Below, in pieces: positions 1 through 64,000 of a DNA stretch of 64,000 nucleotides (position 1 is the first letter of the stretch; each line of letters starts with the position of its first letter). The notes beneath the pieces were generated by a model. The model saw only the letters and a list, made by a program, of their open reading frames with translations, made no database searches and had not been told where the DNA came from. A program made the translations under genes and the position numbers. This DNA comes from Bacteroidaceae bacterium. Lineage in GTDB: Bacteria > Bacteroidota > Bacteroidia > Bacteroidales > Bacteroidaceae. The stretch is taken from positions 62,001 through 126,000 of the forward strand of contig JAFYOS010000025.1 of assembly GCA_017560125.1 (NCBI GenBank), in the 5' to 3' direction.

Positions 1-36
1 CGCTTTTGTAACTCCGCTTTTTAATACAGCTATCAT
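1..36 (-). CDS. 5' end of a leftward gene, cut by the window edge
   Basis: An ATG on the minus strand (complement at 34-36) opens a frame of 12 codons, MIAVLKSGVTKA, that runs off the left edge. A good -7 motif (TATATTTG on the minus strand, 78-85) lies about 40 bases upstream, which supports a real start. The N-terminus is reminiscent of small ferredoxin-like domains such as the one that begins some DAHP synthases, but 12 residues cannot decide the family. Confidence 0.4.
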   Translation of the reverse strand, partial: MIAVLKSGVTKA

Positions 37-77
37 ACGTCTTTCGTATTTATTTTGTTATTTCTCTTTAGTCGGCA

Positions 78-85
78 CAAATATA
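78..85 (-). promoter_or_regulatory. -7 promoter motif for the leftward gene at the left edge
   Basis: The minus strand reads TATATTTG, a match to the Bacteroidota -7 consensus TAnnTTTG, about 42 bases before the start codon at 34-36. No clear -33 TTTG is seen at the usual distance. Confidence 0.4.
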
Positions 86-352
86 CAAATAAAAACTACC
101 GAGAAAAGCTGTTTCCTGTTTTTTTTGGCCCGAATATTGGTTTTATGGCGCTTTTATTGCAAAAAGCATTACAAATTCCATCGACAAAAGATTTTCCCGA
201 AACTACGTTGCACGATATATCATATAAGGATATAACAACAAAAAAGCATTTCAAAAAAAATTACTTTACAGCAGAGAGAAGAAGAGCGAAACAAGAAGGA
301 TATAACCATGAAGACATTTAAGCCTTAATGCAAATAAATCGCTTTTATTCGC
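86..352. other. AT-rich intergenic stretch without a convincing gene
   Basis: The stretch between the leftward gene and the EptA-like gene is very AT-rich. An open frame of 88 codons (55-321) crosses it, but it overlaps the leftward promoter, has no recognisable domain and reads as low-complexity lysine-rich sequence. I see no RNA gene or clear repeat. Confidence 0.4.
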
Positions 353-380
353 TTGATTACACATACTATCACTATCTTTG
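353..380 (+). promoter_or_regulatory. Promoter of the EptA-like gene
   Basis: TATCTTTG at 373-380 fits the -7 consensus and TTG at 353-355 can serve as the -33 element (17-base spacer). Transcription would begin near 387, so the ATG at 458 rather than the later in-frame ATG at 682 is the natural start. This argues that the segment upstream of the poly-G tract belongs to the gene. Confidence 0.55.
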
Positions 381-457
381 TAAACGTATTGCATATTGTC
401 ATTCGTGCATTATGTATAAAAGCCAAGAAACACAAAGATTATCTTACAGATACTACT

Positions 458-2310
458 ATGCAAAATATTCAAACTGGAATTAAAATTTACTTTGAAAAGT
501 TCTCAGATTTCATCTGTCGTTTTTACAATCGACTCGGTTGCATCGCATCCCCATTTGTAAAAGAATTTCCATATATCGTCATATTCCTGAAACTAATGGG
601 AATAGCAGCAATATGGAACAGCAAAGAGACCCTAATTCAAAAAATAGGGGGGGGGAAGCATACACGCCTCTCTTTGGCAGAATGGCCTTACTATTCCTTT
701 TTGCATACATCGGTGCGACCATTATATATAATATAAAACAACGTACACTCAAACTGGCGGTAAAAATTTTCTTTTACTTTATAACGGTAACCCTATATAC
801 AATCGCGTTTTTCCTACAAACAAATTTCCAACTTGAAATTTGCAATCCCACCTGCTTTACATTATTGGCAGAAACAACATCTACCGAATCGCGCGAATTC
901 ATCGATCAATACATATTTTCCAGCAGCATAATCCCAACGCTAAAGAAAGTATTTATTTATCTATTTATAATCATATGCTCCGAAATCTTATGGAACAAAA
1001 TTATAAATAGGCCCAACAAGCAATACACCATTGCAAAAATCCTTATAACAATTACATTAACACCGATACTACTATTTGCTTCATATTCAACAAATATATA
1101 TTGGAAAATATATAATGCCAAGTCTACCGATGAAATAAGTTTTCTAACTGCACCAACAGATCCCATTTCATCCATTTTCCTTTCACATTGCTTGCTTAAC
1201 ACGATGAAGCAAAGCATGGAAAAATTCACAATACTAAACAAAGCTATATATAATGAGGCGGCATCGCATAACACATCAAACGATTCATTAAATATAGTTG
1301 TAGTCATTGGAGAATCTTATATAAAATCACATTCTCGGTTATATGGTTACAATTTAAATACAACCCCTAATTTAAGTAAGGAGCAAAACAAGGAACGGTT
1401 ATTTGTTTTTAACGATGTAATAACATCGTCTAATAGCACAAGTCTTATAATGAAAAACATCGTATGCTGCAACAACAGCAGCAGCGGTGAGGATTGTTAT
1501 GACTACCCGAGTTTTCTCACTATATTCAAACAAGCCGGATACGACGTCTATTTTTGGGACAACCAAAAGAGCATGGCCGAAAACGCAGTATATTCATACA
1601 CATTGAATAGTTTCTTATACAATCCCGAGATATGCAAAGTAGCATATACAAAAACAAACGACCAATCGTTTCAATATGACGAACAGATTGTCGATTCATT
1701 CGAAGAAAACATTGGCGAGCCACCGGGCAAGCACAATATTGTACTATTCCACCTGAACGGACAACATACGATGCCCAATGAACGCTATCCACACAATACT
1801 TTCAAACATTTCACCGCCGATAGTGTGAAAAACGACCAACCATATATAACCGATGAAATGAAAGAGCAAATCGCCCATTACGACAATGCCACCTTATATA
1901 ACGACTATATACTTAATCGCATTATTAGGTTATTCGAAAACAGCAACACCATGCTAGTTTATTTTTCCGACCACGGCGAGGAAGTATATGACTACAGACC
2001 CCAAATCGGAAGAACATATGGTGATATAACTGCAAATATTCTAAAATATCAATACGATATCCCGTTTATGATATGGTGTTCGAATACATTTCAAAAGAAC
2101 AATCCCGCGACCATAAACGCCATTAAACAGGCCGTAAACCGCCCGTTTATAACCGACAACATCTGCAATATGCTTTTTAATGTAGCCGGAATAGAAACAC
2201 CCTACTACAGAGATTCACTCGATCTTATAAGCCCCAACTACAGATGCACTGAACGAATTATCAAACAAAAATACAACTACGAATACATACGTAACTCTTT
2301 GGATAAATAA
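458..2310 (+). CDS. EptA-like phosphoethanolamine transferase, frame broken at a G9 tract
   Basis: Membrane-bound sulfatase-fold enzyme; relatives transfer phosphoethanolamine to lipid A phosphates at the periplasmic face of the inner membrane. The soluble domain shows the family pattern: GESYIKSHSRLYGY, a Ser/Thr-rich nucleophile region (TSSNSTSL), FHLNGQHTMPNERYP and the metal motif SDHGEE. The N-terminal part (from 458, with a membrane helix around FPYIVIFLKLMGIAAIW) is in one frame and the rest (four more helices and the catalytic domain) in another. The switch coincides with nine G at 647-655. One added G or two removed would join them into about 617 residues with the five-helix topology of EptA. 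As read, only an N-terminally short protein from ATG 682 could be made. The gene is far more AT-rich and ATA-rich than the rest of the window, suggesting transfer. A sequencing error in the G run is the main alternative. Confidence 0.75.
647..655 (+). repeat. Homopolymer G9 at the frame switch
   Basis: Nine consecutive G in an AT-rich gene, just after codon 63 of the EptA-like frame. Tracts of this length are prone to slipped-strand change. With 7 or 10 G the two halves of the gene would be in frame; with 9 they are not. Confidence 0.8.
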
Positions 2311-2360
2311 CAGAAAGAGGACACCTCGAAAATATTATTCGGGGCTACAATATTCAATGC

Positions 2361-2400
2361 GGGATGTCATTGCAAGTACAGCAATGACACCCCACTTTTT
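2361..2400 (+). terminator. Rho-independent terminator after the EptA-like gene
   Basis: A stem of about 12 base pairs (TGTCATTGC / GCAATGACA plus a GGG/CCC base with one bulged A), a 7-base loop and a run of T at 2396-2400. Confidence 0.75.
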
Positions 2401-2451
2401 CATATACAAGAACGAAAAACATACTAATTAAAGAAATTTTTCTTTAATTGT

Positions 2452-2482
2452 TTTGGTAATTAACTAAAAAGTTATATCTTTG
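2452..2482 (+). promoter_or_regulatory. Promoter of pckA
   Basis: TTTG at 2452-2455 and TATCTTTG at 2475-2482 with a 19-base spacer, a near-perfect Bacteroidota promoter. The start near 2489 leaves a leader of about 147 bases before the pckA ATG. Confidence 0.75.
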
Positions 2483-2489
2483 CACTTGG

Positions 2490-2636
2490 AGAACTTCGGC
2501 AAACTAGAAAATTATCCTAAAAACAAGCCATTCAGCACCACTACAAAGCCTGAAGGCAAGCAGGGAAGTTTGTGAGTTACATCCTTAGTTTTCAAGAGAA
2601 TAAATATTGTAATATAAATTTTAACAATTAAATTTT
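2490..2636 (+). other. Long pckA leader
   Basis: About 147 bases of untranslated leader. I see no known riboswitch core, terminator hairpin or leader peptide in it. The last 40 bases are A/T-only in large part, which in Bacteroidota favours translation start without a Shine-Dalgarno sequence. Confidence 0.4.
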
Positions 2637-4241
2637 ATGGCACAGATTGATCTTACCAAGTATGGTATCACCGGTACCACAGAGGTTATCTACAATCCCT
2701 CTTATGAGCAGCTTTTCGCTGAGGAGACAAAACCGGGTCTCGAAGGTTTCGAAAAAGGTCAGGAGACTGAGCTTGGTGCAGTAAACGTAATGACAGGTGT
2801 TTACACAGGTCGTTCACCCAAAGACAAATTCATTGTATTCGATGAGACTTCTAAGGACACAGTATGGTGGACTTCAGAGGAATATAAGAACGACAACAAG
2901 CCCCTTTCTACAGAGTCTTGGAATGTCCTCAAGGAGATTGCTCAGAAGGAGCTTTCAGGCAAAAAATTGTTCGTAGTTGACGCATTCTGCGGCGCTAACC
3001 CCAGCACACGTCTTAAAGTACGTTTCATCATGGAGGTAGCATGGCAGGCTCACTTCGTAACAAACATGTTCATCCGCCCCACAGCTGAGGAGCTTGCTTC
3101 ATTCGGCGAGCCCGACTTCGTAATCTACAACGCTTCTAAGGCTACAGTACCCAACTACAAGGAGCTCGGCCTCAATTCAGAGACAGCTGTTGTATTCAAC
3201 CTTACATCTAAGGAGCAGATCATCATCAACACATGGTACGGTGGTGAGATGAAGAAGGGTATGTTCTCTATGATGAACTACTACCTCCCCTTGCAGGGTA
3301 TCGCTTCAATGCACTGCTCGGCTAACACCAACGAGAAGGGCGAGACAGCAGTATTCTTCGGTCTTAGCGGTACAGGTAAGACTACTTTGAGTACAGATCC
3401 CAAGCGTATGCTTATCGGTGACGACGAGCACGGATGGGACGACGAGTGCGTATTTAACTTCGAGGGCGGTTGCTACGCTAAGGTTATCAACCTCGACAAG
3501 GAGAGCGAGCCCGATATCTACAACGCTATCCGTCGCGACGCACTTCTCGAGAACGTAACTGTTGACGCTGAGGGCAAGATCAACTTCGCTGACAAGAGCG
3601 TAACAGAGAACACTCGCGTATCTTACCCCATCAACCACATCGAGAACATCGTTAAGCCCGTTTCTAAGGCTCCCGCAGCTAAGAAGGTTATCTTCTTGTC
3701 AGCTGACGCATTCGGTGTATTGCCTCCCGTATCTGTTCTTACACCCGAGCAGACACAGTACTACTTCCTCTCTGGCTTCACAGCTAAGTTGGCAGGTACA
3801 GAGCGCGGTATCACAGAGCCCACTCCTACATTCTCGGCTTGCTTCGGCGCAGCTTTCTTGAGCTTGCACCCCACAAAGTACGGTGAGGAGTTGGTTAAGA
3901 AGATGGAGATGAACGGTGCTAAGGCATACCTCGTTAACACAGGTTGGAACGGTACCGGCAAGCGTATCTCTATCAAGGATACACGTGGTATCATCGACGC
4001 TATCCTCGACGGCTCTATCGACAACGCACCTACAAAGTCTATTCCTTACTTTGATTTCGTTGTTCCCACAGAGCTTCCCGGCGTTGATCCTAAGATCCTC
4101 GACCCCCGCGACACTTACGAGTGCTCTTGCCAGTGGGAAGAGAAAGCAAAGGACCTCGCAGGTCGTTTCATCAAGAACTTCACCAAGTACACTGGCAACG
4201 AGGCTGGTAAGGCTTTGGTTGAGGCTGGTCCCAAGCTCTAA
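2637..4241 (+). CDS. pckA: ATP-dependent phosphoenolpyruvate carboxykinase
   Basis: Cytoplasmic enzyme converting oxaloacetate and ATP to phosphoenolpyruvate and CO2. In Bacteroidales it often runs in the carboxylating direction, feeding the succinate/propionate fermentation. The 534 residues match the family's usual length. The Walker A loop [11 protein letters not shown] is near residue 241 and is followed by GDDEHGWDD, the ATP-type signature. Arg/Lys-rich substrate segments such as GRSPKDKF lie near the N-terminus. Codon use is strongly biased to a few codons, unlike most genes here, as expected for a highly expressed central enzyme. It stands alone, with its own strong promoter and terminator. 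Confidence 0.97.
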
Positions 4242-4267
4242 TAGATATACAACATTATCTAAATACG

Positions 4268-4304
4268 ATAAGGTCGGGTCGATTGACTCGGCCTTATCTT
4301 TTTA
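4268..4304 (+). terminator. Terminator after pckA
   Basis: A 13-base-pair stem (ATAAGGTCGGGTC against GACTCGGCCTTAT, with G-T pairs), loop GATT at 4281-4284, followed by CTTTTTATTTAT. Confidence 0.8.
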
Positions 4305-4351
4305 TTTATAGATTTCCGAGCACAATTATATAAAATACAGAAACTTTCTGT

Positions 4352-4359
4352 TATTTTTG
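4352..4359 (+). promoter_or_regulatory. -7 motif of the esterase gene
   Basis: TATTTTTG fits the -7 consensus 45 bases before the ATG at 4404. No good -33 box is visible. Confidence 0.5.
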
Positions 4360-4403
4360 CGACATATAAATAACGGATTAGCAAACAACTAATACAAGGA
4401 ACT

Positions 4404-7241
4404 ATGAAACTAATGAAATTTCTTTTTGTTGCATTATTCATGCTAATGGCAGGAACAATGCAAGCTACAGAAACAGTATCGTGCAACCCCGCCACATGCA
4501 ACACGCCCGAGGAGCTCGATGGCGACTCGGTGTGGGTAACCGGCGAGGCGCTCATCACAAAAGCGTCGCAGCTGTCGGCCAACAACACACAATCGGGCTT
4601 CCCCACCGACAACCTGTTGCGCCCCGAGAGCGAGGGTTACGGCACAAACCAATACATCTGGCACACATCGTGGGGCAACCCCGCGGTTCCGCCCAGAGGC
4701 ACCGACACCTATCTGCAGGTAAAATTCAATACACCGCAGACCGACATCATCTTCACAATGATAGGTTCGACATGGGTATCGACAAGCGACACCCCCACCG
4801 AGGTAGTTGTGATGGCAACCAACGACCTCAACGGCGAATGGACCGAGGTTGAGCACCTTAAAGACATGCAGTACGACTTCACCTCGTTCTCGCCAGAGCG
4901 CTACACATCGCCCCGCATCGCCCTTGGCGCCGAGTACAGCTACGTGCGCTTCGTAGTGAAGAAGACCATAAACGTGAACAACAGCAGCCGCTACGACACC
5001 AACGGCAACCCCTTTGTGTCGCTGGGCCGTTTCCAGGTATATAACGCAGTGAAAAGCGCTCCCACCCCCGTAGATAAGGAAGATTGCATCAATCTGTTGT
5101 TCATTGGTAACAGCATCACATACGGCGCCGGACTGAGCTTCCCCGCAACCGAAGCACCTCCCGCAGTGTGCCGCGAACTGGTAGAGAGCGCCACCGGCAT
5201 CACCACCAACCTTTACAACGGAGGCCACTCGGGTATCACCACCCTCGGTTTCATGCCCGGACGCGACGACCTGACACGCCTGATAACCGCAGCAAAGGCC
5301 TTCCAGAAGAACAACAACGGCCCCATCTACATCTCTATCATGCTTGGTACAAACGACAGCGCCATGAGCGGTCCCGAGGGAGCGCCCGTGAGCCCCGACA
5401 ACTACAAGGCCAACATGAAGGCTATAATCGACGAGCTGATAAGCAAGATTCCCGGCTGCAAGATATTGCTGAACTACCCCATATGGTACAGCCCCAACAC
5501 CTACAATGGCGGTAAATATCTGCAGGAGGGCCTCGACCGTCTGCGCAGCTACTACCCCTACATCGACGAGATTACACAGGAGTATGAGCAGGTAATTGCC
5601 GGCGACCGCCAGTCGTGGGAATACTTCGAGGACAACAACGCGTTGTTCATTGCCGAGAGTGGCTATTCGGGTACATTCTATCTGCACCCCAATGCACAGG
5701 GCGCCCGTCGCCTTGCCGAGGTGTGGACAAGCAAGATCATGGAGATGATTGTAGCCGACGGCGTAGCAACCACGGTAACATACAGCATAGAGGACGCCGA
5801 TGGTAATTTCATCGAGGAGATTGACTACATTAGCCGCGACGGCGACACCATCAGCGTAATGCCCGATTTCGCAGGAAAACGCGCCTTCACCGAATATACC
5901 ATCAAGACACCCACCGTGGTGAAGAAGGGCGAAAAGAACCTCATCAACGTCGTTGCCACATGGCAGCTGCCCTTCAAGGTGAGCACCGACCTGAAAAACG
6001 CCTATTGGTACAACCTTGCCCTGCGCGAAGGCTCCGACTACGTAACAGCCGACAATAGCTACAAATGTAACACCAACCCCACAAGAGAGCAGGCTATTAC
6101 CTACCCCTACCAGTGGGCATTCAAGGGCGACCCCTACAATGGCATCATCGTCTATAACCGCAGCGACACCACCAAGACACTCGCTCCCGTGAACAACAAG
6201 GCCGTCCTCGACAAGCAGACATACAGCTGGGAGATACAGGAGGCTACCAACGGCTTCTTGCTCGCAAACGACGAGGGTAAATACATCAACGAATATGGCG
6301 GCCCCGGCGGTCAGCTCGCTTTCTGGAGCAGTTCTACCGATGTAGGCAGCATATTCAATGTGAGCGAAGTGGGCTCAATGCTCGTTAAGAGCGTGACACT
6401 GCCCTCGGGAGCATCCATCAAGATATTCATCGCATCGGAAGAAAAGGCCAACGGCCGCGCCGTATTGGTAATCCCCGGCGGCGGATATTCATTCGTGGCA
6501 GGTAGCAACGAGGGTGCCGACTGGGCGCCATTCTTCAATAGTCTGGGCTACACAGTGGCAGTGCTCAAATACACCGTTCCCCCCACCTCGGCCGGATTGC
6601 CCCTGCAGCAGGCACGCGAAGCCATGAGCCATCTGCGCGAGAACGCCGAGGCACTGCGCGTCACCACCGGACAGATTGGTGTGATGGGCTTCAGCGCCGG
6701 CGGCCACTTAGCCTCAACGGTTGCCACACGCGTCAAGGGCGACGAAGCCGCTGCCTTCCAGATACTGTTCTACCCGGTAATCACCATGAACTCGGCATAT
6801 ACCCATGCCGGTTCACGCCAAAACCTATTGGGCAGTAACAACGCCCCCTCGCTAGTTAACCAATATAGTAGCGAGAAACAGGTGAAAGCAGGAAACCCCA
6901 TGGCCTACCTCTGCTGGGCCGATGACGACGGCACCGTATCGCCCCGCAACAGCACCGAGTACATTGCCGCTCTCGAGAAAAACGGCGTACCCGTGCACTC
7001 AATAAATTTCCCCGACGGCGGACACGGTTACGGATACAGTCCCTCGTTCAAATACCACGACGAGATAATGGAAGACCTCACTGAGTGGATGCTGAGCATA
7101 GACGAGGTGCTCACCAACATAGAGAGCCCCGTATATACCGACAGCGAGGAGGGCACATACTACAACCTGCAGGGACAGCCCGTAGAAACACCGCAACGCG
7201 GAATTTACATAAAGAAATCGAAGAAGATTTTCATCAAGTAA
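4404..7241 (+). CDS. Secreted two-esterase fusion: SGNH hydrolase plus alpha/beta-hydrolase
   Basis: A 945-residue exported protein. After a signal peptide (about 1-22) comes a beta-rich region resembling an F5/8-type (discoidin) carbohydrate-binding domain (about 40-205). An SGNH/GDSL esterase domain follows, with GNSITYG near residue 234 (nucleophile Ser), GTNDS near 314 and HPNAQG near 427. A linking beta region leads to an alpha/beta-hydrolase with an oxyanion loop GGGYSF near 692, nucleophile elbow GFSAGG near 762, an acid in WADDDG near 840 and a His in DGGHGYGY near 871. The last residues (YYNLQGQPV ... GIYIKKSKKIFIK) resemble a short extracellular C-terminal sorting motif. The most likely job is removal of acetyl groups from plant polysaccharide such as xylan or pectin; the substrate is inferred. 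No polysaccharide-utilisation genes adjoin it. Confidence 0.8.
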   Translation: MKLMKFLFVALFMLMAGTMQATETVSCNPATCNTPEELDGDSVWVTGEALITKASQLSANNTQSGFPTDNLLRPESEGYGTNQYIWHTSWGNPAVPPRGTDTYLQVKFNTPQTDIIFTMIGSTWVSTSDTPTEVVVMATNDLNGEWTEVEHLKDMQYDFTSFSPERYTSPRIALGAEYSYVRFVVKKTINVNNSSRYDTNGNPFVSLGRFQVYNAVKSAPTPVDKEDCINLLFIGNSITYGAGLSFPATEAPPAVCRELVESATGITTNLYNGGHSGITTLGFMPGRDDLTRLITAAKAFQKNNNGPIYISIMLGTNDSAMSGPEGAPVSPDNYKANMKAIIDELISKIPGCKILLNYPIWYSPNTYNGGKYLQEGLDRLRSYYPYIDEITQEYEQVIAGDRQSWEYFEDNNALFIAESGYSGTFYLHPNAQGARRLAEVWTSKIMEMIVADGVATTVTYSIEDADGNFIEEIDYISRDGDTISVMPDFAGKRAFTEYTIKTPTVVKKGEKNLINVVATWQLPFKVSTDLKNAYWYNLALREGSDYVTADNSYKCNTNPTREQAITYPYQWAFKGDPYNGIIVYNRSDTTKTLAPVNNKAVLDKQTYSWEIQEATNGFLLANDEGKYINEYGGPGGQLAFWSSSTDVGSIFNVSEVGSMLVKSVTLPSGASIKIFIASEEKANGRAVLVIPGGGYSFVAGSNEGADWAPFFNSLGYTVAVLKYTVPPTSAGLPLQQAREAMSHLRENAEALRVTTGQIGVMGFSAGGHLASTVATRVKGDEAAAFQILFYPVITMNSAYTHAGSRQNLLGSNNAPSLVNQYSSEKQVKAGNPMAYLCWADDDGTVSPRNSTEYIAALEKNGVPVHSINFPDGGHGYGYSPSFKYHDEIMEDLTEWMLSIDEVLTNIESPVYTDSEEGTYYNLQGQPVETPQRGIYIKKSKKIFIK

Positions 7242-7247
7242 AAGACC

Positions 7248-7290
7248 AATATATTAAGGCTGACTAATTTTAGTCAGCCTTAATATATTT
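7248..7290 (+). terminator. Bidirectional terminator between convergent genes
   Basis: A perfect 19-base-pair stem (7248-7266 against 7271-7289) with loop ATTT. Because the stem begins with AATATATT and ends with its complement, it can stop transcription from both sides. Confidence 0.85.
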
Positions 7291-7345
7291 ACCCATGAAG
7301 GATTCTCGTTCTATCTTCGCAACTACGCCCCTTACAAGGCGTAAA

Positions 7346-8722
7346 CTAATCCTTATTATATATAACAACCGGACGGGTGCGTCTGATGCTCATCGACGGG
7401 AACCACATATCGTCGGCTGTTATTCCACATTTTTCGATGGCCTCCACGCAATACTCAAGGCGGCCAAAATCGGTGTCAACGTTATTTGTACCGAATGTAA
7501 ATTTTAGGCCACGAGCCTTGGCCATGCCAATAATCTTCAGGCTCGGTATTCGGTAGCGCGGGTTAATCTCGAGCGCTATATTGTATCGTCCAAGAACATC
7601 GAGCACCTGTGCAACCCTCTCGTCGGTCCAATATTTATCGTAGTCGGCATTCATATCCTCGGGGATATATGTAGGGTTGGCAAAAATATCGGCCGGTTCG
7701 TTGGTCAATATCTTCACCGTCTGCTCCACTATCCTATCCATATACTGCTCCTTGGTCACGCCGTCGTAGTGCACCTCCTCGGTGCGATAGATGCGCGAAT
7801 TGCGATCCTTGTGATCCCTTATGGTCATTGCATCGGTCAATAGGTAATCGAAAATGCCGAGCGCCTCTTGCGAAAAAGTGGATGTCCAACGGCGCCCCTC
7901 GCCCTGAACACCGCAAAGGAACGGCAGAGGCTTCACCTCGTCGTAATATTCATAGACCTCCTTATCGTCGGCAAGCATTCGGCCCACACCACCCTCACCG
8001 GCATTGGGCGCCACTCCATAGTTGATGCCGTAGTTCATGGACATGGCGTGAGCCGCCTCTTTGGTGAGGCCACCCTTTAGGTGCACATGATAGTCAATCA
8101 CAGGGAAACCACGCTGCTGCAAGCGTATGATGGCGTCGTTCTGCTCGTCGATAGCCGGCAGGGTGTCGTTCTCGTTACGCACATCGTCGGCAAGCTCCAC
8201 AATGGAGATGTCGCGCAGTTTTACATCGCCCTTTTTACCCACAAGCATCACATCGCCCGAGCCCAGCAAGCGATTGGCGTATTCGGCTGTGCGATAGGAC
8301 TTTTCGGGCTCTGTGTAGCACACCACATCAGTGCCATTGATGCTCACCGATATATTTTTTCCGCGGACAGCTATCTGGAAAGCGAACCAACTGCTGTCGG
8401 CAGCCAACGAGCGATAGAGGTTACGTACCGATGCAAGACTGCCGCTCTTCAGTGTGCCGTCTATTGCACCATTGCGCAGCAACACCTCGTAGCCACTCGC
8501 ACCATCGGTATGGAACAGGATTGAAGCCTCTGCACCATCGGCCGTATAGGCCTCGCCACGCATAATGAAATTTTTATACTCACCCGCAGAGGTCAGGCTG
8601 TCGCCGGGGACAAGGGCTATTTCGCCGTTCTTCACTGTGGAGCCATCGTTGCTCGTCCAGTCACCAGCTGTTCCACACGACATTACCATCAGCGCCAATA
8701 GCGATAAAATAGAATTTTTCAT
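7346..8722 (-). CDS. Lipoprotein with a DUF1080-like sugar-binding domain and a PHP/amidohydrolase-like domain
   Basis: A 458-residue lipoprotein. The start at 8722 (MKNSILSLLALMVMSC) gives a compact signal peptide with the Cys of the lipobox at about residue 16; the longer open frame upstream adds only unrelated hydrophobic residues. Residues about 20-195 look like a beta-sandwich of the 3-keto-disaccharide hydrolase (DUF1080) or concanavalin type. From about 215 a second domain begins with IDYHVHLKGG, a metal-binding HxH motif as in PHP and amidohydrolase families, and continues to EINPRYRIPS and FGTNNVDTDFGR near the end, the latter resembling the C-terminal part of PHP histidinol-phosphatase-like proteins. 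It probably acts outside the inner membrane on a sugar-linked substrate. The reaction is unknown. Confidence 0.65.
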   Translation of the reverse strand: MKNSILSLLALMVMSCGTAGDWTSNDGSTVKNGEIALVPGDSLTSAGEYKNFIMRGEAYTADGAEASILFHTDGASGYEVLLRNGAIDGTLKSGSLASVRNLYRSLAADSSWFAFQIAVRGKNISVSINGTDVVCYTEPEKSYRTAEYANRLLGSGDVMLVGKKGDVKLRDISIVELADDVRNENDTLPAIDEQNDAIIRLQQRGFPVIDYHVHLKGGLTKEAAHAMSMNYGINYGVAPNAGEGGVGRMLADDKEVYEYYDEVKPLPFLCGVQGEGRRWTSTFSQEALGIFDYLLTDAMTIRDHKDRNSRIYRTEEVHYDGVTKEQYMDRIVEQTVKILTNEPADIFANPTYIPEDMNADYDKYWTDERVAQVLDVLGRYNIALEINPRYRIPSLKIIGMAKARGLKFTFGTNNVDTDFGRLEYCVEAIEKCGITADDMWFPSMSIRRTRPVVIYNKD

Positions 8723-8841
8723 AGTTGCAGTTTTTCGGATTTTTATATACAGCGCTAAAAATACAACAATTACACTACATAATATCATTGTCGTACATAT
8801 TTTCTTGTATTGGGTGCTCGGCAACCACACGATATAGCATA

Positions 8842-8885
8842 AACCTACTATGCAGCATTAAATATATCACAAAAATTGCTATTTC
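8842..8885 (+). promoter_or_regulatory. Putative operator block upstream of the TonB receptor (copy 1)
   Basis: This 44-base block recurs at 19062-19105 before the metal-efflux genes with only about four substitutions and two single-base gaps. Sub-motifs common to both are AACCnACTAnGCA, TAAATATATCACAAA and AATTGCTATTTC. It ends in the -33 region. Confidence 0.7.
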
Positions 8886-8912
8886 GGCACATACAACATA
8901 TCTGTAATTTTG
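8882..8912 (+). promoter_or_regulatory. Promoter of the TonB receptor
   Basis: TTTC at 8882-8885 in the -33 position, a 19-base spacer and TAATTTTG at 8905-8912, followed by CAAAC. Spacing and flanks equal those of the promoter at 19102-19132. Confidence 0.7.
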
Positions 8913-8939
8913 CAAACGAAATAAAACGCCCAAACGATT

Positions 8940-11264
8940 ATGAAAAAGCTTGTCATAGCACTAATTTTTGCACTGTTGCACACAGCAGTGACCACAGCAA
9001 CGACACCCGTCCCCGAAAGCACAACCACCAACGAGCAGAAAAAAGGAGGATACATATCGGGACATGTCATCGAGAAGAAGAGCGAGGAGAACATACCCTT
9101 TGCCAACGTGTTTATAGTGGAAACAAAAGATGGAACCACCAGCAACGAATCGGGCCACTTCGAATTCAAGCAGATGCGCCCCGGCAAATACACCATCCGC
9201 GTGTCGGCAATGGGCTACCAGACGCAGACAAAAGAGGTGACCGTGAGCAAGGAGTATGCAACGGTGGTGCACTTCGAAATGATAGACGAGGCACTGAAGA
9301 TTGAGGAGCTCGTCGTATCGGCCAACCGCAACGAGGTGAGCCGTCGCGAGGCACCCGTAGTGGTAAACATCGCCGGCCCCAAGCTGATAGAGACCGTCAA
9401 CTCGACCGACCTTGCAAAAACGCTGAACTACCTGCCCGGACTGCGCGTGGAGAACAACTGCCAGAACTGTGGTTTCCCGCAGGTGAGAATAAACGGTCTC
9501 GAAGGCCCCTATTCGCAGATACTAATAAACAGCCGCCCTGTGGTGAGCGCCCTCAGCGGAGTATATGGCCTTGAGCAGATACCGGTGAACATGATTGAGC
9601 GCGTCGAGGTGGTGCGCGGTGGCGGTTCGGCGCTCTTCGGCGCAAACGCCGTGGGCGGAACAATAAACATCATCACCAAAGACCCCGTAAACAATTCGTT
9701 CCAGATATCGTCGAACCTATCGAACATGAACGGCGAGGCATGGGAGCAGTATATGGGTGCAAACGCATCGCTCGTGTCCAAGGACAATTCGTACGGCATT
9801 GCCATATACGAGAGCTATCGCAACCGCAACGCCTATGACCACGACGGTGACGGCTTTTCGGAACTGGGACAGCTGAACATGAACACCTTCGGACTGCGCA
9901 CATACTACCGTCCCACACACTCGAGCCGCATCAACCTCGAGTATCACACCACCAACGAAACCCGTCGAGGAGGAAACAAATTCGACCTGCAGCCTCACGA
10001 GGCCGACATTACCGAGCAGACCAAGCACATAATAAACAGCGGTGGCCTGTCGTACGATAAATTTTGGAACGACTACCAGCACAAGCTCTCGGTCTATGGT
10101 TCGTTGCAGCACATCGACCGCGACAGCTACTACGGAGCACAGCGCGACCCCTATGCCTATGGCAAGACCGATGACCTCACATGGGTAACAGGCGCCACAT
10201 ACACCGGCAGCATGGAAAAATGCCTCGTTTCGCCGGCCACATTTACCGGTGGCGTGGAGTTCCAGGAGAACAAGCTGCACGATGTGATGACCGGTTACAA
10301 CCGCGACATGAAGCAGGATGTACGCATAGCAAGTATGTTCGTACAGAATGAATGGGATTTGGATATCTTCTCGCTCCTTTTGGGCGCCCGCGTGGACAAG
10401 CACAACCTGATAGACAACCCCATACTGAGCCCGCGCGTGAACCTGCTGTACAAGCCCAACGACAACCTGCAGGCCCGACTGACCTACTCGACCGGATTCC
10501 GTGCTCCGCAGGCCTACGACGAGGATTTGCACGTGACAGCCGTTGGTGGCGAAGGCGTACAGATTGTGCTTGCCGACGGACTGAAAGAGGAGCGTTCGAA
10601 CAGCGTCAGCGGCTCTATCGACTGGAGCACAAAGCTGGGACACTGGCAATCGAACATATTGCTCGAAGGCTTCTACACCGGGCTCGACGACGTATTTGTG
10701 CTCGAGGATATAGGCAAGAACGAAGAGGGCTACCTGCTCAAGGAGCGACGCAACGGCAGCGGTGCAAAGGTATATGGCGTAAACCTCGAGGCCAAAATGG
10801 CTCATGGCAAGGACATCACCATACAATTTGGAGCAACAGCACAGCGCAGCCGCTACAATTGCGCCGAGGTGTGGAGCGAAGCGGATGGCGAAGCACTCAC
10901 CACACGCCGCATGCCCCGCACACCCGACTACTATGCCTACCTGACACTGACAACAGCGCCATTCAAGAATTTCGAAGCATCGCTCTCGGGCACATACACC
11001 GGCAAAATGATTGTCCCCCACTATGCGGGATACATAGAGAGCGACCGCATGGAGAATACACCCGAGTTCTTCGATGCAAACATAAAGCTAAGCTACACAT
11101 TCGTACTTCGCGACCACATTAAATTGCAGTTGAACACCGGCGTGCAGAATATCCTCGACAGCTTCCAGAAAGACCTCGACAAGGGCGAATTCCGCGACTC
11201 GGGATATTTCTACGGCCCCACACAGCCCCGCACATTCTTCGTGGGCATGAAGATTACAAACTAA
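8940..11264 (+). CDS. TonB-dependent outer-membrane receptor, probably metal-linked
   Basis: A 774-residue receptor. After a signal peptide (about 1-20) it has a carboxypeptidase-like beta domain (about 36-125: HVIEKKSEENIPFANVFIVE), a plug domain (about 140-245, with EVVRGGGSALFGANAVGGTI) and a 22-strand-type barrel to the C-terminus, which ends in an aromatic-rich strand (TFFVGMKITN). The plug contains NCQNCGFPQVRINGL, a CxxC pair that could bind a metal. TonB and an inner-membrane ExbBD complex, not encoded here, would power it. The shared promoter block with the RND efflux genes at 19148 suggests a common metal-responsive control. The ligand cannot be named from sequence; copper, zinc or a chelate are the candidates. 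Confidence 0.9.
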   Translation: MKKLVIALIFALLHTAVTTATTPVPESTTTNEQKKGGYISGHVIEKKSEENIPFANVFIVETKDGTTSNESGHFEFKQMRPGKYTIRVSAMGYQTQTKEVTVSKEYATVVHFEMIDEALKIEELVVSANRNEVSRREAPVVVNIAGPKLIETVNSTDLAKTLNYLPGLRVENNCQNCGFPQVRINGLEGPYSQILINSRPVVSALSGVYGLEQIPVNMIERVEVVRGGGSALFGANAVGGTINIITKDPVNNSFQISSNLSNMNGEAWEQYMGANASLVSKDNSYGIAIYESYRNRNAYDHDGDGFSELGQLNMNTFGLRTYYRPTHSSRINLEYHTTNETRRGGNKFDLQPHEADITEQTKHIINSGGLSYDKFWNDYQHKLSVYGSLQHIDRDSYYGAQRDPYAYGKTDDLTWVTGATYTGSMEKCLVSPATFTGGVEFQENKLHDVMTGYNRDMKQDVRIASMFVQNEWDLDIFSLLLGARVDKHNLIDNPILSPRVNLLYKPNDNLQARLTYSTGFRAPQAYDEDLHVTAVGGEGVQIVLADGLKEERSNSVSGSIDWSTKLGHWQSNILLEGFYTGLDDVFVLEDIGKNEEGYLLKERRNGSGAKVYGVNLEAKMAHGKDITIQFGATAQRSRYNCAEVWSEADGEALTTRRMPRTPDYYAYLTLTTAPFKNFEASLSGTYTGKMIVPHYAGYIESDRMENTPEFFDANIKLSYTFVLRDHIKLQLNTGVQNILDSFQKDLDKGEFRDSGYFYGPTQPRTFFVGMKITN

Positions 11265-11272
11265 CATAATAC

Positions 11273-11310
11273 AACAAGAGCAAGCGCCCCACGGGACGCT
11301 TGCTCTTGTT
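11273..11310 (+). terminator. Bidirectional terminator between the TonB receptor and nhaA
   Basis: A 14-base-pair stem (AACAAGAGCAAGCG against CGCTTGCTCTTGTT) with an inner CCC/GGG, placed between convergent genes. Confidence 0.85.
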
Positions 11311-11326
11311 ATTGTAACTGCTATTG

Positions 11327-12661
11327 CTATTTGTTCTTGGGAAGGAATAACTGCAACAACACGCAACCAAGGATAGCCGAGATGAACGAACCGCACAGGA
11401 TACCAAGCTTGGCCTGTCCCAACAGCTCGGCGCCCTTCACAGGCAGCGGCGAATACGAGAGGTCGGCAATAAATATCGACACGGTAAGACCGATACCGCA
11501 CAGTGCACATACACCGGCAAATGATTTCCAGTTGGCACCACTGGGCAATGATACAATCTTGCACTTGACAGCGACCCAGGCAAACAGCAGAACACCCACA
11601 AATTTACCTACAACGAGGCCGGCCATCACCGACATGCCCACACCCGAAACAAGGCTACTGAAATCCATCTCGGACAGATCGACGCCGATATTTGCAAAGG
11701 CGAACAAGGGGATAACCACATAGCCGATGAGCGAATGCAAGCCATCCTCGAGATGCTGCAAGGGGCTGATGAGCTTGTCGGCAGCCGACTCGACGCTCTT
11801 GAGCTTGTTTATCTCGTCGTGGCTCAGTATAATGGTGCTTTTCTTACTAGCATTTATTATGGGGAAGCTGCTGATGTTCTCCTTGATGCGTTTCAGGTAG
11901 TAACCAGTACCGTTTTGCAGTGTCGAAGGCACGCAGAAGGCTGTTATAACACCGGCGATGGTAGCATGAATACCCGAATTGAGCATTGCATACCACAGCA
12001 CCAATCCTGTGAGCAGATAGAAGGTCTTGCTGAACACCCTGAAGTAGTTACCGGCAACCATCACCACCACGCACAGCAACGACAGCAGCAGGAAGGCTGT
12101 GTGCAATTCCGATGTATAGAAAAGGGCTATCACTATGATGCCTCCAAGGTCGTCGGCAACGGCAAGAGCAGCCAAAAAGACCTTTAATCCGGTGGGCACA
12201 CGGGTGCTGAACACGGCAAGCACACCAAGCGAGAAGGCTATGTCGGTCGCCATGGGGATGGCTATACCACGCTGCATATCGGCATCGCCCGGGCACAGCA
12301 GCCAGAAGACGAGCACAGGGAAAAGCATTCCACCGCATGCACCGATTATTGGAAGCATGGCCTTTTTAGGCGAAGAGAGGTCGCCGACAAGGAATTCGCG
12401 TTTAATCTCCAGGCCCACCGACAAGAAGAAGAGTGCCATCAAAAAGTCGTTTATCACCTGCATCAACGTCATGTCGTGACCATTGTGACTGAAGAAATTA
12501 AATCCACCGATAGATACACTTACAATGCTCTGCCAGAAATCGAAATAGTACTCTTTAATGGAGCTGTTTGCACACACAAGCGCACAGACGGTCGCAATAA
12601 GAAGCAGCACACTGGCCGAGACATATTTTTTAAGCATGCTCATAAAACTGTAATTTGCCAT
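11327..12661 (-). CDS. nhaA: Na+/H+ antiporter NhaA
   Basis: Inner-membrane antiporter exchanging cytoplasmic Na+ for external H+, used in pH and salt homeostasis. From the ATG at 12661 the protein has 444 residues with about 12 hydrophobic helices. The unwound-helix aspartate pair lies in ALAVADDLGG at residues 170-171, and MATDIAFSLG near 137-146 is the other conserved segment. A hydrophilic loop around 295-330 is longer than in the E. coli protein, as is common in Bacteroidota. The start at 12661 is preferred because the upstream in-frame codons cross the promoter. The gene is a single transcription unit. Confidence 0.95.
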   Translation of the reverse strand: MANYSFMSMLKKYVSASVLLLIATVCALVCANSSIKEYYFDFWQSIVSVSIGGFNFFSHNGHDMTLMQVINDFLMALFFLSVGLEIKREFLVGDLSSPKKAMLPIIGACGGMLFPVLVFWLLCPGDADMQRGIAIPMATDIAFSLGVLAVFSTRVPTGLKVFLAALAVADDLGGIIVIALFYTSELHTAFLLLSLLCVVVMVAGNYFRVFSKTFYLLTGLVLWYAMLNSGIHATIAGVITAFCVPSTLQNGTGYYLKRIKENISSFPIINASKKSTIILSHDEINKLKSVESAADKLISPLQHLEDGLHSLIGYVVIPLFAFANIGVDLSEMDFSSLVSGVGMSVMAGLVVGKFVGVLLFAWVAVKCKIVSLPSGANWKSFAGVCALCGIGLTVSIFIADLSYSPLPVKGAELLGQAKLGILCGSFISAILGCVLLQLFLPKNK

Positions 12662-12690
12662 ACTGTTTATTTTGTTATTGAAATATTTCA

Positions 12691-12717
12691 CAAAAATAAA
12701 AAAATATATGATAACAA
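12691..12717 (-). promoter_or_regulatory. Promoter of nhaA
   Basis: On the minus strand TATTTTTG (complement at 12691-12698) lies about 30 bases before the ATG, with TTG (complement at 12715-12717) 16 bases further up. Confidence 0.5.
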
Positions 12718-12829
12718 CGACTATGTTTCGCCTTTTTTCGAGCGCAATTATTCGAACAGGCATAAACTACGAGCGACACCGCTGATATTTGCAGTGTCGC
12801 TCGCTGTATGAAGGAAAAGACGGCAGACC

Positions 12830-14860
12830 TTAGTATCTGTCCTCGGGGATGTGGCTCGACACCACGCCCTTGGGAACAAGTTCGAAGTAGTCGTGGTTGA
12901 ATTCGCGGTCGGGCGACTCGTCAACCTTCTTCATGCGCAACCAATGGTCGTTGTCGTCGAAGTATTTCTGTGTGATGATGATGCGTATTGCACCCAACTG
13001 GTCGCGCGCAAGGCCTTCGCTCGACTGGCGATAGTACGATGCAGGCGCCTTCATATATCCGTGGTTACGCATGGTTTTGTCGTTCTCCACGCCGTTGTCG
13101 TCGGTCTTGGCATCGGCAATCCAACCGATGCGAGGGTCGTCGGCGGTTATTTTAAGATCAACAGGTATGCCTGTCACTTTGCCATCGACATAGAACTGCG
13201 TGATGGCGCGGATGCTGGTTGCCGTGTAGCCCATGCGCAGCTCGTATGTACCCGCGGGAACGGGCGGCAGACGATATTCGAGGTCGTAATTTCCAACCAC
13301 GATGATTTCGTCGCCCATGTAGTTGCAACCCCAGCTATAGGGACAGAAATAGTGGAATTCGGTAGTGATGTCGTTGAATTTCATATTCTTGCAATATCCT
13401 GCAGGAATATTGTAGTCGCCATGGGTACACTCGCCACCGGTCTGCTCCCATCGTCCAAGGCGCACACCGTTGTTGGCGAGCTCGGGGAACAGGGACGACA
13501 CATCGAAGCGCATGCGCTCGTTGAGTACATTTCCCTTCATTTCGTCCTCGTTATATACAAGGATTTTGTCGATGGGGTGTATCACTCCGTTTAGGGCGCT
13601 CTGCACGAAGCCGGCATACTCCTCTTGCTCGGTAAATTCGCTAAGGGGAATGACGCGCACCTTCAGGTGCTTGTTCATTTCGTATTGCTTGGTCGAGCGA
13701 TGCGAGTAATTGAGATAGATATTCTGCACCTCGTTTACATCGTCGCTGCTGAGTGGCTTGCACACCTTCATCATAGTGCCAAGCATCGTTTCGTAGTAGT
13801 CCATGCGATCTACATTTGCCACCATACCCCTGTTGCTTTCGCTCTTGTAGTATGTGTGCGAAAGGCCGTAGAGGACTATCATATTGTAGTTGAGCTCTCT
13901 GTCGAGGAAGTGGTATGCGATGAATTTGTTCAGCGCGTTACGCGGGCTTTGCGGGTTGTCCCTATCCTCGGTGCCGTACCATTTCTCGGCAAACGCCTTC
14001 AGGTCGTCAAGGTTGTATATACCCTCCTTGGCAAATATGTCGTCGGTCTCTACGAAGGCGGTGAACTTGGTATAATAGGTGTGGGGGTAACGGGCTGTAT
14101 TTATTCCGCACGATTGGTCCTTGAAACAGGTTGCGGGTTCATAGCCCAATGTATATTCCTCGCCATTGAGCAGCGCTTTGTAGCTCTGCAGCTTCGTGTC
14201 GAAGCCGGTTTCTTGCAGCGCTGCCGACATGAGGCTGAAGTAGGGCTGGTCGGCAATCAGCTTGGGCAAGGTGTTGGTCGATGGAGCCACCGCCCTATCC
14301 ATAATGTGCACAATGCCATTCTCTACAAGGTTGTCGCCCTCTACTATTCCCGCCTGGTTGTTAATCATGATGCGGAACCTCTCGTCAACGGTGACGAAAC
14401 TTACGCTCAAGTAGCGGTCGTTGTAGTTACGGGTGTCGATAACGCCCTCGCCCATCTGTGCCATTTCGTAACCATAAGGTATTATGTGTGTCCTTGCAAT
14501 GACAATGGCCATCGAGTCGGTGAGATCCTCGAGGAAGGGCGAGGTGATACCCGTCCATGTGGGGTTGGGATCGTTCTTAGTGGAATCCCATGCCTCGAAC
14601 TGCTCGCGCAGATAAATATCTATCGCTTCGTCGTCGGGCAGGAAGAACGTGTATGTACCATACGTAGATAGCAGTCCGAACATATCGGCCTGCTTCAGAA
14701 TGGCAATCATCTTACTGAACCTATCCTCGCGATTGAGAATGAAGTCGGCAATCGTTTCGCCGGTAAATGTGTATCGATTGGATTTATCGATCTCGTCACT
14801 ACAAGCCGTAAAGGCCGTTCCAAGCATATAGGCAACCACCAAGGCACCTACTAATTTCAT
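12830..14860 (-). CDS. Fasciclin-domain surface lipoprotein
   Basis: A 676-residue lipoprotein. The start at 14860 (MKLVGALVVAYMLGTAFTAC) gives a signal peptide ending in a lipobox Cys. Two fasciclin-like repeats can be followed. The first (about 25-190) has FLPDDEAIDIYL and ends with NGIVHIMDRAV. The second (about 205-465) ends with NGVIHPIDKILVY. The C-terminal 200 residues form a beta-rich domain (GDEIIVVGNYDLEYRLPPVP, then YELRMGY) typical of Bacteroidota SusE- or fimbria-associated surface proteins. A role in adhesion or surface glycan binding is plausible but unproven. It lies downstream of a DUF4294 gene but has its own promoter. Confidence 0.8.
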   Translation of the reverse strand: MKLVGALVVAYMLGTAFTACSDEIDKSNRYTFTGETIADFILNREDRFSKMIAILKQADMFGLLSTYGTYTFFLPDDEAIDIYLREQFEAWDSTKNDPNPTWTGITSPFLEDLTDSMAIVIARTHIIPYGYEMAQMGEGVIDTRNYNDRYLSVSFVTVDERFRIMINNQAGIVEGDNLVENGIVHIMDRAVAPSTNTLPKLIADQPYFSLMSAALQETGFDTKLQSYKALLNGEEYTLGYEPATCFKDQSCGINTARYPHTYYTKFTAFVETDDIFAKEGIYNLDDLKAFAEKWYGTEDRDNPQSPRNALNKFIAYHFLDRELNYNMIVLYGLSHTYYKSESNRGMVANVDRMDYYETMLGTMMKVCKPLSSDDVNEVQNIYLNYSHRSTKQYEMNKHLKVRVIPLSEFTEQEEYAGFVQSALNGVIHPIDKILVYNEDEMKGNVLNERMRFDVSSLFPELANNGVRLGRWEQTGGECTHGDYNIPAGYCKNMKFNDITTEFHYFCPYSWGCNYMGDEIIVVGNYDLEYRLPPVPAGTYELRMGYTATSIRAITQFYVDGKVTGIPVDLKITADDPRIGWIADAKTDDNGVENDKTMRNHGYMKAPASYYRQSSEGLARDQLGAIRIIITQKYFDDNDHWLRMKKVDESPDREFNHDYFELVPKGVVSSHIPEDRY

Positions 14861-14888
14861 TATCTTTTTCACAATTCCGAATTTTGCA

Positions 14889-14920
14889 CAAAAATAATAA
14901 TGTTTTACAGCAAGTGCAAA
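14889..14920 (-). promoter_or_regulatory. Promoter of the fasciclin lipoprotein gene
   Basis: On the minus strand TATTTTTG (complement 14889-14896) with TTTG (complement 14917-14920) 20 bases upstream. The spacer contains TTTACAGCAAGT on the plus strand (14904-14915), repeated exactly before the next gene upstream (15582-15593). Confidence 0.6.
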
Positions 14921-14963
14921 TAAAAACGGAAAAAGCGTGCAAAACGGTTCCGCCGAACGGCAT

Positions 14964-15563
14964 TTACAAATCGCCGGAGAGCACCTGAATGACAACGCGC
15001 TCGGTGAGTGCATCCTCGCCCATGGCGTCGTAGTTCTTTTTCAGGCTGGCACCGAACAGCGATGCGAACGACTGATAAAAGGCGGCCTTGAAAGAGCCCA
15101 TAAAGAGCCTTATCAGCTGATAGGCATTCTGGTCGCACTGCCTATCGACGAGCTTTATGAGCAGCTTGCCCTGTCGCAACGACAATCTTTTCATGCGTGG
15201 GGTGTATATCTCTTTCAGTTCCTTTTCGAGAGCATCCAAATGTCGTTTTTTGGCCTTTTCATCGGGTAAAAGCTGTAACGATTCGTAGGTTTCGATGATT
15301 ATTCCGCGTATCTCGGTCGCCAGCGGTAGTGTCTTTTTCACATCATAAACAAGGCGGTCGTAGTTGCGTCTTTCGCGACGGCTCCTGAACTCGAGCGGCT
15401 TAAAAATATGAACCGTGGGAAGTTGGATGTATGGTATTTTCTCGCCCTTGTGCACTGCAGTGCCCACTATATAGAGCCTCTCGTTGTCGGTCTGTGCCGG
15501 CAAGGGCATCGACAACAAAAAGAGAAACGACAACAGCAGTATTTGTACAAAGGTGCTTTTCAT
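14964..15563 (-). CDS. Exported DUF4294 protein
   Basis: A 199-residue protein with a signal peptide (MKSTFVQILLLSFLFLLSMP, cleaved after about residue 24) and a charged alpha-helical body. The segment IQLPTVHIFKPLEFRSRRER followed by NYDRLVYDVKKTLPLA is the hallmark of DUF4294, a Bacteroidota family of unknown function with one or few copies per genome. The C-terminal half is helical and basic. It is transcribed in the same direction as the fasciclin gene 103 bases downstream. Confidence 0.75.
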   Translation of the reverse strand: MKSTFVQILLLSFLFLLSMPLPAQTDNERLYIVGTAVHKGEKIPYIQLPTVHIFKPLEFRSRRERRNYDRLVYDVKKTLPLATEIRGIIIETYESLQLLPDEKAKKRHLDALEKELKEIYTPRMKRLSLRQGKLLIKLVDRQCDQNAYQLIRLFMGSFKAAFYQSFASLFGASLKKNYDAMGEDALTERVVIQVLSGDL

Positions 15564-15568
15564 GCTTG

Positions 15569-15593
15569 CAAAAATAAACTATTTACAGCAAGT
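15569..15593 (-). promoter_or_regulatory. Possible promoter of the DUF4294 gene
   Basis: TATTTTTG on the minus strand (complement 15569-15576) lies only 5 bases before the ATG, so the transcript would be nearly leaderless. The upstream 12-mer TTTACAGCAAGT (plus strand, 15582-15593) is shared with the fasciclin promoter. Confidence 0.4.
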
Positions 15594-15652
15594 TGCCCCA
15601 TAACTTTATATTAAAAAAAGAAAAGAATGTACAGCATACGGATAAAAATCGC

Positions 15653-15660
15653 TATCTTCG
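15653..15660 (+). promoter_or_regulatory. Possible -7 motif of the ABC exporter operon
   Basis: TATCTTCG differs from the -7 consensus at one conserved position and lies 36 bases before the ATG at 15696. No clear -33 box. Confidence 0.4.
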
Positions 15661-15695
15661 CAACATATTTATAAACAGTTATAACAACAATTGGC

Positions 15696-17540
15696 ATGAA
15701 AGAGTTTTTCAAGGTTCTGAAGAGATACATTCCGCCTTACAAGAAAATGCTTCTATTTTCTTTGATATTCACATTCATTTCGGCAATACTGAACGTATTC
15801 TCGTTTATGATAATAATACCTATTTTGCAGATTCTCTTCAAAATAACCGACACCTCGGGCATACAGTTCATTCCGTGGAGCGAGATGAACTCCGAAAACA
15901 TAAAGGATGTAGCAATAAACAATGCCAATTATTATCTGAATGGTTTCATCGAGAGCTACGGAGCTTCGATGACACTGATGCTGTTGGGTATATTCCTCAT
16001 TGTGATGACACTGCTGAAGACAGCAAGCTACTTCGGCTCGTCAGCATCAATCATTCCGTTGCGTACAGGCATTGTGCGCGACATACGCACACAGCTCTAC
16101 AACAAGGTATTGAGCCTGCCGCTCGGTTTCTTCTCGAAGGAGCGCAAGGGCGACATCATTGCCCGCATGAGTGGCGACGTAGTGGAGGTGGAGAACTCCA
16201 TTTCGGGCTCGATAGACATGCTCATAAAGAACCCCATCTACATTGTGATATATTTCACCACGCTCATTTACCTCAGCTGGGAGCTCACCCTTTTCACAAT
16301 CACCGTATTCCCCGTTCTTGGATGGATTATGGGCCTTGTAGGAAGAAAGCTCAAGCAGAAATCGCTGGTAGCACAGGCCAAACTGAGCGAAACTATGTCG
16401 CAGATGGAAGAGACGCTGGGCGGCTTGCGCATTGTGAAGGCCTTCCTTGCCGAAAAGAAGATGTCGAACCGCTTCCTGAAGGTGAGCAACGAGCTCCGCA
16501 ACGCAACCATGCGCGTAACAATGCGTCAGGCGATGGCACACCCCGTGAGCGAATTCCTTGGTACATGCGTAATTGTCATTGTGCTGTGGTTCGGCGGCAC
16601 ACTTATATTGGGCAATAATTCGCCCATCTCGGCGCCGGCCTTCATCTACTATCTGACCATTCTCTACAGCATCATCAACCCGCTGAAGGAGTTCTCGAAG
16701 GCATCGTACAACATCCCCCGCGGATTGGCGTCTATGGAGCGCATCGACAAGATACTCAATAGCGAGAACCCCATTTGCGACAAGAAAGAGGCTGTTGCCA
16801 TCAAGAACCTCGAGAAGGAAATTGAGCTGCGCGACCTCTGCTTCTCGTACGACGGCGAAAAGAGCGTCCTGAAAAATATCAACCTCACCATAGGCAAGGG
16901 CAAGACCGTGGCACTCGTGGGCCAGTCGGGTTCGGGAAAATCGACGCTCGTCGATCTCATTCCCCGTTACTACGATGTCACCTCGGGCGAGGTGCTCATC
17001 GACGGTGTGAACGTGAAAGACATGACCATTAAATCGTTGCGTTCGCTCATCGGTAACGTAAACCAGGAGGCGATACTGTTCAACGACTCCTTCTATAACA
17101 ACATCACCTTCGGTGTGGAGAACGCGACAATGGAGCAGGTCATCGAGGCGGCCAAGATAGCCAATGCCCACGACTTCATCATGGCCACCGAAAACGGCTA
17201 CGACACCAACGTAGGCGACCGTGGCTGTCTGCTGTCGGGTGGTCAGCGCCAACGCATCAGCATTGCCCGCGCCATACTGAAGAACCCTCCCATACTCATC
17301 CTCGACGAGGCCACATCGGCACTCGACACCGAGTCGGAGCGCTTGGTGCAGGAGGCACTCGAACGCCTGATGAAGACAAGAACCACCATCGCCATCGCCC
17401 ACCGCCTATCGACCATCAAGAACGCCGACGAGATCTGCGTGCTGATGGAGGGACGAATAGTGGAACGCGGCAAGCACGACGAGCTGTTGCAGCTGAACGG
17501 AGTGTATAAACGTCTGAACGACATGCAAAGCCTCGCCTAG
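15696..17540 (+). CDS. MsbA-like ABC exporter (fused permease and ATPase)
   Basis: A 614-residue half-transporter that would work as a homodimer in the inner membrane. Six membrane helices fill about 1-330. The ATPase domain has Walker A GQSGSGKST near 409, the signature LLSGGQRQRIS near 512 and Walker B ILILDEATSALD near 533, ending with the H-loop AHRLSTI. MsbA relatives flip lipid A-core or other lipids. It heads a three-gene run with a LOG-family gene 3 bases downstream and a PfkB kinase, a common Bacteroidales arrangement whose logic is unclear. Multidrug export is an alternative. Confidence 0.88.
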   Translation: MKEFFKVLKRYIPPYKKMLLFSLIFTFISAILNVFSFMIIIPILQILFKITDTSGIQFIPWSEMNSENIKDVAINNANYYLNGFIESYGASMTLMLLGIFLIVMTLLKTASYFGSSASIIPLRTGIVRDIRTQLYNKVLSLPLGFFSKERKGDIIARMSGDVVEVENSISGSIDMLIKNPIYIVIYFTTLIYLSWELTLFTITVFPVLGWIMGLVGRKLKQKSLVAQAKLSETMSQMEETLGGLRIVKAFLAEKKMSNRFLKVSNELRNATMRVTMRQAMAHPVSEFLGTCVIVIVLWFGGTLILGNNSPISAPAFIYYLTILYSIINPLKEFSKASYNIPRGLASMERIDKILNSENPICDKKEAVAIKNLEKEIELRDLCFSYDGEKSVLKNINLTIGKGKTVALVGQSGSGKSTLVDLIPRYYDVTSGEVLIDGVNVKDMTIKSLRSLIGNVNQEAILFNDSFYNNITFGVENATMEQVIEAAKIANAHDFIMATENGYDTNVGDRGCLLSGGQRQRISIARAILKNPPILILDEATSALDTESERLVQEALERLMKTRTTIAIAHRLSTIKNADEICVLMEGRIVERGKHDELLQLNGVYKRLNDMQSLA

Positions 17541-17543
17541 GCC

Positions 17544-18086
17544 ATGAAGAACATCGGTCTTTTCTGCGCGGCATCGGAAACGATAGAGAGCATCTATGTG
17601 GATGCAGCTCGCGAGCTCGGTACCCTGTTGGGCCAAGGTGGCCACACATTGATCTATGGCGGCGCGGCAAAGGGGCTGATGGAGGCGACGGCAAAGGCGG
17701 CAAAAAGCAGTGGCGCACGCATAGTGGGTGTAGTCCCCAACCTGCTTGTAGAGCGCGGCTGCGTGAGCACCCTGCTCGACGAACAGATTACGGTAGCCAA
17801 CCTCAGCCAACGGAAAGATGCCATACTCGAGCGCAGCGACCTGCTTATAGCCATGCCCGGAGGCATAGGCACGCTCGACGAGGTATTCCACGTGATGGCA
17901 GCCGCCACTATCGGATACCACAAGAAAAAGGTGGTCTTCTACAACGTAAACAATTTTTGGGACAGCATGGCAACGCTACTTGCCGACTACAAAGCAAAAG
18001 GTTTTCTGCGTGGCGAGCTCGACCACTACTGTTGCTTCGCCGGCAATTACGATGAGCTGAAAGAGATAATAGAGCGCGAAATATGA
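17544..18086 (+). CDS. LOG-family nucleotide phosphoribohydrolase (TIGR00730 type)
   Basis: A 180-residue Rossmann-fold protein, the normal family length. The motif PGGIGTLDE at about 105-113 is the LOG signature that holds the phosphoribosyl group and catalytic Glu. GGAAKGLM near 39 belongs to the same pocket. Family members split nucleoside 5'-monophosphates (classically cytokinin ribotides) into base and ribose 5-phosphate. In bacteria the usual substrate is thought to be AMP-like nucleotides in salvage. It starts 3 bases after the ABC exporter stop and overlaps the next gene by 4 bases, so the three are surely co-transcribed. Confidence 0.9.
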   Translation: MKNIGLFCAASETIESIYVDAARELGTLLGQGGHTLIYGGAAKGLMEATAKAAKSSGARIVGVVPNLLVERGCVSTLLDEQITVANLSQRKDAILERSDLLIAMPGGIGTLDEVFHVMAAATIGYHKKKVVFYNVNNFWDSMATLLADYKAKGFLRGELDHYCCFAGNYDELKEIIEREI

Positions 18087-19009
18087 AGAAAATAATAGGA
18101 ATAGGAGAAACCATACTCGATATACTTTTCAAAAACGACCAACCCGTTAAGGCCGTGCCCGGCGGGTCGGTATTCAACAGCATGATATCGCTTGGCCGCA
18201 TGGGGCTCGACGCCCACATCGTAAGCGAGGTCGGCAACGACCACGTAGGCGACATTGTAATAAAATTCCTCGATGAAAACGGAGTAAATTCAGCATCGGT
18301 ATATCGTTTCGCCGACGCCAAATCGCCCGTTTCGCTCGCCTTCCTGAACGACAGGAACGACGCCGAATATATCTTCCACAAGGAGAGCACCCAGAACCAT
18401 CTGCAAATAGATTTCCCCGAAATAGAGAAGGGCGACATAGTGCTCTATGGTTCCTATTTTGTGCTGAACCCGCAACTGCGCCCCAAGGTGAAAGCCTTCC
18501 TGGAATATGCACGCAACTGCGACGCCACCCTCTACTACGACGTAAATTTCCGCAAAAACCACGAGGCGGAAAAGCTGAAGCTCGCAGAAGCGCTCATCGA
18601 AAATCTTGAATACGCCGACATTGTACGCGGTTCGAAGGACGATTTCGGTGTGCTGTACGGCATGGACGACGCCGACAAGATTTACCGCGAAAAAATAAAA
18701 TTTTACTGCCCCACCTTCATCTGCACCGGAGGCGACGAAGGAGTGACATTGTTCACCCGCCACCACAGCGAAAAATACAGCGTGCCGCAGGTCGATGTAG
18801 TGAGCACCGTCGGAGCCGGCGACAATTTCAATGCAGGTGTAATCTATGGCCTCGCAACCATGGGACTGTCCCGCGAGGAGCTCGATGCAATGACTCCGGA
18901 GCAATGGAACAGAGCCATCGGATGTGGTCTCGATTTCAGTGCACATGCCTGCACGCTCGTCGATAACTACATAGAAAAAGATTGGGCCGATAATTACAAA
19001 AACCGATAG
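18083..19009 (+). CDS. PfkB-family carbohydrate kinase
   Basis: A 308-residue ribokinase-fold enzyme that would phosphorylate a sugar or nucleoside. The N-terminal GETILDILF and PGGSVFNSMISLGRMG segments bind the substrate; STVGAGDNFNAGVIYG at about 243-258 is the PfkB signature with the catalytic Asp and anion hole. Its ATG overlaps the stop of the LOG gene (ATGA). The LOG product releases ribose 5-phosphate and a base, so a nucleoside or ribose kinase would fit the context, but fructokinase is just as compatible with the sequence. Confidence 0.85.
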   Translation: MKKIIGIGETILDILFKNDQPVKAVPGGSVFNSMISLGRMGLDAHIVSEVGNDHVGDIVIKFLDENGVNSASVYRFADAKSPVSLAFLNDRNDAEYIFHKESTQNHLQIDFPEIEKGDIVLYGSYFVLNPQLRPKVKAFLEYARNCDATLYYDVNFRKNHEAEKLKLAEALIENLEYADIVRGSKDDFGVLYGMDDADKIYREKIKFYCPTFICTGGDEGVTLFTRHHSEKYSVPQVDVVSTVGAGDNFNAGVIYGLATMGLSREELDAMTPEQWNRAIGCGLDFSAHACTLVDNYIEKDWADNYKNR

Positions 19010-19061
19010 AGTGCGCGTTCAGGAAAATGCGTAGCACCTTACGGCATCGCCGCATAACACG

Positions 19062-19105
19062 AACCCACTAAGCAAAATAAATATATCACAAATAATTGCT
19101 ATTTC
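19062..19105 (+). promoter_or_regulatory. Putative operator block upstream of the metal-efflux operon (copy 2)
   Basis: A near copy of 8842-8885, with the same length (44 bases) and the same position relative to the promoter. AACCCACTAAGCA, TAAATATATCACAAA and AATTGCTATTTC are the recognisable parts. No other copy was seen in the window. Confidence 0.7.
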
Positions 19106-19132
19106 CGCGTTGATAATTAACCCGTAATTTTG
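19102..19132 (+). promoter_or_regulatory. Promoter of the metal-efflux operon
   Basis: TTTC at 19102-19105, a 19-base spacer and TAATTTTG at 19125-19132, followed by CAAAC. The layout is identical to the TonB receptor promoter. The spacers themselves differ, which points to selection on the boxes rather than recent duplication. Confidence 0.7.
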
Positions 19133-19147
19133 CAAACAAAAACGGAT

Positions 19148-20767
19148 ATGAAGAACATATATATATTCCTATTTGCCTTTACATTGTCAATGACATTGAC
19201 AAATTGCGGCGAACACAGCCACGGTCACAACCACTCCCACGAGGAGGGCCATGCACACGAAGCGTGCTCACACGACCATTCACACGCCGCAGACGCACAT
19301 GAGCATAAACATGAACATACACATGATACACACAACCACACCGCGTCAGAAGCAGCCCACAGCCACGACGAGGAGCCCATTATGCTCACCGCATATGGCG
19401 AGACACTTGAGCTGTTTGCCGAGGTTGGCAAATTGCAAGCTGGCGAGGAGAGCTTCATACTGGCCCATCTGACCACACTGAGCAATTTCAAGCCGCTCGA
19501 TATCCCCGAGGTCACCTTCACCCTTACGGTTAACGGCACAGCATCGGAATATACCGCCGCAAGACAGAAACCCGGAGTATATCGTTGCCACATAAAACCC
19601 ACAAAAGGCGGCAAGGGCACCATCACATGCAAAGCCACCATCAATGGCACACCTACAACCGTTGCCACACCCGTGTCGGTGTGTAGCGGCGGCCATCACC
19701 ACCACGAACACGAGGGCGACAACCACGAGCATGGCACCAACATGGTTACATTCCCCAAGGAGCAGAGCTGGAAAATAGATTTCGCCACCGCAGCAGTCGA
19801 AAACCGCACCATAAACAACGTGGTCAAAGGCGTGGGCAAGGTATCAAACGCCCCCGAAAATGTAACAACCCTTGTAGCCGCAACAAACGGTAAGGTATTC
19901 TATGGCAACAGCGTGGCTGTAGGCCGCAACGTGAAGGCCGGCGAATCGCTCTTTGCCCTTGAAACCGGCGACGTCACCGACAGCAATGCAGCCATCAAAT
20001 ATGCCGAGGCCGAAAGCCGTTACAACTACACCAAGGCCGAGTATGAGCGCAAGGCCGAGCTTGTAAAGAGCAAAGTGGTTTCGCTCAGCGATTTCCAGGC
20101 CACAGAGGCCGACTACCTTCAGGCAAAGGCCGTTTACGAAAACCTGAAAAAGAATTTCAACGGCGGCAAAATGCTGCTCAAATCGCCCGTCACAGGCTAC
20201 ATATCGGATATAGCAGTCGAGGCCGGCGACTATGTCACCGAGGGCACTCCCCTTGCCACATTGCAACGCGACGGCGAGCTCAAGCTCTTCTGCGAGGTGT
20301 CGGTAAGACACGCAGCCGCACTGCGCAACCTGAACGATGTGAATATCGAGCTGAACGATGGCCGTTGCTACTCGCTAGCCGAGGCCGAGGGACGCATCGT
20401 AGGTGTCGGTCGCGCCATACAGAACGATTGCAACATGATACCCGTCACCATCATGGTCAAAAACCTCGACGGAGTGGTACCCGGCAACATAGTGAACATG
20501 TACATGATATCACCTGCCGATGGAATGAATATCGTCGTACCGCGCACAGCGCTTGTCGAGGAGATGGGACGCTTCTTTGTATTCGTGCAGCACACCCCCG
20601 TGATGTTCGAAAAACGCCCCGTCATCATCGGCGTCAGCGATGGCAAAAACATACAGCTGCTCAACGGCGTGAAGCCCGGAGAGCGTATCGTCACCACTGG
20701 TGCCATTTCGCTCAAGCTGGCACAAGGCACCGGAGCACTCGACCCCCACGCGGGACACGTACACTAA
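19148..20767 (+). CDS. His-rich periplasmic adaptor lipoprotein of a heavy-metal RND pump (CusB/CzcB type)
   Basis: The ATG at 19148 is chosen because an upstream in-frame TTG lies inside the -7 box. The 539-residue protein has a lipoprotein signal (TLSMTLTNC) followed by an unusual stretch of some 20 His among Asp, Glu and Ala (about 22-78), then a beta domain (about 80-175), a second short His cluster (GGHHHHEHEGDNHEHG near 181-196) and a membrane-fusion-protein core: barrel-sandwich halves around VTTLVAATNGKVFYGNSVAV and KSPVTGYISDIAVEAGDYVT, a short coiled coil between them and a C-terminal beta barrel. Such adaptors collect Zn, Co, Cd, Ni, Cu or Ag ions in the periplasm and pass them to the RND pump. 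The His clusters favour Zn/Co/Ni over Cu, where Met is typical. Confidence 0.9.
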   Translation: MKNIYIFLFAFTLSMTLTNCGEHSHGHNHSHEEGHAHEACSHDHSHAADAHEHKHEHTHDTHNHTASEAAHSHDEEPIMLTAYGETLELFAEVGKLQAGEESFILAHLTTLSNFKPLDIPEVTFTLTVNGTASEYTAARQKPGVYRCHIKPTKGGKGTITCKATINGTPTTVATPVSVCSGGHHHHEHEGDNHEHGTNMVTFPKEQSWKIDFATAAVENRTINNVVKGVGKVSNAPENVTTLVAATNGKVFYGNSVAVGRNVKAGESLFALETGDVTDSNAAIKYAEAESRYNYTKAEYERKAELVKSKVVSLSDFQATEADYLQAKAVYENLKKNFNGGKMLLKSPVTGYISDIAVEAGDYVTEGTPLATLQRDGELKLFCEVSVRHAAALRNLNDVNIELNDGRCYSLAEAEGRIVGVGRAIQNDCNMIPVTIMVKNLDGVVPGNIVNMYMISPADGMNIVVPRTALVEEMGRFFVFVQHTPVMFEKRPVIIGVSDGKNIQLLNGVKPGERIVTTGAISLKLAQGTGALDPHAGHVH

Positions 20768-20786
20768 AGAAATGGAGGACAGGAGT

Positions 20787-23700
20787 ATGTTGAATGCAAT
20801 TATAAAATTTTCGCTCAACAACAAGCTGGCCATAATGCTGGCCGTGCTTCTTGTAACCATAGGCGGAATATATTCGGCACAGAAGATTGAAGTGGATGTA
20901 TTCCCCGACCTCACATCGCCCACCGTTGTAGTGCTCACCGATGCCACAGGCATGGCACCCGAGGAGGTGGAACGACTGGTAACCTTCCCCATAGAGACTG
21001 CCGTAAACGGTGCCACCAACGTGCGCCGCGTACGCTCCACATCGTCGCAGGGTTTCTCGTTCGTGTGGGTGGAATTCGACTGGGGCGTTGATATTTACAA
21101 AGCGCGACAGGTGGTAAGCGAAAAGCTGGTGACACTTGCCGACGCGCTGCCACAAGGAATAACCCCTATGCTCGCTCCGCAATCGAGCGTGATGGGCGAA
21201 ATATTATTCGTGGGCCTGCAAGCCGACAGCACATCACTCATGGAGGTGCGCACACTGGCCGAATGGGTACTGAAACCGGCCATACTGGCTACGGGCGGAG
21301 TGTCGCAAGTAACAATCATAGGCGGCGACTTCAAGCAATATCAGGTGCTTGCCGACGCCGACCGCATGGCGCTCTACGGCGTAACCATGCAGGAGCTCGA
21401 GGCCACCGTTGCGGCAATGAGTAACAACACCGCCGGAGGAGTGCTGCGTGAATATGGCAACGAATATACCCTGCGCGGAATGGGCCGCACCAACGACATA
21501 GAGGAACTTGGACGCACCCCGGTGAAAATGCACAACGGCCGTCCCATAGTGGTGGCCGACATTGCCGAGGTGTGCATAGCAGGTGCCGTACGCAAAGGAT
21601 ATGCATCGCAGGACGCATCGCCCGCGGTAATCCTCTCTATATCGAAGCAGCCCGGAATAAACACGCTGAACGTAACAAAGAACATAGAGCGCAACCTTGC
21701 AAGCGTGGCTAAATCGCTGCCCGCCGATGTAAAGGTCGATACCAAAATATTCCGACAGGCCGACTACATACACTCGTCGGTGAACAACGTGAGCCGCGCG
21801 CTCATCGAGGGTGCAATATGTGTCGTGCTCGTGCTCTTCCTGTTCCTTGTGAGCCTGCGCACAACGGTAATATCGATAGTAGCCATCCCCCTGTCGTTGC
21901 TCGGCACGGTGATAGCGCTCTATCTGTTGGATATGGATATAAACACCATGACCTTGGGCGGTATGTGCATAGCCATAGGCTCGCTCGTCGATGACGCCAT
22001 CATCGACGTGGAGAACGTGTATAAACGACTGCGCGAGAACCACGCACGCCGTCCCGAGGAGCGCCTATCGACCTTCCGCATTGTATTCGAGGCCTCGTCG
22101 GAGATACGCTCCTCTATAATACATGCGACGCTCATCATCATGGTTACATTCATGCCGCTGTTCTTCCTTAGCGGCCTCGAGGGCAGAATGCTGAAGCCGC
22201 TGGGCATCGCCTACCTTATCTCGCTGCTGATGTCGCTCATTGTGGCCATGACCGTAACCCCGCTCATGTGCAAATGGATGCTCTCGGGCGAGAAATACCT
22301 GCAACGCCAGGAGCGCAAAAACTGGGTAGAGAGCCACTTGCTCACAAAATATGCAGCATCGCTCGAAAAGGCGCTCGCACACGGCAAGGCCGTAATAGCA
22401 ACAACCGTAACGCTGTTCGTGGTAGCACTTATATTGTTCGCCTTCATGGGACGCAGCTTCCTTCCCGAGTTCAACGAGAACGCCCTGACCATTGCAGCCG
22501 TGTCGCGCCCCGGTGTATCGCTCGACGAGGCACATCGCATAGGCAACCTCATAGAGAAGGAACTGCTTCAGATACCCGAGGTTACGAGCACCGCACGCCG
22601 CACCGGACGAGGCGAGCTCGACGAGCACTCACAGACCTCGAACGGCGCCGAGATTGATGTAAATTTCGAGCTCGACAAACGTTCCAAGAGCGAATTCCTT
22701 CACGAGGTACGCAGCCGCATGGCAACCATCCCCGGCGTCATCACCTCGGTGGGACAGCCCCTTGAGCATCGCATAGACCACATGGTATCGGGCACACAGG
22801 CCGACCTCGCCATTAAGGTATTCGGCCCCGACCTGAGCACACTGTTCACCATAGGAAACAAGGTAAAAGAGATATTGGGCAGCATGCCCGAAGTGGTCGA
22901 TCTGAACGTGGAACAGCAGGTGGAAACGCCGCAGCTGCAAATACGTGCCGACCGCGAACGCCTTGCCCACTATGGAATAACCATGGAGCAGTTCAACGGC
23001 TTCATCGAGGCGGCCTTCCCCGGCAAGAAGCTGGGCGAGGTGTACGAGGAGGAGCGCAGCTTCGACCTTATACTGCGACTCACACACGACAACACCGACA
23101 GCATGGAAGGGGTGAAAAATGCCCTTATAGACACACACAACGGCGACAAAGTGCCCCTTGAGGCAGTGGCAAGCGTAGTGTCGTGCGGTGGTCCGGCAGC
23201 CATCAGCCGCGAAAACGTACAGCGCAAGGTGGTGGTGTCGGCCAACATAGCAAGCGGCAATGTAAACGGAGTGGTTGATAACATAGTGGAACTGCTCGAC
23301 AGGGAGCTGCCGCTGGACGAGGGATACCGACTGGAATATGGCGGTCAGTTCGAAAGCGCACAGAGCGCTGCACGCACCCTGTGGCTCACATCGTTCGTAG
23401 CACTGTGCATCGTCTTCACATTGCTCTGCGGCGAGTTCAAAAGCATGGCGCTGTCGGCTGTGGTAATGCTCAACCTGCCCTTGGCGCTCATTGGCGGTGT
23501 CATTGCCACCTACTTCACATCGTGCGTAATGAGCATCCCCGCCATCATAGGCCTTATAACGCTCTTCGGAATAGCCACACGCAACGGTATATTGCTTGTG
23601 TCGCGCTATCAGCATCTGCGTGCCGAGGGCAAAAGCCTCGACGAGGCTGTCATGCTGGGCTCGACCGACCGTCTTACCCCCATTCTGATGACCGCCTTCA

Positions 23701-23867
23701 CATCGGCGCTTGCACTTGTGCCTATGGTCATCAACGGCGCATCGTCGGGTAACGAAATACAGAGCCCCATGGCGATAGTCGTTCTTGGCGGTCTGTTCAC
23801 ATCCACACTGCTGAACATATATGTCATCCCCATTGTATATAAATGGCTGATACGCAGAAACGGCTAA
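20787..23867 (+). CDS. Heavy-metal efflux RND pump (CusA/CzcA family)
   Basis: A 1026-residue inner-membrane pump with 12 helices and two large periplasmic loops, driven by proton entry. The N-terminus MLNAIIKFSLNNKLAIML and the segment VDVFPDLTSPTVVV are typical of the HME-RND subfamily. Helix 4 carries GSLVDDAIIDVEN, the charged relay. The start at 20787 is preferred over 20772 because a purine-rich GGAGGA (20774-20779) sits 7 bases before it, a rare Shine-Dalgarno-like site for this phylum. It follows the adaptor gene directly (19 bases). No outer-membrane factor gene follows; a strong terminator closes the operon. Confidence 0.92.
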   Translation: MLNAIIKFSLNNKLAIMLAVLLVTIGGIYSAQKIEVDVFPDLTSPTVVVLTDATGMAPEEVERLVTFPIETAVNGATNVRRVRSTSSQGFSFVWVEFDWGVDIYKARQVVSEKLVTLADALPQGITPMLAPQSSVMGEILFVGLQADSTSLMEVRTLAEWVLKPAILATGGVSQVTIIGGDFKQYQVLADADRMALYGVTMQELEATVAAMSNNTAGGVLREYGNEYTLRGMGRTNDIEELGRTPVKMHNGRPIVVADIAEVCIAGAVRKGYASQDASPAVILSISKQPGINTLNVTKNIERNLASVAKSLPADVKVDTKIFRQADYIHSSVNNVSRALIEGAICVVLVLFLFLVSLRTTVISIVAIPLSLLGTVIALYLLDMDINTMTLGGMCIAIGSLVDDAIIDVENVYKRLRENHARRPEERLSTFRIVFEASSEIRSSIIHATLIIMVTFMPLFFLSGLEGRMLKPLGIAYLISLLMSLIVAMTVTPLMCKWMLSGEKYLQRQERKNWVESHLLTKYAASLEKALAHGKAVIATTVTLFVVALILFAFMGRSFLPEFNENALTIAAVSRPGVSLDEAHRIGNLIEKELLQIPEVTSTARRTGRGELDEHSQTSNGAEIDVNFELDKRSKSEFLHEVRSRMATIPGVITSVGQPLEHRIDHMVSGTQADLAIKVFGPDLSTLFTIGNKVKEILGSMPEVVDLNVEQQVETPQLQIRADRERLAHYGITMEQFNGFIEAAFPGKKLGEVYEEERSFDLILRLTHDNTDSMEGVKNALIDTHNGDKVPLEAVASVVSCGGPAAISRENVQRKVVVSANIASGNVNGVVDNIVELLDRELPLDEGYRLEYGGQFESAQSAARTLWLTSFVALCIVFTLLCGEFKSMALSAVVMLNLPLALIGGVIATYFTSCVMSIPAIIGLITLFGIATRNGILLVSRYQHLRAEGKSLDEAVMLGSTDRLTPILMTAFTSALALVPMVINGASSGNEIQSPMAIVVLGGLFTSTLLNIYVIPIVYKWLIRRNG

Positions 23868-23878
23868 CCTACATAAAA

Positions 23879-23921
23879 ACAGTTCGGGCGGAAACGTGAG
23901 GTTTCCGCCCGAACTGTTTTT
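23879..23921 (+). terminator. Bidirectional terminator after the efflux operon
   Basis: A perfect 17-base-pair stem (23879-23895 against 23901-23917), loop GTGAG, and T run. It also serves the convergent transglycosylase gene. Confidence 0.9.
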
Positions 23922-23947
23922 ATAACGCCGCTTATGGAAGCACCCTG

Positions 23948-24934
23948 CTATTTAACCACCCACGCACTGTTGTGGGGCTTGGTGTCGGCGGGGTTGTAGA
24001 AGAGCGACTCCTTCGAAGGTATCAATATTTTATATTTTTTCTTGTTGGCATTGTTGTGCGATGTGCTCCTTATCCACGGATTGGCATCGCGCAACTGCAT
24101 ATAGTTCAATCCGTTGCTCTTGGCTATCTGGGTGAAATCGATTGATGCCGCATTCGTTTCTATCGTGTCGGCCATCACCACAGGGGGATAGAGGTCGCTG
24201 CTCTTCAGCAGAAATCCGTATCGAATGGGGTTCGAAAGCACCGTCTTGGCGGTGAGCAAGCGGAACAGGTAGCGCGATGTCTCGGACACAAGCGCCAGGT
24301 CGGTAGCCTTGCTCTCTTTCTGCGCGGCAATGCGTTTATTCACATTGTTTTCGCCCGTATTGTAGCTTGCAGCCACCGTCAGCCAGTCGCCATAGTGTTT
24401 GTACGAGTTTTTCAGATAGCGGCAGGCTGCGCGTGTCGCTTTTTCTATATTAAAGCGTTCATCCACCGAGTTATTTACCTCGAGGCCATACTGCTTGGCC
24501 GTCGCCGGCATAAACTGCCACAAGCCCGAGGCGCCAACCGATGAACGGGCATAAATATCGCCGTTGCTCTCTATTATCATCAGGTATTTTATATCGTCGG
24601 GCATGCCCTGCTCTTTCAGTATAGGTTCAATCACCGGGAACAGACGGTTGGCACGCTTAATCATCAGTTGGGTATTTATGTGCGAATAGGTGAATGTAAG
24701 TATCTCTCTATCCATGCGTTCACGAAGGTCGCTGCGGGTGAGATCTATTTTCTCGCCGGCAAATTCCACGCTTGTGGGAACCTCGGGCGAAGTGACTGTA
24801 TAGGGCACCTGCGAACGGGGTTCATTCTGCATGCTTGTCTGTTGATGGCTCTGAAAAAGTATTGCCCCTGTAAATATGGTAGTGGCCGTTAAAGTACAAC
24901 CAATTAGTGCGTTGAATGAAAATCTGTGTGACAT
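23948..24934 (-). CDS. Membrane-anchored lytic transglycosylase (MltD/SLT type)
   Basis: A 328-residue protein with an N-terminal membrane segment (about 8-28) and an SLT domain (about 90-215): MIIESNGD holds the catalytic Glu, followed by SSVGASGLWQFMPATAKQYG and AASYNTGENNV, all typical of family 1 lytic transglycosylases. It cleaves peptidoglycan glycan strands, leaving 1,6-anhydro ends. The usual MltD C-terminal LysM repeats are reduced to one weak LysM-like stretch (about 265-310: FTQIAKSNGLNYMQLRDANP). It is alone on its transcript. Confidence 0.9.
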   Translation of the reverse strand: MSHRFSFNALIGCTLTATTIFTGAILFQSHQQTSMQNEPRSQVPYTVTSPEVPTSVEFAGEKIDLTRSDLRERMDREILTFTYSHINTQLMIKRANRLFPVIEPILKEQGMPDDIKYLMIIESNGDIYARSSVGASGLWQFMPATAKQYGLEVNNSVDERFNIEKATRAACRYLKNSYKHYGDWLTVAASYNTGENNVNKRIAAQKESKATDLALVSETSRYLFRLLTAKTVLSNPIRYGFLLKSSDLYPPVVMADTIETNAASIDFTQIAKSNGLNYMQLRDANPWIRSTSHNNANKKKYKILIPSKESLFYNPADTKPHNSAWVVK

Positions 24935-24974
24935 TTTTTGTGTTTCTTATATTTCCAAATATCTGTTCTACAGA

Positions 24975-25005
24975 CAAAAGTAGTTTATTCCGCCCCAAAT
25001 AACAA
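24975..25005 (-). promoter_or_regulatory. Promoter of the lytic transglycosylase gene
   Basis: Minus-strand TACTTTTG (complement 24975-24982) and TTG (complement 25003-25005) with a 20-base spacer, about 40 bases before the ATG. Confidence 0.55.
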
Positions 25006-25014
25006 GCATTTTAG

Positions 25015-25045
25015 TTGATTTGCATCGCTTTTTTTTGTTCCTTTG
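25015..25045 (+). promoter_or_regulatory. Possible promoter of the rRNA methyltransferase gene
   Basis: TTG at 25015-25017 and TTCCTTTG at 25038-25045 with a 20-base spacer; the second base of the -7 box departs from consensus. The resulting leader would be about 94 bases and would contain the palindrome at 25110-25123. Confidence 0.35.
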
Positions 25046-25109
25046 CAAAATAAAATGACAGAGTAGTGCTCTGCCATGGAGTAGTACCGCCAAAAGCAGC
25101 ATGCAACGG

Positions 25110-25123
25110 CGGTTTCGAAACCG
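25110..25123. repeat. Perfect 14-base palindrome in the methyltransferase leader
   Basis: CGGTTTCGAAACCG is fully self-complementary and lies 22 bases before the start codon. An ACCGCC (25086-25091) can instead pair with GGCGGT (25108-25113), so two exclusive hairpins are possible in the RNA. Confidence 0.5.
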
Positions 25124-25145
25124 TTCTATACAATTTTTTGGGTAT

Positions 25146-26768
25146 ATGCAGGAATTTGAATTGATTGCAAAGACCTTTCAAGGTCTGGAAGAAGTGCTCG
25201 CCAAGGAACTGGTTGAGCTTGGTGCCAATAATGTGCAGATAGGCCGTCGTATGGTGTCGTTCACCGGCGACAAGGAGATGATGTACAAAGCGAACTTTTG
25301 TCTTCGCACGGCGATACGTATCCTTAAACCCATAGTCCACTTCAAGGCATCCACCGCCGACGAGGTGTACGAAAAGGTTAAGGCCATGAACTGGGACGAA
25401 TATATGGATTGGGGTACTACCTTCTCGGTCGATTCCGTTGTATATAGCGACATATTCCGCCACTCAAAATTCGTGGCCTACCGCGTAAAGGATGCCATCG
25501 CCGACCACTTCTACGAGAAGTGTGGCAAGCGTCCCTCGGTGCGCATCAACAACCCCGACCTTGTTTTCCACATACATATTGCACAGGAGGAGTGCACCTT
25601 GGCATTCGACAGTTCGGGTGAGTCGCTGCATCGTCGCGGCTATAGAGTGGAGACAGGAGCAGCCCCCATCAACGAGGTGCTTGCAGCCGGTCTCATCATG
25701 CTAACAGGATGGCGTGGCGAGTGCGATTTCATAGATCCCATGTGCGGTTCGGGTACAATACCCATCGAGGCTGCGCTCATTGCACGCAACATCGCCCCCG
25801 GTATATTCCGCAAGGAATTCGCGTTTGAAAAATGGCGCGACTTCGACAGCGAGCTGTTCAGCAGCATCTACGAGGACGATTCACGCGAGAAGGAATTCCA
25901 TCACAAGATATACGGCTACGATGTAGAGGGCCGCATGGTTGGTTGCGCACGCCGCAACGTAAAATCGGCCATGATGAGCGACTACATCGAGATAGAGTGC
26001 CGCGACATCAAGGATTTCGAGCCCGTAGAGAACCGTTCGATAATGGTGGTGAACCCGCCCTACGGCGAGCGCCTTGTATCGGACAAGTTGCTCGATACAT
26101 ACAAGACACTGGGCGAGCGCCTGAAGCACGCATTCTCGGGCAACGAGGCATGGATTATCAGCAGCAGCTACGACTGCTTCGACCAGATTGGCCTCAAGGC
26201 ATCGGCACGTATTCCCCTGTTCAACGGTGACCTCGATTGCGAATTCCGCAAATTCGAGCTGTTCCAGGGAAAATACAGCGGTTTCCGCGACGAGGGCAAC
26301 GCCTTGCAGAAGGATTTTTCTCCGCTCAAGAGAAAATCGCGCCTGACAGGCCTCGACGGCGAGACCAAAGCTCCCCGCCGCGAGCGCGAGAACTTCAGCG
26401 AAATGACCGAAGAGGAGATAGCAGCCACAAAGCGTCGTCGCCAGCTGGAATCGTACCTTGGTTCGCGTGGCGATAAACGCCCGAGCGCTCCGCGCCGCGA
26501 AAAGAACTTCACACGCGACAACGACGACAGAGAGGAGCGTCGCGAGCGCACACCGCGCAAAGAGTACGCACCCAAACGCGACGACAAGCGCCCCTATAAC
26601 CGCGACGAGAAACGCCCATACGGCCGTGGCGACAAAAAGCCCTCATACGGCGCCAAGAGCGACCGTCCCTCGCATGGTGGCAAGAGCGACAAGGCTCCCC
26701 GCGGACGCGCAGCAGCGCCGCGTCGTGGCAACGAGAAAGGTGGATATAAAAGAAATAACAAAAAATAA
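25146..26768 (+). CDS. rlmL: THUMP-domain 23S rRNA (guanine-N2) methyltransferase, RlmL type, with a basic tail
   Basis: A 540-residue protein. The ATG at 25146 begins with the family start MQEFELIAKTFQGLEEVLAKE. A ferredoxin-like plus THUMP RNA-binding region (about 1-165) is followed by the methyltransferase domain, with IDPMCGSGTIPIEAALIARN near 199-218 as the SAM site and VVNPPYGERL near 301-310 as the catalytic NPPY motif. This corresponds to the N-terminal half of E. coli RlmKL, which makes m2G2445 in 23S rRNA. The RlmK half is absent, as usual in Bacteroidota. Instead the last 145 residues are disordered, very rich in Arg, Lys, Asp and Gly with repeated DKRPY-like units, like an RNA-binding RGG tail. 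Confidence 0.88.
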   Translation: MQEFELIAKTFQGLEEVLAKELVELGANNVQIGRRMVSFTGDKEMMYKANFCLRTAIRILKPIVHFKASTADEVYEKVKAMNWDEYMDWGTTFSVDSVVYSDIFRHSKFVAYRVKDAIADHFYEKCGKRPSVRINNPDLVFHIHIAQEECTLAFDSSGESLHRRGYRVETGAAPINEVLAAGLIMLTGWRGECDFIDPMCGSGTIPIEAALIARNIAPGIFRKEFAFEKWRDFDSELFSSIYEDDSREKEFHHKIYGYDVEGRMVGCARRNVKSAMMSDYIEIECRDIKDFEPVENRSIMVVNPPYGERLVSDKLLDTYKTLGERLKHAFSGNEAWIISSSYDCFDQIGLKASARIPLFNGDLDCEFRKFELFQGKYSGFRDEGNALQKDFSPLKRKSRLTGLDGETKAPRRERENFSEMTEEEIAATKRRRQLESYLGSRGDKRPSAPRREKNFTRDNDDREERRERTPRKEYAPKRDDKRPYNRDEKRPYGRGDKKPSYGAKSDRPSHGGKSDKAPRGRAAAPRRGNEKGGYKRNNKK

Positions 26769-26778
26769 GATATAGAGT

Positions 26779-28047
26779 ATGAATATATTGCTTTTAGGTA
26801 GCGGCGGACGCGAACATGCATTGGCATGGAAAATAGCTCAGAGCCCCCGTGTCGATAAATTGTATATAGCACCCGGAAACGCGGGCACATCACAGGTAGG
26901 CGAGAATGTAGCCATCCCCGTATGCGACTTCGACAAGATTGCCGAGTTCGCATTGGCCAACAACGTATCAATGATTGTAGTAGGCCCCGAGGATCCGTTG
27001 GTAAAAGGCATCTACGACTACTTCTGCAGCGACGAGCGCCTGAGCAACATCGCAGTCATCGGCCCCTCGTGCGACGCAGCACAGCTCGAAGGCAGCAAGA
27101 GCTTCGCCAAGGAGTTCATGCAGAGAAATTCTATCCCCACAGCGGCTTACCGTTCGTTCGACGGCACACAGCTCGAAGAGGCATACAGTTTCCTCGAGAC
27201 ACTGAAAGCCCCCTACGTGCTCAAGGCCGACGGTCTTTGCGCTGGTAAGGGCGTACTCATCGTTCCCACACTCGAAGAGGCCAAAGCACAGCTCAAGGAG
27301 ATGTTCTCGGGCATGTTCGGCAACGCATCGGCTACAGTGGTTATCGAGGAGTACCTCGACGGCATCGAGTGCTCGGTATTCGTACTCACCGACGGCAAGG
27401 ACTATGTCATACTGCCCGAGGCCAAGGACTACAAACGCATTGGCGAGGGTAACACCGGCTTGAACACTGGAGGTATGGGTTCTATTTCGCCCGTTCCCTT
27501 TGCCGACGAGGCATGGATGCGCAAGGTGGAAGAGAGAATCATCCGCCCCACAGTAGAGGGTCTTGTCGAGGACAACCTGCTCTATAAAGGATTTATTTTC
27601 TTCGGCCTCATCAACGTAGAGGGCGAGCCTATGGTCATCGAATACAACGTCAGAATGGGCGACCCCGAGACCGAATCGGTGATGTTGCGTTTGAAGAGCG
27701 ACATCGTGGAGCTGTTCGAGAAGGTAGCGGCAGGCACACTCGCCGGCACCAAGGTCGAGTTCGACGAGCGCACAGCAGTGTGCGTAATGCTCGTTTCGGG
27801 CGGCTATCCCGAGGCCTACGAGAAGGGCTTCGAAATGACCGGTCTCGAGAATGTAACCGACAGCGTGCTCTTCCACGCAGGAACAACCGTAAAGGATGGC
27901 AAGGTGGTTACAGCCGGCGGTCGCGTAATGGCAGTAAGCTCATACGGCAAGAACCGCGACGAGGCTCTCGCAGCGTCGTTCAAATCGGCTGGAATGATAA
28001 ACTACGAAAAGAAATATTTCCGCAGCGATATAGGCTTTGATTTATAA
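26779..28047 (+). CDS. purD: Phosphoribosylamine-glycine ligase
   Basis: Cytoplasmic ATP-grasp enzyme of purine synthesis, joining glycine to 5-phosphoribosylamine. The 422 residues equal the family length. [20 protein letters not shown] is the family N-terminus. [13 protein letters not shown] near 147 binds ATP and [12 protein letters not shown] near 288 carries the metal-binding residues. It begins 10 bases after the rRNA methyltransferase stop and its end overlaps the next gene, so it probably sits inside an operon with both. Confidence 0.97.
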
Positions 28048-29017
28048 TTCATATAACCAACGAAGCATAGCAAACGGTAAGCACACCATTACCGCACTAT
28101 TCATCTGCTCCCTATTATTATGGGGAGCAGGTGCATTATTTAATGTCGGTGTCGCCCGCTTCGACATGCCCTGGTGGGCCGAGGAGTGGAACCTCACCGG
28201 CACATTGCTGATGCGCCCCATAGCGTTTCTGTTGTACGCAGCCACGGCATTTCTGATGTCGTCGTATGTGATACTGGAGCGACGCATTTCGTGGCAGCCG
28301 GGAATGATGATGTGGATTACAGCCACATGCTTTGCCATACAGGGCAACATACCGTCGGCCATCACATTGCTGCTGTTCACCGCCATCACAGGCATGGTGC
28401 TCGGGTTCGACAACGTAGCCGACACGCGCAAGTATCTATATACCCTGCTTGCGGCAACCACCACCGTGGCGCTCTTTTTCCCGCAGTTCACGCTGCTCAT
28501 CCCCATGGCATTCATCTACCCCGCCATCGGTGGGCGCCTTAGCGGAAAAGGGTTCCTTGCCGCCCTGTTGGGCGTCGCCACCCCACTGTGGATACTATTC
28601 GGGCTCACCTATCTGTTCCCGCAGTTGCTGACGCTGTTTGCAAGCTTCAAGGCATCGGTGGTAGGCCTTTTGCAGGTGTCGAAAGTGGTGCTAACACCCT
28701 CGATGCTCATAATGATATGCGCCGAGCTCATTATAGCCGTGCCGGCCATACTGCATTTCTTCTTCACAGCCTCTATTGGTCGCACCCATCTGCGTCGTCG
28801 CATGCTCTACTGCATAGTGCTCGACATGGTGCTGTGGATTGCCGGATGGTGGCAACCGCAGCTGTTCAACCTCTTTTTCATATGGCGCCTACCGCTTGTA
28901 TCGCTGTTGGCGGCATATATTTTCCCCATTTTACCGAAAAAAACATCTAATATATATATGGTGTCGGCATTGTTACTGTGGCTGGCATCGGCAATAGCAG
29001 GAATATGGATTGGTTAG
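28037..29017 (+). CDS. Polytopic membrane protein of unknown function
   Basis: A 326-residue hydrophobic protein with about nine membrane helices and no motif I recognise. The frame has no ATG before residue 44; a TTG at 28037, overlapping the end of purD by 11 bases, is the best start because it keeps the first helix ([16 protein letters not shown]). The next gene overlaps its end by 13 bases. The tight coupling on both sides suggests translational coupling with purD and the DedA-like gene. Nothing indicates a substrate. Confidence 0.6.
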
Positions 29018-29472
29018 TAGAATATCTGAGCGAGCTTAGTTATCTGGGCATGGGAATAGGAGCCTTCATTGCCGGATCTGTATTGCCTATGGCAAGCGAG
29101 GTGCTTCTTGTTCTCTTTTTGGGAATGGGATTGAGCCCCATGCTGCTGTTGCTGTCGGCAACCCTTGGCAACACATTGGGCGGTTTCAGTTGCTACTATA
29201 TGGCACGCCTCGCCAAACGCGAGTGGGTGGAAAAATTCTTCAATGTATCGCCCCGCCGCATGGCACGCGCCGAGAGGATTGTGCAACGCGTGGGTGTGTG
29301 GGCCGCATTCCTGTCGTTTGTCCCGCTGCTGGGTACAGCCATCCTGTTGCTACTGGGCTTCATGCGAGTGAGCCCGCTGAAATTCGCCGCAACCATGACG
29401 CTGGGAAAACTGGTACGCTATCTCATCGTGGTGCTATCATACACAGGCGTAGTGGAGCTGCTGTTCAAATAG
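29005..29472 (+). CDS. DedA/YqaA-type small membrane protein
   Basis: A 155-residue protein with four to five hydrophobic helices. LSYLGMGIGAFIAGSVLPMA is followed by a glycine-rich helix with GNTLGGFSCYYMARLAKREW, the pattern of YqaA/DedA (SNARE-associated) proteins. A second amphipathic part holds FLSFVPLLGTAILLLLGFMR. Members are linked to membrane lipid scrambling or homeostasis. The ATG at 29005 is used because it begins with the amphipathic [11 protein letters not shown]; upstream residues belong to the preceding frame. Confidence 0.8.
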   Translation: MDWLVEYLSELSYLGMGIGAFIAGSVLPMASEVLLVLFLGMGLSPMLLLLSATLGNTLGGFSCYYMARLAKREWVEKFFNVSPRRMARAERIVQRVGVWAAFLSFVPLLGTAILLLLGFMRVSPLKFAATMTLGKLVRYLIVVLSYTGVVELLFK

Positions 29473-29499
29473 ACCATCCGCATTTCATACAAATATATT

Positions 29500-29533
29500 C
29501 TGCCGACATCACCAAAATGTCGGCAGTTTTTTT
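29500..29533 (+). terminator. Terminator after the DedA-like gene
   Basis: A perfect 10-base-pair stem (CTGCCGACAT / ATGTCGGCAG), 7-base loop, followed by seven T. Confidence 0.9.
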
Positions 29534-29601
29534 GTGCCTTGCCTTCTTTTCACCGGAATAAAATTTCCAAACAGCTCGCCGGGCGTGAAAAAATAGGGAT
29601 T

Positions 29602-29623
29602 TTCCCCTAAATCATAGGGGATT
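29602..29623. promoter_or_regulatory. TCCCCTA-N5-TAGGGGA palindrome (copy 1)
   Basis: TTCCCCTA, five spacer bases (AATCA) and TAGGGGAT. It is embedded in a larger imperfect inverted repeat from 29591 to 29634. The same palindrome with the same spacer length occurs at 53850-53870 before gyrB, and both end 28-30 bases before the -7 box. Confidence 0.65.
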
Positions 29624-29631
29624 TCCCCCTA

Positions 29632-29659
29632 TTTGTATTATTTATATATTTTATATTTG
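29632..29659 (+). promoter_or_regulatory. Promoter of the MG2-like protein gene
   Basis: TATATTTG at 29652-29659 with TTTG at 29632-29635; the 16-base spacer is shorter than usual. The ATG is 23 bases downstream. Confidence 0.5.
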
Positions 29660-29682
29660 CGACAGAGAATAAAAACAGCCCT

Positions 29683-32622
29683 ATGCTACGCAAAATCCTA
29701 TCTACCGCCCTATTGCTATTGGTTTCCCTTTTCGCACATGCCGAAGGGAACAGCCTTGACACCCTTATGCTTAAAAGCATAGTAACAGGCAGAGCATTGC
29801 CACAGGAACGCGTATATTTGCACTTCGATAACAGTGGTTATTACTTGGGCGAGACAATGTGGTTCAAGGCCTATTGCGTGGGCGGCAATGGTACGAACGT
29901 AGCCGTGGCACCGCGAAGCAAGGTACTCTATGTGGAACTGTGCGCACCCGAGGGCTATGTGGTGGAAACGAAAAAGTACAAGCTCGACGATAAGGGCTGT
30001 TGCAGTGGCGAATTCGAACTAAAACCGCTGCTGCTGTCGGGTTACTACGAGGTACGCGCCTACACACGCTATATGCTCAATTGGGGCGACGATGCTGTGT
30101 TCAGTCGCGTATTTCCTGTGTACGACAAAGTGAATGGCGACAACTACGATTTTCGTAACATGCTCGACCGCAAACGCGGATTTATGTATCGTGGCGAGTG
30201 GGTGACTAATGAGGACAAGGAGCCGACACTTGCTTTTTATCCCGAGGGTGGCAATCTTATAAACGGCATTGAAACGAAGGTTGCCTTTGAACTGCGCGAC
30301 AAGAGCGGAAAGCCGCTGAACGATACTATCGCTCTTTTCGCAAATAAGGAGCAGATACTGACCACCGCTTCCACCCACAATGGCAAGGGATATTTTATGT
30401 TCACTCCGCAGGCCGATGTAAAATACCGCGCCGAGGTCAAGTTGGACAAAAAGGAGTACAAATTCGACCTTCCGACCGTTGAAAACAGCGGCGCCACCAT
30501 TGCTGTTAAACACGATGGCGACAGCATAAGATTTTCCGTGGCTTGCAATATTGGAGAGCAAGCTACGGGCTTTGTGATTCTTAACCGTAACCTCGCATAC
30601 GTTTATAAAAAGAATATAAGCACCCTTGCCATGCACCGCGACAAGCTGCGCGAGGGTGTGAACCGTTGCTTGCTGCTTACGACAGACGGCACTCCCTTGA
30701 GCGAGCGAATGTTCTTTGTGAAGCACTCTGCACCGCAGCAGGGCGACATTATTCCCGTAAAACTAAAGGCTGAGATTAACGGAATTTCAGCCGAAGAAAA
30801 GACATTCTACAAGCCCCACCGCAAGCTGACAGTAAAAATCAGCAGCGAGGATAGTTCGCCCCTGCCCAAAGATGGTAGTTACTCGGTATCTGTCACAGGC
30901 GAGGAGAACAGCATCCTAACAAGCTACTCGAACAACATCTACACGCAAATGCTTTTGGCCTCGGAGCTTAAAGGCTACATCCCCGACGCGGCGCAGTACT
31001 TTGCCGACGACAGCGAGAGCACACGCAACAACCTCGACCTGCTGATGCTCACCCACGGCTGGACTGCATACGACTGGAGCATGCTTGCCGGCACCGACAG
31101 CACATTCTCAATTAAACACCCCATTGAAAAAGGTATTCAAGTGAAAGGTTACTTTATGAAAAAGATACCTGTGAAAAAAATAGGCAAGTTAGGTACGTTT
31201 AAGGTAATTCCGCTAAAGGATGTAAACGTGCGCTTCGATATTTGCTACGAGGATAGTGTAATTTCGAACTACGATTTTAGCACCAGCGAGGGAGGAAAAT
31301 TCACTCTTGAAATTGAGGACTTCTATGGTAAAAAGTATGCTTCGCTCACTCCTGCGCTCAACTTCAATCAGGTACAAGATAAGGACAGTATTTTTAAATT
31401 TTCTTTAGATAAATACTTCTCGCCCAAATTCCGTCTGTTCGACTACTGGCAACGTAACCCGGGTAGCAGCATAGAGCAGAAAAAAGCCACCGTAGCAACC
31501 ACGCTTCTTGACGAGGCGAACGAGCTTGAAACGGTAGATGTAACATCAAAAAAATACAAAGGTCGTGCCACGCTGCCGCCCAAAAGCGAAATACGCCTCG
31601 ATTTTATGGACGAATGGGAGTACGCACAGGATGTGAGTTACATTCACACGCCCAACGACAACTGGATGATAAACAAGGTTGATGATATTACAGATCTATT
31701 CGAAGATGGAACGTGGAACGATAAAATTGTCTATTCATCGGATGTTGAATATAAATCAGCTAGATACGATACTTTGGCTGCAAGTGTATCAATGGATAAA
31801 TGGCGTGCATACGGATGGGAAGGCCCGCGCATACACGCCTATGAAAATGTGCTTAGCGCCTACGAGGTGCTGCAAAGTGCATTTTGGCGCCACAACTACA
31901 ATTGGGCCTATTGGGTAAAGATGATTGTACCGCAGGGCGAGTATAGCAGCGAAAAAGTACCGGTAGAGGACAAAGAGTATATCAAAGGTAAAGACCCGAT
32001 AAAGATGATGAACTTCAAGGAGATTGTCATACGCAGTGACAATCCTACAACATCGCAATACAAGAATGAACGATGGGAGCAGCAACGCAATGCATATCTG
32101 AACAAACATGTGTACCGCTCGTTCTACTTTGGTTTTTTACTCCGTGCCTCTATTTCCACGCAAGACGATAAGCAGATAGACGGTTATCCGGGACATACTA
32201 TTTTCCGTAACCAAATGGCAAGAAGGGTACAAAACATTGGAATATACAAACAATATAAAGATTATGAAATTTCTCAAAAAATGTACCCCGAACACCCCAA
32301 CTACGTAGTTTGTTTCATCCCCAATAAAGAGGAGGATAAGGTTACGCAAGGAATAATTCCCGAACTTGCAGTAAAAACAACACGTCGTTACACTCGCGTG
32401 CAGGGCTACAATGAGAGCAAGCGATTCTATTCGCCCGATTACACAAACAACAAACCCGACGAGAATACAAAAGACTATCGCCGCACACTGCTGTGGGAAT
32501 CGAACGCTACAGTGGGCGACGATGGCTGCATAACCGTGGAACTACACAACAACAGCAAAGAGAGCATTTTGCTGCTGGATGTTACGGGTGTGAACAACGA
32601 TAAATTTTACACGATTAAATAG
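29683..32622 (+). CDS. Large exported MG2-like protein (Bacteroidales family)
   Basis: A 979-residue protein with a signal peptide (about 1-20). Residues 40-150 form an MG2-like (alpha-2-macroglobulin-type) beta domain: ERVYLHFDNSGYYLGETMWF, then LYVELCAPEGYVVETKK and SGYYEVRAYTRYMLNWG. More beta domains follow (PEGGNLINGIETKVAFEL near 187). The middle (about 600-660) has a TonB-plug-like flavour, but no barrel follows. Such proteins are numerous in Bacteroidales; they are periplasmic or surface-exposed and often lie beside TonB receptors. Their function is unknown. A decayed second copy starts 13 bases after the stop, showing a past tandem duplication. Its codon use is slightly more AT-rich than its neighbours. 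Confidence 0.7.
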   Translation: MLRKILSTALLLLVSLFAHAEGNSLDTLMLKSIVTGRALPQERVYLHFDNSGYYLGETMWFKAYCVGGNGTNVAVAPRSKVLYVELCAPEGYVVETKKYKLDDKGCCSGEFELKPLLLSGYYEVRAYTRYMLNWGDDAVFSRVFPVYDKVNGDNYDFRNMLDRKRGFMYRGEWVTNEDKEPTLAFYPEGGNLINGIETKVAFELRDKSGKPLNDTIALFANKEQILTTASTHNGKGYFMFTPQADVKYRAEVKLDKKEYKFDLPTVENSGATIAVKHDGDSIRFSVACNIGEQATGFVILNRNLAYVYKKNISTLAMHRDKLREGVNRCLLLTTDGTPLSERMFFVKHSAPQQGDIIPVKLKAEINGISAEEKTFYKPHRKLTVKISSEDSSPLPKDGSYSVSVTGEENSILTSYSNNIYTQMLLASELKGYIPDAAQYFADDSESTRNNLDLLMLTHGWTAYDWSMLAGTDSTFSIKHPIEKGIQVKGYFMKKIPVKKIGKLGTFKVIPLKDVNVRFDICYEDSVISNYDFSTSEGGKFTLEIEDFYGKKYASLTPALNFNQVQDKDSIFKFSLDKYFSPKFRLFDYWQRNPGSSIEQKKATVATTLLDEANELETVDVTSKKYKGRATLPPKSEIRLDFMDEWEYAQDVSYIHTPNDNWMINKVDDITDLFEDGTWNDKIVYSSDVEYKSARYDTLAASVSMDKWRAYGWEGPRIHAYENVLSAYEVLQSAFWRHNYNWAYWVKMIVPQGEYSSEKVPVEDKEYIKGKDPIKMMNFKEIVIRSDNPTTSQYKNERWEQQRNAYLNKHVYRSFYFGFLLRASISTQDDKQIDGYPGHTIFRNQMARRVQNIGIYKQYKDYEISQKMYPEHPNYVVCFIPNKEEDKVTQGIIPELAVKTTRRYTRVQGYNESKRFYSPDYTNNKPDENTKDYRRTLLWESNATVGDDGCITVELHNNSKESILLLDVTGVNNDKFYTIK

Positions 32623-32635
32623 TAAATAGTTAATT

Positions 32636-32990
32636 ATGCCTCGCAAGCTACTACATATAATCCTTTTGCTATTCATCGGCACAGCGGCCTTCGCCCAATC
32701 GCCATTGGACACCCTCGCCATGCGTGCCATCATGGTCAATCAGCTCTTCCCGCAAGAAAGAGTGTATCTGCACTTCGATAACACGGCCTATTATCTTGGC
32801 GAAACCATGTGGTTCAAGGCCTACACCACCAGCGGCCTTGCCGACAACGAAAAGCCCATAAGCCGCGTGCTCTATGTGGAGCTGTGTGCGCCCGAGGGCT
32901 ACGTGGTGGAAACGAAAAGGCTGCTGCATAGGGCAGCGAGTTTGGCAAGGTGAATGCCAACGAGTTCTAAGTGCTCAAATTCGATAAATA
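32636..32990 (+). pseudogene. Decayed N-terminal copy of the MG2-like gene
   Basis: The first 95 codons match the N-terminus of the preceding protein: signal peptide, then QERVYLHFDNTAYYLGETMW and LYVELCAPEGYVVETK. After that the frame is lost. Residual similarity (a GCC and a GSEF-like peptide corresponding to KGCCSGEF in the intact copy) appears in two other frames with internal stops, and about 850 codons of the parent are missing. The first 106 codons are still open, so a short secreted peptide could be made, but the break makes it a pseudogene by any normal standard. Confidence 0.8.
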
Positions 32991-33051
32991 GCAGCCACGA
33001 GCATGAACCGCACCGCTTTGTTCGTTGTTTATAGAGTAAATATTCGCCATC

Positions 33052-33078
33052 TTGCACTATCTTTGCAACGATTTGCAA
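33052..33078 (+). promoter_or_regulatory. Promoter with three TTGCA repeats before the zinc-type binding protein
   Basis: TATCTTTG at 33058-33065 is a good -7 box. Around it TTGCA occurs three times, at 33052, 33063 and 33073, spaced 11 and 10 bases, the last two as the palindrome TTGCAA. This may be an operator, although TTTGCAA is also common around Bacteroidota start sites. Confidence 0.45.
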
Positions 33079-33091
33079 TATATCTCTATAA

Positions 33092-33895
33092 ATGAAACGA
33101 CTGATATATACCATTATAGCCGCCATGTGCATCGTGTCGTGCAGCGTCGCGCCCGAGAGCAGAAAGCCATCTATAGCCGTAACGCTGGAGCCCTACCGCT
33201 TTGCGGTGGAGGCTATTGCCGGCGACGACTGGGAGGTGATGAGCATTGTGCCCAAAGGGAGCAGCCCCGAAACCTTCGACCTCACACCCGCGCAGATGAT
33301 AGGGCTTTCCAAGTGCAACGCCTATTTTTCGGTAGGAGGACTGGGATTCGAGGAGGCGTGGTGCAAGAGGATTGCCGATGCAATACCGTCGCTGACCATC
33401 ATCGATACATCGGAAGACATTGAGCGCATCGACAGCGACCCGCATCTGTGGACATCGCCCGACAATATGGCGGTGATAACCACCAATATATGCAAGGCAA
33501 TGTGCCGCATAGACAGCGCCAACTGCGACGCATACATCCAGCGCCTGCAAAGGACATTGCAGATGATAAACGAAACCGATTCGCTGATAGACAACGCCAT
33601 CGACGGCGGCAGCTTTGTTATATTCCATCCCTCGCTCACCTACTTTGCAAGGGCCTACGGATTGGAGCAAATAGTGATAGAGGAGCACGGAAAAGAGCCC
33701 TCGGTGGCACATGTGAAAGAGGTGATAGACATGGCGCGCAGCCACAAAGCATGCAAGGTGCTCATACAATCGGAGTTCGACAAGAGCCACGCCGCTGCCA
33801 TAGCCAAGGAGATTGATGGCGACGTAGTGCAGATAAACCCATTAAGCTACGACTGGCAGCAGGAGATGTTGCAGATAGCCGAAAAACTGAAGTGA
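33092..33895 (+). CDS. Zinc/manganese-type ABC transporter binding lipoprotein (ZnuA family)
   Basis: A 267-residue lipoprotein (IIAAMCIVSC lipobox) of the cluster A-I metal-binding family, which captures Zn2+ or Mn2+ in the periplasm. DPHLWTSPDNM (His near residue 118), FHPSLTYFARAYGL (His near 179) and the C-terminal IQSEFDKSHAAAIAKEI match family landmarks. The first His ligand, normally in an EPH-type motif, is replaced: here the segment reads SSPETFDLTPAQM. The His-rich loop of zinc-specific members is also missing. Metal binding may thus be through fewer His, or the ligand may differ. The ATPase gene follows 2 bases later. Confidence 0.85.
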   Translation: MKRLIYTIIAAMCIVSCSVAPESRKPSIAVTLEPYRFAVEAIAGDDWEVMSIVPKGSSPETFDLTPAQMIGLSKCNAYFSVGGLGFEEAWCKRIADAIPSLTIIDTSEDIERIDSDPHLWTSPDNMAVITTNICKAMCRIDSANCDAYIQRLQRTLQMINETDSLIDNAIDGGSFVIFHPSLTYFARAYGLEQIVIEEHGKEPSVAHVKEVIDMARSHKACKVLIQSEFDKSHAAAIAKEIDGDVVQINPLSYDWQQEMLQIAEKLK

Positions 33896-33897
33896 CA

Positions 33898-34575
33898 ATG
33901 GAGGAGAGTGTAGTAAATTTAGAGAATATCGGCTTCTCGTACGATGGGGCGCGTCGCGTACTCGAAAATGTAAATCTATCGATAAAAACGGACGATTTCA
34001 TCGGGATAACCGGCTCGAACGGCTGTGGCAAGACCACCCTTTTGCGACTGCTGTCGGGGGCACTGCAACCAACCGACGGGGCAATAAAATACTTTAACAA
34101 CGGTAAACGCACACCCTATACATCAATAGGTTATCTACCGCAATATTCGGCTATAGACAAACGATTCCCGCTATCAGTGAAGGAGCTGGTGGAGATGGGA
34201 CTGCTGTCGCGACGAAACATGTGGAACCCGCGGCTCACAAACGAGGAGCACCACAGGGTGGCCGCAACCATCGAGCGCATGGGATTGGGTCACGTAGCAT
34301 CGTCGCACATACATCGCTTGAGTGGTGGCGAGCTGCAACGAGCCATGCTTGCTCGTGCGGTGGTGTCGTCGCCCAGGCTATTGCTGCTGGACGAGCCGAA
34401 CACCTATCTGGACGCCGACTCCGAGGAGCGCCTATTCGAACTGCTTCACAGCCTGAACAAAGAGTGCGCAATAGTACTTGTGAGCCACGACATTGAGTCG
34501 GTGCGCAAGCATTGCAAACGTGCCTACTCGCTGAAGCAGGGGCTTGCCCCCTTGTCGCTCAAAGAGGGCGCATGA
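33898..34575 (+). CDS. ABC transporter ATPase of the zinc/manganese type (ZnuC family)
   Basis: A 225-residue ATPase with Walker A GSNGCGKTT near 39, Q-loop LPQYSAID near 80, signature RLSGGELQRAMLARA near 140 and Walker B LLLLDEPNTYLD. The ATG at 33898 is used; a GTG at 33892 overlapping the upstream stop is an alternative that adds two residues. Operon partner of the binding protein. The expected membrane permease gene (ABC3 type, about 270 residues) is not next to it: the following gene encodes a PepSY-like protein. Confidence 0.88.
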   Translation: MEESVVNLENIGFSYDGARRVLENVNLSIKTDDFIGITGSNGCGKTTLLRLLSGALQPTDGAIKYFNNGKRTPYTSIGYLPQYSAIDKRFPLSVKELVEMGLLSRRNMWNPRLTNEEHHRVAATIERMGLGHVASSHIHRLSGGELQRAMLARAVVSSPRLLLLDEPNTYLDADSEERLFELLHSLNKECAIVLVSHDIESVRKHCKRAYSLKQGLAPLSLKEGA

Positions 34576-34681
34576 AAAAAATTTCATTTATTTTTTATTT
34601 TTCAGATTCTTTTCAGAATCGGGACAGATATTTGCATCAGAAACAATGAAACAAATGTCGAACCCAATAAAACCCGGAATT

Positions 34682-35122
34682 ATGAAAAAGATTATTTTTG
34701 CAGCATTAGCGTTGTTCACAATTGGTATTGCAACAGCTTCGGCCGATAAGAACAGAATAATAGCCAAAGAGAACCTGCCACAGAAATCGCAGCAGTTCAT
34801 TAACAGCCACTTCAGCAGCATAAAAGTGTCGTACGTGAAGGAGGAATACGATTTCTTCGAAAAATCGTTCGAGGTGGTATTCGCCGACGGTTCGAAGGTG
34901 GAATTTGCTCGCAACGGCGAATGGAAGGAGGTCGATTGCCGCTACACCGCAGTGCCGACCCCCATCGTACCCCAGGCCATAGTGAAATACATAAAGAGCA
35001 ACTACCCCGATGTGAAGGTGTTGCAGATTGAAAAGAAAAGAAGCGACTACGAGGTAAAAATATCGAACCGCCTGGAGCTGACCTTCGACAGCAAATACAA
35101 TATCATAGATATTGACGATTAA
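34682..35122 (+). CDS. Exported PepSY-like protein
   Basis: A 146-residue protein with a signal peptide (MKKIIFAALALFTIGIATAS). Two PepSY-like repeats follow (LPQKSQQFINSHF near 30 and IVPQAIVKYIKSNYPDVKVL near 100), each a helix and beta-hairpin with an acidic YEV or EVVF strand. It belongs to the DUF2874/PepSY-like family common in Bacteroidales, of unknown role; related modules inhibit proteases or sense periplasmic state. The start at 34682 is chosen because only it gives a clean signal peptide. It probably has its own promoter (GATATTTG at 34627-34634 is a weak -7 box). Confidence 0.75.
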   Translation: MKKIIFAALALFTIGIATASADKNRIIAKENLPQKSQQFINSHFSSIKVSYVKEEYDFFEKSFEVVFADGSKVEFARNGEWKEVDCRYTAVPTPIVPQAIVKYIKSNYPDVKVLQIEKKRSDYEVKISNRLELTFDSKYNIIDIDD

Positions 35123-35187
35123 CAGCAGCCGAACCGCAGAAAAACATATCAAATTAGTAATAAACGACATACAGGCGATATATTGAC

Positions 35188-35230
35188 AATATCGGTCTGC
35201 TCTATTATAGAGTGGGCCGATATTTTTTTT
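35188..35230 (+). terminator. Terminator before the dcw operon
   Basis: A stem with AATATCGG/CCGATATT at its base and CTCTA/TAGAG near the loop, followed by a run of T. Confidence 0.8.
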
Positions 35231-35361
35231 GCGCCGACCGGAGAGCGCCGACTGCACAAAACGCCCCACTTCACAACAAATTTATTATCAGCAGAATAAC
35301 ACAACCGAAGCATATTTACAAGCTGTTGAAAACTTTAGAACAAATTTCTTAGGCAAATATA

Positions 35362-35392
35362 GTGGGGAATTGTGGGGAATTGTGTAATTTTG
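35362..35392 (+). promoter_or_regulatory. MraZ-binding repeats and promoter of the dcw operon
   Basis: GTGGG occurs at 35362 and 35372 with a third, degenerate GTGTA at 35382, all exactly 10 bases apart and each followed by GAATT or a like sequence. This is the known architecture of MraZ boxes (repeats of GTGGGN5), so mraZ very likely controls its own operon. The -7 box TAATTTTG overlaps the last repeat at 35385-35392, so bound MraZ would block RNA polymerase. Between the terminator and this site (35231-35361) I see nothing else. Confidence 0.85.
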
Positions 35393-35424
35393 AAGCGAAT
35401 ATACTAATTTTGGGAGAATAGACT

Positions 35425-35892
35425 ATGCGTTTCATCGGTAACATAGAGGCAAAGGCCGACAGCAAGGGGCGAATTTTCGTTCCCGCGCACTTCCGTCGCG
35501 TCCTGCAGGCGGCAAAGGCCGACAAGCTGATGATGCGTAAAGATATATTCCAGGAGTGCCTTGTGCTCTACCCCGAAGAAAGCTGGAACGAGCAGCTCGA
35601 CACGCTGCGCAGCAAGCTCGACAAATGGGACAGACACCAGAGCATGATATTCCGACAGTTCGTATCGGACGTCGAAGAGGTCACCATGGACAGCAACGGC
35701 AGAATACTCATTCCCAAGCGCTACATGGACATGGCCGGCATACAGCAGGAGGTACGATTCATAGGCATGGACGACACCATAGAAATATGGGCCAAGGAGA
35801 AGGTCGAGAAGCCCTTCATGGATGCCGTTGAATTCGGAAACGAAATAGAAAAAATAATGTCGCAAAGAAAGGAGGATAGCTACAATGGCTGA
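35425..35892 (+). CDS. mraZ: Transcriptional regulator MraZ
   Basis: A 155-residue protein with the two AbrB-like half-folds of MraZ: DSKGRIFVP at 12-20 and DSNGRILIP near 91-99. It forms a ring-shaped oligomer that binds the repeats upstream of its own gene and represses the division operon. First gene of the operon; it overlaps rsmH by 8 bases. Confidence 0.96.
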   Translation: MRFIGNIEAKADSKGRIFVPAHFRRVLQAAKADKLMMRKDIFQECLVLYPEESWNEQLDTLRSKLDKWDRHQSMIFRQFVSDVEEVTMDSNGRILIPKRYMDMAGIQQEVRFIGMDDTIEIWAKEKVEKPFMDAVEFGNEIEKIMSQRKEDSYNG

Positions 35893-36796
35893 AGAACTTG
35901 TATATCACACACCGGTGATGCTGAAAGAGAGTGTAGATAAAATGGAGATTGAGGGTAGCGCCATTTGCGCCGACCTTACATTCGGCGGTGGCGGACATTC
36001 GCGCGAAATACTATCGCGTCTGGGCAAGAACGGACACCTGTACAGTTTCGATCAGGACGAGGACGCCGAGAAGAATGCACCCGACGACAAGCGCTTCACC
36101 TTCGTACGTGGCAATTTCAGATATCTCTACAATTTCATGCGCTACTACGGCGTCGAGGGGCTCGATGCCATACTCGCCGACCTGGGCGTTTCGGGGCACC
36201 ACTTCGACGACGAGACACGCGGATTCTCGTTCCGTTTCGACGCCGACCTCGACATGCGCATGAACAAGCGCGGCGGCGAAACGGCAGCCGACCTGCTGAA
36301 CAACGCCAGCGAAGAAAAGCTCGCCGAAATATTCAAATTCTATGGCGAACTGAATTGCAGCCGCAAACTGGCCTCGGCCGTAGTAAAAAGAAGAGCAACC
36401 AAGCCCTTCAGACGCGTGAACGACCTGATAGAAACCGCCAAGCCCTTCTGCCCGCCCCAGCGCGAGAAGAAAGAGATGGCCAAGGTATTCCAGGCACTGC
36501 GCATAGAGGTGAACCACGAAATGGAAAGCTTGAAGGAGATGCTCGAGCAGTGCAAGGAGATATTGAAGCCCGGCGGTCGTCTGGTGGTAATAACCTATCA
36601 CTCCATTGAGGACCGTATAGTGAAGAACTTCATCAAGAGCGGCAATATCGAAGGAAAAATAGAGAAGGATTTCTTCGGACGAAGCACATCGCCCTTCGAT
36701 GTAAGCAAGATGATGACACCCACCGACGAGGAGCTCGAGAGAAACCCGCGATCACGAAGTGCAAAACTGCGAGTGGCGACAAAAAGAGAGGAGTAA
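35885..36796 (+). CDS. rsmH: 16S rRNA (cytosine-1402 N4) methyltransferase
   Basis: A 303-residue SAM-dependent methyltransferase acting on C1402 in the ribosomal P site. The N-terminal YHTPVMLKESVD and the SAM loop LTFGGGGHSREIL (about 30-42) are clear; LADLGVSGHHFDD and VVITYHSIEDRIVK are the conserved later motifs. Length is usual. Second gene of the dcw operon, translationally coupled to mraZ. Confidence 0.97.
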   Translation: MAEELVYHTPVMLKESVDKMEIEGSAICADLTFGGGGHSREILSRLGKNGHLYSFDQDEDAEKNAPDDKRFTFVRGNFRYLYNFMRYYGVEGLDAILADLGVSGHHFDDETRGFSFRFDADLDMRMNKRGGETAADLLNNASEEKLAEIFKFYGELNCSRKLASAVVKRRATKPFRRVNDLIETAKPFCPPQREKKEMAKVFQALRIEVNHEMESLKEMLEQCKEILKPGGRLVVITYHSIEDRIVKNFIKSGNIEGKIEKDFFGRSTSPFDVSKMMTPTDEELERNPRSRSAKLRVATKREE

Positions 36797-36801
36797 CGAC
36801 A

Positions 36802-37149
36802 ATGGAAGAGGCTAAAAAAACCAGCAAGAAGAAAAAGAAGACAGGCGGCATAATAAACCGCCTGTTCAACGGCCATCTGCTCAGGGACGAGAGGATAACG
36901 AAAAATTTCGGACTGTTTGCACTGATTACCGTATATATGGTGCTGTACGTGAGCAACAGATATGCCTTCCAGCAGGAGCTACACACAATATCGAACCTGA
37001 AAAAAGAGGTAAAAACACTTGAATACGACGTGCTCATACAGCAGAGCGAGCTATCGGAAAAGGGACGACAGTCGCACATAGAAAAGTATGTAAAAGAGAG
37101 CGAGAGCGAACTGGGAATAGCGACACAACCACCATTTTTAATTAAATAA
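36802..37149 (+). CDS. ftsL: FtsL-like division protein
   Basis: A 115-residue bitopic protein: Lys-rich cytoplasmic head (EEAKKTSKKKKKTGG), one membrane helix (about 37-55, NFGLFALITVYMVLYVSN) and a periplasmic coiled coil (ISNLKKEVKTLEYDVLIQQS). Sequence similarity is weak, as always for FtsL, but topology and position between rsmH and ftsI are diagnostic. It joins FtsQ and FtsB-like proteins to activate FtsWI. Confidence 0.85.
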   Translation: MEEAKKTSKKKKKTGGIINRLFNGHLLRDERITKNFGLFALITVYMVLYVSNRYAFQQELHTISNLKKEVKTLEYDVLIQQSELSEKGRQSHIEKYVKESESELGIATQPPFLIK

Positions 37150-37154
37150 CAGCG

Positions 37155-39311
37155 ATGTTCAAAGACAAAGACGACATAATATTCCGCTTCAAGCTACTGA
37201 TAATATTTTTCTTTGCCATCTGGGGAGTAGTCATCATAGCCAAAACCACCATTGTGATGACGCTCGAAAAGGAGACCTGGATGAAAGAGAAAAACAAGTA
37301 TGTCAAGCTGAACGTCCCCATAAAGCCACAGCGCGGTAACATACTGAGCGACAATGGCGAACTGCTTGTGAGCAGCCTACCACGCTACACCCCGTTCATC
37401 GACTTCAAATATACCGACAAGAACAAAAAAATAGAGGCTAAGATAAACCACGAGAAGGATTCGCTGTGGAACGCAGATGTAAAGAAGCTGAGCGAAGAGC
37501 TCAACAAATTTTACCCCGAGTGGAGCGCCCGAAAATTCGAACAGCACCTGATGAAGGGTAAGGCCGAAAAGGCAAGATACCACAAACTGCTACCCCGACA
37601 CGTGTCATACACACAGTTCAAGGAACTGAAGAAGCTGCCCATCCTGAACAAGAAAACAGCCATAAGCGGCTTCGGAGTGACAACCGACATGCAGCGCCAA
37701 AGGCCCTTCGGCTCGCTTGCCGAACACACCCTGGGCAAGATTCATGTGGAAAAAGACTCGGCCTATCGCGGCCTTGAGCTCAAATACGACTCGCTGTTGC
37801 GAGGCACACCCGGCGTAAAGCACCGCCAAAAGGTGGGCAAGAACTATCTCGACATAATAGATGTACCCGCCATTAACGGCGCCGACATACAGACCACGCT
37901 GAACGTGGAGATGCAGGATATATGCGAAACCGCGCTGAACAGTGAGCTTGTGAAGATAAACGGCGAATCGGGCCGTGTGATACTGATGGAGGTGGAAACT
38001 GGCGACATAAAATCGATTGTAAACCTGTCGCGCATTAGAGAGGGCGAATACAAGGAGATGGAAAGCTTCGTTTACGAAGTGAGCTCACCCGGCTCCATAT
38101 TCAAGACCATAGCCCTTGCCGCCGCACTCGAGGACAAGCTGATAACCCCGTACGACTCGGTGCCCCACCACAACAAGTCGCACATATTCTATGGCAAAAA
38201 GCCGACAACCGACACCGGCCACTACTCGAACGGCACACCGAAGCTGAGCGTGATAGAGGTGATGGAGCAGTCGTCGAACATCGGTATGGGCGAGATTATA
38301 AACAGGGGCTACAAAAAAGACCCGCAGAAATACATCGACCGACTGAAGAAAATGGGCGTCGATGACAAGTACGATGTACTGCTCGGTGCCAGAAGGCCCT
38401 ACATAAAGACACCGAAGGACAAAAACTGGTCGCTCATGGATCTTGTATCAATGTCGTTCGGATATGTGGTGGAAACAACACCGCTGAACATGGTTACCTT
38501 CTATAACACCATAGCCAACGGCGGACGCCAGATGAAACCGCGATTGGTGAAGAGGGTAATCAAGGACGGAGTGACGCTACAGGAATTCGAGCCCGAGGTA
38601 CTGCGCGAAGAAGCGCTGTCGAAACAGACCGTACAGGATTTGAAAATGATTCTATACGAGGTGGTTAACGATGTAAACGGCACAGGTAAGAGGGTAAAAT
38701 CGGAAAAATTCCCGATAGCAGGAAAGACCGGTACAGCACGAAGAGTGAAGCCCGGATTTGGCTACAACTACTCGCCCATGAAATACCTGCTCAGCTTCTG
38801 CGGATTCTTCCCTGCCGACAAGCCCAAATATACCTGCATAGTGCAGATTATTAAAGCGGGCCCCGGAAGCGGCGGCGGCATGTCGGGATTGGTATTCAAG
38901 GAGATAGCCGAACGAGTGATGGCCAAAAACCTGCGTTTGCCACTAGAGGCGGCCAAGGACACACTGAACGACCACACCCCAATAAGCAAGAGCGGCAACC
39001 TGAGCGCATCGAGCTATCTGCTCGACGAGCTCGACATTGACACAAAGAACAACGTCGATGATTCCGAGGATGCCAACATCTGGGGAAGCATGAAGTACGA
39101 AGAGGGCAAGCTATCCTTCGTGACACGAGAGATAAAAGAGGGATTGGTGCCCGATGTAAAAGGAATGGGAGCTAAAGACGCCGTCTATCTGCTGAAAAAA
39201 GCAGGCCTGAAGGTAGGCATGTCGGGATATGGCAAGGTGGCAACACAGAGCATCTCCCCGGGACAACGAGCCAATAAGGGTTCATATATACAAATAACGC
39301 TAAAACCATAA
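37155..39311 (+). CDS. ftsI: Division-specific penicillin-binding protein (transpeptidase)
   Basis: A 718-residue class B PBP that crosslinks septal peptidoglycan with FtsW. One membrane helix (about 13-35), a dimerisation domain and the transpeptidase: Ser314 in SPGSIFK with Lys317, the SSN motif at 373-375 and KTGT at 524-527. The C-terminus has a PASTA domain (about 655-718, GLVPDVKGMGAKDAVYLL), which E. coli FtsI lacks but Bacteroidota and Firmicutes proteins have. Confidence 0.96.
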   Translation: MFKDKDDIIFRFKLLIIFFFAIWGVVIIAKTTIVMTLEKETWMKEKNKYVKLNVPIKPQRGNILSDNGELLVSSLPRYTPFIDFKYTDKNKKIEAKINHEKDSLWNADVKKLSEELNKFYPEWSARKFEQHLMKGKAEKARYHKLLPRHVSYTQFKELKKLPILNKKTAISGFGVTTDMQRQRPFGSLAEHTLGKIHVEKDSAYRGLELKYDSLLRGTPGVKHRQKVGKNYLDIIDVPAINGADIQTTLNVEMQDICETALNSELVKINGESGRVILMEVETGDIKSIVNLSRIREGEYKEMESFVYEVSSPGSIFKTIALAAALEDKLITPYDSVPHHNKSHIFYGKKPTTDTGHYSNGTPKLSVIEVMEQSSNIGMGEIINRGYKKDPQKYIDRLKKMGVDDKYDVLLGARRPYIKTPKDKNWSLMDLVSMSFGYVVETTPLNMVTFYNTIANGGRQMKPRLVKRVIKDGVTLQEFEPEVLREEALSKQTVQDLKMILYEVVNDVNGTGKRVKSEKFPIAGKTGTARRVKPGFGYNYSPMKYLLSFCGFFPADKPKYTCIVQIIKAGPGSGGGMSGLVFKEIAERVMAKNLRLPLEAAKDTLNDHTPISKSGNLSASSYLLDELDIDTKNNVDDSEDANIWGSMKYEEGKLSFVTREIKEGLVPDVKGMGAKDAVYLLKKAGLKVGMSGYGKVATQSISPGQRANKGSYIQITLKP

Positions 39312-39323
39312 AAATAGTTACAT

Positions 39324-40781
39324 ATGCAACTGAACAACATAATAAAAGAGGTACAGTTCATTCAATTGATAATGCCCAACGACATACCCGAAATAACCGG
39401 TGTGAACATCGATTCGAGGTTGGTCAAAGGTGGCGACATGTTCATAGCCATGCGCGGAACACAAGTCGATGGACACAAATATATATCTGCGGCCGAAGAA
39501 CAGGGAGCGGCAGCTATCGTTTGCGAAACCCTGCCCGAACGTATCAACCCCAACGTTGCATATATAAAGGTAGCCGACAGCCAGGCCGTTGCCGGAAAGA
39601 TTGCAACGACCTTCTATGGCGACCCCTCTCAAAGACTGAAGCTGGTGGGTGTGACAGGAACAAACGGCAAAACCACTATTGCCACTCTGCTGTATGAGCT
39701 GTTCCGCGAAATGGGACACAAATGCGGATTGCTCTCGACCGTATGCAACTACATTGACGGCGCTGCATACCCCTCGACACACACCACACCCGATGTGATA
39801 TCGCTGAACTCGTTACTGGGCAAGATGGCCGACGAAGGATGCGAATATGTATTCATGGAGGTGAGCTCGCACTCGCTGGCACAGGAGCGCGTGGGCGGCT
39901 TGCGCTTCGCCGGAGGTATATTCACCAACCTCACACGCGACCACATGGATTTCCACAACACCATGGATGAGTATCTGCGTTGCAAAAAGAGCTTCTTCGA
40001 CAAGCTGCCATCGGACGCATTTGCCATCACCAACCTCGACGACAAGAACGGTCCTGTGATGGTGCAGAACACACGCGCCGATATCAAGAAATACTCGGCA
40101 CGCACACTGGGTGACTACAAGGGACGAATAGTGGAGACACATCTCGACGGCATGCTGTTGGAATTCAACCGCATAGAATTCACCACTCACCTTACAGGTC
40201 GCTTCAACGTGAGCAACCTGCTGGCCATCTTCGGCGCAGCGGTGGAGCTGGGCAAGGATCCCCAGGAGGTGCTACGCGTGCTCAGCAGCCTGAAGCCCGT
40301 ATCGGGACGATTCGAAACCATACACAGCAAGGAGGGCTACTCGGCCATCGTCGATTACGCCCACACCCCCGACGCCATAAAGAACGTGCTTGGCACGGTG
40401 AACGAGGTGTTACGCGGACGCGGCAGCATAATAACCGTGGTTGGCGCCGGCGGTAACCGCGACAAGGGCAAGCGCCCCATAATGGCCCAGGAGGCAGTGA
40501 AGGCAAGCTCGCGCGTGATAATAACATCGGACAACCCCCGCTTCGAGGAGCCGCAGGAGATTATAGACGACATGCTCGCCGGACTCGATAACGAGCAGAA
40601 AAAGAAGGTGATAAGCATCGTTGACCGCAAAGAGGCCATAAAGACAGCCTGTGCGCTTGCCAGCAAGGGCGACGTGGTGGTTATAGCCGGAAAAGGACAC
40701 GAGAACTACCAGGACATAAAGGGCGTAAAACACCACTTCGACGACAAAGAGGTAGTGAAAGAGATATTCAACAACCAATAA
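39324..40781 (+). CDS. murE: UDP-MurNAc-tripeptide synthetase, meso-diaminopimelate type
   Basis: A 485-residue Mur ligase that adds the third residue to UDP-MurNAc-L-Ala-D-Glu. The ATP loop VTGTNGKTT is near 110-118. The motif DNPR near 403 ([10 protein letters not shown]) is the selector for meso-diaminopimelate rather than lysine, so the cell wall is of the usual Gram-negative type. Fifth gene of the operon. Confidence 0.97.
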
Positions 40782-40791
40782 AAGTAAGACC

Positions 40792-42048
40792 ATGCTCAAC
40801 TACATATTCGAACTGATGCAGCAGTACAACGTACCCGGATGGCGACTATTCGGATACACCTCGTTCCGTGCACTTATAGCCATAGTGCTCGCACTGCTCA
40901 TTTCATCCATCTTCGGAGAGTATTTTATAAAATATTTCAAAAAACGACAGATATCGGAGACGCTGCGCGACCTTGACAAGACCAACCTGAAGGTGGGCGT
41001 ACCCACCATGGGCGGAATAATAATAATCGTTTCCATACTCATTCCCTGTCTGCTTATAGGTCGTCTGAACAACGTATATATGCTGTTGCTCATAATAACA
41101 ACCGTGTGGTTGGGCATTGTGGGCTTTGCCGACGACTACATAAAGACCTTCAAGAAGAACAAGGACGGAATACCGGGCAAGGTGAAAATTATTTCACAGG
41201 TGGGACTGGGATTGCTCATCGGCCTTACCCTGTATCTGAGCCCGCAGGCTGTGATGCGCGAAAATATATCTATTGAGCGCAACAACACCGTAGAAATACA
41301 GCACGAGAAAAAGGCCGTGAAGCTCACAAAGACCACTATACCTTTTATAAAGAGCCACAACCTCGACTACTCGGAGCTGACATCGTGCTTCGGCGAGTAT
41401 TCACAGGCGGCAGGATGGATTCTCTTTGTAATTGTAACCATATTCATTGTGACAGCCGTTTCGAACGGAGCGAACCTGAACGACGGTATGGATGGCATGC
41501 TGGCCGGCAACGCCGCCATCATAGGCGTGACGCTGGGACTGCTGGCCTACGTGTCGGGCCATGTGAACATGGCCGAGTACCTGAATATCATGTTCCTTCC
41601 GGGCAGCGAGGAGGTGGTGATATTCACCTGCGCATTCGTGGGAGCACTCATAGGCTTCCTGTGGTACAACGCCTTCCCCGCACAGGTATTCATGGGCGAC
41701 ACCGGCAGCCTCACCATCGGAGGTATTATAGCGGTGATTGCCATACTTATACACAAGGAGATATTGCTGGTGATATTGTGCGGAATATTTGTAGCCGAAA
41801 ACCTGTCGGTGATGCTGCAGGTGGCATATTTCAAGCAGGGCAAGAAAAAGGGCATCAAGCAGCGCATATTCAAATGCACCCCGCTTCACCACCACTACAC
41901 CATTTCCGATGAAAAGCTCGATAAAGAGAGCACATACCTTATAAGAAAACCATTGAAGCCCATGCACGAGGCCAAAGTAACATTGCGCTTTTGGATTGTA
42001 ACCATCGTGCTGGCCGCAATAACCATAATGACACTTAAAGTGAGATAA
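40792..42048 (+). CDS. mraY: Phospho-MurNAc-pentapeptide translocase
   Basis: A 418-residue integral membrane enzyme making lipid I from UDP-MurNAc-pentapeptide and undecaprenyl phosphate. Catalytic Asp residues lie in GFADDYIKT and NLNDGMDGML; the HHHYT motif near the C-terminus binds the nucleotide sugar. A periplasmic insertion (about 160-205, with charged sequence around ENISIERNNTVEIQ) makes it longer than the 360-residue E. coli protein, a Bacteroidota feature. Confidence 0.97.
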   Translation: MLNYIFELMQQYNVPGWRLFGYTSFRALIAIVLALLISSIFGEYFIKYFKKRQISETLRDLDKTNLKVGVPTMGGIIIIVSILIPCLLIGRLNNVYMLLLIITTVWLGIVGFADDYIKTFKKNKDGIPGKVKIISQVGLGLLIGLTLYLSPQAVMRENISIERNNTVEIQHEKKAVKLTKTTIPFIKSHNLDYSELTSCFGEYSQAAGWILFVIVTIFIVTAVSNGANLNDGMDGMLAGNAAIIGVTLGLLAYVSGHVNMAEYLNIMFLPGSEEVVIFTCAFVGALIGFLWYNAFPAQVFMGDTGSLTIGGIIAVIAILIHKEILLVILCGIFVAENLSVMLQVAYFKQGKKKGIKQRIFKCTPLHHHYTISDEKLDKESTYLIRKPLKPMHEAKVTLRFWIVTIVLAAITIMTLKVR

Positions 42049-42050
42049 CC

Positions 42051-43388
42051 ATGGAGAAAAGAATAGTCATACTTGGAGCAGGCGAAAGCGGTAGCGGTGC
42101 TGCCGTATTGGCCAAGAAACTCGGATTCGATGTATTTGTATCGGACTTCGGAAAAATAGGCGACCAATACAAGGAACTGCTCGACAGCCACCAGATTGAA
42201 TGGGAGGAGAAACAGCACACCGAGGAGAAGATTCTGAACGCTCAGGAGATAATAAAAAGCCCAGGAATTCCCAACGAGGCACCCATGGTGGTGAAGGCCA
42301 AGGAGGCCGGCATACCCATAATCTCGGAGATTGAATTCGCCGGACGATATACAAAGGCCAAGATGGTGTGTATCACCGGAAGCAACGGCAAGACAACCAC
42401 CACATCACTCATCTACCACATTTTCCGCGAAGCAGGCCTCAACGTGGGCTTGGCCGGCAACATAGGCAAGAGCCTTGCCTTGCAGGTAGCCGAGGGCGAC
42501 AAGGACTACTACATAGTGGAGCTCAGCAGTTTCCAGCTCGACAACATGTACGAATTCCGCGTGAACGTGGCCGTGCTTATGAACATCACCCCCGACCACA
42601 TGGATCGCTACGGATACGAAATGCAGAACTATGTGGATGCCAAATTCCGCATATTGCAGAACCAGCAGCCCGAGGATGCATTCATCTACTGGAGCGACGA
42701 CCCCATCATACGCCGCGAGCTCGAAAAATATTGCCACGGCAAGCTATACCCCTTTGCCGAGGAGAAGAAGGACGGCCTCGCAGCATACACCGATGGCCAG
42801 AAACTGGTGTTCACCGAGCCCACCCCCTTCAACATGGAGCAGGAGGAGCTTGCACTCACCGGCAAGCACAACCTGTACAATTCAATGGCTGCCGGCATAT
42901 CGGCCAACGTGGCAGGTATCCACAACAGCACCATTAAAGAGGCGCTCAGCAGCTTCACCGGCGTGGAGCACCGCCTTGAAAAGGTTGCCACTGTAAACGG
43001 CGTGGAGTATATAAACGACTCGAAAGCCACCAACGTGAACAGCTGCTGGTATGCACTGCAAAGCATGAAGAAAAAGACCGTGCTCATACTTGGCGGCAAG
43101 GACAAGGGTAACGACTATAGCGAAATAGCAGAGCTCGTAAAGGAGAAATGCAGCGCCCTGATATTCCTTGGAGCCGACAACAGCAAACTGCACGGCTTCT
43201 TCGGAGAATATGGCCTGCCTATCGCCGATGTAAGCTCCATGGCCGACTGCGTGAAAGCCGCAAGCGAAATGGCCAAGGAGGGCGAAACGGTGTTGCTGAG
43301 CCCATGCTGCGCCAGCTTCGACCTGTTCAAGAGCTACGAGGACAGAGGCACCCAGTTCAAAGAGGAGGTACATAAATTAGCACAATAG
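42051..43388 (+). CDS. murD: UDP-MurNAc-L-Ala:D-Glu ligase
   Basis: A 445-residue Mur ligase adding D-glutamate. The ATP loop ITGSNGKTTTTS is near 108-119, and ILGGKDKGNDY in the C-terminal domain binds the amino acid substrate. Two bases separate it from mraY and three from ftsW, indicating translational coupling. Confidence 0.97.
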   Translation: MEKRIVILGAGESGSGAAVLAKKLGFDVFVSDFGKIGDQYKELLDSHQIEWEEKQHTEEKILNAQEIIKSPGIPNEAPMVVKAKEAGIPIISEIEFAGRYTKAKMVCITGSNGKTTTTSLIYHIFREAGLNVGLAGNIGKSLALQVAEGDKDYYIVELSSFQLDNMYEFRVNVAVLMNITPDHMDRYGYEMQNYVDAKFRILQNQQPEDAFIYWSDDPIIRRELEKYCHGKLYPFAEEKKDGLAAYTDGQKLVFTEPTPFNMEQEELALTGKHNLYNSMAAGISANVAGIHNSTIKEALSSFTGVEHRLEKVATVNGVEYINDSKATNVNSCWYALQSMKKKTVLILGGKDKGNDYSEIAELVKEKCSALIFLGADNSKLHGFFGEYGLPIADVSSMADCVKAASEMAKEGETVLLSPCCASFDLFKSYEDRGTQFKEEVHKLAQ

Positions 43389-43391
43389 AAG

Positions 43392-44651
43392 ATGAGTAAA
43401 GGTATTACAAACAGATTGTTCAAGGGCGACAAGGTTACGTGGATAATCTTCGCCGCACTATTTGCGCTCTCGTTTGTGGAGGTATTCAGTGCCACCAGCC
43501 GCCTCACCTTCCGAAGCGAAAGCTACTGGTACCCCATAACCATGCACGTACGTTTCATGGCTATGGGCTTCGTGGCTGCATGGATTACGCACAACCTCCC
43601 TATGACGTGGTTCAAAAAACTCGCGTACGTAGCATACTGGGGAGGACTAGCGCTGCTTGTATATGCCACATTCTTCGGACAGACCAAGAACGACGCCTCG
43701 CGATGGGTTACCATCATGGGATTCAGCATACAGGCATCGGAATTTGCGAAATTGGGCCTTATAATGATGGTAGCCAATTTCCTTGGCGACTGGCAGAGCG
43801 ACCTTGAGACCGGCGCAAGAACCATGGGCAAGATACTGATAGCCACGGGAATGGTGTGTGGCCTCACATTCACCACTAACCTATCGACCACGCTGCTCGT
43901 CTGCTTCATCATATACCTGATGATGCTGCTAGGCAAGCTACCGCGTGCACTGATGCTCAAGTTCACAGGTATATGCATTCTATCGGGTGGTTTGCTGGGA
44001 GCAACCATAATGATGATACCCCCCAGCAGCGTGAAGGACACTAAGCTGGAGCGTGTGATTACCTGGCAGAACCGTGTGAAGGATTTTCTACCCTTCTTCA
44101 AGAGCGAGGCCGAGAAGAAAAAAAGCGACGATGGCAAGAGCGACCAACGTGTGCATGCCAACATTGCAATAGCATCGAGCGGCATCATCTTCGGCAAAGG
44201 GCCGGGCAATTCCGTTCAGCGCGACTTCTTGCCCGAGGCATACTCCGACCTCATTTATGCCATCATCATCGAGGAGTGGGGATTGATAATAGGATGCATA
44301 GGAGTGCTGTTGCTATACCTCACACTGCTCTACCACACCGGGCAGATTGCAAAGAACTGCGACGACCCGTTTGCCACCTACCTGGCATTGGGCTCGGCAC
44401 TGATGATAGGCACACACGCACTGTTCCACATGACAATTTCGGTGGGCTTGGGCCCCATCACAGGACAGCCGTTGCCACTGGTGAGCCGCGGTGGTTCGTC
44501 TATCATTGTGAACTGCATATACATTGGAATGATTTTGAGCATCAGCCGCTATGCACGCGAACTAAGGATAGCGAAAGAGAGAGCAAAACACAACAAGACA
44601 GACAAAGCGGATATAAACCCCTTGGTGGAAGCCGCAACAGAAGAACCTTAG
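43392..44651 (+). CDS. ftsW: Septal peptidoglycan polymerase FtsW (SEDS family)
   Basis: A 419-residue protein with about ten membrane helices. The SEDS landmarks are present: ASRWVTIMGFSIQASEFAKL early and GPITGQPLPLVSRGGSSI near the end. It polymerises lipid II at the septum with the FtsI product. A charged extracytoplasmic loop with KSEAEKKKSDDGKSDQ is longer than in E. coli. Confidence 0.96.
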   Translation: MSKGITNRLFKGDKVTWIIFAALFALSFVEVFSATSRLTFRSESYWYPITMHVRFMAMGFVAAWITHNLPMTWFKKLAYVAYWGGLALLVYATFFGQTKNDASRWVTIMGFSIQASEFAKLGLIMMVANFLGDWQSDLETGARTMGKILIATGMVCGLTFTTNLSTTLLVCFIIYLMMLLGKLPRALMLKFTGICILSGGLLGATIMMIPPSSVKDTKLERVITWQNRVKDFLPFFKSEAEKKKSDDGKSDQRVHANIAIASSGIIFGKGPGNSVQRDFLPEAYSDLIYAIIIEEWGLIIGCIGVLLLYLTLLYHTGQIAKNCDDPFATYLALGSALMIGTHALFHMTISVGLGPITGQPLPLVSRGGSSIIVNCIYIGMILSISRYARELRIAKERAKHNKTDKADINPLVEAATEEP

Positions 44652-44655
44652 AACT

Positions 44656-45810
44656 ATGAAAAAGAATTATAGAATAATAATAAGCGGAGGAGGAACCGGC
44701 GGACACATATTCCCTGCCCTCTCCATCGCCAATGCCATAAAGAGCAAATATCCCGACGCCGACATACTGTTCGTGGGTGCCGACAACAGGATGGAGATGC
44801 AGCGTGTGCCCGAAGCGGGATACCCCATAGTGGGACTGCCCATCATGGGATTCGACCGCAAGAACCTGCTGAAGAACATCAAGGTGCTTTGGAAGCTGTT
44901 CAAAAGCCAGTTGAAGGCCAAAAGAGTGATAAAGAAATTTGCTCCGCAGGTGGCAGTGGGTGTAGGCGGATATGCAAGCGGCCCCACACTGAGAATGGCT
45001 GCCAAGATGAACATCCCCACCGTCATTCAGGAGCAGAACTCATATGCAGGAGTGACAAATAAGCTGTTGGCCAAGAAGGCCAAGGTTATATGCGTGGCAT
45101 ACGATGGCATGGAGCGCTTCTTCCCGCACGAGAAGCTTAAACTGACCGGTAACCCTGTGCGCAACAACCTGCTGACACAGCAGGGCAGCCGCGAAGAGTG
45201 TGCCAAGGCCATGAGGCTCGACCCCGACAAGAAATGCATACTGCTGGTAGGCGGCAGCCTGGGAGCACGCAGCATGAACGAGAGCATGATAAGCTCGCTC
45301 GAGCAGATTGCGGCCAACCCCGACATCCAGTTCGTATGGCAGACCGGCAAATACTACTACAACGAGATAGTGGAACGCACCGAGAAGGCCGGAAAGCCCG
45401 CTAACCTTACAATCACCGATTTTGTATCGGACATGGCATCGGCACTGGGAATGGCCGACCTTGTGATATCACGCGCAGGCGCCGGCTCTATTTCCGAATT
45501 TGCTCTGCTGGGCAAGGCCGTGATATTGGTACCCTCGCCCAACGTTGCCGAGGATCATCAGACCAAAAACGCCATGGCGCTTGTGGAGAAGGATGCAGCA
45601 CTCTTTGTAAGCGACAGCGATGCAAAAGAGAAGCTCATTGCCACAGCACTGAAGACAATTGCCGACAACGAAAAACTGGAGCAGTTGAGCAAAAATATAA
45701 ATAAAATGGCCAAGCCCAAGGCGGCAGAAGAGATTGCCGAGGAGGTGATACTGCTTGCCGAAGCATACATAGAGAAAGAGACCAGACGCAAAAACGAAAA
45801 TCTGAAATGA
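44656..45810 (+). CDS. murG: Lipid II synthase (UDP-GlcNAc transferase)
   Basis: A 384-residue GT-B glycosyltransferase at the inner face of the membrane, converting lipid I to lipid II. GGGTGGHIFPAL at 10-21 and VGGYASGPTLRMA near 98 are the lipid-side motifs; ISRAGAGSISEFALLGKA near 273 binds the UDP-GlcNAc. It overlaps murC by 4 bases. Confidence 0.97.
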   Translation: MKKNYRIIISGGGTGGHIFPALSIANAIKSKYPDADILFVGADNRMEMQRVPEAGYPIVGLPIMGFDRKNLLKNIKVLWKLFKSQLKAKRVIKKFAPQVAVGVGGYASGPTLRMAAKMNIPTVIQEQNSYAGVTNKLLAKKAKVICVAYDGMERFFPHEKLKLTGNPVRNNLLTQQGSREECAKAMRLDPDKKCILLVGGSLGARSMNESMISSLEQIAANPDIQFVWQTGKYYYNEIVERTEKAGKPANLTITDFVSDMASALGMADLVISRAGAGSISEFALLGKAVILVPSPNVAEDHQTKNAMALVEKDAALFVSDSDAKEKLIATALKTIADNEKLEQLSKNINKMAKPKAAEEIAEEVILLAEAYIEKETRRKNENLK

Positions 45811-47192
45811 TGGAACTGAAAGACGTAAAATCGATATATTTCCTTGGAGCAGGAGGCATAGGAATGAGTGCCCTTGTGCGCTACTTTCTGGCCGAAGGAA
45901 AGGCCGTTGCCGGCTACGACAGAACAGCATGCACCCTCACAGACAAGCTCATCGAAGAGGGCGCCGCTCTCCATTTCGAAGAGAACGTGGAGCTCATCCC
46001 CGAAAACTGCCGCGACAAGGAAAGCACACTGGTGATATACACCCCTGCCATACCCAAGGAGCACAAGGAGTGGGAGTACTTCCGTAACAACGGATTTACC
46101 ATAAAGAAAAGAGCCGAGGTACTCGGTCTCATCACCCGCGACAAGCGCGGCCTCTGCATTGCCGGCACACATGGCAAGACATCGACATCGACTATGACCG
46201 CACACCTGGTACACAGTTCGAACGTCGATTGCGCGGCATTCCTTGGCGGCATTTCGAAGAACCATCACAGCAACCTGATACTCACCGACAAGAGCGATTT
46301 TGTGGTGATAGAGGCCGACGAGTACGACCGTTCGTTCCTGCAATTAACCCCTTACATTGCAGTGATTACCGCTACCGACCCCGACCACTTGGATATATAC
46401 GGCACAAAGGAGAACTATCTCGAGGGCTTTGCCCAGTTTACCGAGCGCATACGCGAGGATGGTTACCTGATTGTGCACGAAGGCCTTGAGCTGGTACCCC
46501 GTCCCAAGGAGGGCGTTACATGCTACAGCTACGGACGCGAAAGCGGCGATTTCCGTGCCGAGAACATACGCATCGGCGGCGGAAAAATAGTTATCGACTA
46601 CGTGTCGCCCTTCAGAACAATAAAGGACATTGAGCTTGGCGTGCCCGTTAGCATAAACATAGAGAACGGAATAGCTTCGATGGCCATTGCCGAGCTGTGC
46701 GGTGCAAGCGAGGAGGAGATAAAGGCAGCCATGGCCAGCTTCGAGGGCGTGGAGCGCCGTTTCGATTTCAAGATAAAGAGCGACAAGAAGGTGCTGTTGA
46801 GCGACTATGCCCACCACCCCGACGAGATAAAGGCATGTGCAAAATCGATGAAGGAACTGTACAGCGACAAGAAGATAACTGCGATGTTCCAGCCCCATCT
46901 GTTCAGTCGCACCAACGATTTCTACCGCGAATTCGCTGCAAGCCTCTCGCTCTTCGACGAGGTGATACTGCTCGACATATATCCCGCACGCGAACTGCCC
47001 ATACCCGGTGTTACCAGCGAGCTTATATACAACCACATGGAGCCCAACGTGCAGAAGAGCATGTGCACACGCGCCGATGCGGTGAAAATAATTGAGCAGC
47101 GAAAAGAGGAATTCGAAGTGCTCATCTGCTTGGGAGCGGGCGACCTCGAGAGCGACGTTCCCCGAATAACCGAGATATTGAAGAACTGCTAA
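45807..47192 (+). CDS. murC: UDP-MurNAc:L-alanine ligase
   Basis: A 461-residue Mur ligase adding the first stem residue. GAGGIGMSALVRY at the start binds UDP-MurNAc, IAGTHGKTSTSTM near 119-131 is the ATP loop, and FQPHLFSRTNDF is the typical MurC C-terminal motif. There is no ddlB fused or adjacent; D-Ala-D-Ala ligase must be encoded elsewhere. Confidence 0.97.
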   Translation: MMELKDVKSIYFLGAGGIGMSALVRYFLAEGKAVAGYDRTACTLTDKLIEEGAALHFEENVELIPENCRDKESTLVIYTPAIPKEHKEWEYFRNNGFTIKKRAEVLGLITRDKRGLCIAGTHGKTSTSTMTAHLVHSSNVDCAAFLGGISKNHHSNLILTDKSDFVVIEADEYDRSFLQLTPYIAVITATDPDHLDIYGTKENYLEGFAQFTERIREDGYLIVHEGLELVPRPKEGVTCYSYGRESGDFRAENIRIGGGKIVIDYVSPFRTIKDIELGVPVSINIENGIASMAIAELCGASEEEIKAAMASFEGVERRFDFKIKSDKKVLLSDYAHHPDEIKACAKSMKELYSDKKITAMFQPHLFSRTNDFYREFAASLSLFDEVILLDIYPARELPIPGVTSELIYNHMEPNVQKSMCTRADAVKIIEQRKEEFEVLICLGAGDLESDVPRITEILKNC

Positions 47193-47204
47193 CGCACAGA
47201 AAAT

Positions 47205-47936
47205 ATGTTCAAGAAGATACTGATAATATTGGCAACCATTGCAGCCGCTGCATATCTTGTGCTTGCACTGTTTGTTCTGAACAGCACACCCGTTGGGGCC
47301 AAGTGCCAAGGAACCGACATTGTCATCACCGACAACGACACAGAGATATTGAGCATTGGCAGCATAGAGCAGCACCTGAAGCAGAAGGGCATTGTCGCCA
47401 AAGGCAAGCCCATGGAGCAGATTACAAGCGAGAAGATTGAACAGGCGCTCAAGGAGATATCCATCGTAGAGGATTGCCAATGCTTCAAGACGCACAAAAA
47501 CTATGTGGGAATACACATAACCTGCAAGAAGCCCGTAATACATATCTTCGACAACAAAGGCGAGGAGTACTATCTCGACAACAAAAGCAGCAAGATAAAA
47601 AGCATACAAAGCGCTATCTATCTGCCCATTGCAACAGGCGACATCAAGGGCGCAAAAACCATGAAGGAGCTTGTGGATATAGCGCTATTCCTGCAAGACA
47701 ACCGTTTCTGGCGCGAGCAGATAGAGCAGATACACGTAACACCAAAGCAGGAAATTGTACTGATACCGCGCATTGGCAACCACTTGATAGAGCTGGGACA
47801 TGCCGACAACCTGGAGAAGAAGCTCGATAAACTGAAGGAATTCTACAAAGAGGGACTTAACAAGGTGGGATGGAACAAATACAGGAAGCTGAACATCGAA
47901 TTCGATAAACAGGTAATCTGTACAAAGAACAATTAA
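47205..47936 (+). CDS. ftsQ: FtsQ-like division protein
   Basis: A 243-residue bitopic protein: one membrane helix (about 4-24), then a divergent POTRA-like and beta domain (SIGSIEQHLKQKGIVAKG, later KLDKLKEFYKEGLNKVGW). Sequence alone is weak; the place between murC and ftsA fixes the assignment. It links early and late divisome proteins. Confidence 0.88.
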   Translation: MFKKILIILATIAAAAYLVLALFVLNSTPVGAKCQGTDIVITDNDTEILSIGSIEQHLKQKGIVAKGKPMEQITSEKIEQALKEISIVEDCQCFKTHKNYVGIHITCKKPVIHIFDNKGEEYYLDNKSSKIKSIQSAIYLPIATGDIKGAKTMKELVDIALFLQDNRFWREQIEQIHVTPKQEIVLIPRIGNHLIELGHADNLEKKLDKLKEFYKEGLNKVGWNKYRKLNIEFDKQVICTKNN

Positions 47937-47970
47937 GAGATTTATTAAGAACATTAAATAACTTCTGAAT

Positions 47971-49431
47971 ATGGGAGTAAAAAATTATATAGTTGCCATA
48001 GAACTGGGCTCATCAAAAATTGCCGGAGCCGTAGGAGTGGAAAGCATAGAGGGAATGAACGTAATTGCCTATGCCAATGAGCCTGTCAACGGGTTCATTT
48101 CGAAAGGCGTCGTAAAAAACATCGACGAAACGAGCATCTGTCTTTCGAGCCTGATAAACAAGCTGGAAGGCCAATTGGACGAGGTGAGCATAAAGAAGGC
48201 ATACGTGGCCATCGGCGGCATGTCGATGAAATCGGTAAAATCGACCGTAAAAATCGAGTTCGACGAATTCACCAAAATAACCCAGAACATCATAGACGAC
48301 ATGGCCATAGAGAACGACAACCTGTTTGCCGTTCCCGAAGGCTATCAGAAGGTGCAGGTAATAACCCAGGAGTACAAAATGGGCGGCGACTCGAGCATCA
48401 ACCCCATAGGTATGAGCGTCAGACAGATAGAGGGCAACTACATAAACATCATCATCAAGGAGCAGTTCGTGAAGCAGCTGGAGGAGAGCTTTAACCTTGC
48501 CGATATTGAGATCGCAAAAAGCTTCAGCACTGCAAAGATAAACGCCGAGCAGATACTGAGCGACGAGGAAAAACGCGATGGATGTGCCCTTGTGGATATA
48601 GGCGCCGAAACAACCACTGTGAGCATATTCTCGAATAATATAATGAGAAAACTGAGCGTAATCCCCTTGGGTGGCTACAACATCACACGCGACTTCAGCG
48701 CCGAGCACATATCAATGGCCGACGCCGAAACGCTGAAAGTACACGCCGGCTACAATGCCGAGCGATTCGAAAGTTGCATAGACAAGGAGCTGCGCGACAA
48801 CATCATAGGCGCACGCATGGCCGAGATTCTTCAGAACGTGAACCATCAGATAAAGCGCTCGGGCGAGAACATCGCATGCGCGGTGATTACAGGCGGCGGC
48901 GCAAGGCTGAAGAACATAGAGACGCTCTTCGTGGAGAACATGCCCGGACTGAGAACACGCATCGCCACCGAGCCCCTCATCGAATTCAATTCGAGCATCG
49001 AGCCCAAGCTCAGAAAGGGCGAGATAAGTAGCACCCTCTACGGATTGCTTAAAAACGGCAAGGAGGGATGTTGCCAGGAATTGCCCCCCACACCGCCGGC
49101 AACCATGCAGGATATGTTCGAGGAGAAACAACCCGAAGTGAAGCCGGTGGTAGAACAGTCCCAACCTGTTGTAAAAGAGGAGGAGAAGGCCCCCATCGTA
49201 GTGACCGCAACAGCGCCGGAAACAAAAACCATAACTGAAGAGAAAGAGGAGAAGAAAGCCCCCGAGAAAAAGACCGAAAAGGAGAAGAGCAAGAGCAAAG
49301 GAAGAACATTCGGTCTATTCGGTGACCTGTTCGGCAACCTTGGAGCGACCTTGAAACAGGGTGCAAAAGATATAATAGAAAACGCCACCAGGGAAGAGGA
49401 GGACTACAACGAGGAAGACAACGAATTATAG
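47971..49431 (+). CDS. ftsA: Cell division protein FtsA
   Basis: A 486-residue actin-like protein that tethers FtsZ to the membrane. IVAIELGSSKIAG at the start and CALVDIGAETTTVSIF near 206 are the phosphate loops, GGGARLKNIETLF near 310 the adenosine motif. It is longer than E. coli FtsA because of a disordered Glu/Lys/Pro linker (about 375-445), after which an amphipathic segment TFGLFGDLFGNLGATLKQG should insert into the membrane. The gap before it (34 bases) is the widest in the operon. Confidence 0.96.
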   Translation: MGVKNYIVAIELGSSKIAGAVGVESIEGMNVIAYANEPVNGFISKGVVKNIDETSICLSSLINKLEGQLDEVSIKKAYVAIGGMSMKSVKSTVKIEFDEFTKITQNIIDDMAIENDNLFAVPEGYQKVQVITQEYKMGGDSSINPIGMSVRQIEGNYINIIIKEQFVKQLEESFNLADIEIAKSFSTAKINAEQILSDEEKRDGCALVDIGAETTTVSIFSNNIMRKLSVIPLGGYNITRDFSAEHISMADAETLKVHAGYNAERFESCIDKELRDNIIGARMAEILQNVNHQIKRSGENIACAVITGGGARLKNIETLFVENMPGLRTRIATEPLIEFNSSIEPKLRKGEISSTLYGLLKNGKEGCCQELPPTPPATMQDMFEEKQPEVKPVVEQSQPVVKEEEKAPIVVTATAPETKTITEEKEEKKAPEKKTEKEKSKSKGRTFGLFGDLFGNLGATLKQGAKDIIENATREEEDYNEEDNEL

Positions 49432-49455
49432 AAACAGTTCAAACAACATAGAACC

Positions 49456-50817
49456 ATGAACGCTGAAGATACATTAACATTCGATATACCTACCGACGCA
49501 CCAAGAATCATCAAAGTGATAGGCGTTGGCGGAGGCGGTGGCAATGCCGTACAGAACATGTACCGCGAAGGCATACACAACGTGTCGTTCGCCATATGCA
49601 ACACCGACTCACAGGCACTGCGCGATTCATCAATACCCGTAAAGATACAGCTGGGAGCAACCATCACCGAAGGCCTTGGAGCCGGCAACGACCCCGAAGT
49701 GGCACGCCAGGCAGCCGAAGAGAGCCGCGAGGAGATTAAATCGCTCTTCAACGACGGCACCAAGATGGTATTCATCACAGCCGGCATGGGCGGTGGCACC
49801 GGAACGGGAGCAGCCCCCATAGTAGCCGAAATAGCAAAGAGCCTGAATATACTGACCATCGGTATCGTCACAATACCCTTCCGTTTCGAAATGGGCAACA
49901 AGATACACCAGGCACTGAAGGGTGTAAACGAAATATCGAAACATGTGGATGCGCTGCTCGTGATAAACAACCAGCGTCTGCTCGATATATACCCCGAGCT
50001 CGACATCGACGAGGGATTCCGCAAGGTGGACGAGGTGCTGACCACAGCCACAAAGAGCATCGCCGAGATAATAACCGCACGAGGAACCATCAACCTCGAT
50101 TTCCGTGATGTGAAGAAGGTGTTGAAAGATGGTGGCGTTGCCATCATGAGCTACGGCATAGAGAAGGGCGAACAGCGCCTTGCCATGGCCTTCGAGAAGG
50201 CACTGCACTCGCCGCTGCTCAATAACAACAACATATACAAATCGAAGAAGATACTCTTCAACATCTACTACAACCCCAACTACCCCATGAAGGTAGGCGA
50301 AATAGAGGAGGTGAACACCTTCATGACGCGCTTCACCGAAGAGGACATAGAGGTGATATGGGGAATGAGCAAGGACTACAACCTGGAAGAGGGCGCAGTG
50401 AAAGTAACCGTGCTTGCAACCGGCTTCGGCATGCAGAACATCCCCGAGATGAAGCCTCTGCTGGGCGAGATTGAGCGCGAGCAAGAGGTCGAGAAGCAGA
50501 AGATACAGAGCATGATAGAAACCTTCTACAAGGAGGATTTCAAGGTATATATCTTCGACGACGCCGACCTCGACAACGAAGCGGTGATAGCAGCCGTCGA
50601 GAGCTCACCCACACACAAGCGCATGGCCAAGGAATTGCAGCAGATAAAAAGCATATCATCGGCGGCAAAGCAGAGCGACGTCCCCGCCGAGGAGCCCACA
50701 AAGGCTGTGGAGGAAGCACCCATCGAGGAGGCCGACGACGAGATACCCTTCACCCCCATGCAGATTGACAACGAAGAGAACAATATAACAGAGAACAGCG
50801 TTGAAATAAATTATTGA
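49456..50817 (+). CDS. ftsZ: Cell division GTPase FtsZ
   Basis: A 453-residue tubulin homologue forming the Z ring. GVGGGGGNAVQNM near 25 and the tubulin signature GGGTGTGAAP near 112 bind GTP; IDEGFRKVDEVL near 183 is the T7 region. The C-terminal part after about 330 is an acidic linker. Instead of a typical E. coli-like C-terminal peptide the end has DDEIPFTPMQID, presumably the local FtsA-binding segment, followed by 15 more residues. Confidence 0.97.
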   Translation: MNAEDTLTFDIPTDAPRIIKVIGVGGGGGNAVQNMYREGIHNVSFAICNTDSQALRDSSIPVKIQLGATITEGLGAGNDPEVARQAAEESREEIKSLFNDGTKMVFITAGMGGGTGTGAAPIVAEIAKSLNILTIGIVTIPFRFEMGNKIHQALKGVNEISKHVDALLVINNQRLLDIYPELDIDEGFRKVDEVLTTATKSIAEIITARGTINLDFRDVKKVLKDGGVAIMSYGIEKGEQRLAMAFEKALHSPLLNNNNIYKSKKILFNIYYNPNYPMKVGEIEEVNTFMTRFTEEDIEVIWGMSKDYNLEEGAVKVTVLATGFGMQNIPEMKPLLGEIEREQEVEKQKIQSMIETFYKEDFKVYIFDDADLDNEAVIAAVESSPTHKRMAKELQQIKSISSAAKQSDVPAEEPTKAVEEAPIEEADDEIPFTPMQIDNEENNITENSVEINY

Positions 50818-50826
50818 TAAAAAGCC

Positions 50827-51276
50827 ATGGATATATTCGACATCATAAGCAACGACCTAAAAGAGGCCATGAAGGCCAAGGACAAAGTAGCGCTCGACAC
50901 ACTGCGCAACATAAAAAAAGTGCTCCTCGAAGCAAAAACAGCCCCCGGAGCAAACGACACCGTTGACGACGCAACCGCCATAAAACTGATAGGCAAATTG
51001 GCCAAGCAGGGACGCGAATCGGCTGCCCTCTACGAAAGCCAGAACCGCCCCGACCTTGCAGCCGAAGAGACAGCACAGGTAGCCGTGCTCGAAAAATATC
51101 TGCCCAAGCAGATGAGCGACCAGGAACTGACCGAAGCGCTTAAAGCGATTATAGCCGAGACAGGAGCATCCTCACCCGCCGAAATGGGCAAGGTGATGGG
51201 CGTCGCCACCAAAAAGCTCGCCGGCATGGCCGATGGAAAAGCCATCTCGGCCAAAGTGAAGGAGCTGCTTGCGTAA
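50827..51276 (+). CDS. GatB/YqeY-family protein
   Basis: A 149-residue helical protein of the YqeY family, similar to the tRNA-binding tail of GatB. DIISNDLKEAMKAKDKVALD begins the domain and AEMGKVMGVATKKLAGMADG near 117 ends it. Its role is unknown; a link to tRNA-dependent amidation is suggested by homology. It follows ftsZ by 9 bases and ends the operon. Confidence 0.93.
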   Translation: MDIFDIISNDLKEAMKAKDKVALDTLRNIKKVLLEAKTAPGANDTVDDATAIKLIGKLAKQGRESAALYESQNRPDLAAEETAQVAVLEKYLPKQMSDQELTEALKAIIAETGASSPAEMGKVMGVATKKLAGMADGKAISAKVKELLA

Positions 51277-51304
51277 CGACATTTACCTTACACTTCATAT
51301 ACAG

Positions 51305-51335
51305 ACTGCCTCGAATCTATTTCGAGGCAGTTTTT
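51305..51335 (+). terminator. Terminator of the dcw operon
   Basis: A perfect stem ACTGCCTCGAA / TTCGAGGCAGT with a short loop and five T. It is the only terminator between 35231 and 51336, so the 14 genes form one unit. Confidence 0.9.
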
Positions 51336-51362
51336 CTTCTATAATAAATAAACCCGATAGGG

Positions 51363-51394
51363 TTTGTATTTTATACTCGTTATACATATATTTG
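51363..51394 (+). promoter_or_regulatory. Promoter of the secreted protein gene
   Basis: TTTG at 51363-51366, a 20-base spacer and TATATTTG at 51387-51394. Confidence 0.7.
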
Positions 51395-51427
51395 CGATAA
51401 TCATTAACCACCAAAATGCGTATAGCT

Positions 51428-52378
51428 ATGAAAAGGATATTCTCAATAATAGTTGCATTACTTTTCGTTATGCATGCCTTTCCACAGTCGAATAATATAT
51501 ATACCGATGGAACCAAGTGGATATATGTATATGACGCCTTCGACCCCGATGGTTTCTGGTTCAGGGGCGATGTAATTGTGGAGACGATTAAGGGCGACAC
51601 AGTCGTAAACGGAATAACATACAAGAAGATTGAACGCGCAGAAATATATATCGGCGAAGAAGAGGATTACGACCCAATAACCCGAGGTGATCTGCTCCGA
51701 TATTCCGACGGCAAATATCTGCGTTATTACACCGATATCTCCTATGGAGAAGATTACCAAAATGCATACCCCCAAAAATTCATGGGCGACGACCATGTGA
51801 TGTACGACGAAAATCTGAAGGTGGGCGACAAAGTATGGTGGGAGCAGAATCAGACTGTGGTGGAGATTGGCGATACGGTTTTTGAAGAGAGCCCCAATGT
51901 CGTACGAAAATATTGGCGTCACAACGCCGGCACCGACTGGTACTACGAAGAAGATCTATATACCCGCTTGAACCATATTTGGTGGATAGAGGGAATAGGA
52001 CGCCTTTCATATCCCTACTATATTGGCGTAGATTGTATATGCCACGACATGCTAATGTGCTGTATAAACGCCAATGGCGATACCATATATAAAAACAAGA
52101 AATACGTAGAGGCTGTTAAGGACTATATAAGGATAACCGGCATGCGTGGTATCTGTGCCGATAATATATCTATCGCACAGCACGATGGCGAGTGCATCGT
52201 AACCCTACCCGTTGCAGCCGAATGGGCGGTAACGCTCTACAACGACGCAGGCGTTTCCGTTGCATGCAAAGCGGGCGAGGGTAGCGAGATATTCCTACCC
52301 GTCGATGGCAAGGGCACGCACATCCTTGTGTTGGAGGTTGGCGGCAAGCAATATACTAAGAAGGTAATGATAAGGTAG
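51428..52378 (+). CDS. Secreted protein of unknown function with a T9SS-like C-terminal domain
   Basis: A 316-residue protein; the ATG at 51428 gives a signal peptide (MKRIFSIIVALLFVMHAFPQ), the upstream ATG only adds four residues. The body (25-245) is rich in Tyr, Trp, Asp and Glu, beta-rich and unrecognised; it has a Cys cluster (DCICHDMLMCC). The last 70 residues look like an Ig-like sorting domain: ECIVTLPVAAEWAVTLYND, then GTHILVLEVGGKQYTKKVMI. Ending in a strand plus KKVMIR is typical of type IX secretion (Por) C-terminal domains. The function is unknown. Confidence 0.6.
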   Translation: MKRIFSIIVALLFVMHAFPQSNNIYTDGTKWIYVYDAFDPDGFWFRGDVIVETIKGDTVVNGITYKKIERAEIYIGEEEDYDPITRGDLLRYSDGKYLRYYTDISYGEDYQNAYPQKFMGDDHVMYDENLKVGDKVWWEQNQTVVEIGDTVFEESPNVVRKYWRHNAGTDWYYEEDLYTRLNHIWWIEGIGRLSYPYYIGVDCICHDMLMCCINANGDTIYKNKKYVEAVKDYIRITGMRGICADNISIAQHDGECIVTLPVAAEWAVTLYNDAGVSVACKAGEGSEIFLPVDGKGTHILVLEVGGKQYTKKVMIR

Positions 52379-52434
52379 ATTATGTGCTATTAAATCATTC
52401 GTCAGTGCGAATTAAAGCAATTACGCAACCTGCA

Positions 52435-53160
52435 TCAATCGAACAATTCCCTAAGCACCTCTGTGGAATTGAGCTCAGGAAATTCGGGAATATGCAGACG
52501 ATAGTAATCGCCAATGGTGGTAAGGAAATTACTACGCACCGCACGATTGAGAGCTATTCGGTGCATATCGTCGTAGTCGCAAGCATACAACGAGAAGAAA
52601 TCGAGCGCCTGCTCCGAGGTCAAAAAATCGCCATGCATGGGCTGCAACCCCACAAAACAACCTGCCCTAAGGTCGAAATAACCGCTGCGCCCCATATCCT
52701 CTACGTTGGGTGCAATACCAAGGAAGCGGGTAAGGCGCATAAGGAACAGCAGATGGAAATTGGCATACCCATCGGCGGCCTCGTCGAACCAGCGCAACGA
52801 ATACTCGATGAACGAAAAAATAGCGGCGTTGTCGCTCTCCTCGCGCAGTGCACGCGTGAGGAACTCAGCTAGATAGAGCGCTACCGCCGATTTACACGGA
52901 TCGTAAGGAATGGACGAATACATTACATAGGGACGCACCTCGGAGAGGCGGCATAGTTTTCCGCCCTGCTTGTATGGAGCCTGAAACTGCAAAAGCGTAA
53001 GAGGCTGAAACAGGACACTGCGAACCTTCGAACGCTTGCTGTGAGTGACCGGCACCAAGAAGGAAAGGCGGCCACGTGTCGATGTAAATATGTCGGCAAT
53101 CATCAGATTGTCGTTATATTTGAGCATGCGCAGAACTATTCCGGTAAAATTCTCTATCAT
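52435..53160 (-). CDS. recO: DNA repair protein RecO
   Basis: A 241-residue protein helping RecA load on SSB-coated single-stranded DNA. From the ATG at 53160 (MIENFTGIVLRMLKYNDNLM) it has the RecO N-terminal OB fold (about 1-80, with IFTSTRGRLSFLVPV) and a helical C-terminal domain ending in RLHIPEFPELNSTEVLRELF. The open frame upstream of 53160 crosses the tRNA promoter on the opposite strand and is not part of the gene. The zinc-binding Cys of some RecO proteins are not evident. Confidence 0.92.
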   Translation of the reverse strand: MIENFTGIVLRMLKYNDNLMIADIFTSTRGRLSFLVPVTHSKRSKVRSVLFQPLTLLQFQAPYKQGGKLCRLSEVRPYVMYSSIPYDPCKSAVALYLAEFLTRALREESDNAAIFSFIEYSLRWFDEAADGYANFHLLFLMRLTRFLGIAPNVEDMGRSGYFDLRAGCFVGLQPMHGDFLTSEQALDFFSLYACDYDDMHRIALNRAVRSNFLTTIGDYYRLHIPEFPELNSTEVLRELFD

Positions 53161-53226
53161 AAAGGCATAAACAATATCTGTTTCGAGGAACAAAGCTACA
53201 AAAAAAGAAAAAAACATGCAAAAATA

Positions 53227-53257
53227 TTTGCCGGATAAAAAAAATGTTGTACCTTTG
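53227..53257 (+). promoter_or_regulatory. Promoter of the tRNA-Glu/rpsT transcript
   Basis: TTTG at 53227-53230, a 19-base spacer and TACCTTTG at 53250-53257. It can serve both the tRNA and rpsT, which follow without a terminator in between. Confidence 0.75.
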
Positions 53258-53312
53258 CATCCGCTTAGACAACTAAGTATCGGAAACAATTCACCGAAAG
53301 GTGATCTTCGTT

Positions 53313-53384
53313 GGCCCATTCGTCTATCGGCTAGGACGCAAGATTTTCATTCTTGAAAGAGGGGTTCGATTCCCCTATGGGCTA
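53313..53384 (+). tRNA. tRNA-Glu (anticodon TTC)
   Basis: A complete cloverleaf: acceptor GGCCCAT/ATGGGCT (first pair G-T), D arm with the loop around TCGGCTA, anticodon stem CAAGA/TCTTG with loop TTTTCAT (anticodon TTC at 53346-53348), and T arm GGGG-TTCGATT-CCCC. No CCA is encoded; the 3' end continues A-CA-A. Confidence 0.96.
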
Positions 53385-53415
53385 CAATAAAAATCAAAAA
53401 AAACAGAAATTAAAG

Positions 53416-53670
53416 ATGGCAAACCATAAATCGTCACTTAAAAGAATCAGACAGACAGAGAAGAGAAACCTCCTCAATCGTTACTACGGTAAGAACATGC
53501 GTTCAGCTGTACGCAGCTTGCGCGCTATGAAAGATAAGGAGCAGGCATTGGCTAAGTATCCCGAGGTACAGAAATTGTTGGATAGAATGGCCAAGAGAGG
53601 TTTGATTCACAAGAACAAGGCTGCGAACCTTAAATCGGGCTTGTGTGCAAGCATCGCTAAATTGGCGTAA
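53416..53670 (+). CDS. rpsT: 30S ribosomal protein S20
   Basis: An 84-residue, strongly basic helical protein binding 16S rRNA. The ATG at 53416 begins with [18 protein letters not shown], the standard S20 start; the longer open frame upstream would run through the t[18 protein letters not shown] near the C-terminus is conserved. Codon use is that of a highly expressed gene. It shares a transcript with the tRNA-Glu upstream (31 bases). Confidence 0.97.
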
Positions 53671-53703
53671 GCATACACAAGAACATATATTTACCAAGTA
53701 TAG

Positions 53704-53730
53704 AGGCTGGATTTTCAATCCGGCCTTTTT
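53704..53730 (+). terminator. Terminator after rpsT
   Basis: A 10-base-pair stem AGGCTGGATT / AATCCGGCCT (one G-T pair), 3-base loop, five T. Confidence 0.85.
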
Positions 53731-53849
53731 GCGTTAAGGGTATCGCAAGGCCGGAAACTACCCCGGCGACCGACAAAGAAAAGGAGCAATAACCACCGCC
53801 GCCGACCACCGGCACGCATCGTGCAAAAATCCACACACAAATAGACACA

Positions 53850-53870
53850 TTCCCCTATTTTATAGGGGAA
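53850..53870. promoter_or_regulatory. TCCCCTA-N5-TAGGGGA palindrome (copy 2, gyrB)
   Basis: TTCCCCTA, spacer TTTTA, TAGGGGAA: an 8-base perfect inverted repeat. It lies just upstream of the gyrB -33 box and matches the palindrome at 29602-29623 in sequence, spacer length and distance to the promoter. Confidence 0.65.
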
Positions 53871-53874
53871 AATT

Positions 53875-55897
<2,023 letters not shown>

Positions 55898-55903
55898 ACA
55901 TAT

Positions 55904-55945
55904 GACGATGGCGTGTCAAGTACCGACTGACACGCCATCGTCGTT
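55904..55945 (+). terminator. Strong hairpin after gyrB
   Basis: A perfect 15-base-pair stem (55904-55918 against 55928-55942) with a 9-base loop. The T run after it is short (GTTTG), and the next ATG lies 14 bases further on, so it could attenuate rather than stop transcription. Confidence 0.65.
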
Positions 55946-55958
55946 TGATATACACCCC

Positions 55959-56600
55959 ATGCACAAAATTGCGACAACCATACTGCTGGCCGCAACAGCC
56001 CTCGTCGCCACATCACAGGATTTTAAGGGACTGGTGAACATAAAGGAGAAGGACAGCACCATAATAGTAGATTTGATGTATGCCAAGCCCGACAATTTCG
56101 TCGGCGAAAAGATGTACAATTTCAGCGAAGCCTACCTGCACCCCAAAGCGGCAGAGGCCGTAAAGGAGGCCAACAGAATGCTGCAGGCATCGCACCCCGG
56201 CCTGCGACTGATAATATACGACGCCGCACGCCCCATGCGCGTACAACAGAAAATGTGGAACAAGGTGAAGGGCACCGCGCAGCAGAACTACGTGAGCAAC
56301 CCGGCCAACGGCGGCGGGCTACACAACTACGGCCTGGCGGTAGATGTAAGCATCGCCGACTGCAATGGCGACACACTGCCAATGGGCACACTGGTAGATG
56401 CGCTCACCCCCACCAGCCACATAGACAAGGAGCAGGAGCTGGTAAACAGCAAGAAGATAACAGCCGAAGCGGCACGCAACAGAGCGCTACTGCGCAGCGT
56501 GATGAAGAAGGCCGGTTTCAGGCCGCTTAGGAGCGAGTGGTGGCATTTCAACTACACCACACGTGCCGACGCAAGAAAAAACTACAAAGTAATCAGATAA
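55959..56600 (+). CDS. Exported VanX/DdpX-type D-Ala-D-Ala dipeptidase (peptidase M15D)
   Basis: A 213-residue protein with a signal peptide (MHKIATTILLAATALVA). Zinc ligands of family M15D are seen: His122 and Asp129 in GLHNYGLAVDVSI and His196 in EWWHFNY, with catalytic Glu193. DAARPMRVQQKMW carries the conserved Arg. Family members split D-Ala-D-Ala; an exported one in a Gram-negative cell more likely recycles dipeptide or trims cell-wall peptides than gives glycopeptide resistance. It has no VanH/VanA or VanRS partner here. Only the hairpin at 55904-55945 separates it from gyrB. Confidence 0.9.
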   Translation: MHKIATTILLAATALVATSQDFKGLVNIKEKDSTIIVDLMYAKPDNFVGEKMYNFSEAYLHPKAAEAVKEANRMLQASHPGLRLIIYDAARPMRVQQKMWNKVKGTAQQNYVSNPANGGGLHNYGLAVDVSIADCNGDTLPMGTLVDALTPTSHIDKEQELVNSKKITAEAARNRALLRSVMKKAGFRPLRSEWWHFNYTTRADARKNYKVIR

Positions 56601-56612
56601 CAGAGAAAGCAC

Positions 56613-56649
56613 AAGCGCCCGCCTACCGCAATACGGTGGGCAGGCGCTT
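56613..56649 (+). terminator. Hairpin after the dipeptidase gene
   Basis: AAGCGCC, GCC and ACCG pair with GGCGCTT, GGC and GGT around the loop at 56628-56634, with two mismatches. T-poor on both strands. Confidence 0.55.
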
Positions 56650-56671
56650 CACACTACAACACGAAAAATAT

Positions 56672-56737
56672 CTATAATATTTTCGCTGCGAAGATAGCAA
56701 GGATAGCGCAACCGCCGATTACCCAAAATTCCCACAT
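56672..56737 (-). CDS. Possible 21-residue membrane peptide
   Basis: On the minus strand an ATG (complement 56735-56737) opens MWEFWVIGGCAILAIFAAKIL and a stop: one hydrophobic helix with aromatic residues at its start and a Lys at its end. An in-frame ATG at 56758 would add MCPIKDT. A second small frame upstream (MFYISLIASWLWPILQCAP) also encodes a hydrophobic helix. Small membrane peptides of this look exist, but I see no good promoter, so it may be a gene remnant. Confidence 0.3.
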   Translation of the reverse strand: MWEFWVIGGCAILAIFAAKIL

Positions 56738-56873
56738 AGTGTCCTTTATGGGGCACATTGCAATATCGGCCAAAGCCACGAGGCAATAAGCGAAATATAG
56801 AACATTTTATACGTATAAAAACAGGTTATTGCAACCATTTTTTTCAGACCTTTGCAAAAACAAAAGCAAACAG

Positions 56874-57779
56874 ATGGAAAGAGAAAAGATTGCCACAATC
56901 GACCTGCACGATTTCAACAGCATACCGTTCCACATAGTATATATGGACAACGACATAGCCATACTGAAGAATATAAGCATCAGCATGGTACCCGACAGCA
57001 AGGAGCGAAAGCTGAAATGCTTCATGATATGCTTCTGCGAGGATGGCGAAACGTCGATAGAGATAAACAGCAAGCAATACAATCTGAAAAAGGGATTATG
57101 CGCTGTGCTGCCGCCCGGCACCATCATTTCGAACGGAAGCAAGGAGAGCAGCTGCAATATACACATTGCAGCCATTTCGCAAAATTTCATTAACGAAATA
57201 CTTTGCACCAATAAGGACACGTGGAACGTCATACACTACCTCTACAACAATCCCATCTCGCCCATCGACCGAGATTCGTCGTACAAGATATATCTGTACA
57301 AGGAGCTGCTGATGACACTGATAAACGAAGCGCCGCACGCATACAGCAAACAGACCAGGCGCTACCATTTCGCCGGCCTTTTCTGCGAAATGATGGCCTA
57401 CATCAGCCAAAAAGTGCCCAAGGAGGAGTATATACGTGGCAACAGAGGGCATGCCGGCTCCATTGTACACGATTTTATAAGCGCCGTGAACGCCGACAAC
57501 GGCTCGCATCGCACCGTAGCCTACTATGCCGACCTGCTGTGCTACAGCCCGAAATATTTGAGCTTCACCGTGAAACAGCTTACCGGAAAGACACCGCTAC
57601 AGATAATAAACGCTCATGCAATAAACCAGATAAAATACAAGCTGAAGCACACCGACATGAGCATGAAGAGGATGGCCGACTATTTCGATTTCCCCAACCC
57701 TTCGTTTTTCGGAAAATTCGTAAAGACACACACGGGAATGTCGCCCATGCAATATCGCCACAGCGAAGCGAAAAAGTAG
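56874..57779 (+). CDS. AraC-family transcriptional regulator
   Basis: A 301-residue protein. The ATG at 56874 is preferred; the longer frame crosses the likely promoter (GACCTTTG near 56848). The N-terminal half is a cupin-like sensor domain (EINSKQYNLKKGLCAVLPPG). The C-terminal 100 residues carry the double helix-turn-helix: HRTVAYYADLLCYSPKYLSF and SMKRMADYFDFPNPSFFGKF, ending in HTGMSPMQYR. The target genes are unknown; the convergent transporter gene ends 5 bases away. Confidence 0.92.
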   Translation: MEREKIATIDLHDFNSIPFHIVYMDNDIAILKNISISMVPDSKERKLKCFMICFCEDGETSIEINSKQYNLKKGLCAVLPPGTIISNGSKESSCNIHIAAISQNFINEILCTNKDTWNVIHYLYNNPISPIDRDSSYKIYLYKELLMTLINEAPHAYSKQTRRYHFAGLFCEMMAYISQKVPKEEYIRGNRGHAGSIVHDFISAVNADNGSHRTVAYYADLLCYSPKYLSFTVKQLTGKTPLQIINAHAINQIKYKLKHTDMSMKRMADYFDFPNPSFFGKFVKTHTGMSPMQYRHSEAKK

Positions 57780-57784
57780 CTACG

Positions 57785-59446
57785 CTACAGGAAGAGCATG
57801 ACTATAATCTGTGCAATTATCACACGACAGAACATGGCCAACGGATAGACCGTTGCATAGCTCACCGCCGGGTTGTCGCCGGGCAGGGTGTCGTTGGCAT
57901 AATTGAGCGCCATGGGGTTGGCCATGCTTCCGCAGAGCATGCCGCATGTGCTGCCGAAATCGAGGCCGCTCAGTCGCATTGATACAAGCGCCATGAGCAC
58001 TACCGGAACAAATGTGAGGATAAATCCGAGACCTATCCACAAAGCACCCTCGTGACACATGACCGTTTCGAAGAAATGGGCACCGGCATCGAGGCCAAGA
58101 CAGGCTAGGTACAACGACAATCCTATACCGCGAAGCATCAGGTTAGCACTGCGGGTTGTATATGTCACAAAATGGAAACGAGGGCCAAAACAACCCATCA
58201 ATATACCTACAATAATGGGGCCACCTGCCAATCCAAGCTTCACAGGAGTGCTCATACCGGGAACGGCAAGAGGGATAGAGCCGAGAATGAGTCCGAGCAC
58301 GATGCCCACGAAAATTGCCGCAAGGTTCGGATCGTTGAGCGCCTTGGAAGCGTTGCCCAAGAGCTTTTCGATGTTCTCGATAGCCTTCTCCTCGCCCACA
58401 ACGGTAAGGCGGTCGCCCATCTGCAGAATAAGGCGGGGCGTAGCCAGCAGTTGCACGCCGTTGCGAGTAACGCGACTGATATTTATCCCATAGCTGTTGC
58501 GCAGACGCAGTGCACCGAGTCGCTTGCCATTCAGTTCGGGGCGAGTGATGATAATCTTGCGCGACACCAGCTTGCTATCTATTGCATTCCAATCTATATC
58601 CTCCTTGTTCCAGTCCTTGGGCTCCATTTTACCGAAAAGCGCAGTAAGCGTGGGAGCATCCTTCTCGGTGGTCACCACCAGCAGACGGTCGTTCTCCTTG
58701 AGCAACATTTCGGATGTGGGAATACTCACCTTGTTGTTGCGCCACAGACGCGAGATAACAAATTTGGTGTGAGTAAGCTCGGCCACCTCCCTTACGCACT
58801 TGTCGAAAATGCCCGGATTGTGCACGCAATATGTAGCAATGAATGTGTGGTTGTGCTCCTCGTGCTCGCCGTTGTCGATGTCCGACGGCTTCACAAACAA
58901 CTTACGCACAGCGAGCATGGCAAGTATTACACCCACCACACCAAGCGGATATGTCACAGCGCAACTGAGGGTAGCCCCTGTCGATGAAACGCCCAGCTCC
59001 TTCAGCGTCTGCTGAGCTGCACCAAGCGCCGGGGTATTCGTAGTGGCACCACACAGAATTCCCACCATATCGCTCATGGGGATGGATGTGGCAAAGCTGA
59101 GCAGCACAGCCATGAGCGTGCCTAACAGCACAACGCCCATCGCAAGCATATTCAACTGCATGCCACCCTTGCGGAACGAGCTGAAAAAGCCGGGTCCCAC
59201 CTGCAAGCCCAGTTCATAGACAAAAAGCACAAGACCAAGGCTCTCGGCATAGCTCAGCATCTTAGGATCGATGCTGAAGCCCATGTGACCTGCAAGAATA
59301 CCGGCAAAAAAGACAAATGTAACACCGAGCGAGATACCGAAAATACGTATCTTGCCCAGTCCCAATCCTGTCGCAATTATTATAGAAATTATAACTACTG
59401 CCTGAAGAGGCGTATGTTCAAAGAATAAGCTATTTAACCATTCCAT
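57785..59446 (-). CDS. AspT/YidE-family transporter with two RCK_C (TrkA-C) domains
   Basis: A 553-residue inner-membrane carrier with two sets of about five to six helices (1-185 and 385-553). A cytoplasmic middle (about 195-375) has two TrkA-C domains (the second includes ITRPELNGKRLGALRLRNSY). The repeats each hold a GxxxN-rich motif: CGATTNTPALGAAQQTL and CGSMANPMALNYANDT. This is the aspartate:alanine exchanger (AAEx) family. nadB starts 17 bases upstream on the same strand, so the carrier may bring in or exchange aspartate, the NadB substrate, or a related dicarboxylate. Confidence 0.88.
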   Translation of the reverse strand: MEWLNSLFFEHTPLQAVVIISIIIATGLGLGKIRIFGISLGVTFVFFAGILAGHMGFSIDPKMLSYAESLGLVLFVYELGLQVGPGFFSSFRKGGMQLNMLAMGVVLLGTLMAVLLSFATSIPMSDMVGILCGATTNTPALGAAQQTLKELGVSSTGATLSCAVTYPLGVVGVILAMLAVRKLFVKPSDIDNGEHEEHNHTFIATYCVHNPGIFDKCVREVAELTHTKFVISRLWRNNKVSIPTSEMLLKENDRLLVVTTEKDAPTLTALFGKMEPKDWNKEDIDWNAIDSKLVSRKIIITRPELNGKRLGALRLRNSYGINISRVTRNGVQLLATPRLILQMGDRLTVVGEEKAIENIEKLLGNASKALNDPNLAAIFVGIVLGLILGSIPLAVPGMSTPVKLGLAGGPIIVGILMGCFGPRFHFVTYTTRSANLMLRGIGLSLYLACLGLDAGAHFFETVMCHEGALWIGLGFILTFVPVVLMALVSMRLSGLDFGSTCGMLCGSMANPMALNYANDTLPGDNPAVSYATVYPLAMFCRVIIAQIIVMLFL

Positions 59447-59463
59447 GGCTATTAAACAACATT

Positions 59464-61038
59464 TTATTTATTATCGACGCGAGGATGGTCGAGATTGTAG
59501 TGCAGGCCACGGCTCTCCTTGCGTTCCATAGCCCAGCGCATGATAAGGTATCCCACGTTTATCACGTTGCGCAGCTCGCATATCTCCTTGCTGATTACAC
59601 TGCGCTTGAACAGCTCCTCGGTCTCTTCGTACAGAAGGTCAAGACGGTCCCAGGCACGCTTCAGTCGGAGATCGGTTCGAACGATACCCACATAGGTATT
59701 CATTATCTGCCCCACCTCGCGCATGCTCTGCGTAATGAGCACCAGCTCCTCGTTCATTTTTGTACCCTCGTCGTTCCACTCGGGCACCTGTTCGTTGAAT
59801 GTATAGTTGTCGATGACCGACATGGTGTGACGGGCTGCCGCATCGGCATATACAACGGCCTCTATGAGCGAATTGCTTGCCAAGCGGTTGCCACCGTGAA
59901 GGCCAGTGCATGCACACTCGCCCACCGCGTAAAGACGGTGAATGCTCGAAGCTGCATTCAAATCGACCTTGATACCACCACACATGTAGTGTGCTGCCGG
60001 TGCCACCGGTATATAATCCTTTGTGATGTCGATACCAAGCGACAGGCACTTCTCGTAAATGAGGGGGAAGTGCTTCTTGGTCTCCTCGGCATCCTTGTGG
60101 GTAACATCGAGATAGACAAAATCCTCGCCACGTATCTTCATCTCGTTATCAATGGCACGCGCCACAATGTCGCGCGGCGCAAGCGACAGACGAGCATCGT
60201 ACTTGTGCATGAATTCCTTGCCATCCATTGTGCGTAGCACTGCTCCGTAGCCACGCATCGCCTCGGTGATGAGGAACGAGGGGCGGTCGCCCACATTGTA
60301 GAGAGCGGTCGGGTGGAACTGCACGAATTCCATATCGGCAACCGTACCCTTGGCACGATAGACCATAGCCACGCCATCGCCCGTTGCTACAAGGGGGTTG
60401 GTAGTGGTCTGATATACAGCGCCACAGCCACCGGTAGCCATTGTGGTCACCTTGCTGAGGAACGTATCGACACGATTGGTCTTCAGGTCGAGCACATAGG
60501 CGCCGTAACACTCTATGCCGGGTGTCTGACGCGTTACATTTATACCCATATGGTGCTGGGTAATTATCTCGATGGCAAAATGGTGGTCGAGGACTGTGAT
60601 ATTGGGATTGCTACGGACTGCCTTGATGAGCGACATCTGTATCTCGGCGCCCGTGCTGTCGGCATGGTGCAGGATTCTGTGCTCCGAGTGGCCGCCCTCG
60701 CGATGGAGGTCGAAGTCGCCATCCTCGTTCTTATCGAAATCGACGCCCCACTCTATCAGCTGTCTTATCTGCTCGGGTGCCTCGCGGACAACCTTCTCCA
60801 CAGCGACCCTGTCGTTGATGTAATCGCCGGCAATCATCGTATCGTCGATGTGCTTTTCGAAATTATCAACCAACATGTTTGTAACCGACGCCACACCACC
60901 TTGTGCAAAATAGGTGTTGGCATCTTCGAGTGTAGTCTTGCATACGAGGGCTACGCTTCCTTTCTGCGCCACTTTCAGGGCGAAACTCATACCGGCTATT
61001 CCCGAGCCGATAACAAGAAAATCGTATTTCTTAACCAT
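59464..61038 (-). CDS. nadB: L-aspartate oxidase
   Basis: A 524-residue flavoprotein oxidising L-aspartate to iminoaspartate, the first step of NAD synthesis from aspartate. DFLVIGSGIAGMSFALKVAQ at the start binds FAD. HREGGHSEHRILHHADSTG near 116 is the NadB substrate motif that separates it from succinate dehydrogenase flavoproteins, and VGECACTGLHGGNRLASNSL near 373 is the second FAD contact. In Bacteroidota fumarate can act as electron acceptor. nadA and nadC are not nearby. It probably leads an operon with the AspT-type carrier. Confidence 0.95.
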   Translation of the reverse strand: MVKKYDFLVIGSGIAGMSFALKVAQKGSVALVCKTTLEDANTYFAQGGVASVTNMLVDNFEKHIDDTMIAGDYINDRVAVEKVVREAPEQIRQLIEWGVDFDKNEDGDFDLHREGGHSEHRILHHADSTGAEIQMSLIKAVRSNPNITVLDHHFAIEIITQHHMGINVTRQTPGIECYGAYVLDLKTNRVDTFLSKVTTMATGGCGAVYQTTTNPLVATGDGVAMVYRAKGTVADMEFVQFHPTALYNVGDRPSFLITEAMRGYGAVLRTMDGKEFMHKYDARLSLAPRDIVARAIDNEMKIRGEDFVYLDVTHKDAEETKKHFPLIYEKCLSLGIDITKDYIPVAPAAHYMCGGIKVDLNAASSIHRLYAVGECACTGLHGGNRLASNSLIEAVVYADAAARHTMSVIDNYTFNEQVPEWNDEGTKMNEELVLITQSMREVGQIMNTYVGIVRTDLRLKRAWDRLDLLYEETEELFKRSVISKEICELRNVINVGYLIMRWAMERKESRGLHYNLDHPRVDNK

Positions 61039-61100
61039 ACCGAAACGGATAAAATCTGAAACCGCATTGCACGCCTATAAAGCGCGATGCAAATTCGGCA

Positions 61101-61108
61101 CAAAAATA
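61101..61108 (-). promoter_or_regulatory. -7 motif of the nadB operon
   Basis: TATTTTTG on the minus strand, 63 bases before the ATG of nadB. The -33 box is not clear. Confidence 0.45.
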
Positions 61109-61183
61109 CAAAAATCATTACGAAAATGGTTCACCAAACTAATAAATAACAGATATTACCCCTACTTTTTCCAAAAACAGAGC

Positions 61184-61191
61184 TATTTTTG
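61184..61191 (+). promoter_or_regulatory. -7 motif of the dacB gene
   Basis: TATTTTTG 91 bases before the ATG at 61282; no clear -33 box. The leader (61198-61281) shows no RNA motif I know. Confidence 0.45.
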
Positions 61192-61281
61192 CATTACAGA
61201 TACAAAATAACGCGGCCCGCACCTGCACAACCGATGCAGAGAAGGGGCTTCACTAAATAAACGAACAACGGCAAGAAACAG

Positions 61282-62646
61282 ATGCGACTCACAGCTACCA
61301 TCATAATCACCCTATGCTTTTCGCTCTTTGCGACGGCGCAAAATTTCGAGGCGGCAATGGACTCGCTGCTCAAGGACAAAATATTTGACAACAGCGATGT
61401 CTCCGTAGCGATATACGACCTCGACGAGCAGCGCGCAATATACAGCCACAGAGCAAATAAAATGTGCCGCCCCGCCTCGGTGCTGAAACTGCTGACCGCA
61501 GGCGTCGCTCTTGAGCGCCTGGGCATTAACCACACCATAAACACCATACTTGGCCGCAACAACTCGGCCGGCTCGGACAATCTGTACATTAAGGGCACAA
61601 TGGACCCGCTGTTCACCGAGAGCGACCTCGATGCCATGGTTGCATCCATAGGCGAGGGCACCGTCATAGACAGCCTGTTCATCGACTGCACATTCATGGA
61701 TTCAATCTATTGGGGGCCCGGCTGGTCGTGGGACGACACACCGTGGGAATACCAGCCCTACATGTCGCCGCTGATGCTCAACGGAGGTTGCGTGGATGTT
61801 TCGGTGAAACCCGCGCAAAAAGGCGAAGCGCCCATTGTGACATGCAAGCCACAGTCGTCATACTATACCATTGAAAACGAAGCCGTAAGCCACTGCGCCG
61901 AGGCCGGCAAGCTGACCATCATGCGCGACTGGCTCGACAATTCCAATGTAATAAGAATACGCGGTAACTGCAACAGCCCGCGCGGCGACAGGATGAACAT
62001 GTTCCGTTCCGAGGAATTTTTCATCACTGTGATGATAGAGAAAATGGCAGCCCGCGGCATCGAGGTAAGGCACAGCGCCTATCGAGCCATGCCCGACAGC
62101 ACAGAGCTCATCTACAACAAGCAACGCCCCATAACCGCAGTGGTGAAGGAGGCGCTCGAAGAGAGCAACAACCTGTGCGCCGAGGCGCTGATATACCACT
62201 TGGGTGCGCTATACGGCCACTACCCCGTCGCCCACAAGGATGGCGTAAGAATAGTGAAAGGATTTCTCGACTACAACCTCGCAATGCCCGAGCACTACGA
62301 AATAGCCGATGGTTCGGGGCTTTCGCTCTACACATACATCTCGGCCAACACCATGTTGCAGATGCTCGACCGCATATACCGCGACAAGAGCATATACAAC
62401 ACCGTGCTCCAGGGGCTGCCCATCGCCGGATGGAGCGGCACGCTGAAGGGCCGCATGGGAGGCACCGCCGCCGAACGCAAGATACATGCCAAGACCGGCA
62501 CAGTGAGCGGTATATGCACGCTTGCAGGATATGCCGAGGCTCGCAACGGCCACACATTGGCATTCGTCATCTTCAACCAGGGAATAATGACACCCAAACA
62601 GGCACGTCGCTGGCAAAACAAAGTATGCGAACTGATGTGCAAATAG
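61282..62646 (+). CDS. dacB: D-Ala-D-Ala carboxypeptidase/endopeptidase (PBP4 type, S13)
   Basis: A 454-residue exported enzyme with a signal peptide (about 1-19). The three penicillin-binding motifs are present: Ser66-Val-Leu-Lys69 in RPASVLKLLT, SNN at 295-297 and KTG at 404-406. A large insert between the first two (about 90-270) is typical of family S13. It trims stem peptides or cuts crosslinks in peptidoglycan; here it is followed after 42 bases by a nucleotidyltransferase that may serve peptidoglycan recycling. Confidence 0.94.
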   Translation: MRLTATIIITLCFSLFATAQNFEAAMDSLLKDKIFDNSDVSVAIYDLDEQRAIYSHRANKMCRPASVLKLLTAGVALERLGINHTINTILGRNNSAGSDNLYIKGTMDPLFTESDLDAMVASIGEGTVIDSLFIDCTFMDSIYWGPGWSWDDTPWEYQPYMSPLMLNGGCVDVSVKPAQKGEAPIVTCKPQSSYYTIENEAVSHCAEAGKLTIMRDWLDNSNVIRIRGNCNSPRGDRMNMFRSEEFFITVMIEKMAARGIEVRHSAYRAMPDSTELIYNKQRPITAVVKEALEESNNLCAEALIYHLGALYGHYPVAHKDGVRIVKGFLDYNLAMPEHYEIADGSGLSLYTYISANTMLQMLDRIYRDKSIYNTVLQGLPIAGWSGTLKGRMGGTAAERKIHAKTGTVSGICTLAGYAEARNGHTLAFVIFNQGIMTPKQARRWQNKVCELMCK

Positions 62647-62688
62647 AATGGAATAATAATCACAGAATAAAACAATAACAGAGCCACC

Positions 62689-63486
62689 ATGAAAGCAATG
62701 ATTTTTGCAGCAGGCCTTGGAACACGCCTGAAACCGCTTACAGATACACTACCGAAAGCACTTGTTCCCGTATGTGGCAAGCCCCTTATAGAGCATGTGG
62801 CACGCAAGCTGTACAAGGCCGGAATAGCAGAAGCCGTAGTAAATATACACTATTTTGCCGACAAGATAGAGGAGTGGGTTAACGAACAGCAGTGGATAAC
62901 AACGACCGAAAAGGCCGAGGGCAAGATGTTCATGGCGCTGAGCGATGAGCGTGCACAGTTGCTCGAAACGGGCGGAGCCGTGCTACATGCGCGACGCCAT
63001 CTCGAAGGCTGCGGCAGCTTCCTCATTCACAATGTAGATATACTGTCGGACTGCGACATTGCGTGGTTCGCATCGCAGACACGCGAGGATGCACTAGCAT
63101 CGCTGCTCGTGAGCAACCGCAAGACCACCCGTTTCCTGCTTTTCGAGCCCGACACCATGCGCCTCGTAGGCTGGATGAACACCGACAGCGGAGATTACCA
63201 TGTAATCTCGCCCGAAATAGTACCCGCACAATGCCGCGCGCTTGCATTCTCGGGCATACACATCATGAGCGACAAGGTGCTCGCCCTGATGGAGGAGTAT
63301 GTAAAAGAGAAAGGGCTCGTAGCCGACGACGAGAAGGGCACCCGTTTCCCCATCATGAATTTCTATATGTGGGCGGCTGCAAAATGTCCCATATACGGCG
63401 TTGAGGCCGAAAGCCTCGAGTTTATAGACGTGGGCAAGCTCGATGCTCTGAAGCCTGCCGAGGAATTCGTAAAGAAGCACGAATAG
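62689..63486 (+). CDS. Sugar-phosphate nucleotidyltransferase, possibly MurU
   Basis: A 265-residue GT-A fold enzyme. MIFAAGLGTRLKPLTDTLPK at 4-23 is the nucleotide-binding signature, HNVDILSD near 114 holds the metal-binding Asp and FIDVGKLDALKPA near 246 the second. Length and motifs fit MurU (MurNAc 1-phosphate uridylyltransferase) of the anhydromuropeptide-independent recycling route, and the neighbour dacB supports a cell-wall role. The usual kinase partner (AmgK) is not in the window. A mannose or glucose 1-phosphate nucleotidyltransferase is the alternative. Confidence 0.7.
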   Translation: MKAMIFAAGLGTRLKPLTDTLPKALVPVCGKPLIEHVARKLYKAGIAEAVVNIHYFADKIEEWVNEQQWITTTEKAEGKMFMALSDERAQLLETGGAVLHARRHLEGCGSFLIHNVDILSDCDIAWFASQTREDALASLLVSNRKTTRFLLFEPDTMRLVGWMNTDSGDYHVISPEIVPAQCRALAFSGIHIMSDKVLALMEEYVKEKGLVADDEKGTRFPIMNFYMWAAAKCPIYGVEAESLEFIDVGKLDALKPAEEFVKKHE

Positions 63487-63547
63487 GCGACACAACCATC
63501 ATTGCCTTGCTAATGCACTTGCCACTACATACGGGGTATTCAAAGAA

Positions 63548-63582
63548 AAACCGGTGTCTGTTCCAAGAACGGACACCGGTTT
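63548..63582 (+). terminator. Bidirectional terminator between the nucleotidyltransferase and the ABC-2 permease genes
   Basis: A 16-base-pair stem (AAACCGGTGTCTGTTC against GAACGGACACCGGTTT, one G-T pair) with a 3-base loop; A run before and T after make it usable from both strands. Confidence 0.85.
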
Positions 63583-63593
63583 GTGTATATTGT

Positions 63594-64000
63594 TTAAATG
63601 AATTTTTCGCGTTTCTGCAGATTCAGCAGCCCTAACATCGCCCACACCACACTGCCAATAGCAAGGAATATGCGGTTCTTGAGCACGGTGGCGCTCCATA
63701 CAGCCGCATGAATATTCTCGGGCATGCTCAAGGGGTTAAGCGTCACATCCCACATGCTGTGTTTTGTAAGGTCGGCCGAAAGGACCACCGCTACTATTCC
63801 GCATATGATAACCAGTATGGCGGTGGCGTTGCCGTTGCGTGTCAGTGTGGAGAAAAAGAACGCAAGGTTGCCCATGAACAGCACAGGGTACATCAGTTCA
63901 TAGGCTATTTCGAACTGATTGACCGGGTATATGAGATATTTTGCTATCCATGCATATATCACCAATATGAAGAATATTTCCACATAAATGAGTATCAGTC
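63594..64000 (-). CDS. C-terminal part of an ABC-2-type permease, cut by the window edge
   Basis: The frame is open to the right edge (the codons before the GTG at 63983 read LILIYV) and ends at 63594, so only about 135 C-terminal residues are seen. Four hydrophobic helices are visible (FFILVIYAWIAKYLIYPV, LMYPVLFMGNLAFFF, ATAILVIICGIVAVVL and LAIGSVVWAMLGLLNL). The pattern is that of an ABC-2 permease or related multi-helix membrane protein. Family assignment is uncertain without the N-terminal part. Confidence 0.55.
   Translation of the reverse strand, partial: LILIYVEIFFILVIYAWIAKYLIYPVNQFEIAYELMYPVLFMGNLAFFFSTLTRNGNATAILVIICGIVAVVLSADLTKHSMWDVTLNPLSMPENIHAAVWSATVLKNRIFLAIGSVVWAMLGLLNLQKREKFI

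Follow-up and report, generated by a model that had tools for sequence, protein, structure and literature searches.

Why do the gene for an outer-membrane TonB-dependent receptor and an operon for a heavy-metal efflux pump, 10 kb apart in one genome, share nearly the same stretch of upstream DNA? In the window (the whole 64-kb stretch of DNA that was analyzed), the two copies of this block, at 8842–8885 upstream of the receptor gene and 19062–19105 upstream of the efflux operon, both on the forward strand, are identical in 39 of 45 aligned columns and differ by four substitutions and one single gap per side. Each is followed by a 19-nt spacer (8886–8904 and 19106–19124) and then by TAATTTTGCAAAC (8905–8917 and 19125–19137), the spacers themselves agreeing at 8 of 19 positions only. 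The preliminary description had reported both the two blocks, with their substitutions and gaps, and the equal spacing across differing spacers, and it proved exact on each point, coordinates included. Local alignment of the two upstream regions scores 69, compared with a mean of 18.8 and a maximum of 33 for 2,000 dinucleotide shuffles, and none of 2,000 shuffled pairs equals the real block pair. When the window was compared with itself by blastn, the block pair came third of the 45 repeats listed (E 6.6e-6), behind two pairs that are parts of one coding duplication. The whole-genome search that the preliminary description had called for, run with the pattern AAATATATCACAAA-N0-4-TTGCTATT, returned just these two places in the 2.6-Mb genome and none for the reversed control. 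A near-equivalent exact pattern occurs in 1 of 121 genomes of the family, this one; such a search is empty elsewhere because the repeat at the heart of the block drifts (half-sites TAACAA, TAGCAA, and TCACAA).

Both blocks probably belong to one type of regulated promoter, composed of a sigma-ABfr core (−33/−7) and an inverted repeat of 15–16 bp. The Bacteroidetes promoter consensus is TAnnTTTG at −7 with TTTG near −33, according to the portion of the source available to us (PMC7366714). Like other sigma-ABfr promoters, both promoters of the window have a perfect −7 element, TAATTTTG (8905–8912 for the receptor and 19125–19132 for the efflux operon), at normal spacing. They differ from them in a poor −33 element, TTTC (8882–8885 at the receptor), which has one mismatch to TTTG and lies 19 nt upstream of the −7 element in both, and in an extra conserved dyad just upstream. 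This operator-like dyad, TCACAA-N3/4-TTGCTA, has its center some 31 nt before the −7 element, that is, near −41, a typical position for activators. It reads TCACAA-AAA-TTGCTA at the receptor (8867–8881, 3-nt center, 30.5 nt upstream of −7) and TCACAA-ATAA-TTGCTA at the pump (19086–19101, 4-nt center, 31 nt upstream). Farther upstream, ACTATG (8847–8852) precedes the receptor dyad by 14 nt, and its counterpart ACTAAG (19067–19072) precedes the pump dyad by 13 nt. An ACTAT-type element at 13–14 nt from the dyad is found in 10 of 35 receptor promoters, that of this genome included. The division of the block into three regulator sites, as first described, is replaced by this anatomy: the repeatable element is the dyad, TATTTC lies in the −33 region, ACTATG is limited to those 10 promoters, and TAATTTTGC is the general −7 element of the phylum and not part of a special motif (PMC7366714, as far as the accessible text goes). 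Two other interpretations of the blocks were rejected. Promoters of this phylum are not of the sigma-70 type, and as to a riboswitch or RNA leader, Rfam at gathering scores recognizes nothing in the window but a tRNA at 53313.

The receptor gene, TBDT1 (8940–11264, forward strand), encodes CarbopepD_reg_2, a Plug domain with NCQNCGFPQVRINGLEGPYSQ, and a beta-barrel. It was found in 38 genomes, this one and one fragment included, and 35 upstream regions were read, the loci of G134 (short), G125 (contig edge), and G149 (the fragment) being left out. In most congeners the orthologous receptor gene is preceded by the conserved dyad and core, with a constant distance between them. Twenty-five of the 35 regions, including our own, score at least 17, against 2 of 1,472 shuffles, a set that leaves out 278 shuffles lacking a TTTG anchor; because the TBDT1 scoring windows were picked by the score later counted, the shuffles were scored with the same choice. 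On the operator alone, 24 of the 35 regions, which are the training set, lie above all of their 40 shuffles. In TBDT1 loci, 20 of 34 core promoters reach an operator score of 12, compared with 0 of 132 further core promoters from loci mixing congeners and other genera, 0 of 53 in the loci of an S24-peptidase gene discussed below, and 0 of 58 in feoAB loci. Another 72 core promoters (21 scoring at least 8, and 8 at least 12) come from loci picked by the profile described next and are no control. A strict pattern of dyad plus −7 element occurs at 13 places in 44 genomes, with none for the reversed control: eight TBDT1 promoters, the pump promoter of the window, two places beside feoAB, and two in coding sequence.

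We built a profile, R1, from 27 of 29 congener receptor promoters (G131 and G153 left out), with both window copies excluded. In this genome, where 113 of 1,203 first-look candidates were scored under strict filters, R1 places the pump promoter first (19067–19135, 34.3 bits, E 5.2e-8) and the receptor promoter second (25.9 bits, E 2.4e-5), the next site reaching 17.2 bits. These two are its only matches in the window, and the pump promoter is a full match to a receptor-promoter profile from which it was held out. R1 also detects the receptor site of G134, at 33.4 bits. This ranking supports the common regulator put forward in the preliminary description: the two genes share a promoter class and probably also their regulator.

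The pump side has a narrower distribution. The operon encodes a His-rich RND periplasmic adaptor of the CzcB/CusB type (RND_mfp; 19148–20767, forward strand), above the TIGR01730 cutoff (148.8 vs. 94.9), and a CusA/CzcA-family heavy-metal RND permease (20787–23867, forward strand, start inferred, scanned from 20700) with 768.1 bits for TIGR00914 (cutoff 701.45). By its permease it is an HME-RND efflux operon like CzcBA/CusBA, from which it differs by its receptor-type promoter; no gene for an outer-membrane factor was noticed immediately next to it. In the five closest congeners, a kinase gene, a gene for a small protein X, and the adaptor gene follow each other; here, between the PfkB-family kinase (18083–19009, forward strand) and the adaptor, there is no space for X and the promoter occupies its place. 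The absence of X is not special in itself, the kinase ending near the adaptor in 15 of 39 loci, our own included, as judged by a loose motif. The adaptor has a good match in 43 of 44 genomes, and 39 loci were used (left out: G125, which is cut, G136, G153, and G157). R1 finds one match among them, that of this species; upstream of the other 38 adaptors there is no such match, and protein X, the kinase, or other sequence stands there. These loci reach 1 to 1.5 kb upstream, so a more distant operon promoter in congeners would escape. Operator scoring covered 32 of these 39 regions, those having a TTTG anchor; the upstream region of G149 was mis-extracted for it, and the R1 search covered that whole locus. 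A different dyad, TTTGMAAC...TTTCAAA, is present in 6 of the 39 adaptor promoters. Among the genomes examined, the pump-side promoter is therefore confined to this species and, with one genome per species, rests on one genome. The block is thus conserved before the receptor but before the pump only here, and the receptor–efflux regulon proposed at first is not supported as a general feature.

It is rather likely, from the sequence comparisons, that the pump of this lineage gained an operator-promoter of the iron type. In congeners, related and often weaker sites stand before feoAB, before receptors of the siderophore type, and before two regulator genes, which points to iron, not Zn or Cu. R1 matches at E ≤ 0.1 in 25 of 30 feoAB loci (from 40 genomes with a feoAB match), and 62 of all 63 matches are no farther than about 460 nt upstream of feoAB. 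In the operator-only test, made on 29 of these loci, 13 regions are above all 40 shuffles; several feoAB dyads are of the TAGTYAT-NN-ATGACTA type, unlike the receptor dyads. The feoAB of this genome has R1 scores of 16.3–16.9 bits, and its operator alone scores 4.1 (p 0.175), not above shuffles; the sites of congeners are stronger. R1 also matches before a second TonB receptor at ten places in nine genomes; three of these were read, and MxcH was the best model, below its cutoff, for the two receptors scanned. In G122, where TBDT1 was not found, a 34.2-bit match precedes a second feoAB, and in G121 and G123 a match precedes a fused hemerythrin-GerE regulator. Because feoAB, siderophore-type receptors, and a hemerythrin-LuxR regulator have related sites in front of them in congeners, we infer that this is an iron-starvation regulon.

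These kinds of genes are also those of the iron-starvation stimulon of P. gingivalis, P. intermedia, and B. thetaiotaomicron. In the accessible part of the report on these three Bacteroidetes (PMC10434189), the stimulon includes TonB receptors, and iron depletion raises, in at least one of them, feoB, ahpC, hemerythrin and the CdhR-type regulator, and the RND cation efflux systems BT2038-40 and BT3968-72, with PG0063-65 as a counterpart; other RND pumps, BT0678-80 and BT4693-95, fall. The likeness is by gene kind: the stimulon is known from transcript changes, and that part of the report does not mention an operator (PMC10434189).

Under the iron reading, gene X would have been lost in this lineage and the receptor-type promoter would have taken over the adaptor–RND operon. 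Under iron shortage, a dimeric activator would occupy the dyad and thereby raise receptor and pump together. The pump might then remove other divalent metals let in by non-specific uptake, following the logic of mis-metallation. The metal, the regulator, and the direction of control are predictions from DNA sequence. In its most specific form, which we advance tentatively, the proposal is that Bacteroidaceae possess an undescribed class of iron-starvation operator, the dyad of 15–16 bp near −41, bound by the hemerythrin/LuxR pair whose genes lie behind feoAB, and that a CzcBA-type exporter captured such a promoter here in a natural transplant, coupling import to the export of mis-imported metals. 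The literature searches turned up no paper that names this operator. The data suggest a recent connection of the pump to a control circuit that seems to serve iron uptake. Such a lineage-specific arrival before an exporter would be an example of regulon rewiring, which more strains could date, and it may help explain the rise of some RND cation pumps under iron starvation in the phylum. The dyad, constant in its position upstream of an outer-membrane receptor and with relatives before feoAB, other receptors, and two regulator genes, also offers a defined operator for testing, together with two candidate regulators.

As stated in the preliminary description, no regulator gene was recognized between or beside the two genes, from the ORF list and Pfam searches with some of the ORFs; the window does have an AraC-type gene, at 56829, well away from both. 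None is kept beside TBDT1 in the congener neighborhoods read (1.5 kb on each side). The candidates are a CdhR-like pair of hemerythrin and LuxR-type proteins encoded behind feoAB and an S24-family HTH protein. For the first, feoAB, hemerythrin (PF01814), and GerE (PF00196) genes follow in a row in this genome (the pair at G000:C12, L348 4345–5049 and 5042–5635). The same domain pair is formed by CdhR, the activator of hmuYR in P. gingivalis, which we take to be of the LuxR family, and its hemerythrin partner. NarL/LuxR proteins use 7-2-7 repeat sites, and the 16-bp dyad near −41 is a site of this kind. In contrast to CdhR, the candidate pair lies directly behind feoAB, and its binding to the dyad is putative.

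The strongest alternative, which we hold to be unlikely although still to be reckoned with, is that the regulator is the S24-peptidase HTH protein (L285 126–755), of which most of the genus has a single copy; one dyad would serve it both at its own promoter and at that of the receptor, and the signal need not be iron. Its gene is found in 41 of 44 genomes, this one included (no match in G121, G131, and G149). It is present in G138 (97% complete), which retains a 40-bit TBDT1 site and has no feoAB or hemerythrin-LuxR match. R1 matches the S24 promoter at E ≤ 0.1 in 14 of the 30 loci searched out of 41, mostly stopping before the −7 columns. On the operator alone, 24 of 39 upstream regions (out of 41 loci; one, L249, mis-extracted) are above all 40 shuffles, but these are not independent cases, because congener sites are related by descent. 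The sites may also simply be the protein's own operator, and in the clade of the window the S24 site is TAGCCA-N4-TGGCTA, scoring 6.5 on the operator matrix in this genome, versus TCACAA-N3/4-TTGCTA at receptor and pump.

Control of both genes by a regulator of Zn, Cu, or Co excess, the preliminary proposal, which also named Ni and Cd as signals, appears improbable. The His-rich adaptor, the CusA/CzcA permease, and the CxxC in the receptor plug would suit it, as would a weak R1 match in G157 (17.3 bits) before an SO_0444-type Cu/Zn efflux permease. However, the congener pumps lack this promoter, some have the other dyad instead, and the congener genes that carry this promoter type, feoAB and siderophore-type receptors among them, point to iron.

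Less probable again is that the receptor promoter was recently duplicated and a copy came to lie before the pump by neutral change, the two genes in practice not being under common control. It would account for a promoter seen at no other adaptor locus read and for the likeness of the upstream part of the block. Yet dyad, −7 element, and spacing have been maintained whereas the spacers have diverged, and of the two copies it is the one at the pump that agrees better with the genus profile, a pattern of selection and not of a fresh copy. That the match reflects nothing but the strong core promoter of the phylum and AT-rich sequence, with no specific regulator, is very improbable given the operator-only scores, the operator counts at other core promoters, and the held-out ranking in this genome, even though the −7 element is among the most constant columns and the matched stretches are 71–72% A+T.

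R1 includes the core promoter, so weak matches (14–20 bits) may be core-driven. Some R1 or pattern matches lie in coding sequence or before unrelated genes and lend no support to the iron reading. Third among the R1 sites of this genome is one of 17.2 bits with an operator score of 14.0; it precedes a gene without a known iron link and sits in a long open frame on the opposite strand.

The receptor gene TBDT1 (8940..11264, + strand) and an efflux operon encoding a His-rich RND adaptor (19148..20767) and a CusA/CzcA-family RND permease (20787..23867) are preceded by related blocks, at 8842-8885 and 19062-19105. Re-alignment reproduced exactly what the preliminary description had reported, about four substitutions, two single gaps and the same 19-nt spacing: 39 of 45 alignment columns are identical, with 4 substitutions and one gap per side, and TAATTTTGCAAAC lies exactly 19 nt downstream of both blocks, behind spacers identical at only 8 of 19 positions. 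The upstream regions have an alignment score of 69; none of 2000 dinucleotide shuffles exceeds 33. In the genome-wide search proposed in that description, the block occurs twice in 2,612,092 bases, before the receptor and the pump, and before no unrelated gene. The strongest evidence comes from R1, a profile built from 27 operator-promoters of TBDT1 in congeners, both window copies being excluded. In this genome, where scoring covered 113 of 1203 first-look candidates, R1 ranks the pump promoter first (34.3 bits, E 5.2e-8) and the receptor promoter second (25.9 bits, E 2.4e-5); they are its sole matches within the 64-kb window. The third site (17.2 bits, operator score 14.0) precedes a gene that we take to be nucleotidyltransferase-like, followed by feoAB (16.3 bits) and a permease-like gene (16.2 bits). 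This ranking shows that receptor and pump promoters form one class.

Promoters of the main sigma factor of Bacteroidetes have the consensus TAnnTTTG at −7, with TTTG near −33 (available part of PMC7366714), and TAATTTTG is this −7 element. The shared TAATTTTGC is thus core promoter; TTTC occupies the −33 position in both copies. Upstream lies an inverted repeat, TCACAA-AAA-TTGCTA in the receptor promoter (8867-8881, + strand; centre 30.5 nt before the −7 element) and TCACAA-ATAA-TTGCTA in the pump promoter (19086-19101, + strand; centre 31 nt before it). Both dyads sit at about −41 from the start, a usual position for an activator.

Conservation before orthologues of the two genes had also been proposed as a check, and it was borne out for the receptor. 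TBDT1 orthologues are present in 38 of the 44 genus genomes (72-88% identity, own genome and one fragment counted), and 35 upstream regions were read. Anchored on TTTG, these regions carry TARCAA-N4-TTGYTA or near variants with unchanged spacing. Scores of at least 17 were obtained in 25 of the 35 regions versus 2 of 1472 identically treated shuffles; in the window's own copy, the 3-nt dyad centre of the receptor promoter holds the score to 15.9. An operator-only matrix (18 nt, without the core promoter), trained on the same 35 regions, places 24 of this training set above all 40 shuffles. Operator scores reach 12 in 20 of 34 core promoters of TBDT1 loci and in none of 132 further core promoters (mixed-genera loci, duplicates counted once), three of which score at least 8, all of them TBDT1 promoters. 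In one congener (G123; L012, promoter G123:C20:97028), roughly 600 nt with near-identical repeats separate the TBDT1 promoter from its gene. At five TBDT1 loci outside the 44 genomes (L142, L143, L154, L159, and L168), the promoters have another dyad equally far from a −7 element, pairing a TACCTA/TACCCA-type half with TGGGTA or TAGGTA.

For the pump, conservation failed: among 39 adaptor loci, R1 matches only that of this species, and in the site scoring used for the receptor this locus has 19.9 and the next best 13.2, these loci reaching 1 to 1.5 kb upstream, so that a more distant operon promoter would be missed. In the five congeners whose receptor and adaptor are most nearly identical to those here (G143, G123, G131, G121, and G148), the gene order is PfkB kinase, X, adaptor, with almost no kinase-X gap, X being a small His/Cys protein, DUF6769-like at a score below the Pfam cutoff. 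In this genome, a receptor-type promoter occupies the gap between kinase (18083..19009) and adaptor; an X query found no match anywhere in the genome, the query itself matching only 16 of 44 genomes. By loose motifs, X lies directly upstream of the adaptor at 16 of the 39 loci, a kinase end without X is nearby at 15 (this one included), and neither is found at 8. In six of the 39 adaptor promoters, each from a different congener (L072, L075, L076, L077, L078, and L080), the dyad near the −7 element is instead TTTGMAAC...TTTCAAA, probably another regulator's site. At 36 of 71 loci (L109-L179; mixed genera, congeners included), X (ending ...RAPP) also precedes the TonB receptor, versus the adaptor at 16 of 39 in the window's genus, a receptor-pump link in gene order.

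Taken whole, the R1 targets of the genus look like an iron-uptake set. The gap upstream of feoAB, the Fe(II) uptake genes, contains an R1 match at E ≤0.1 in 25 of 30 loci, on either strand; with the operator alone, 13 of 29 regions, own genome not among them, exceed all 40 shuffles. A second feoAB in G122 reaches 34.2 bits. A second TonB receptor (about 800 aa) has R1 sites at no fewer than 10 places in at least nine genomes (by coordinates; three read); for two of these receptors scanned, the best model was the myxochelin receptor MxcH, both below cutoff. The gene of an S24-peptidase-family HTH protein matches at E ≤0.1 in 14 of 30 loci (operator alone, 24 of 39). Among the matches listed are a fused hemerythrin-GerE regulator (G121, G123) and ahpC (G020), each weak (18.6-19.8 bits); other weak matches have no iron link, for example a Cu/Zn efflux permease in G157. 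These sites at feoAB, ahpC, hemerythrin-GerE, and receptors resemble the iron-depletion response of three Bacteroidetes, in which, according to the available part of PMC10434189, feoB, ahpC, a hemerythrin with a CdhR-type regulator, and TonB receptors rise in at least one species. The same source reports RND cation pumps raised by depletion (BT2038-40, 2.5-3.3 fold; BT3968-72, 2.3-5.0 fold) and others, BT0678-80 and BT4693-95, that fall. In many congeners, a second R1-like promoter in the feoAB gap (e.g., L243, L244, and L316) faces away from feoAB, often with no convincing ORF downstream, and possibly yields a non-coding transcript.

We infer that iron shortage would activate (or derepress) a dyad-binding protein, upon which the receptor would import a metal complex and Feo would import Fe(II). 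In this species, the CzcBA-type pump would be made simultaneously with the receptor and may expel other divalent metals admitted by the induced uptake. An operator-promoter with its regulon is a known kind of system; the new elements are this operator, not met in the literature searched, and its apparent lineage-specific promoter capture.

The regulator is quite possibly a protein other than the two candidates considered here. A hemerythrin and GerE/LuxR-type pair is a tentative candidate: in this genome, feoAB is directly followed by genes for a hemerythrin of 234 aa and a GerE/LuxR-type protein of 197 aa, as in four congeners read, a hemerythrin-type match occurs in 38 of 44 genomes, and CdhR has the same domain pair. 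It is favored by the binding of LuxR/NarL proteins to 16-bp dyads and by TACCTAT-AA-ATGGGTA at the equivalent place in the L143 TBDT1 promoter, yet G138 (97% complete), without a feoAB or pair match, retains a 40.4-bit R1 site. The S24 protein, although present in 41 of 44 genomes, is a somewhat less likely candidate, its own-genome site, TAGCCA-N4-TGGCTA, being a poor match (score 6.5). Further upstream of S24 genes (L277 of G124 and others) is a second dyad, TAGCCA-N4-TGGCTA, which points to a divergent target.

Elsewhere in the window, a ZnuA-like zinc-binding protein gene is followed by an ABC ATPase gene (33092-34575), with no shared-promoter match in its upstream region. Shortly before it, a fragment of a 979-aa gene (29683-32622) is repeated just downstream of that gene (about 32636-32970), 29797-29974 and 32747-32918 being 81-90% identical.
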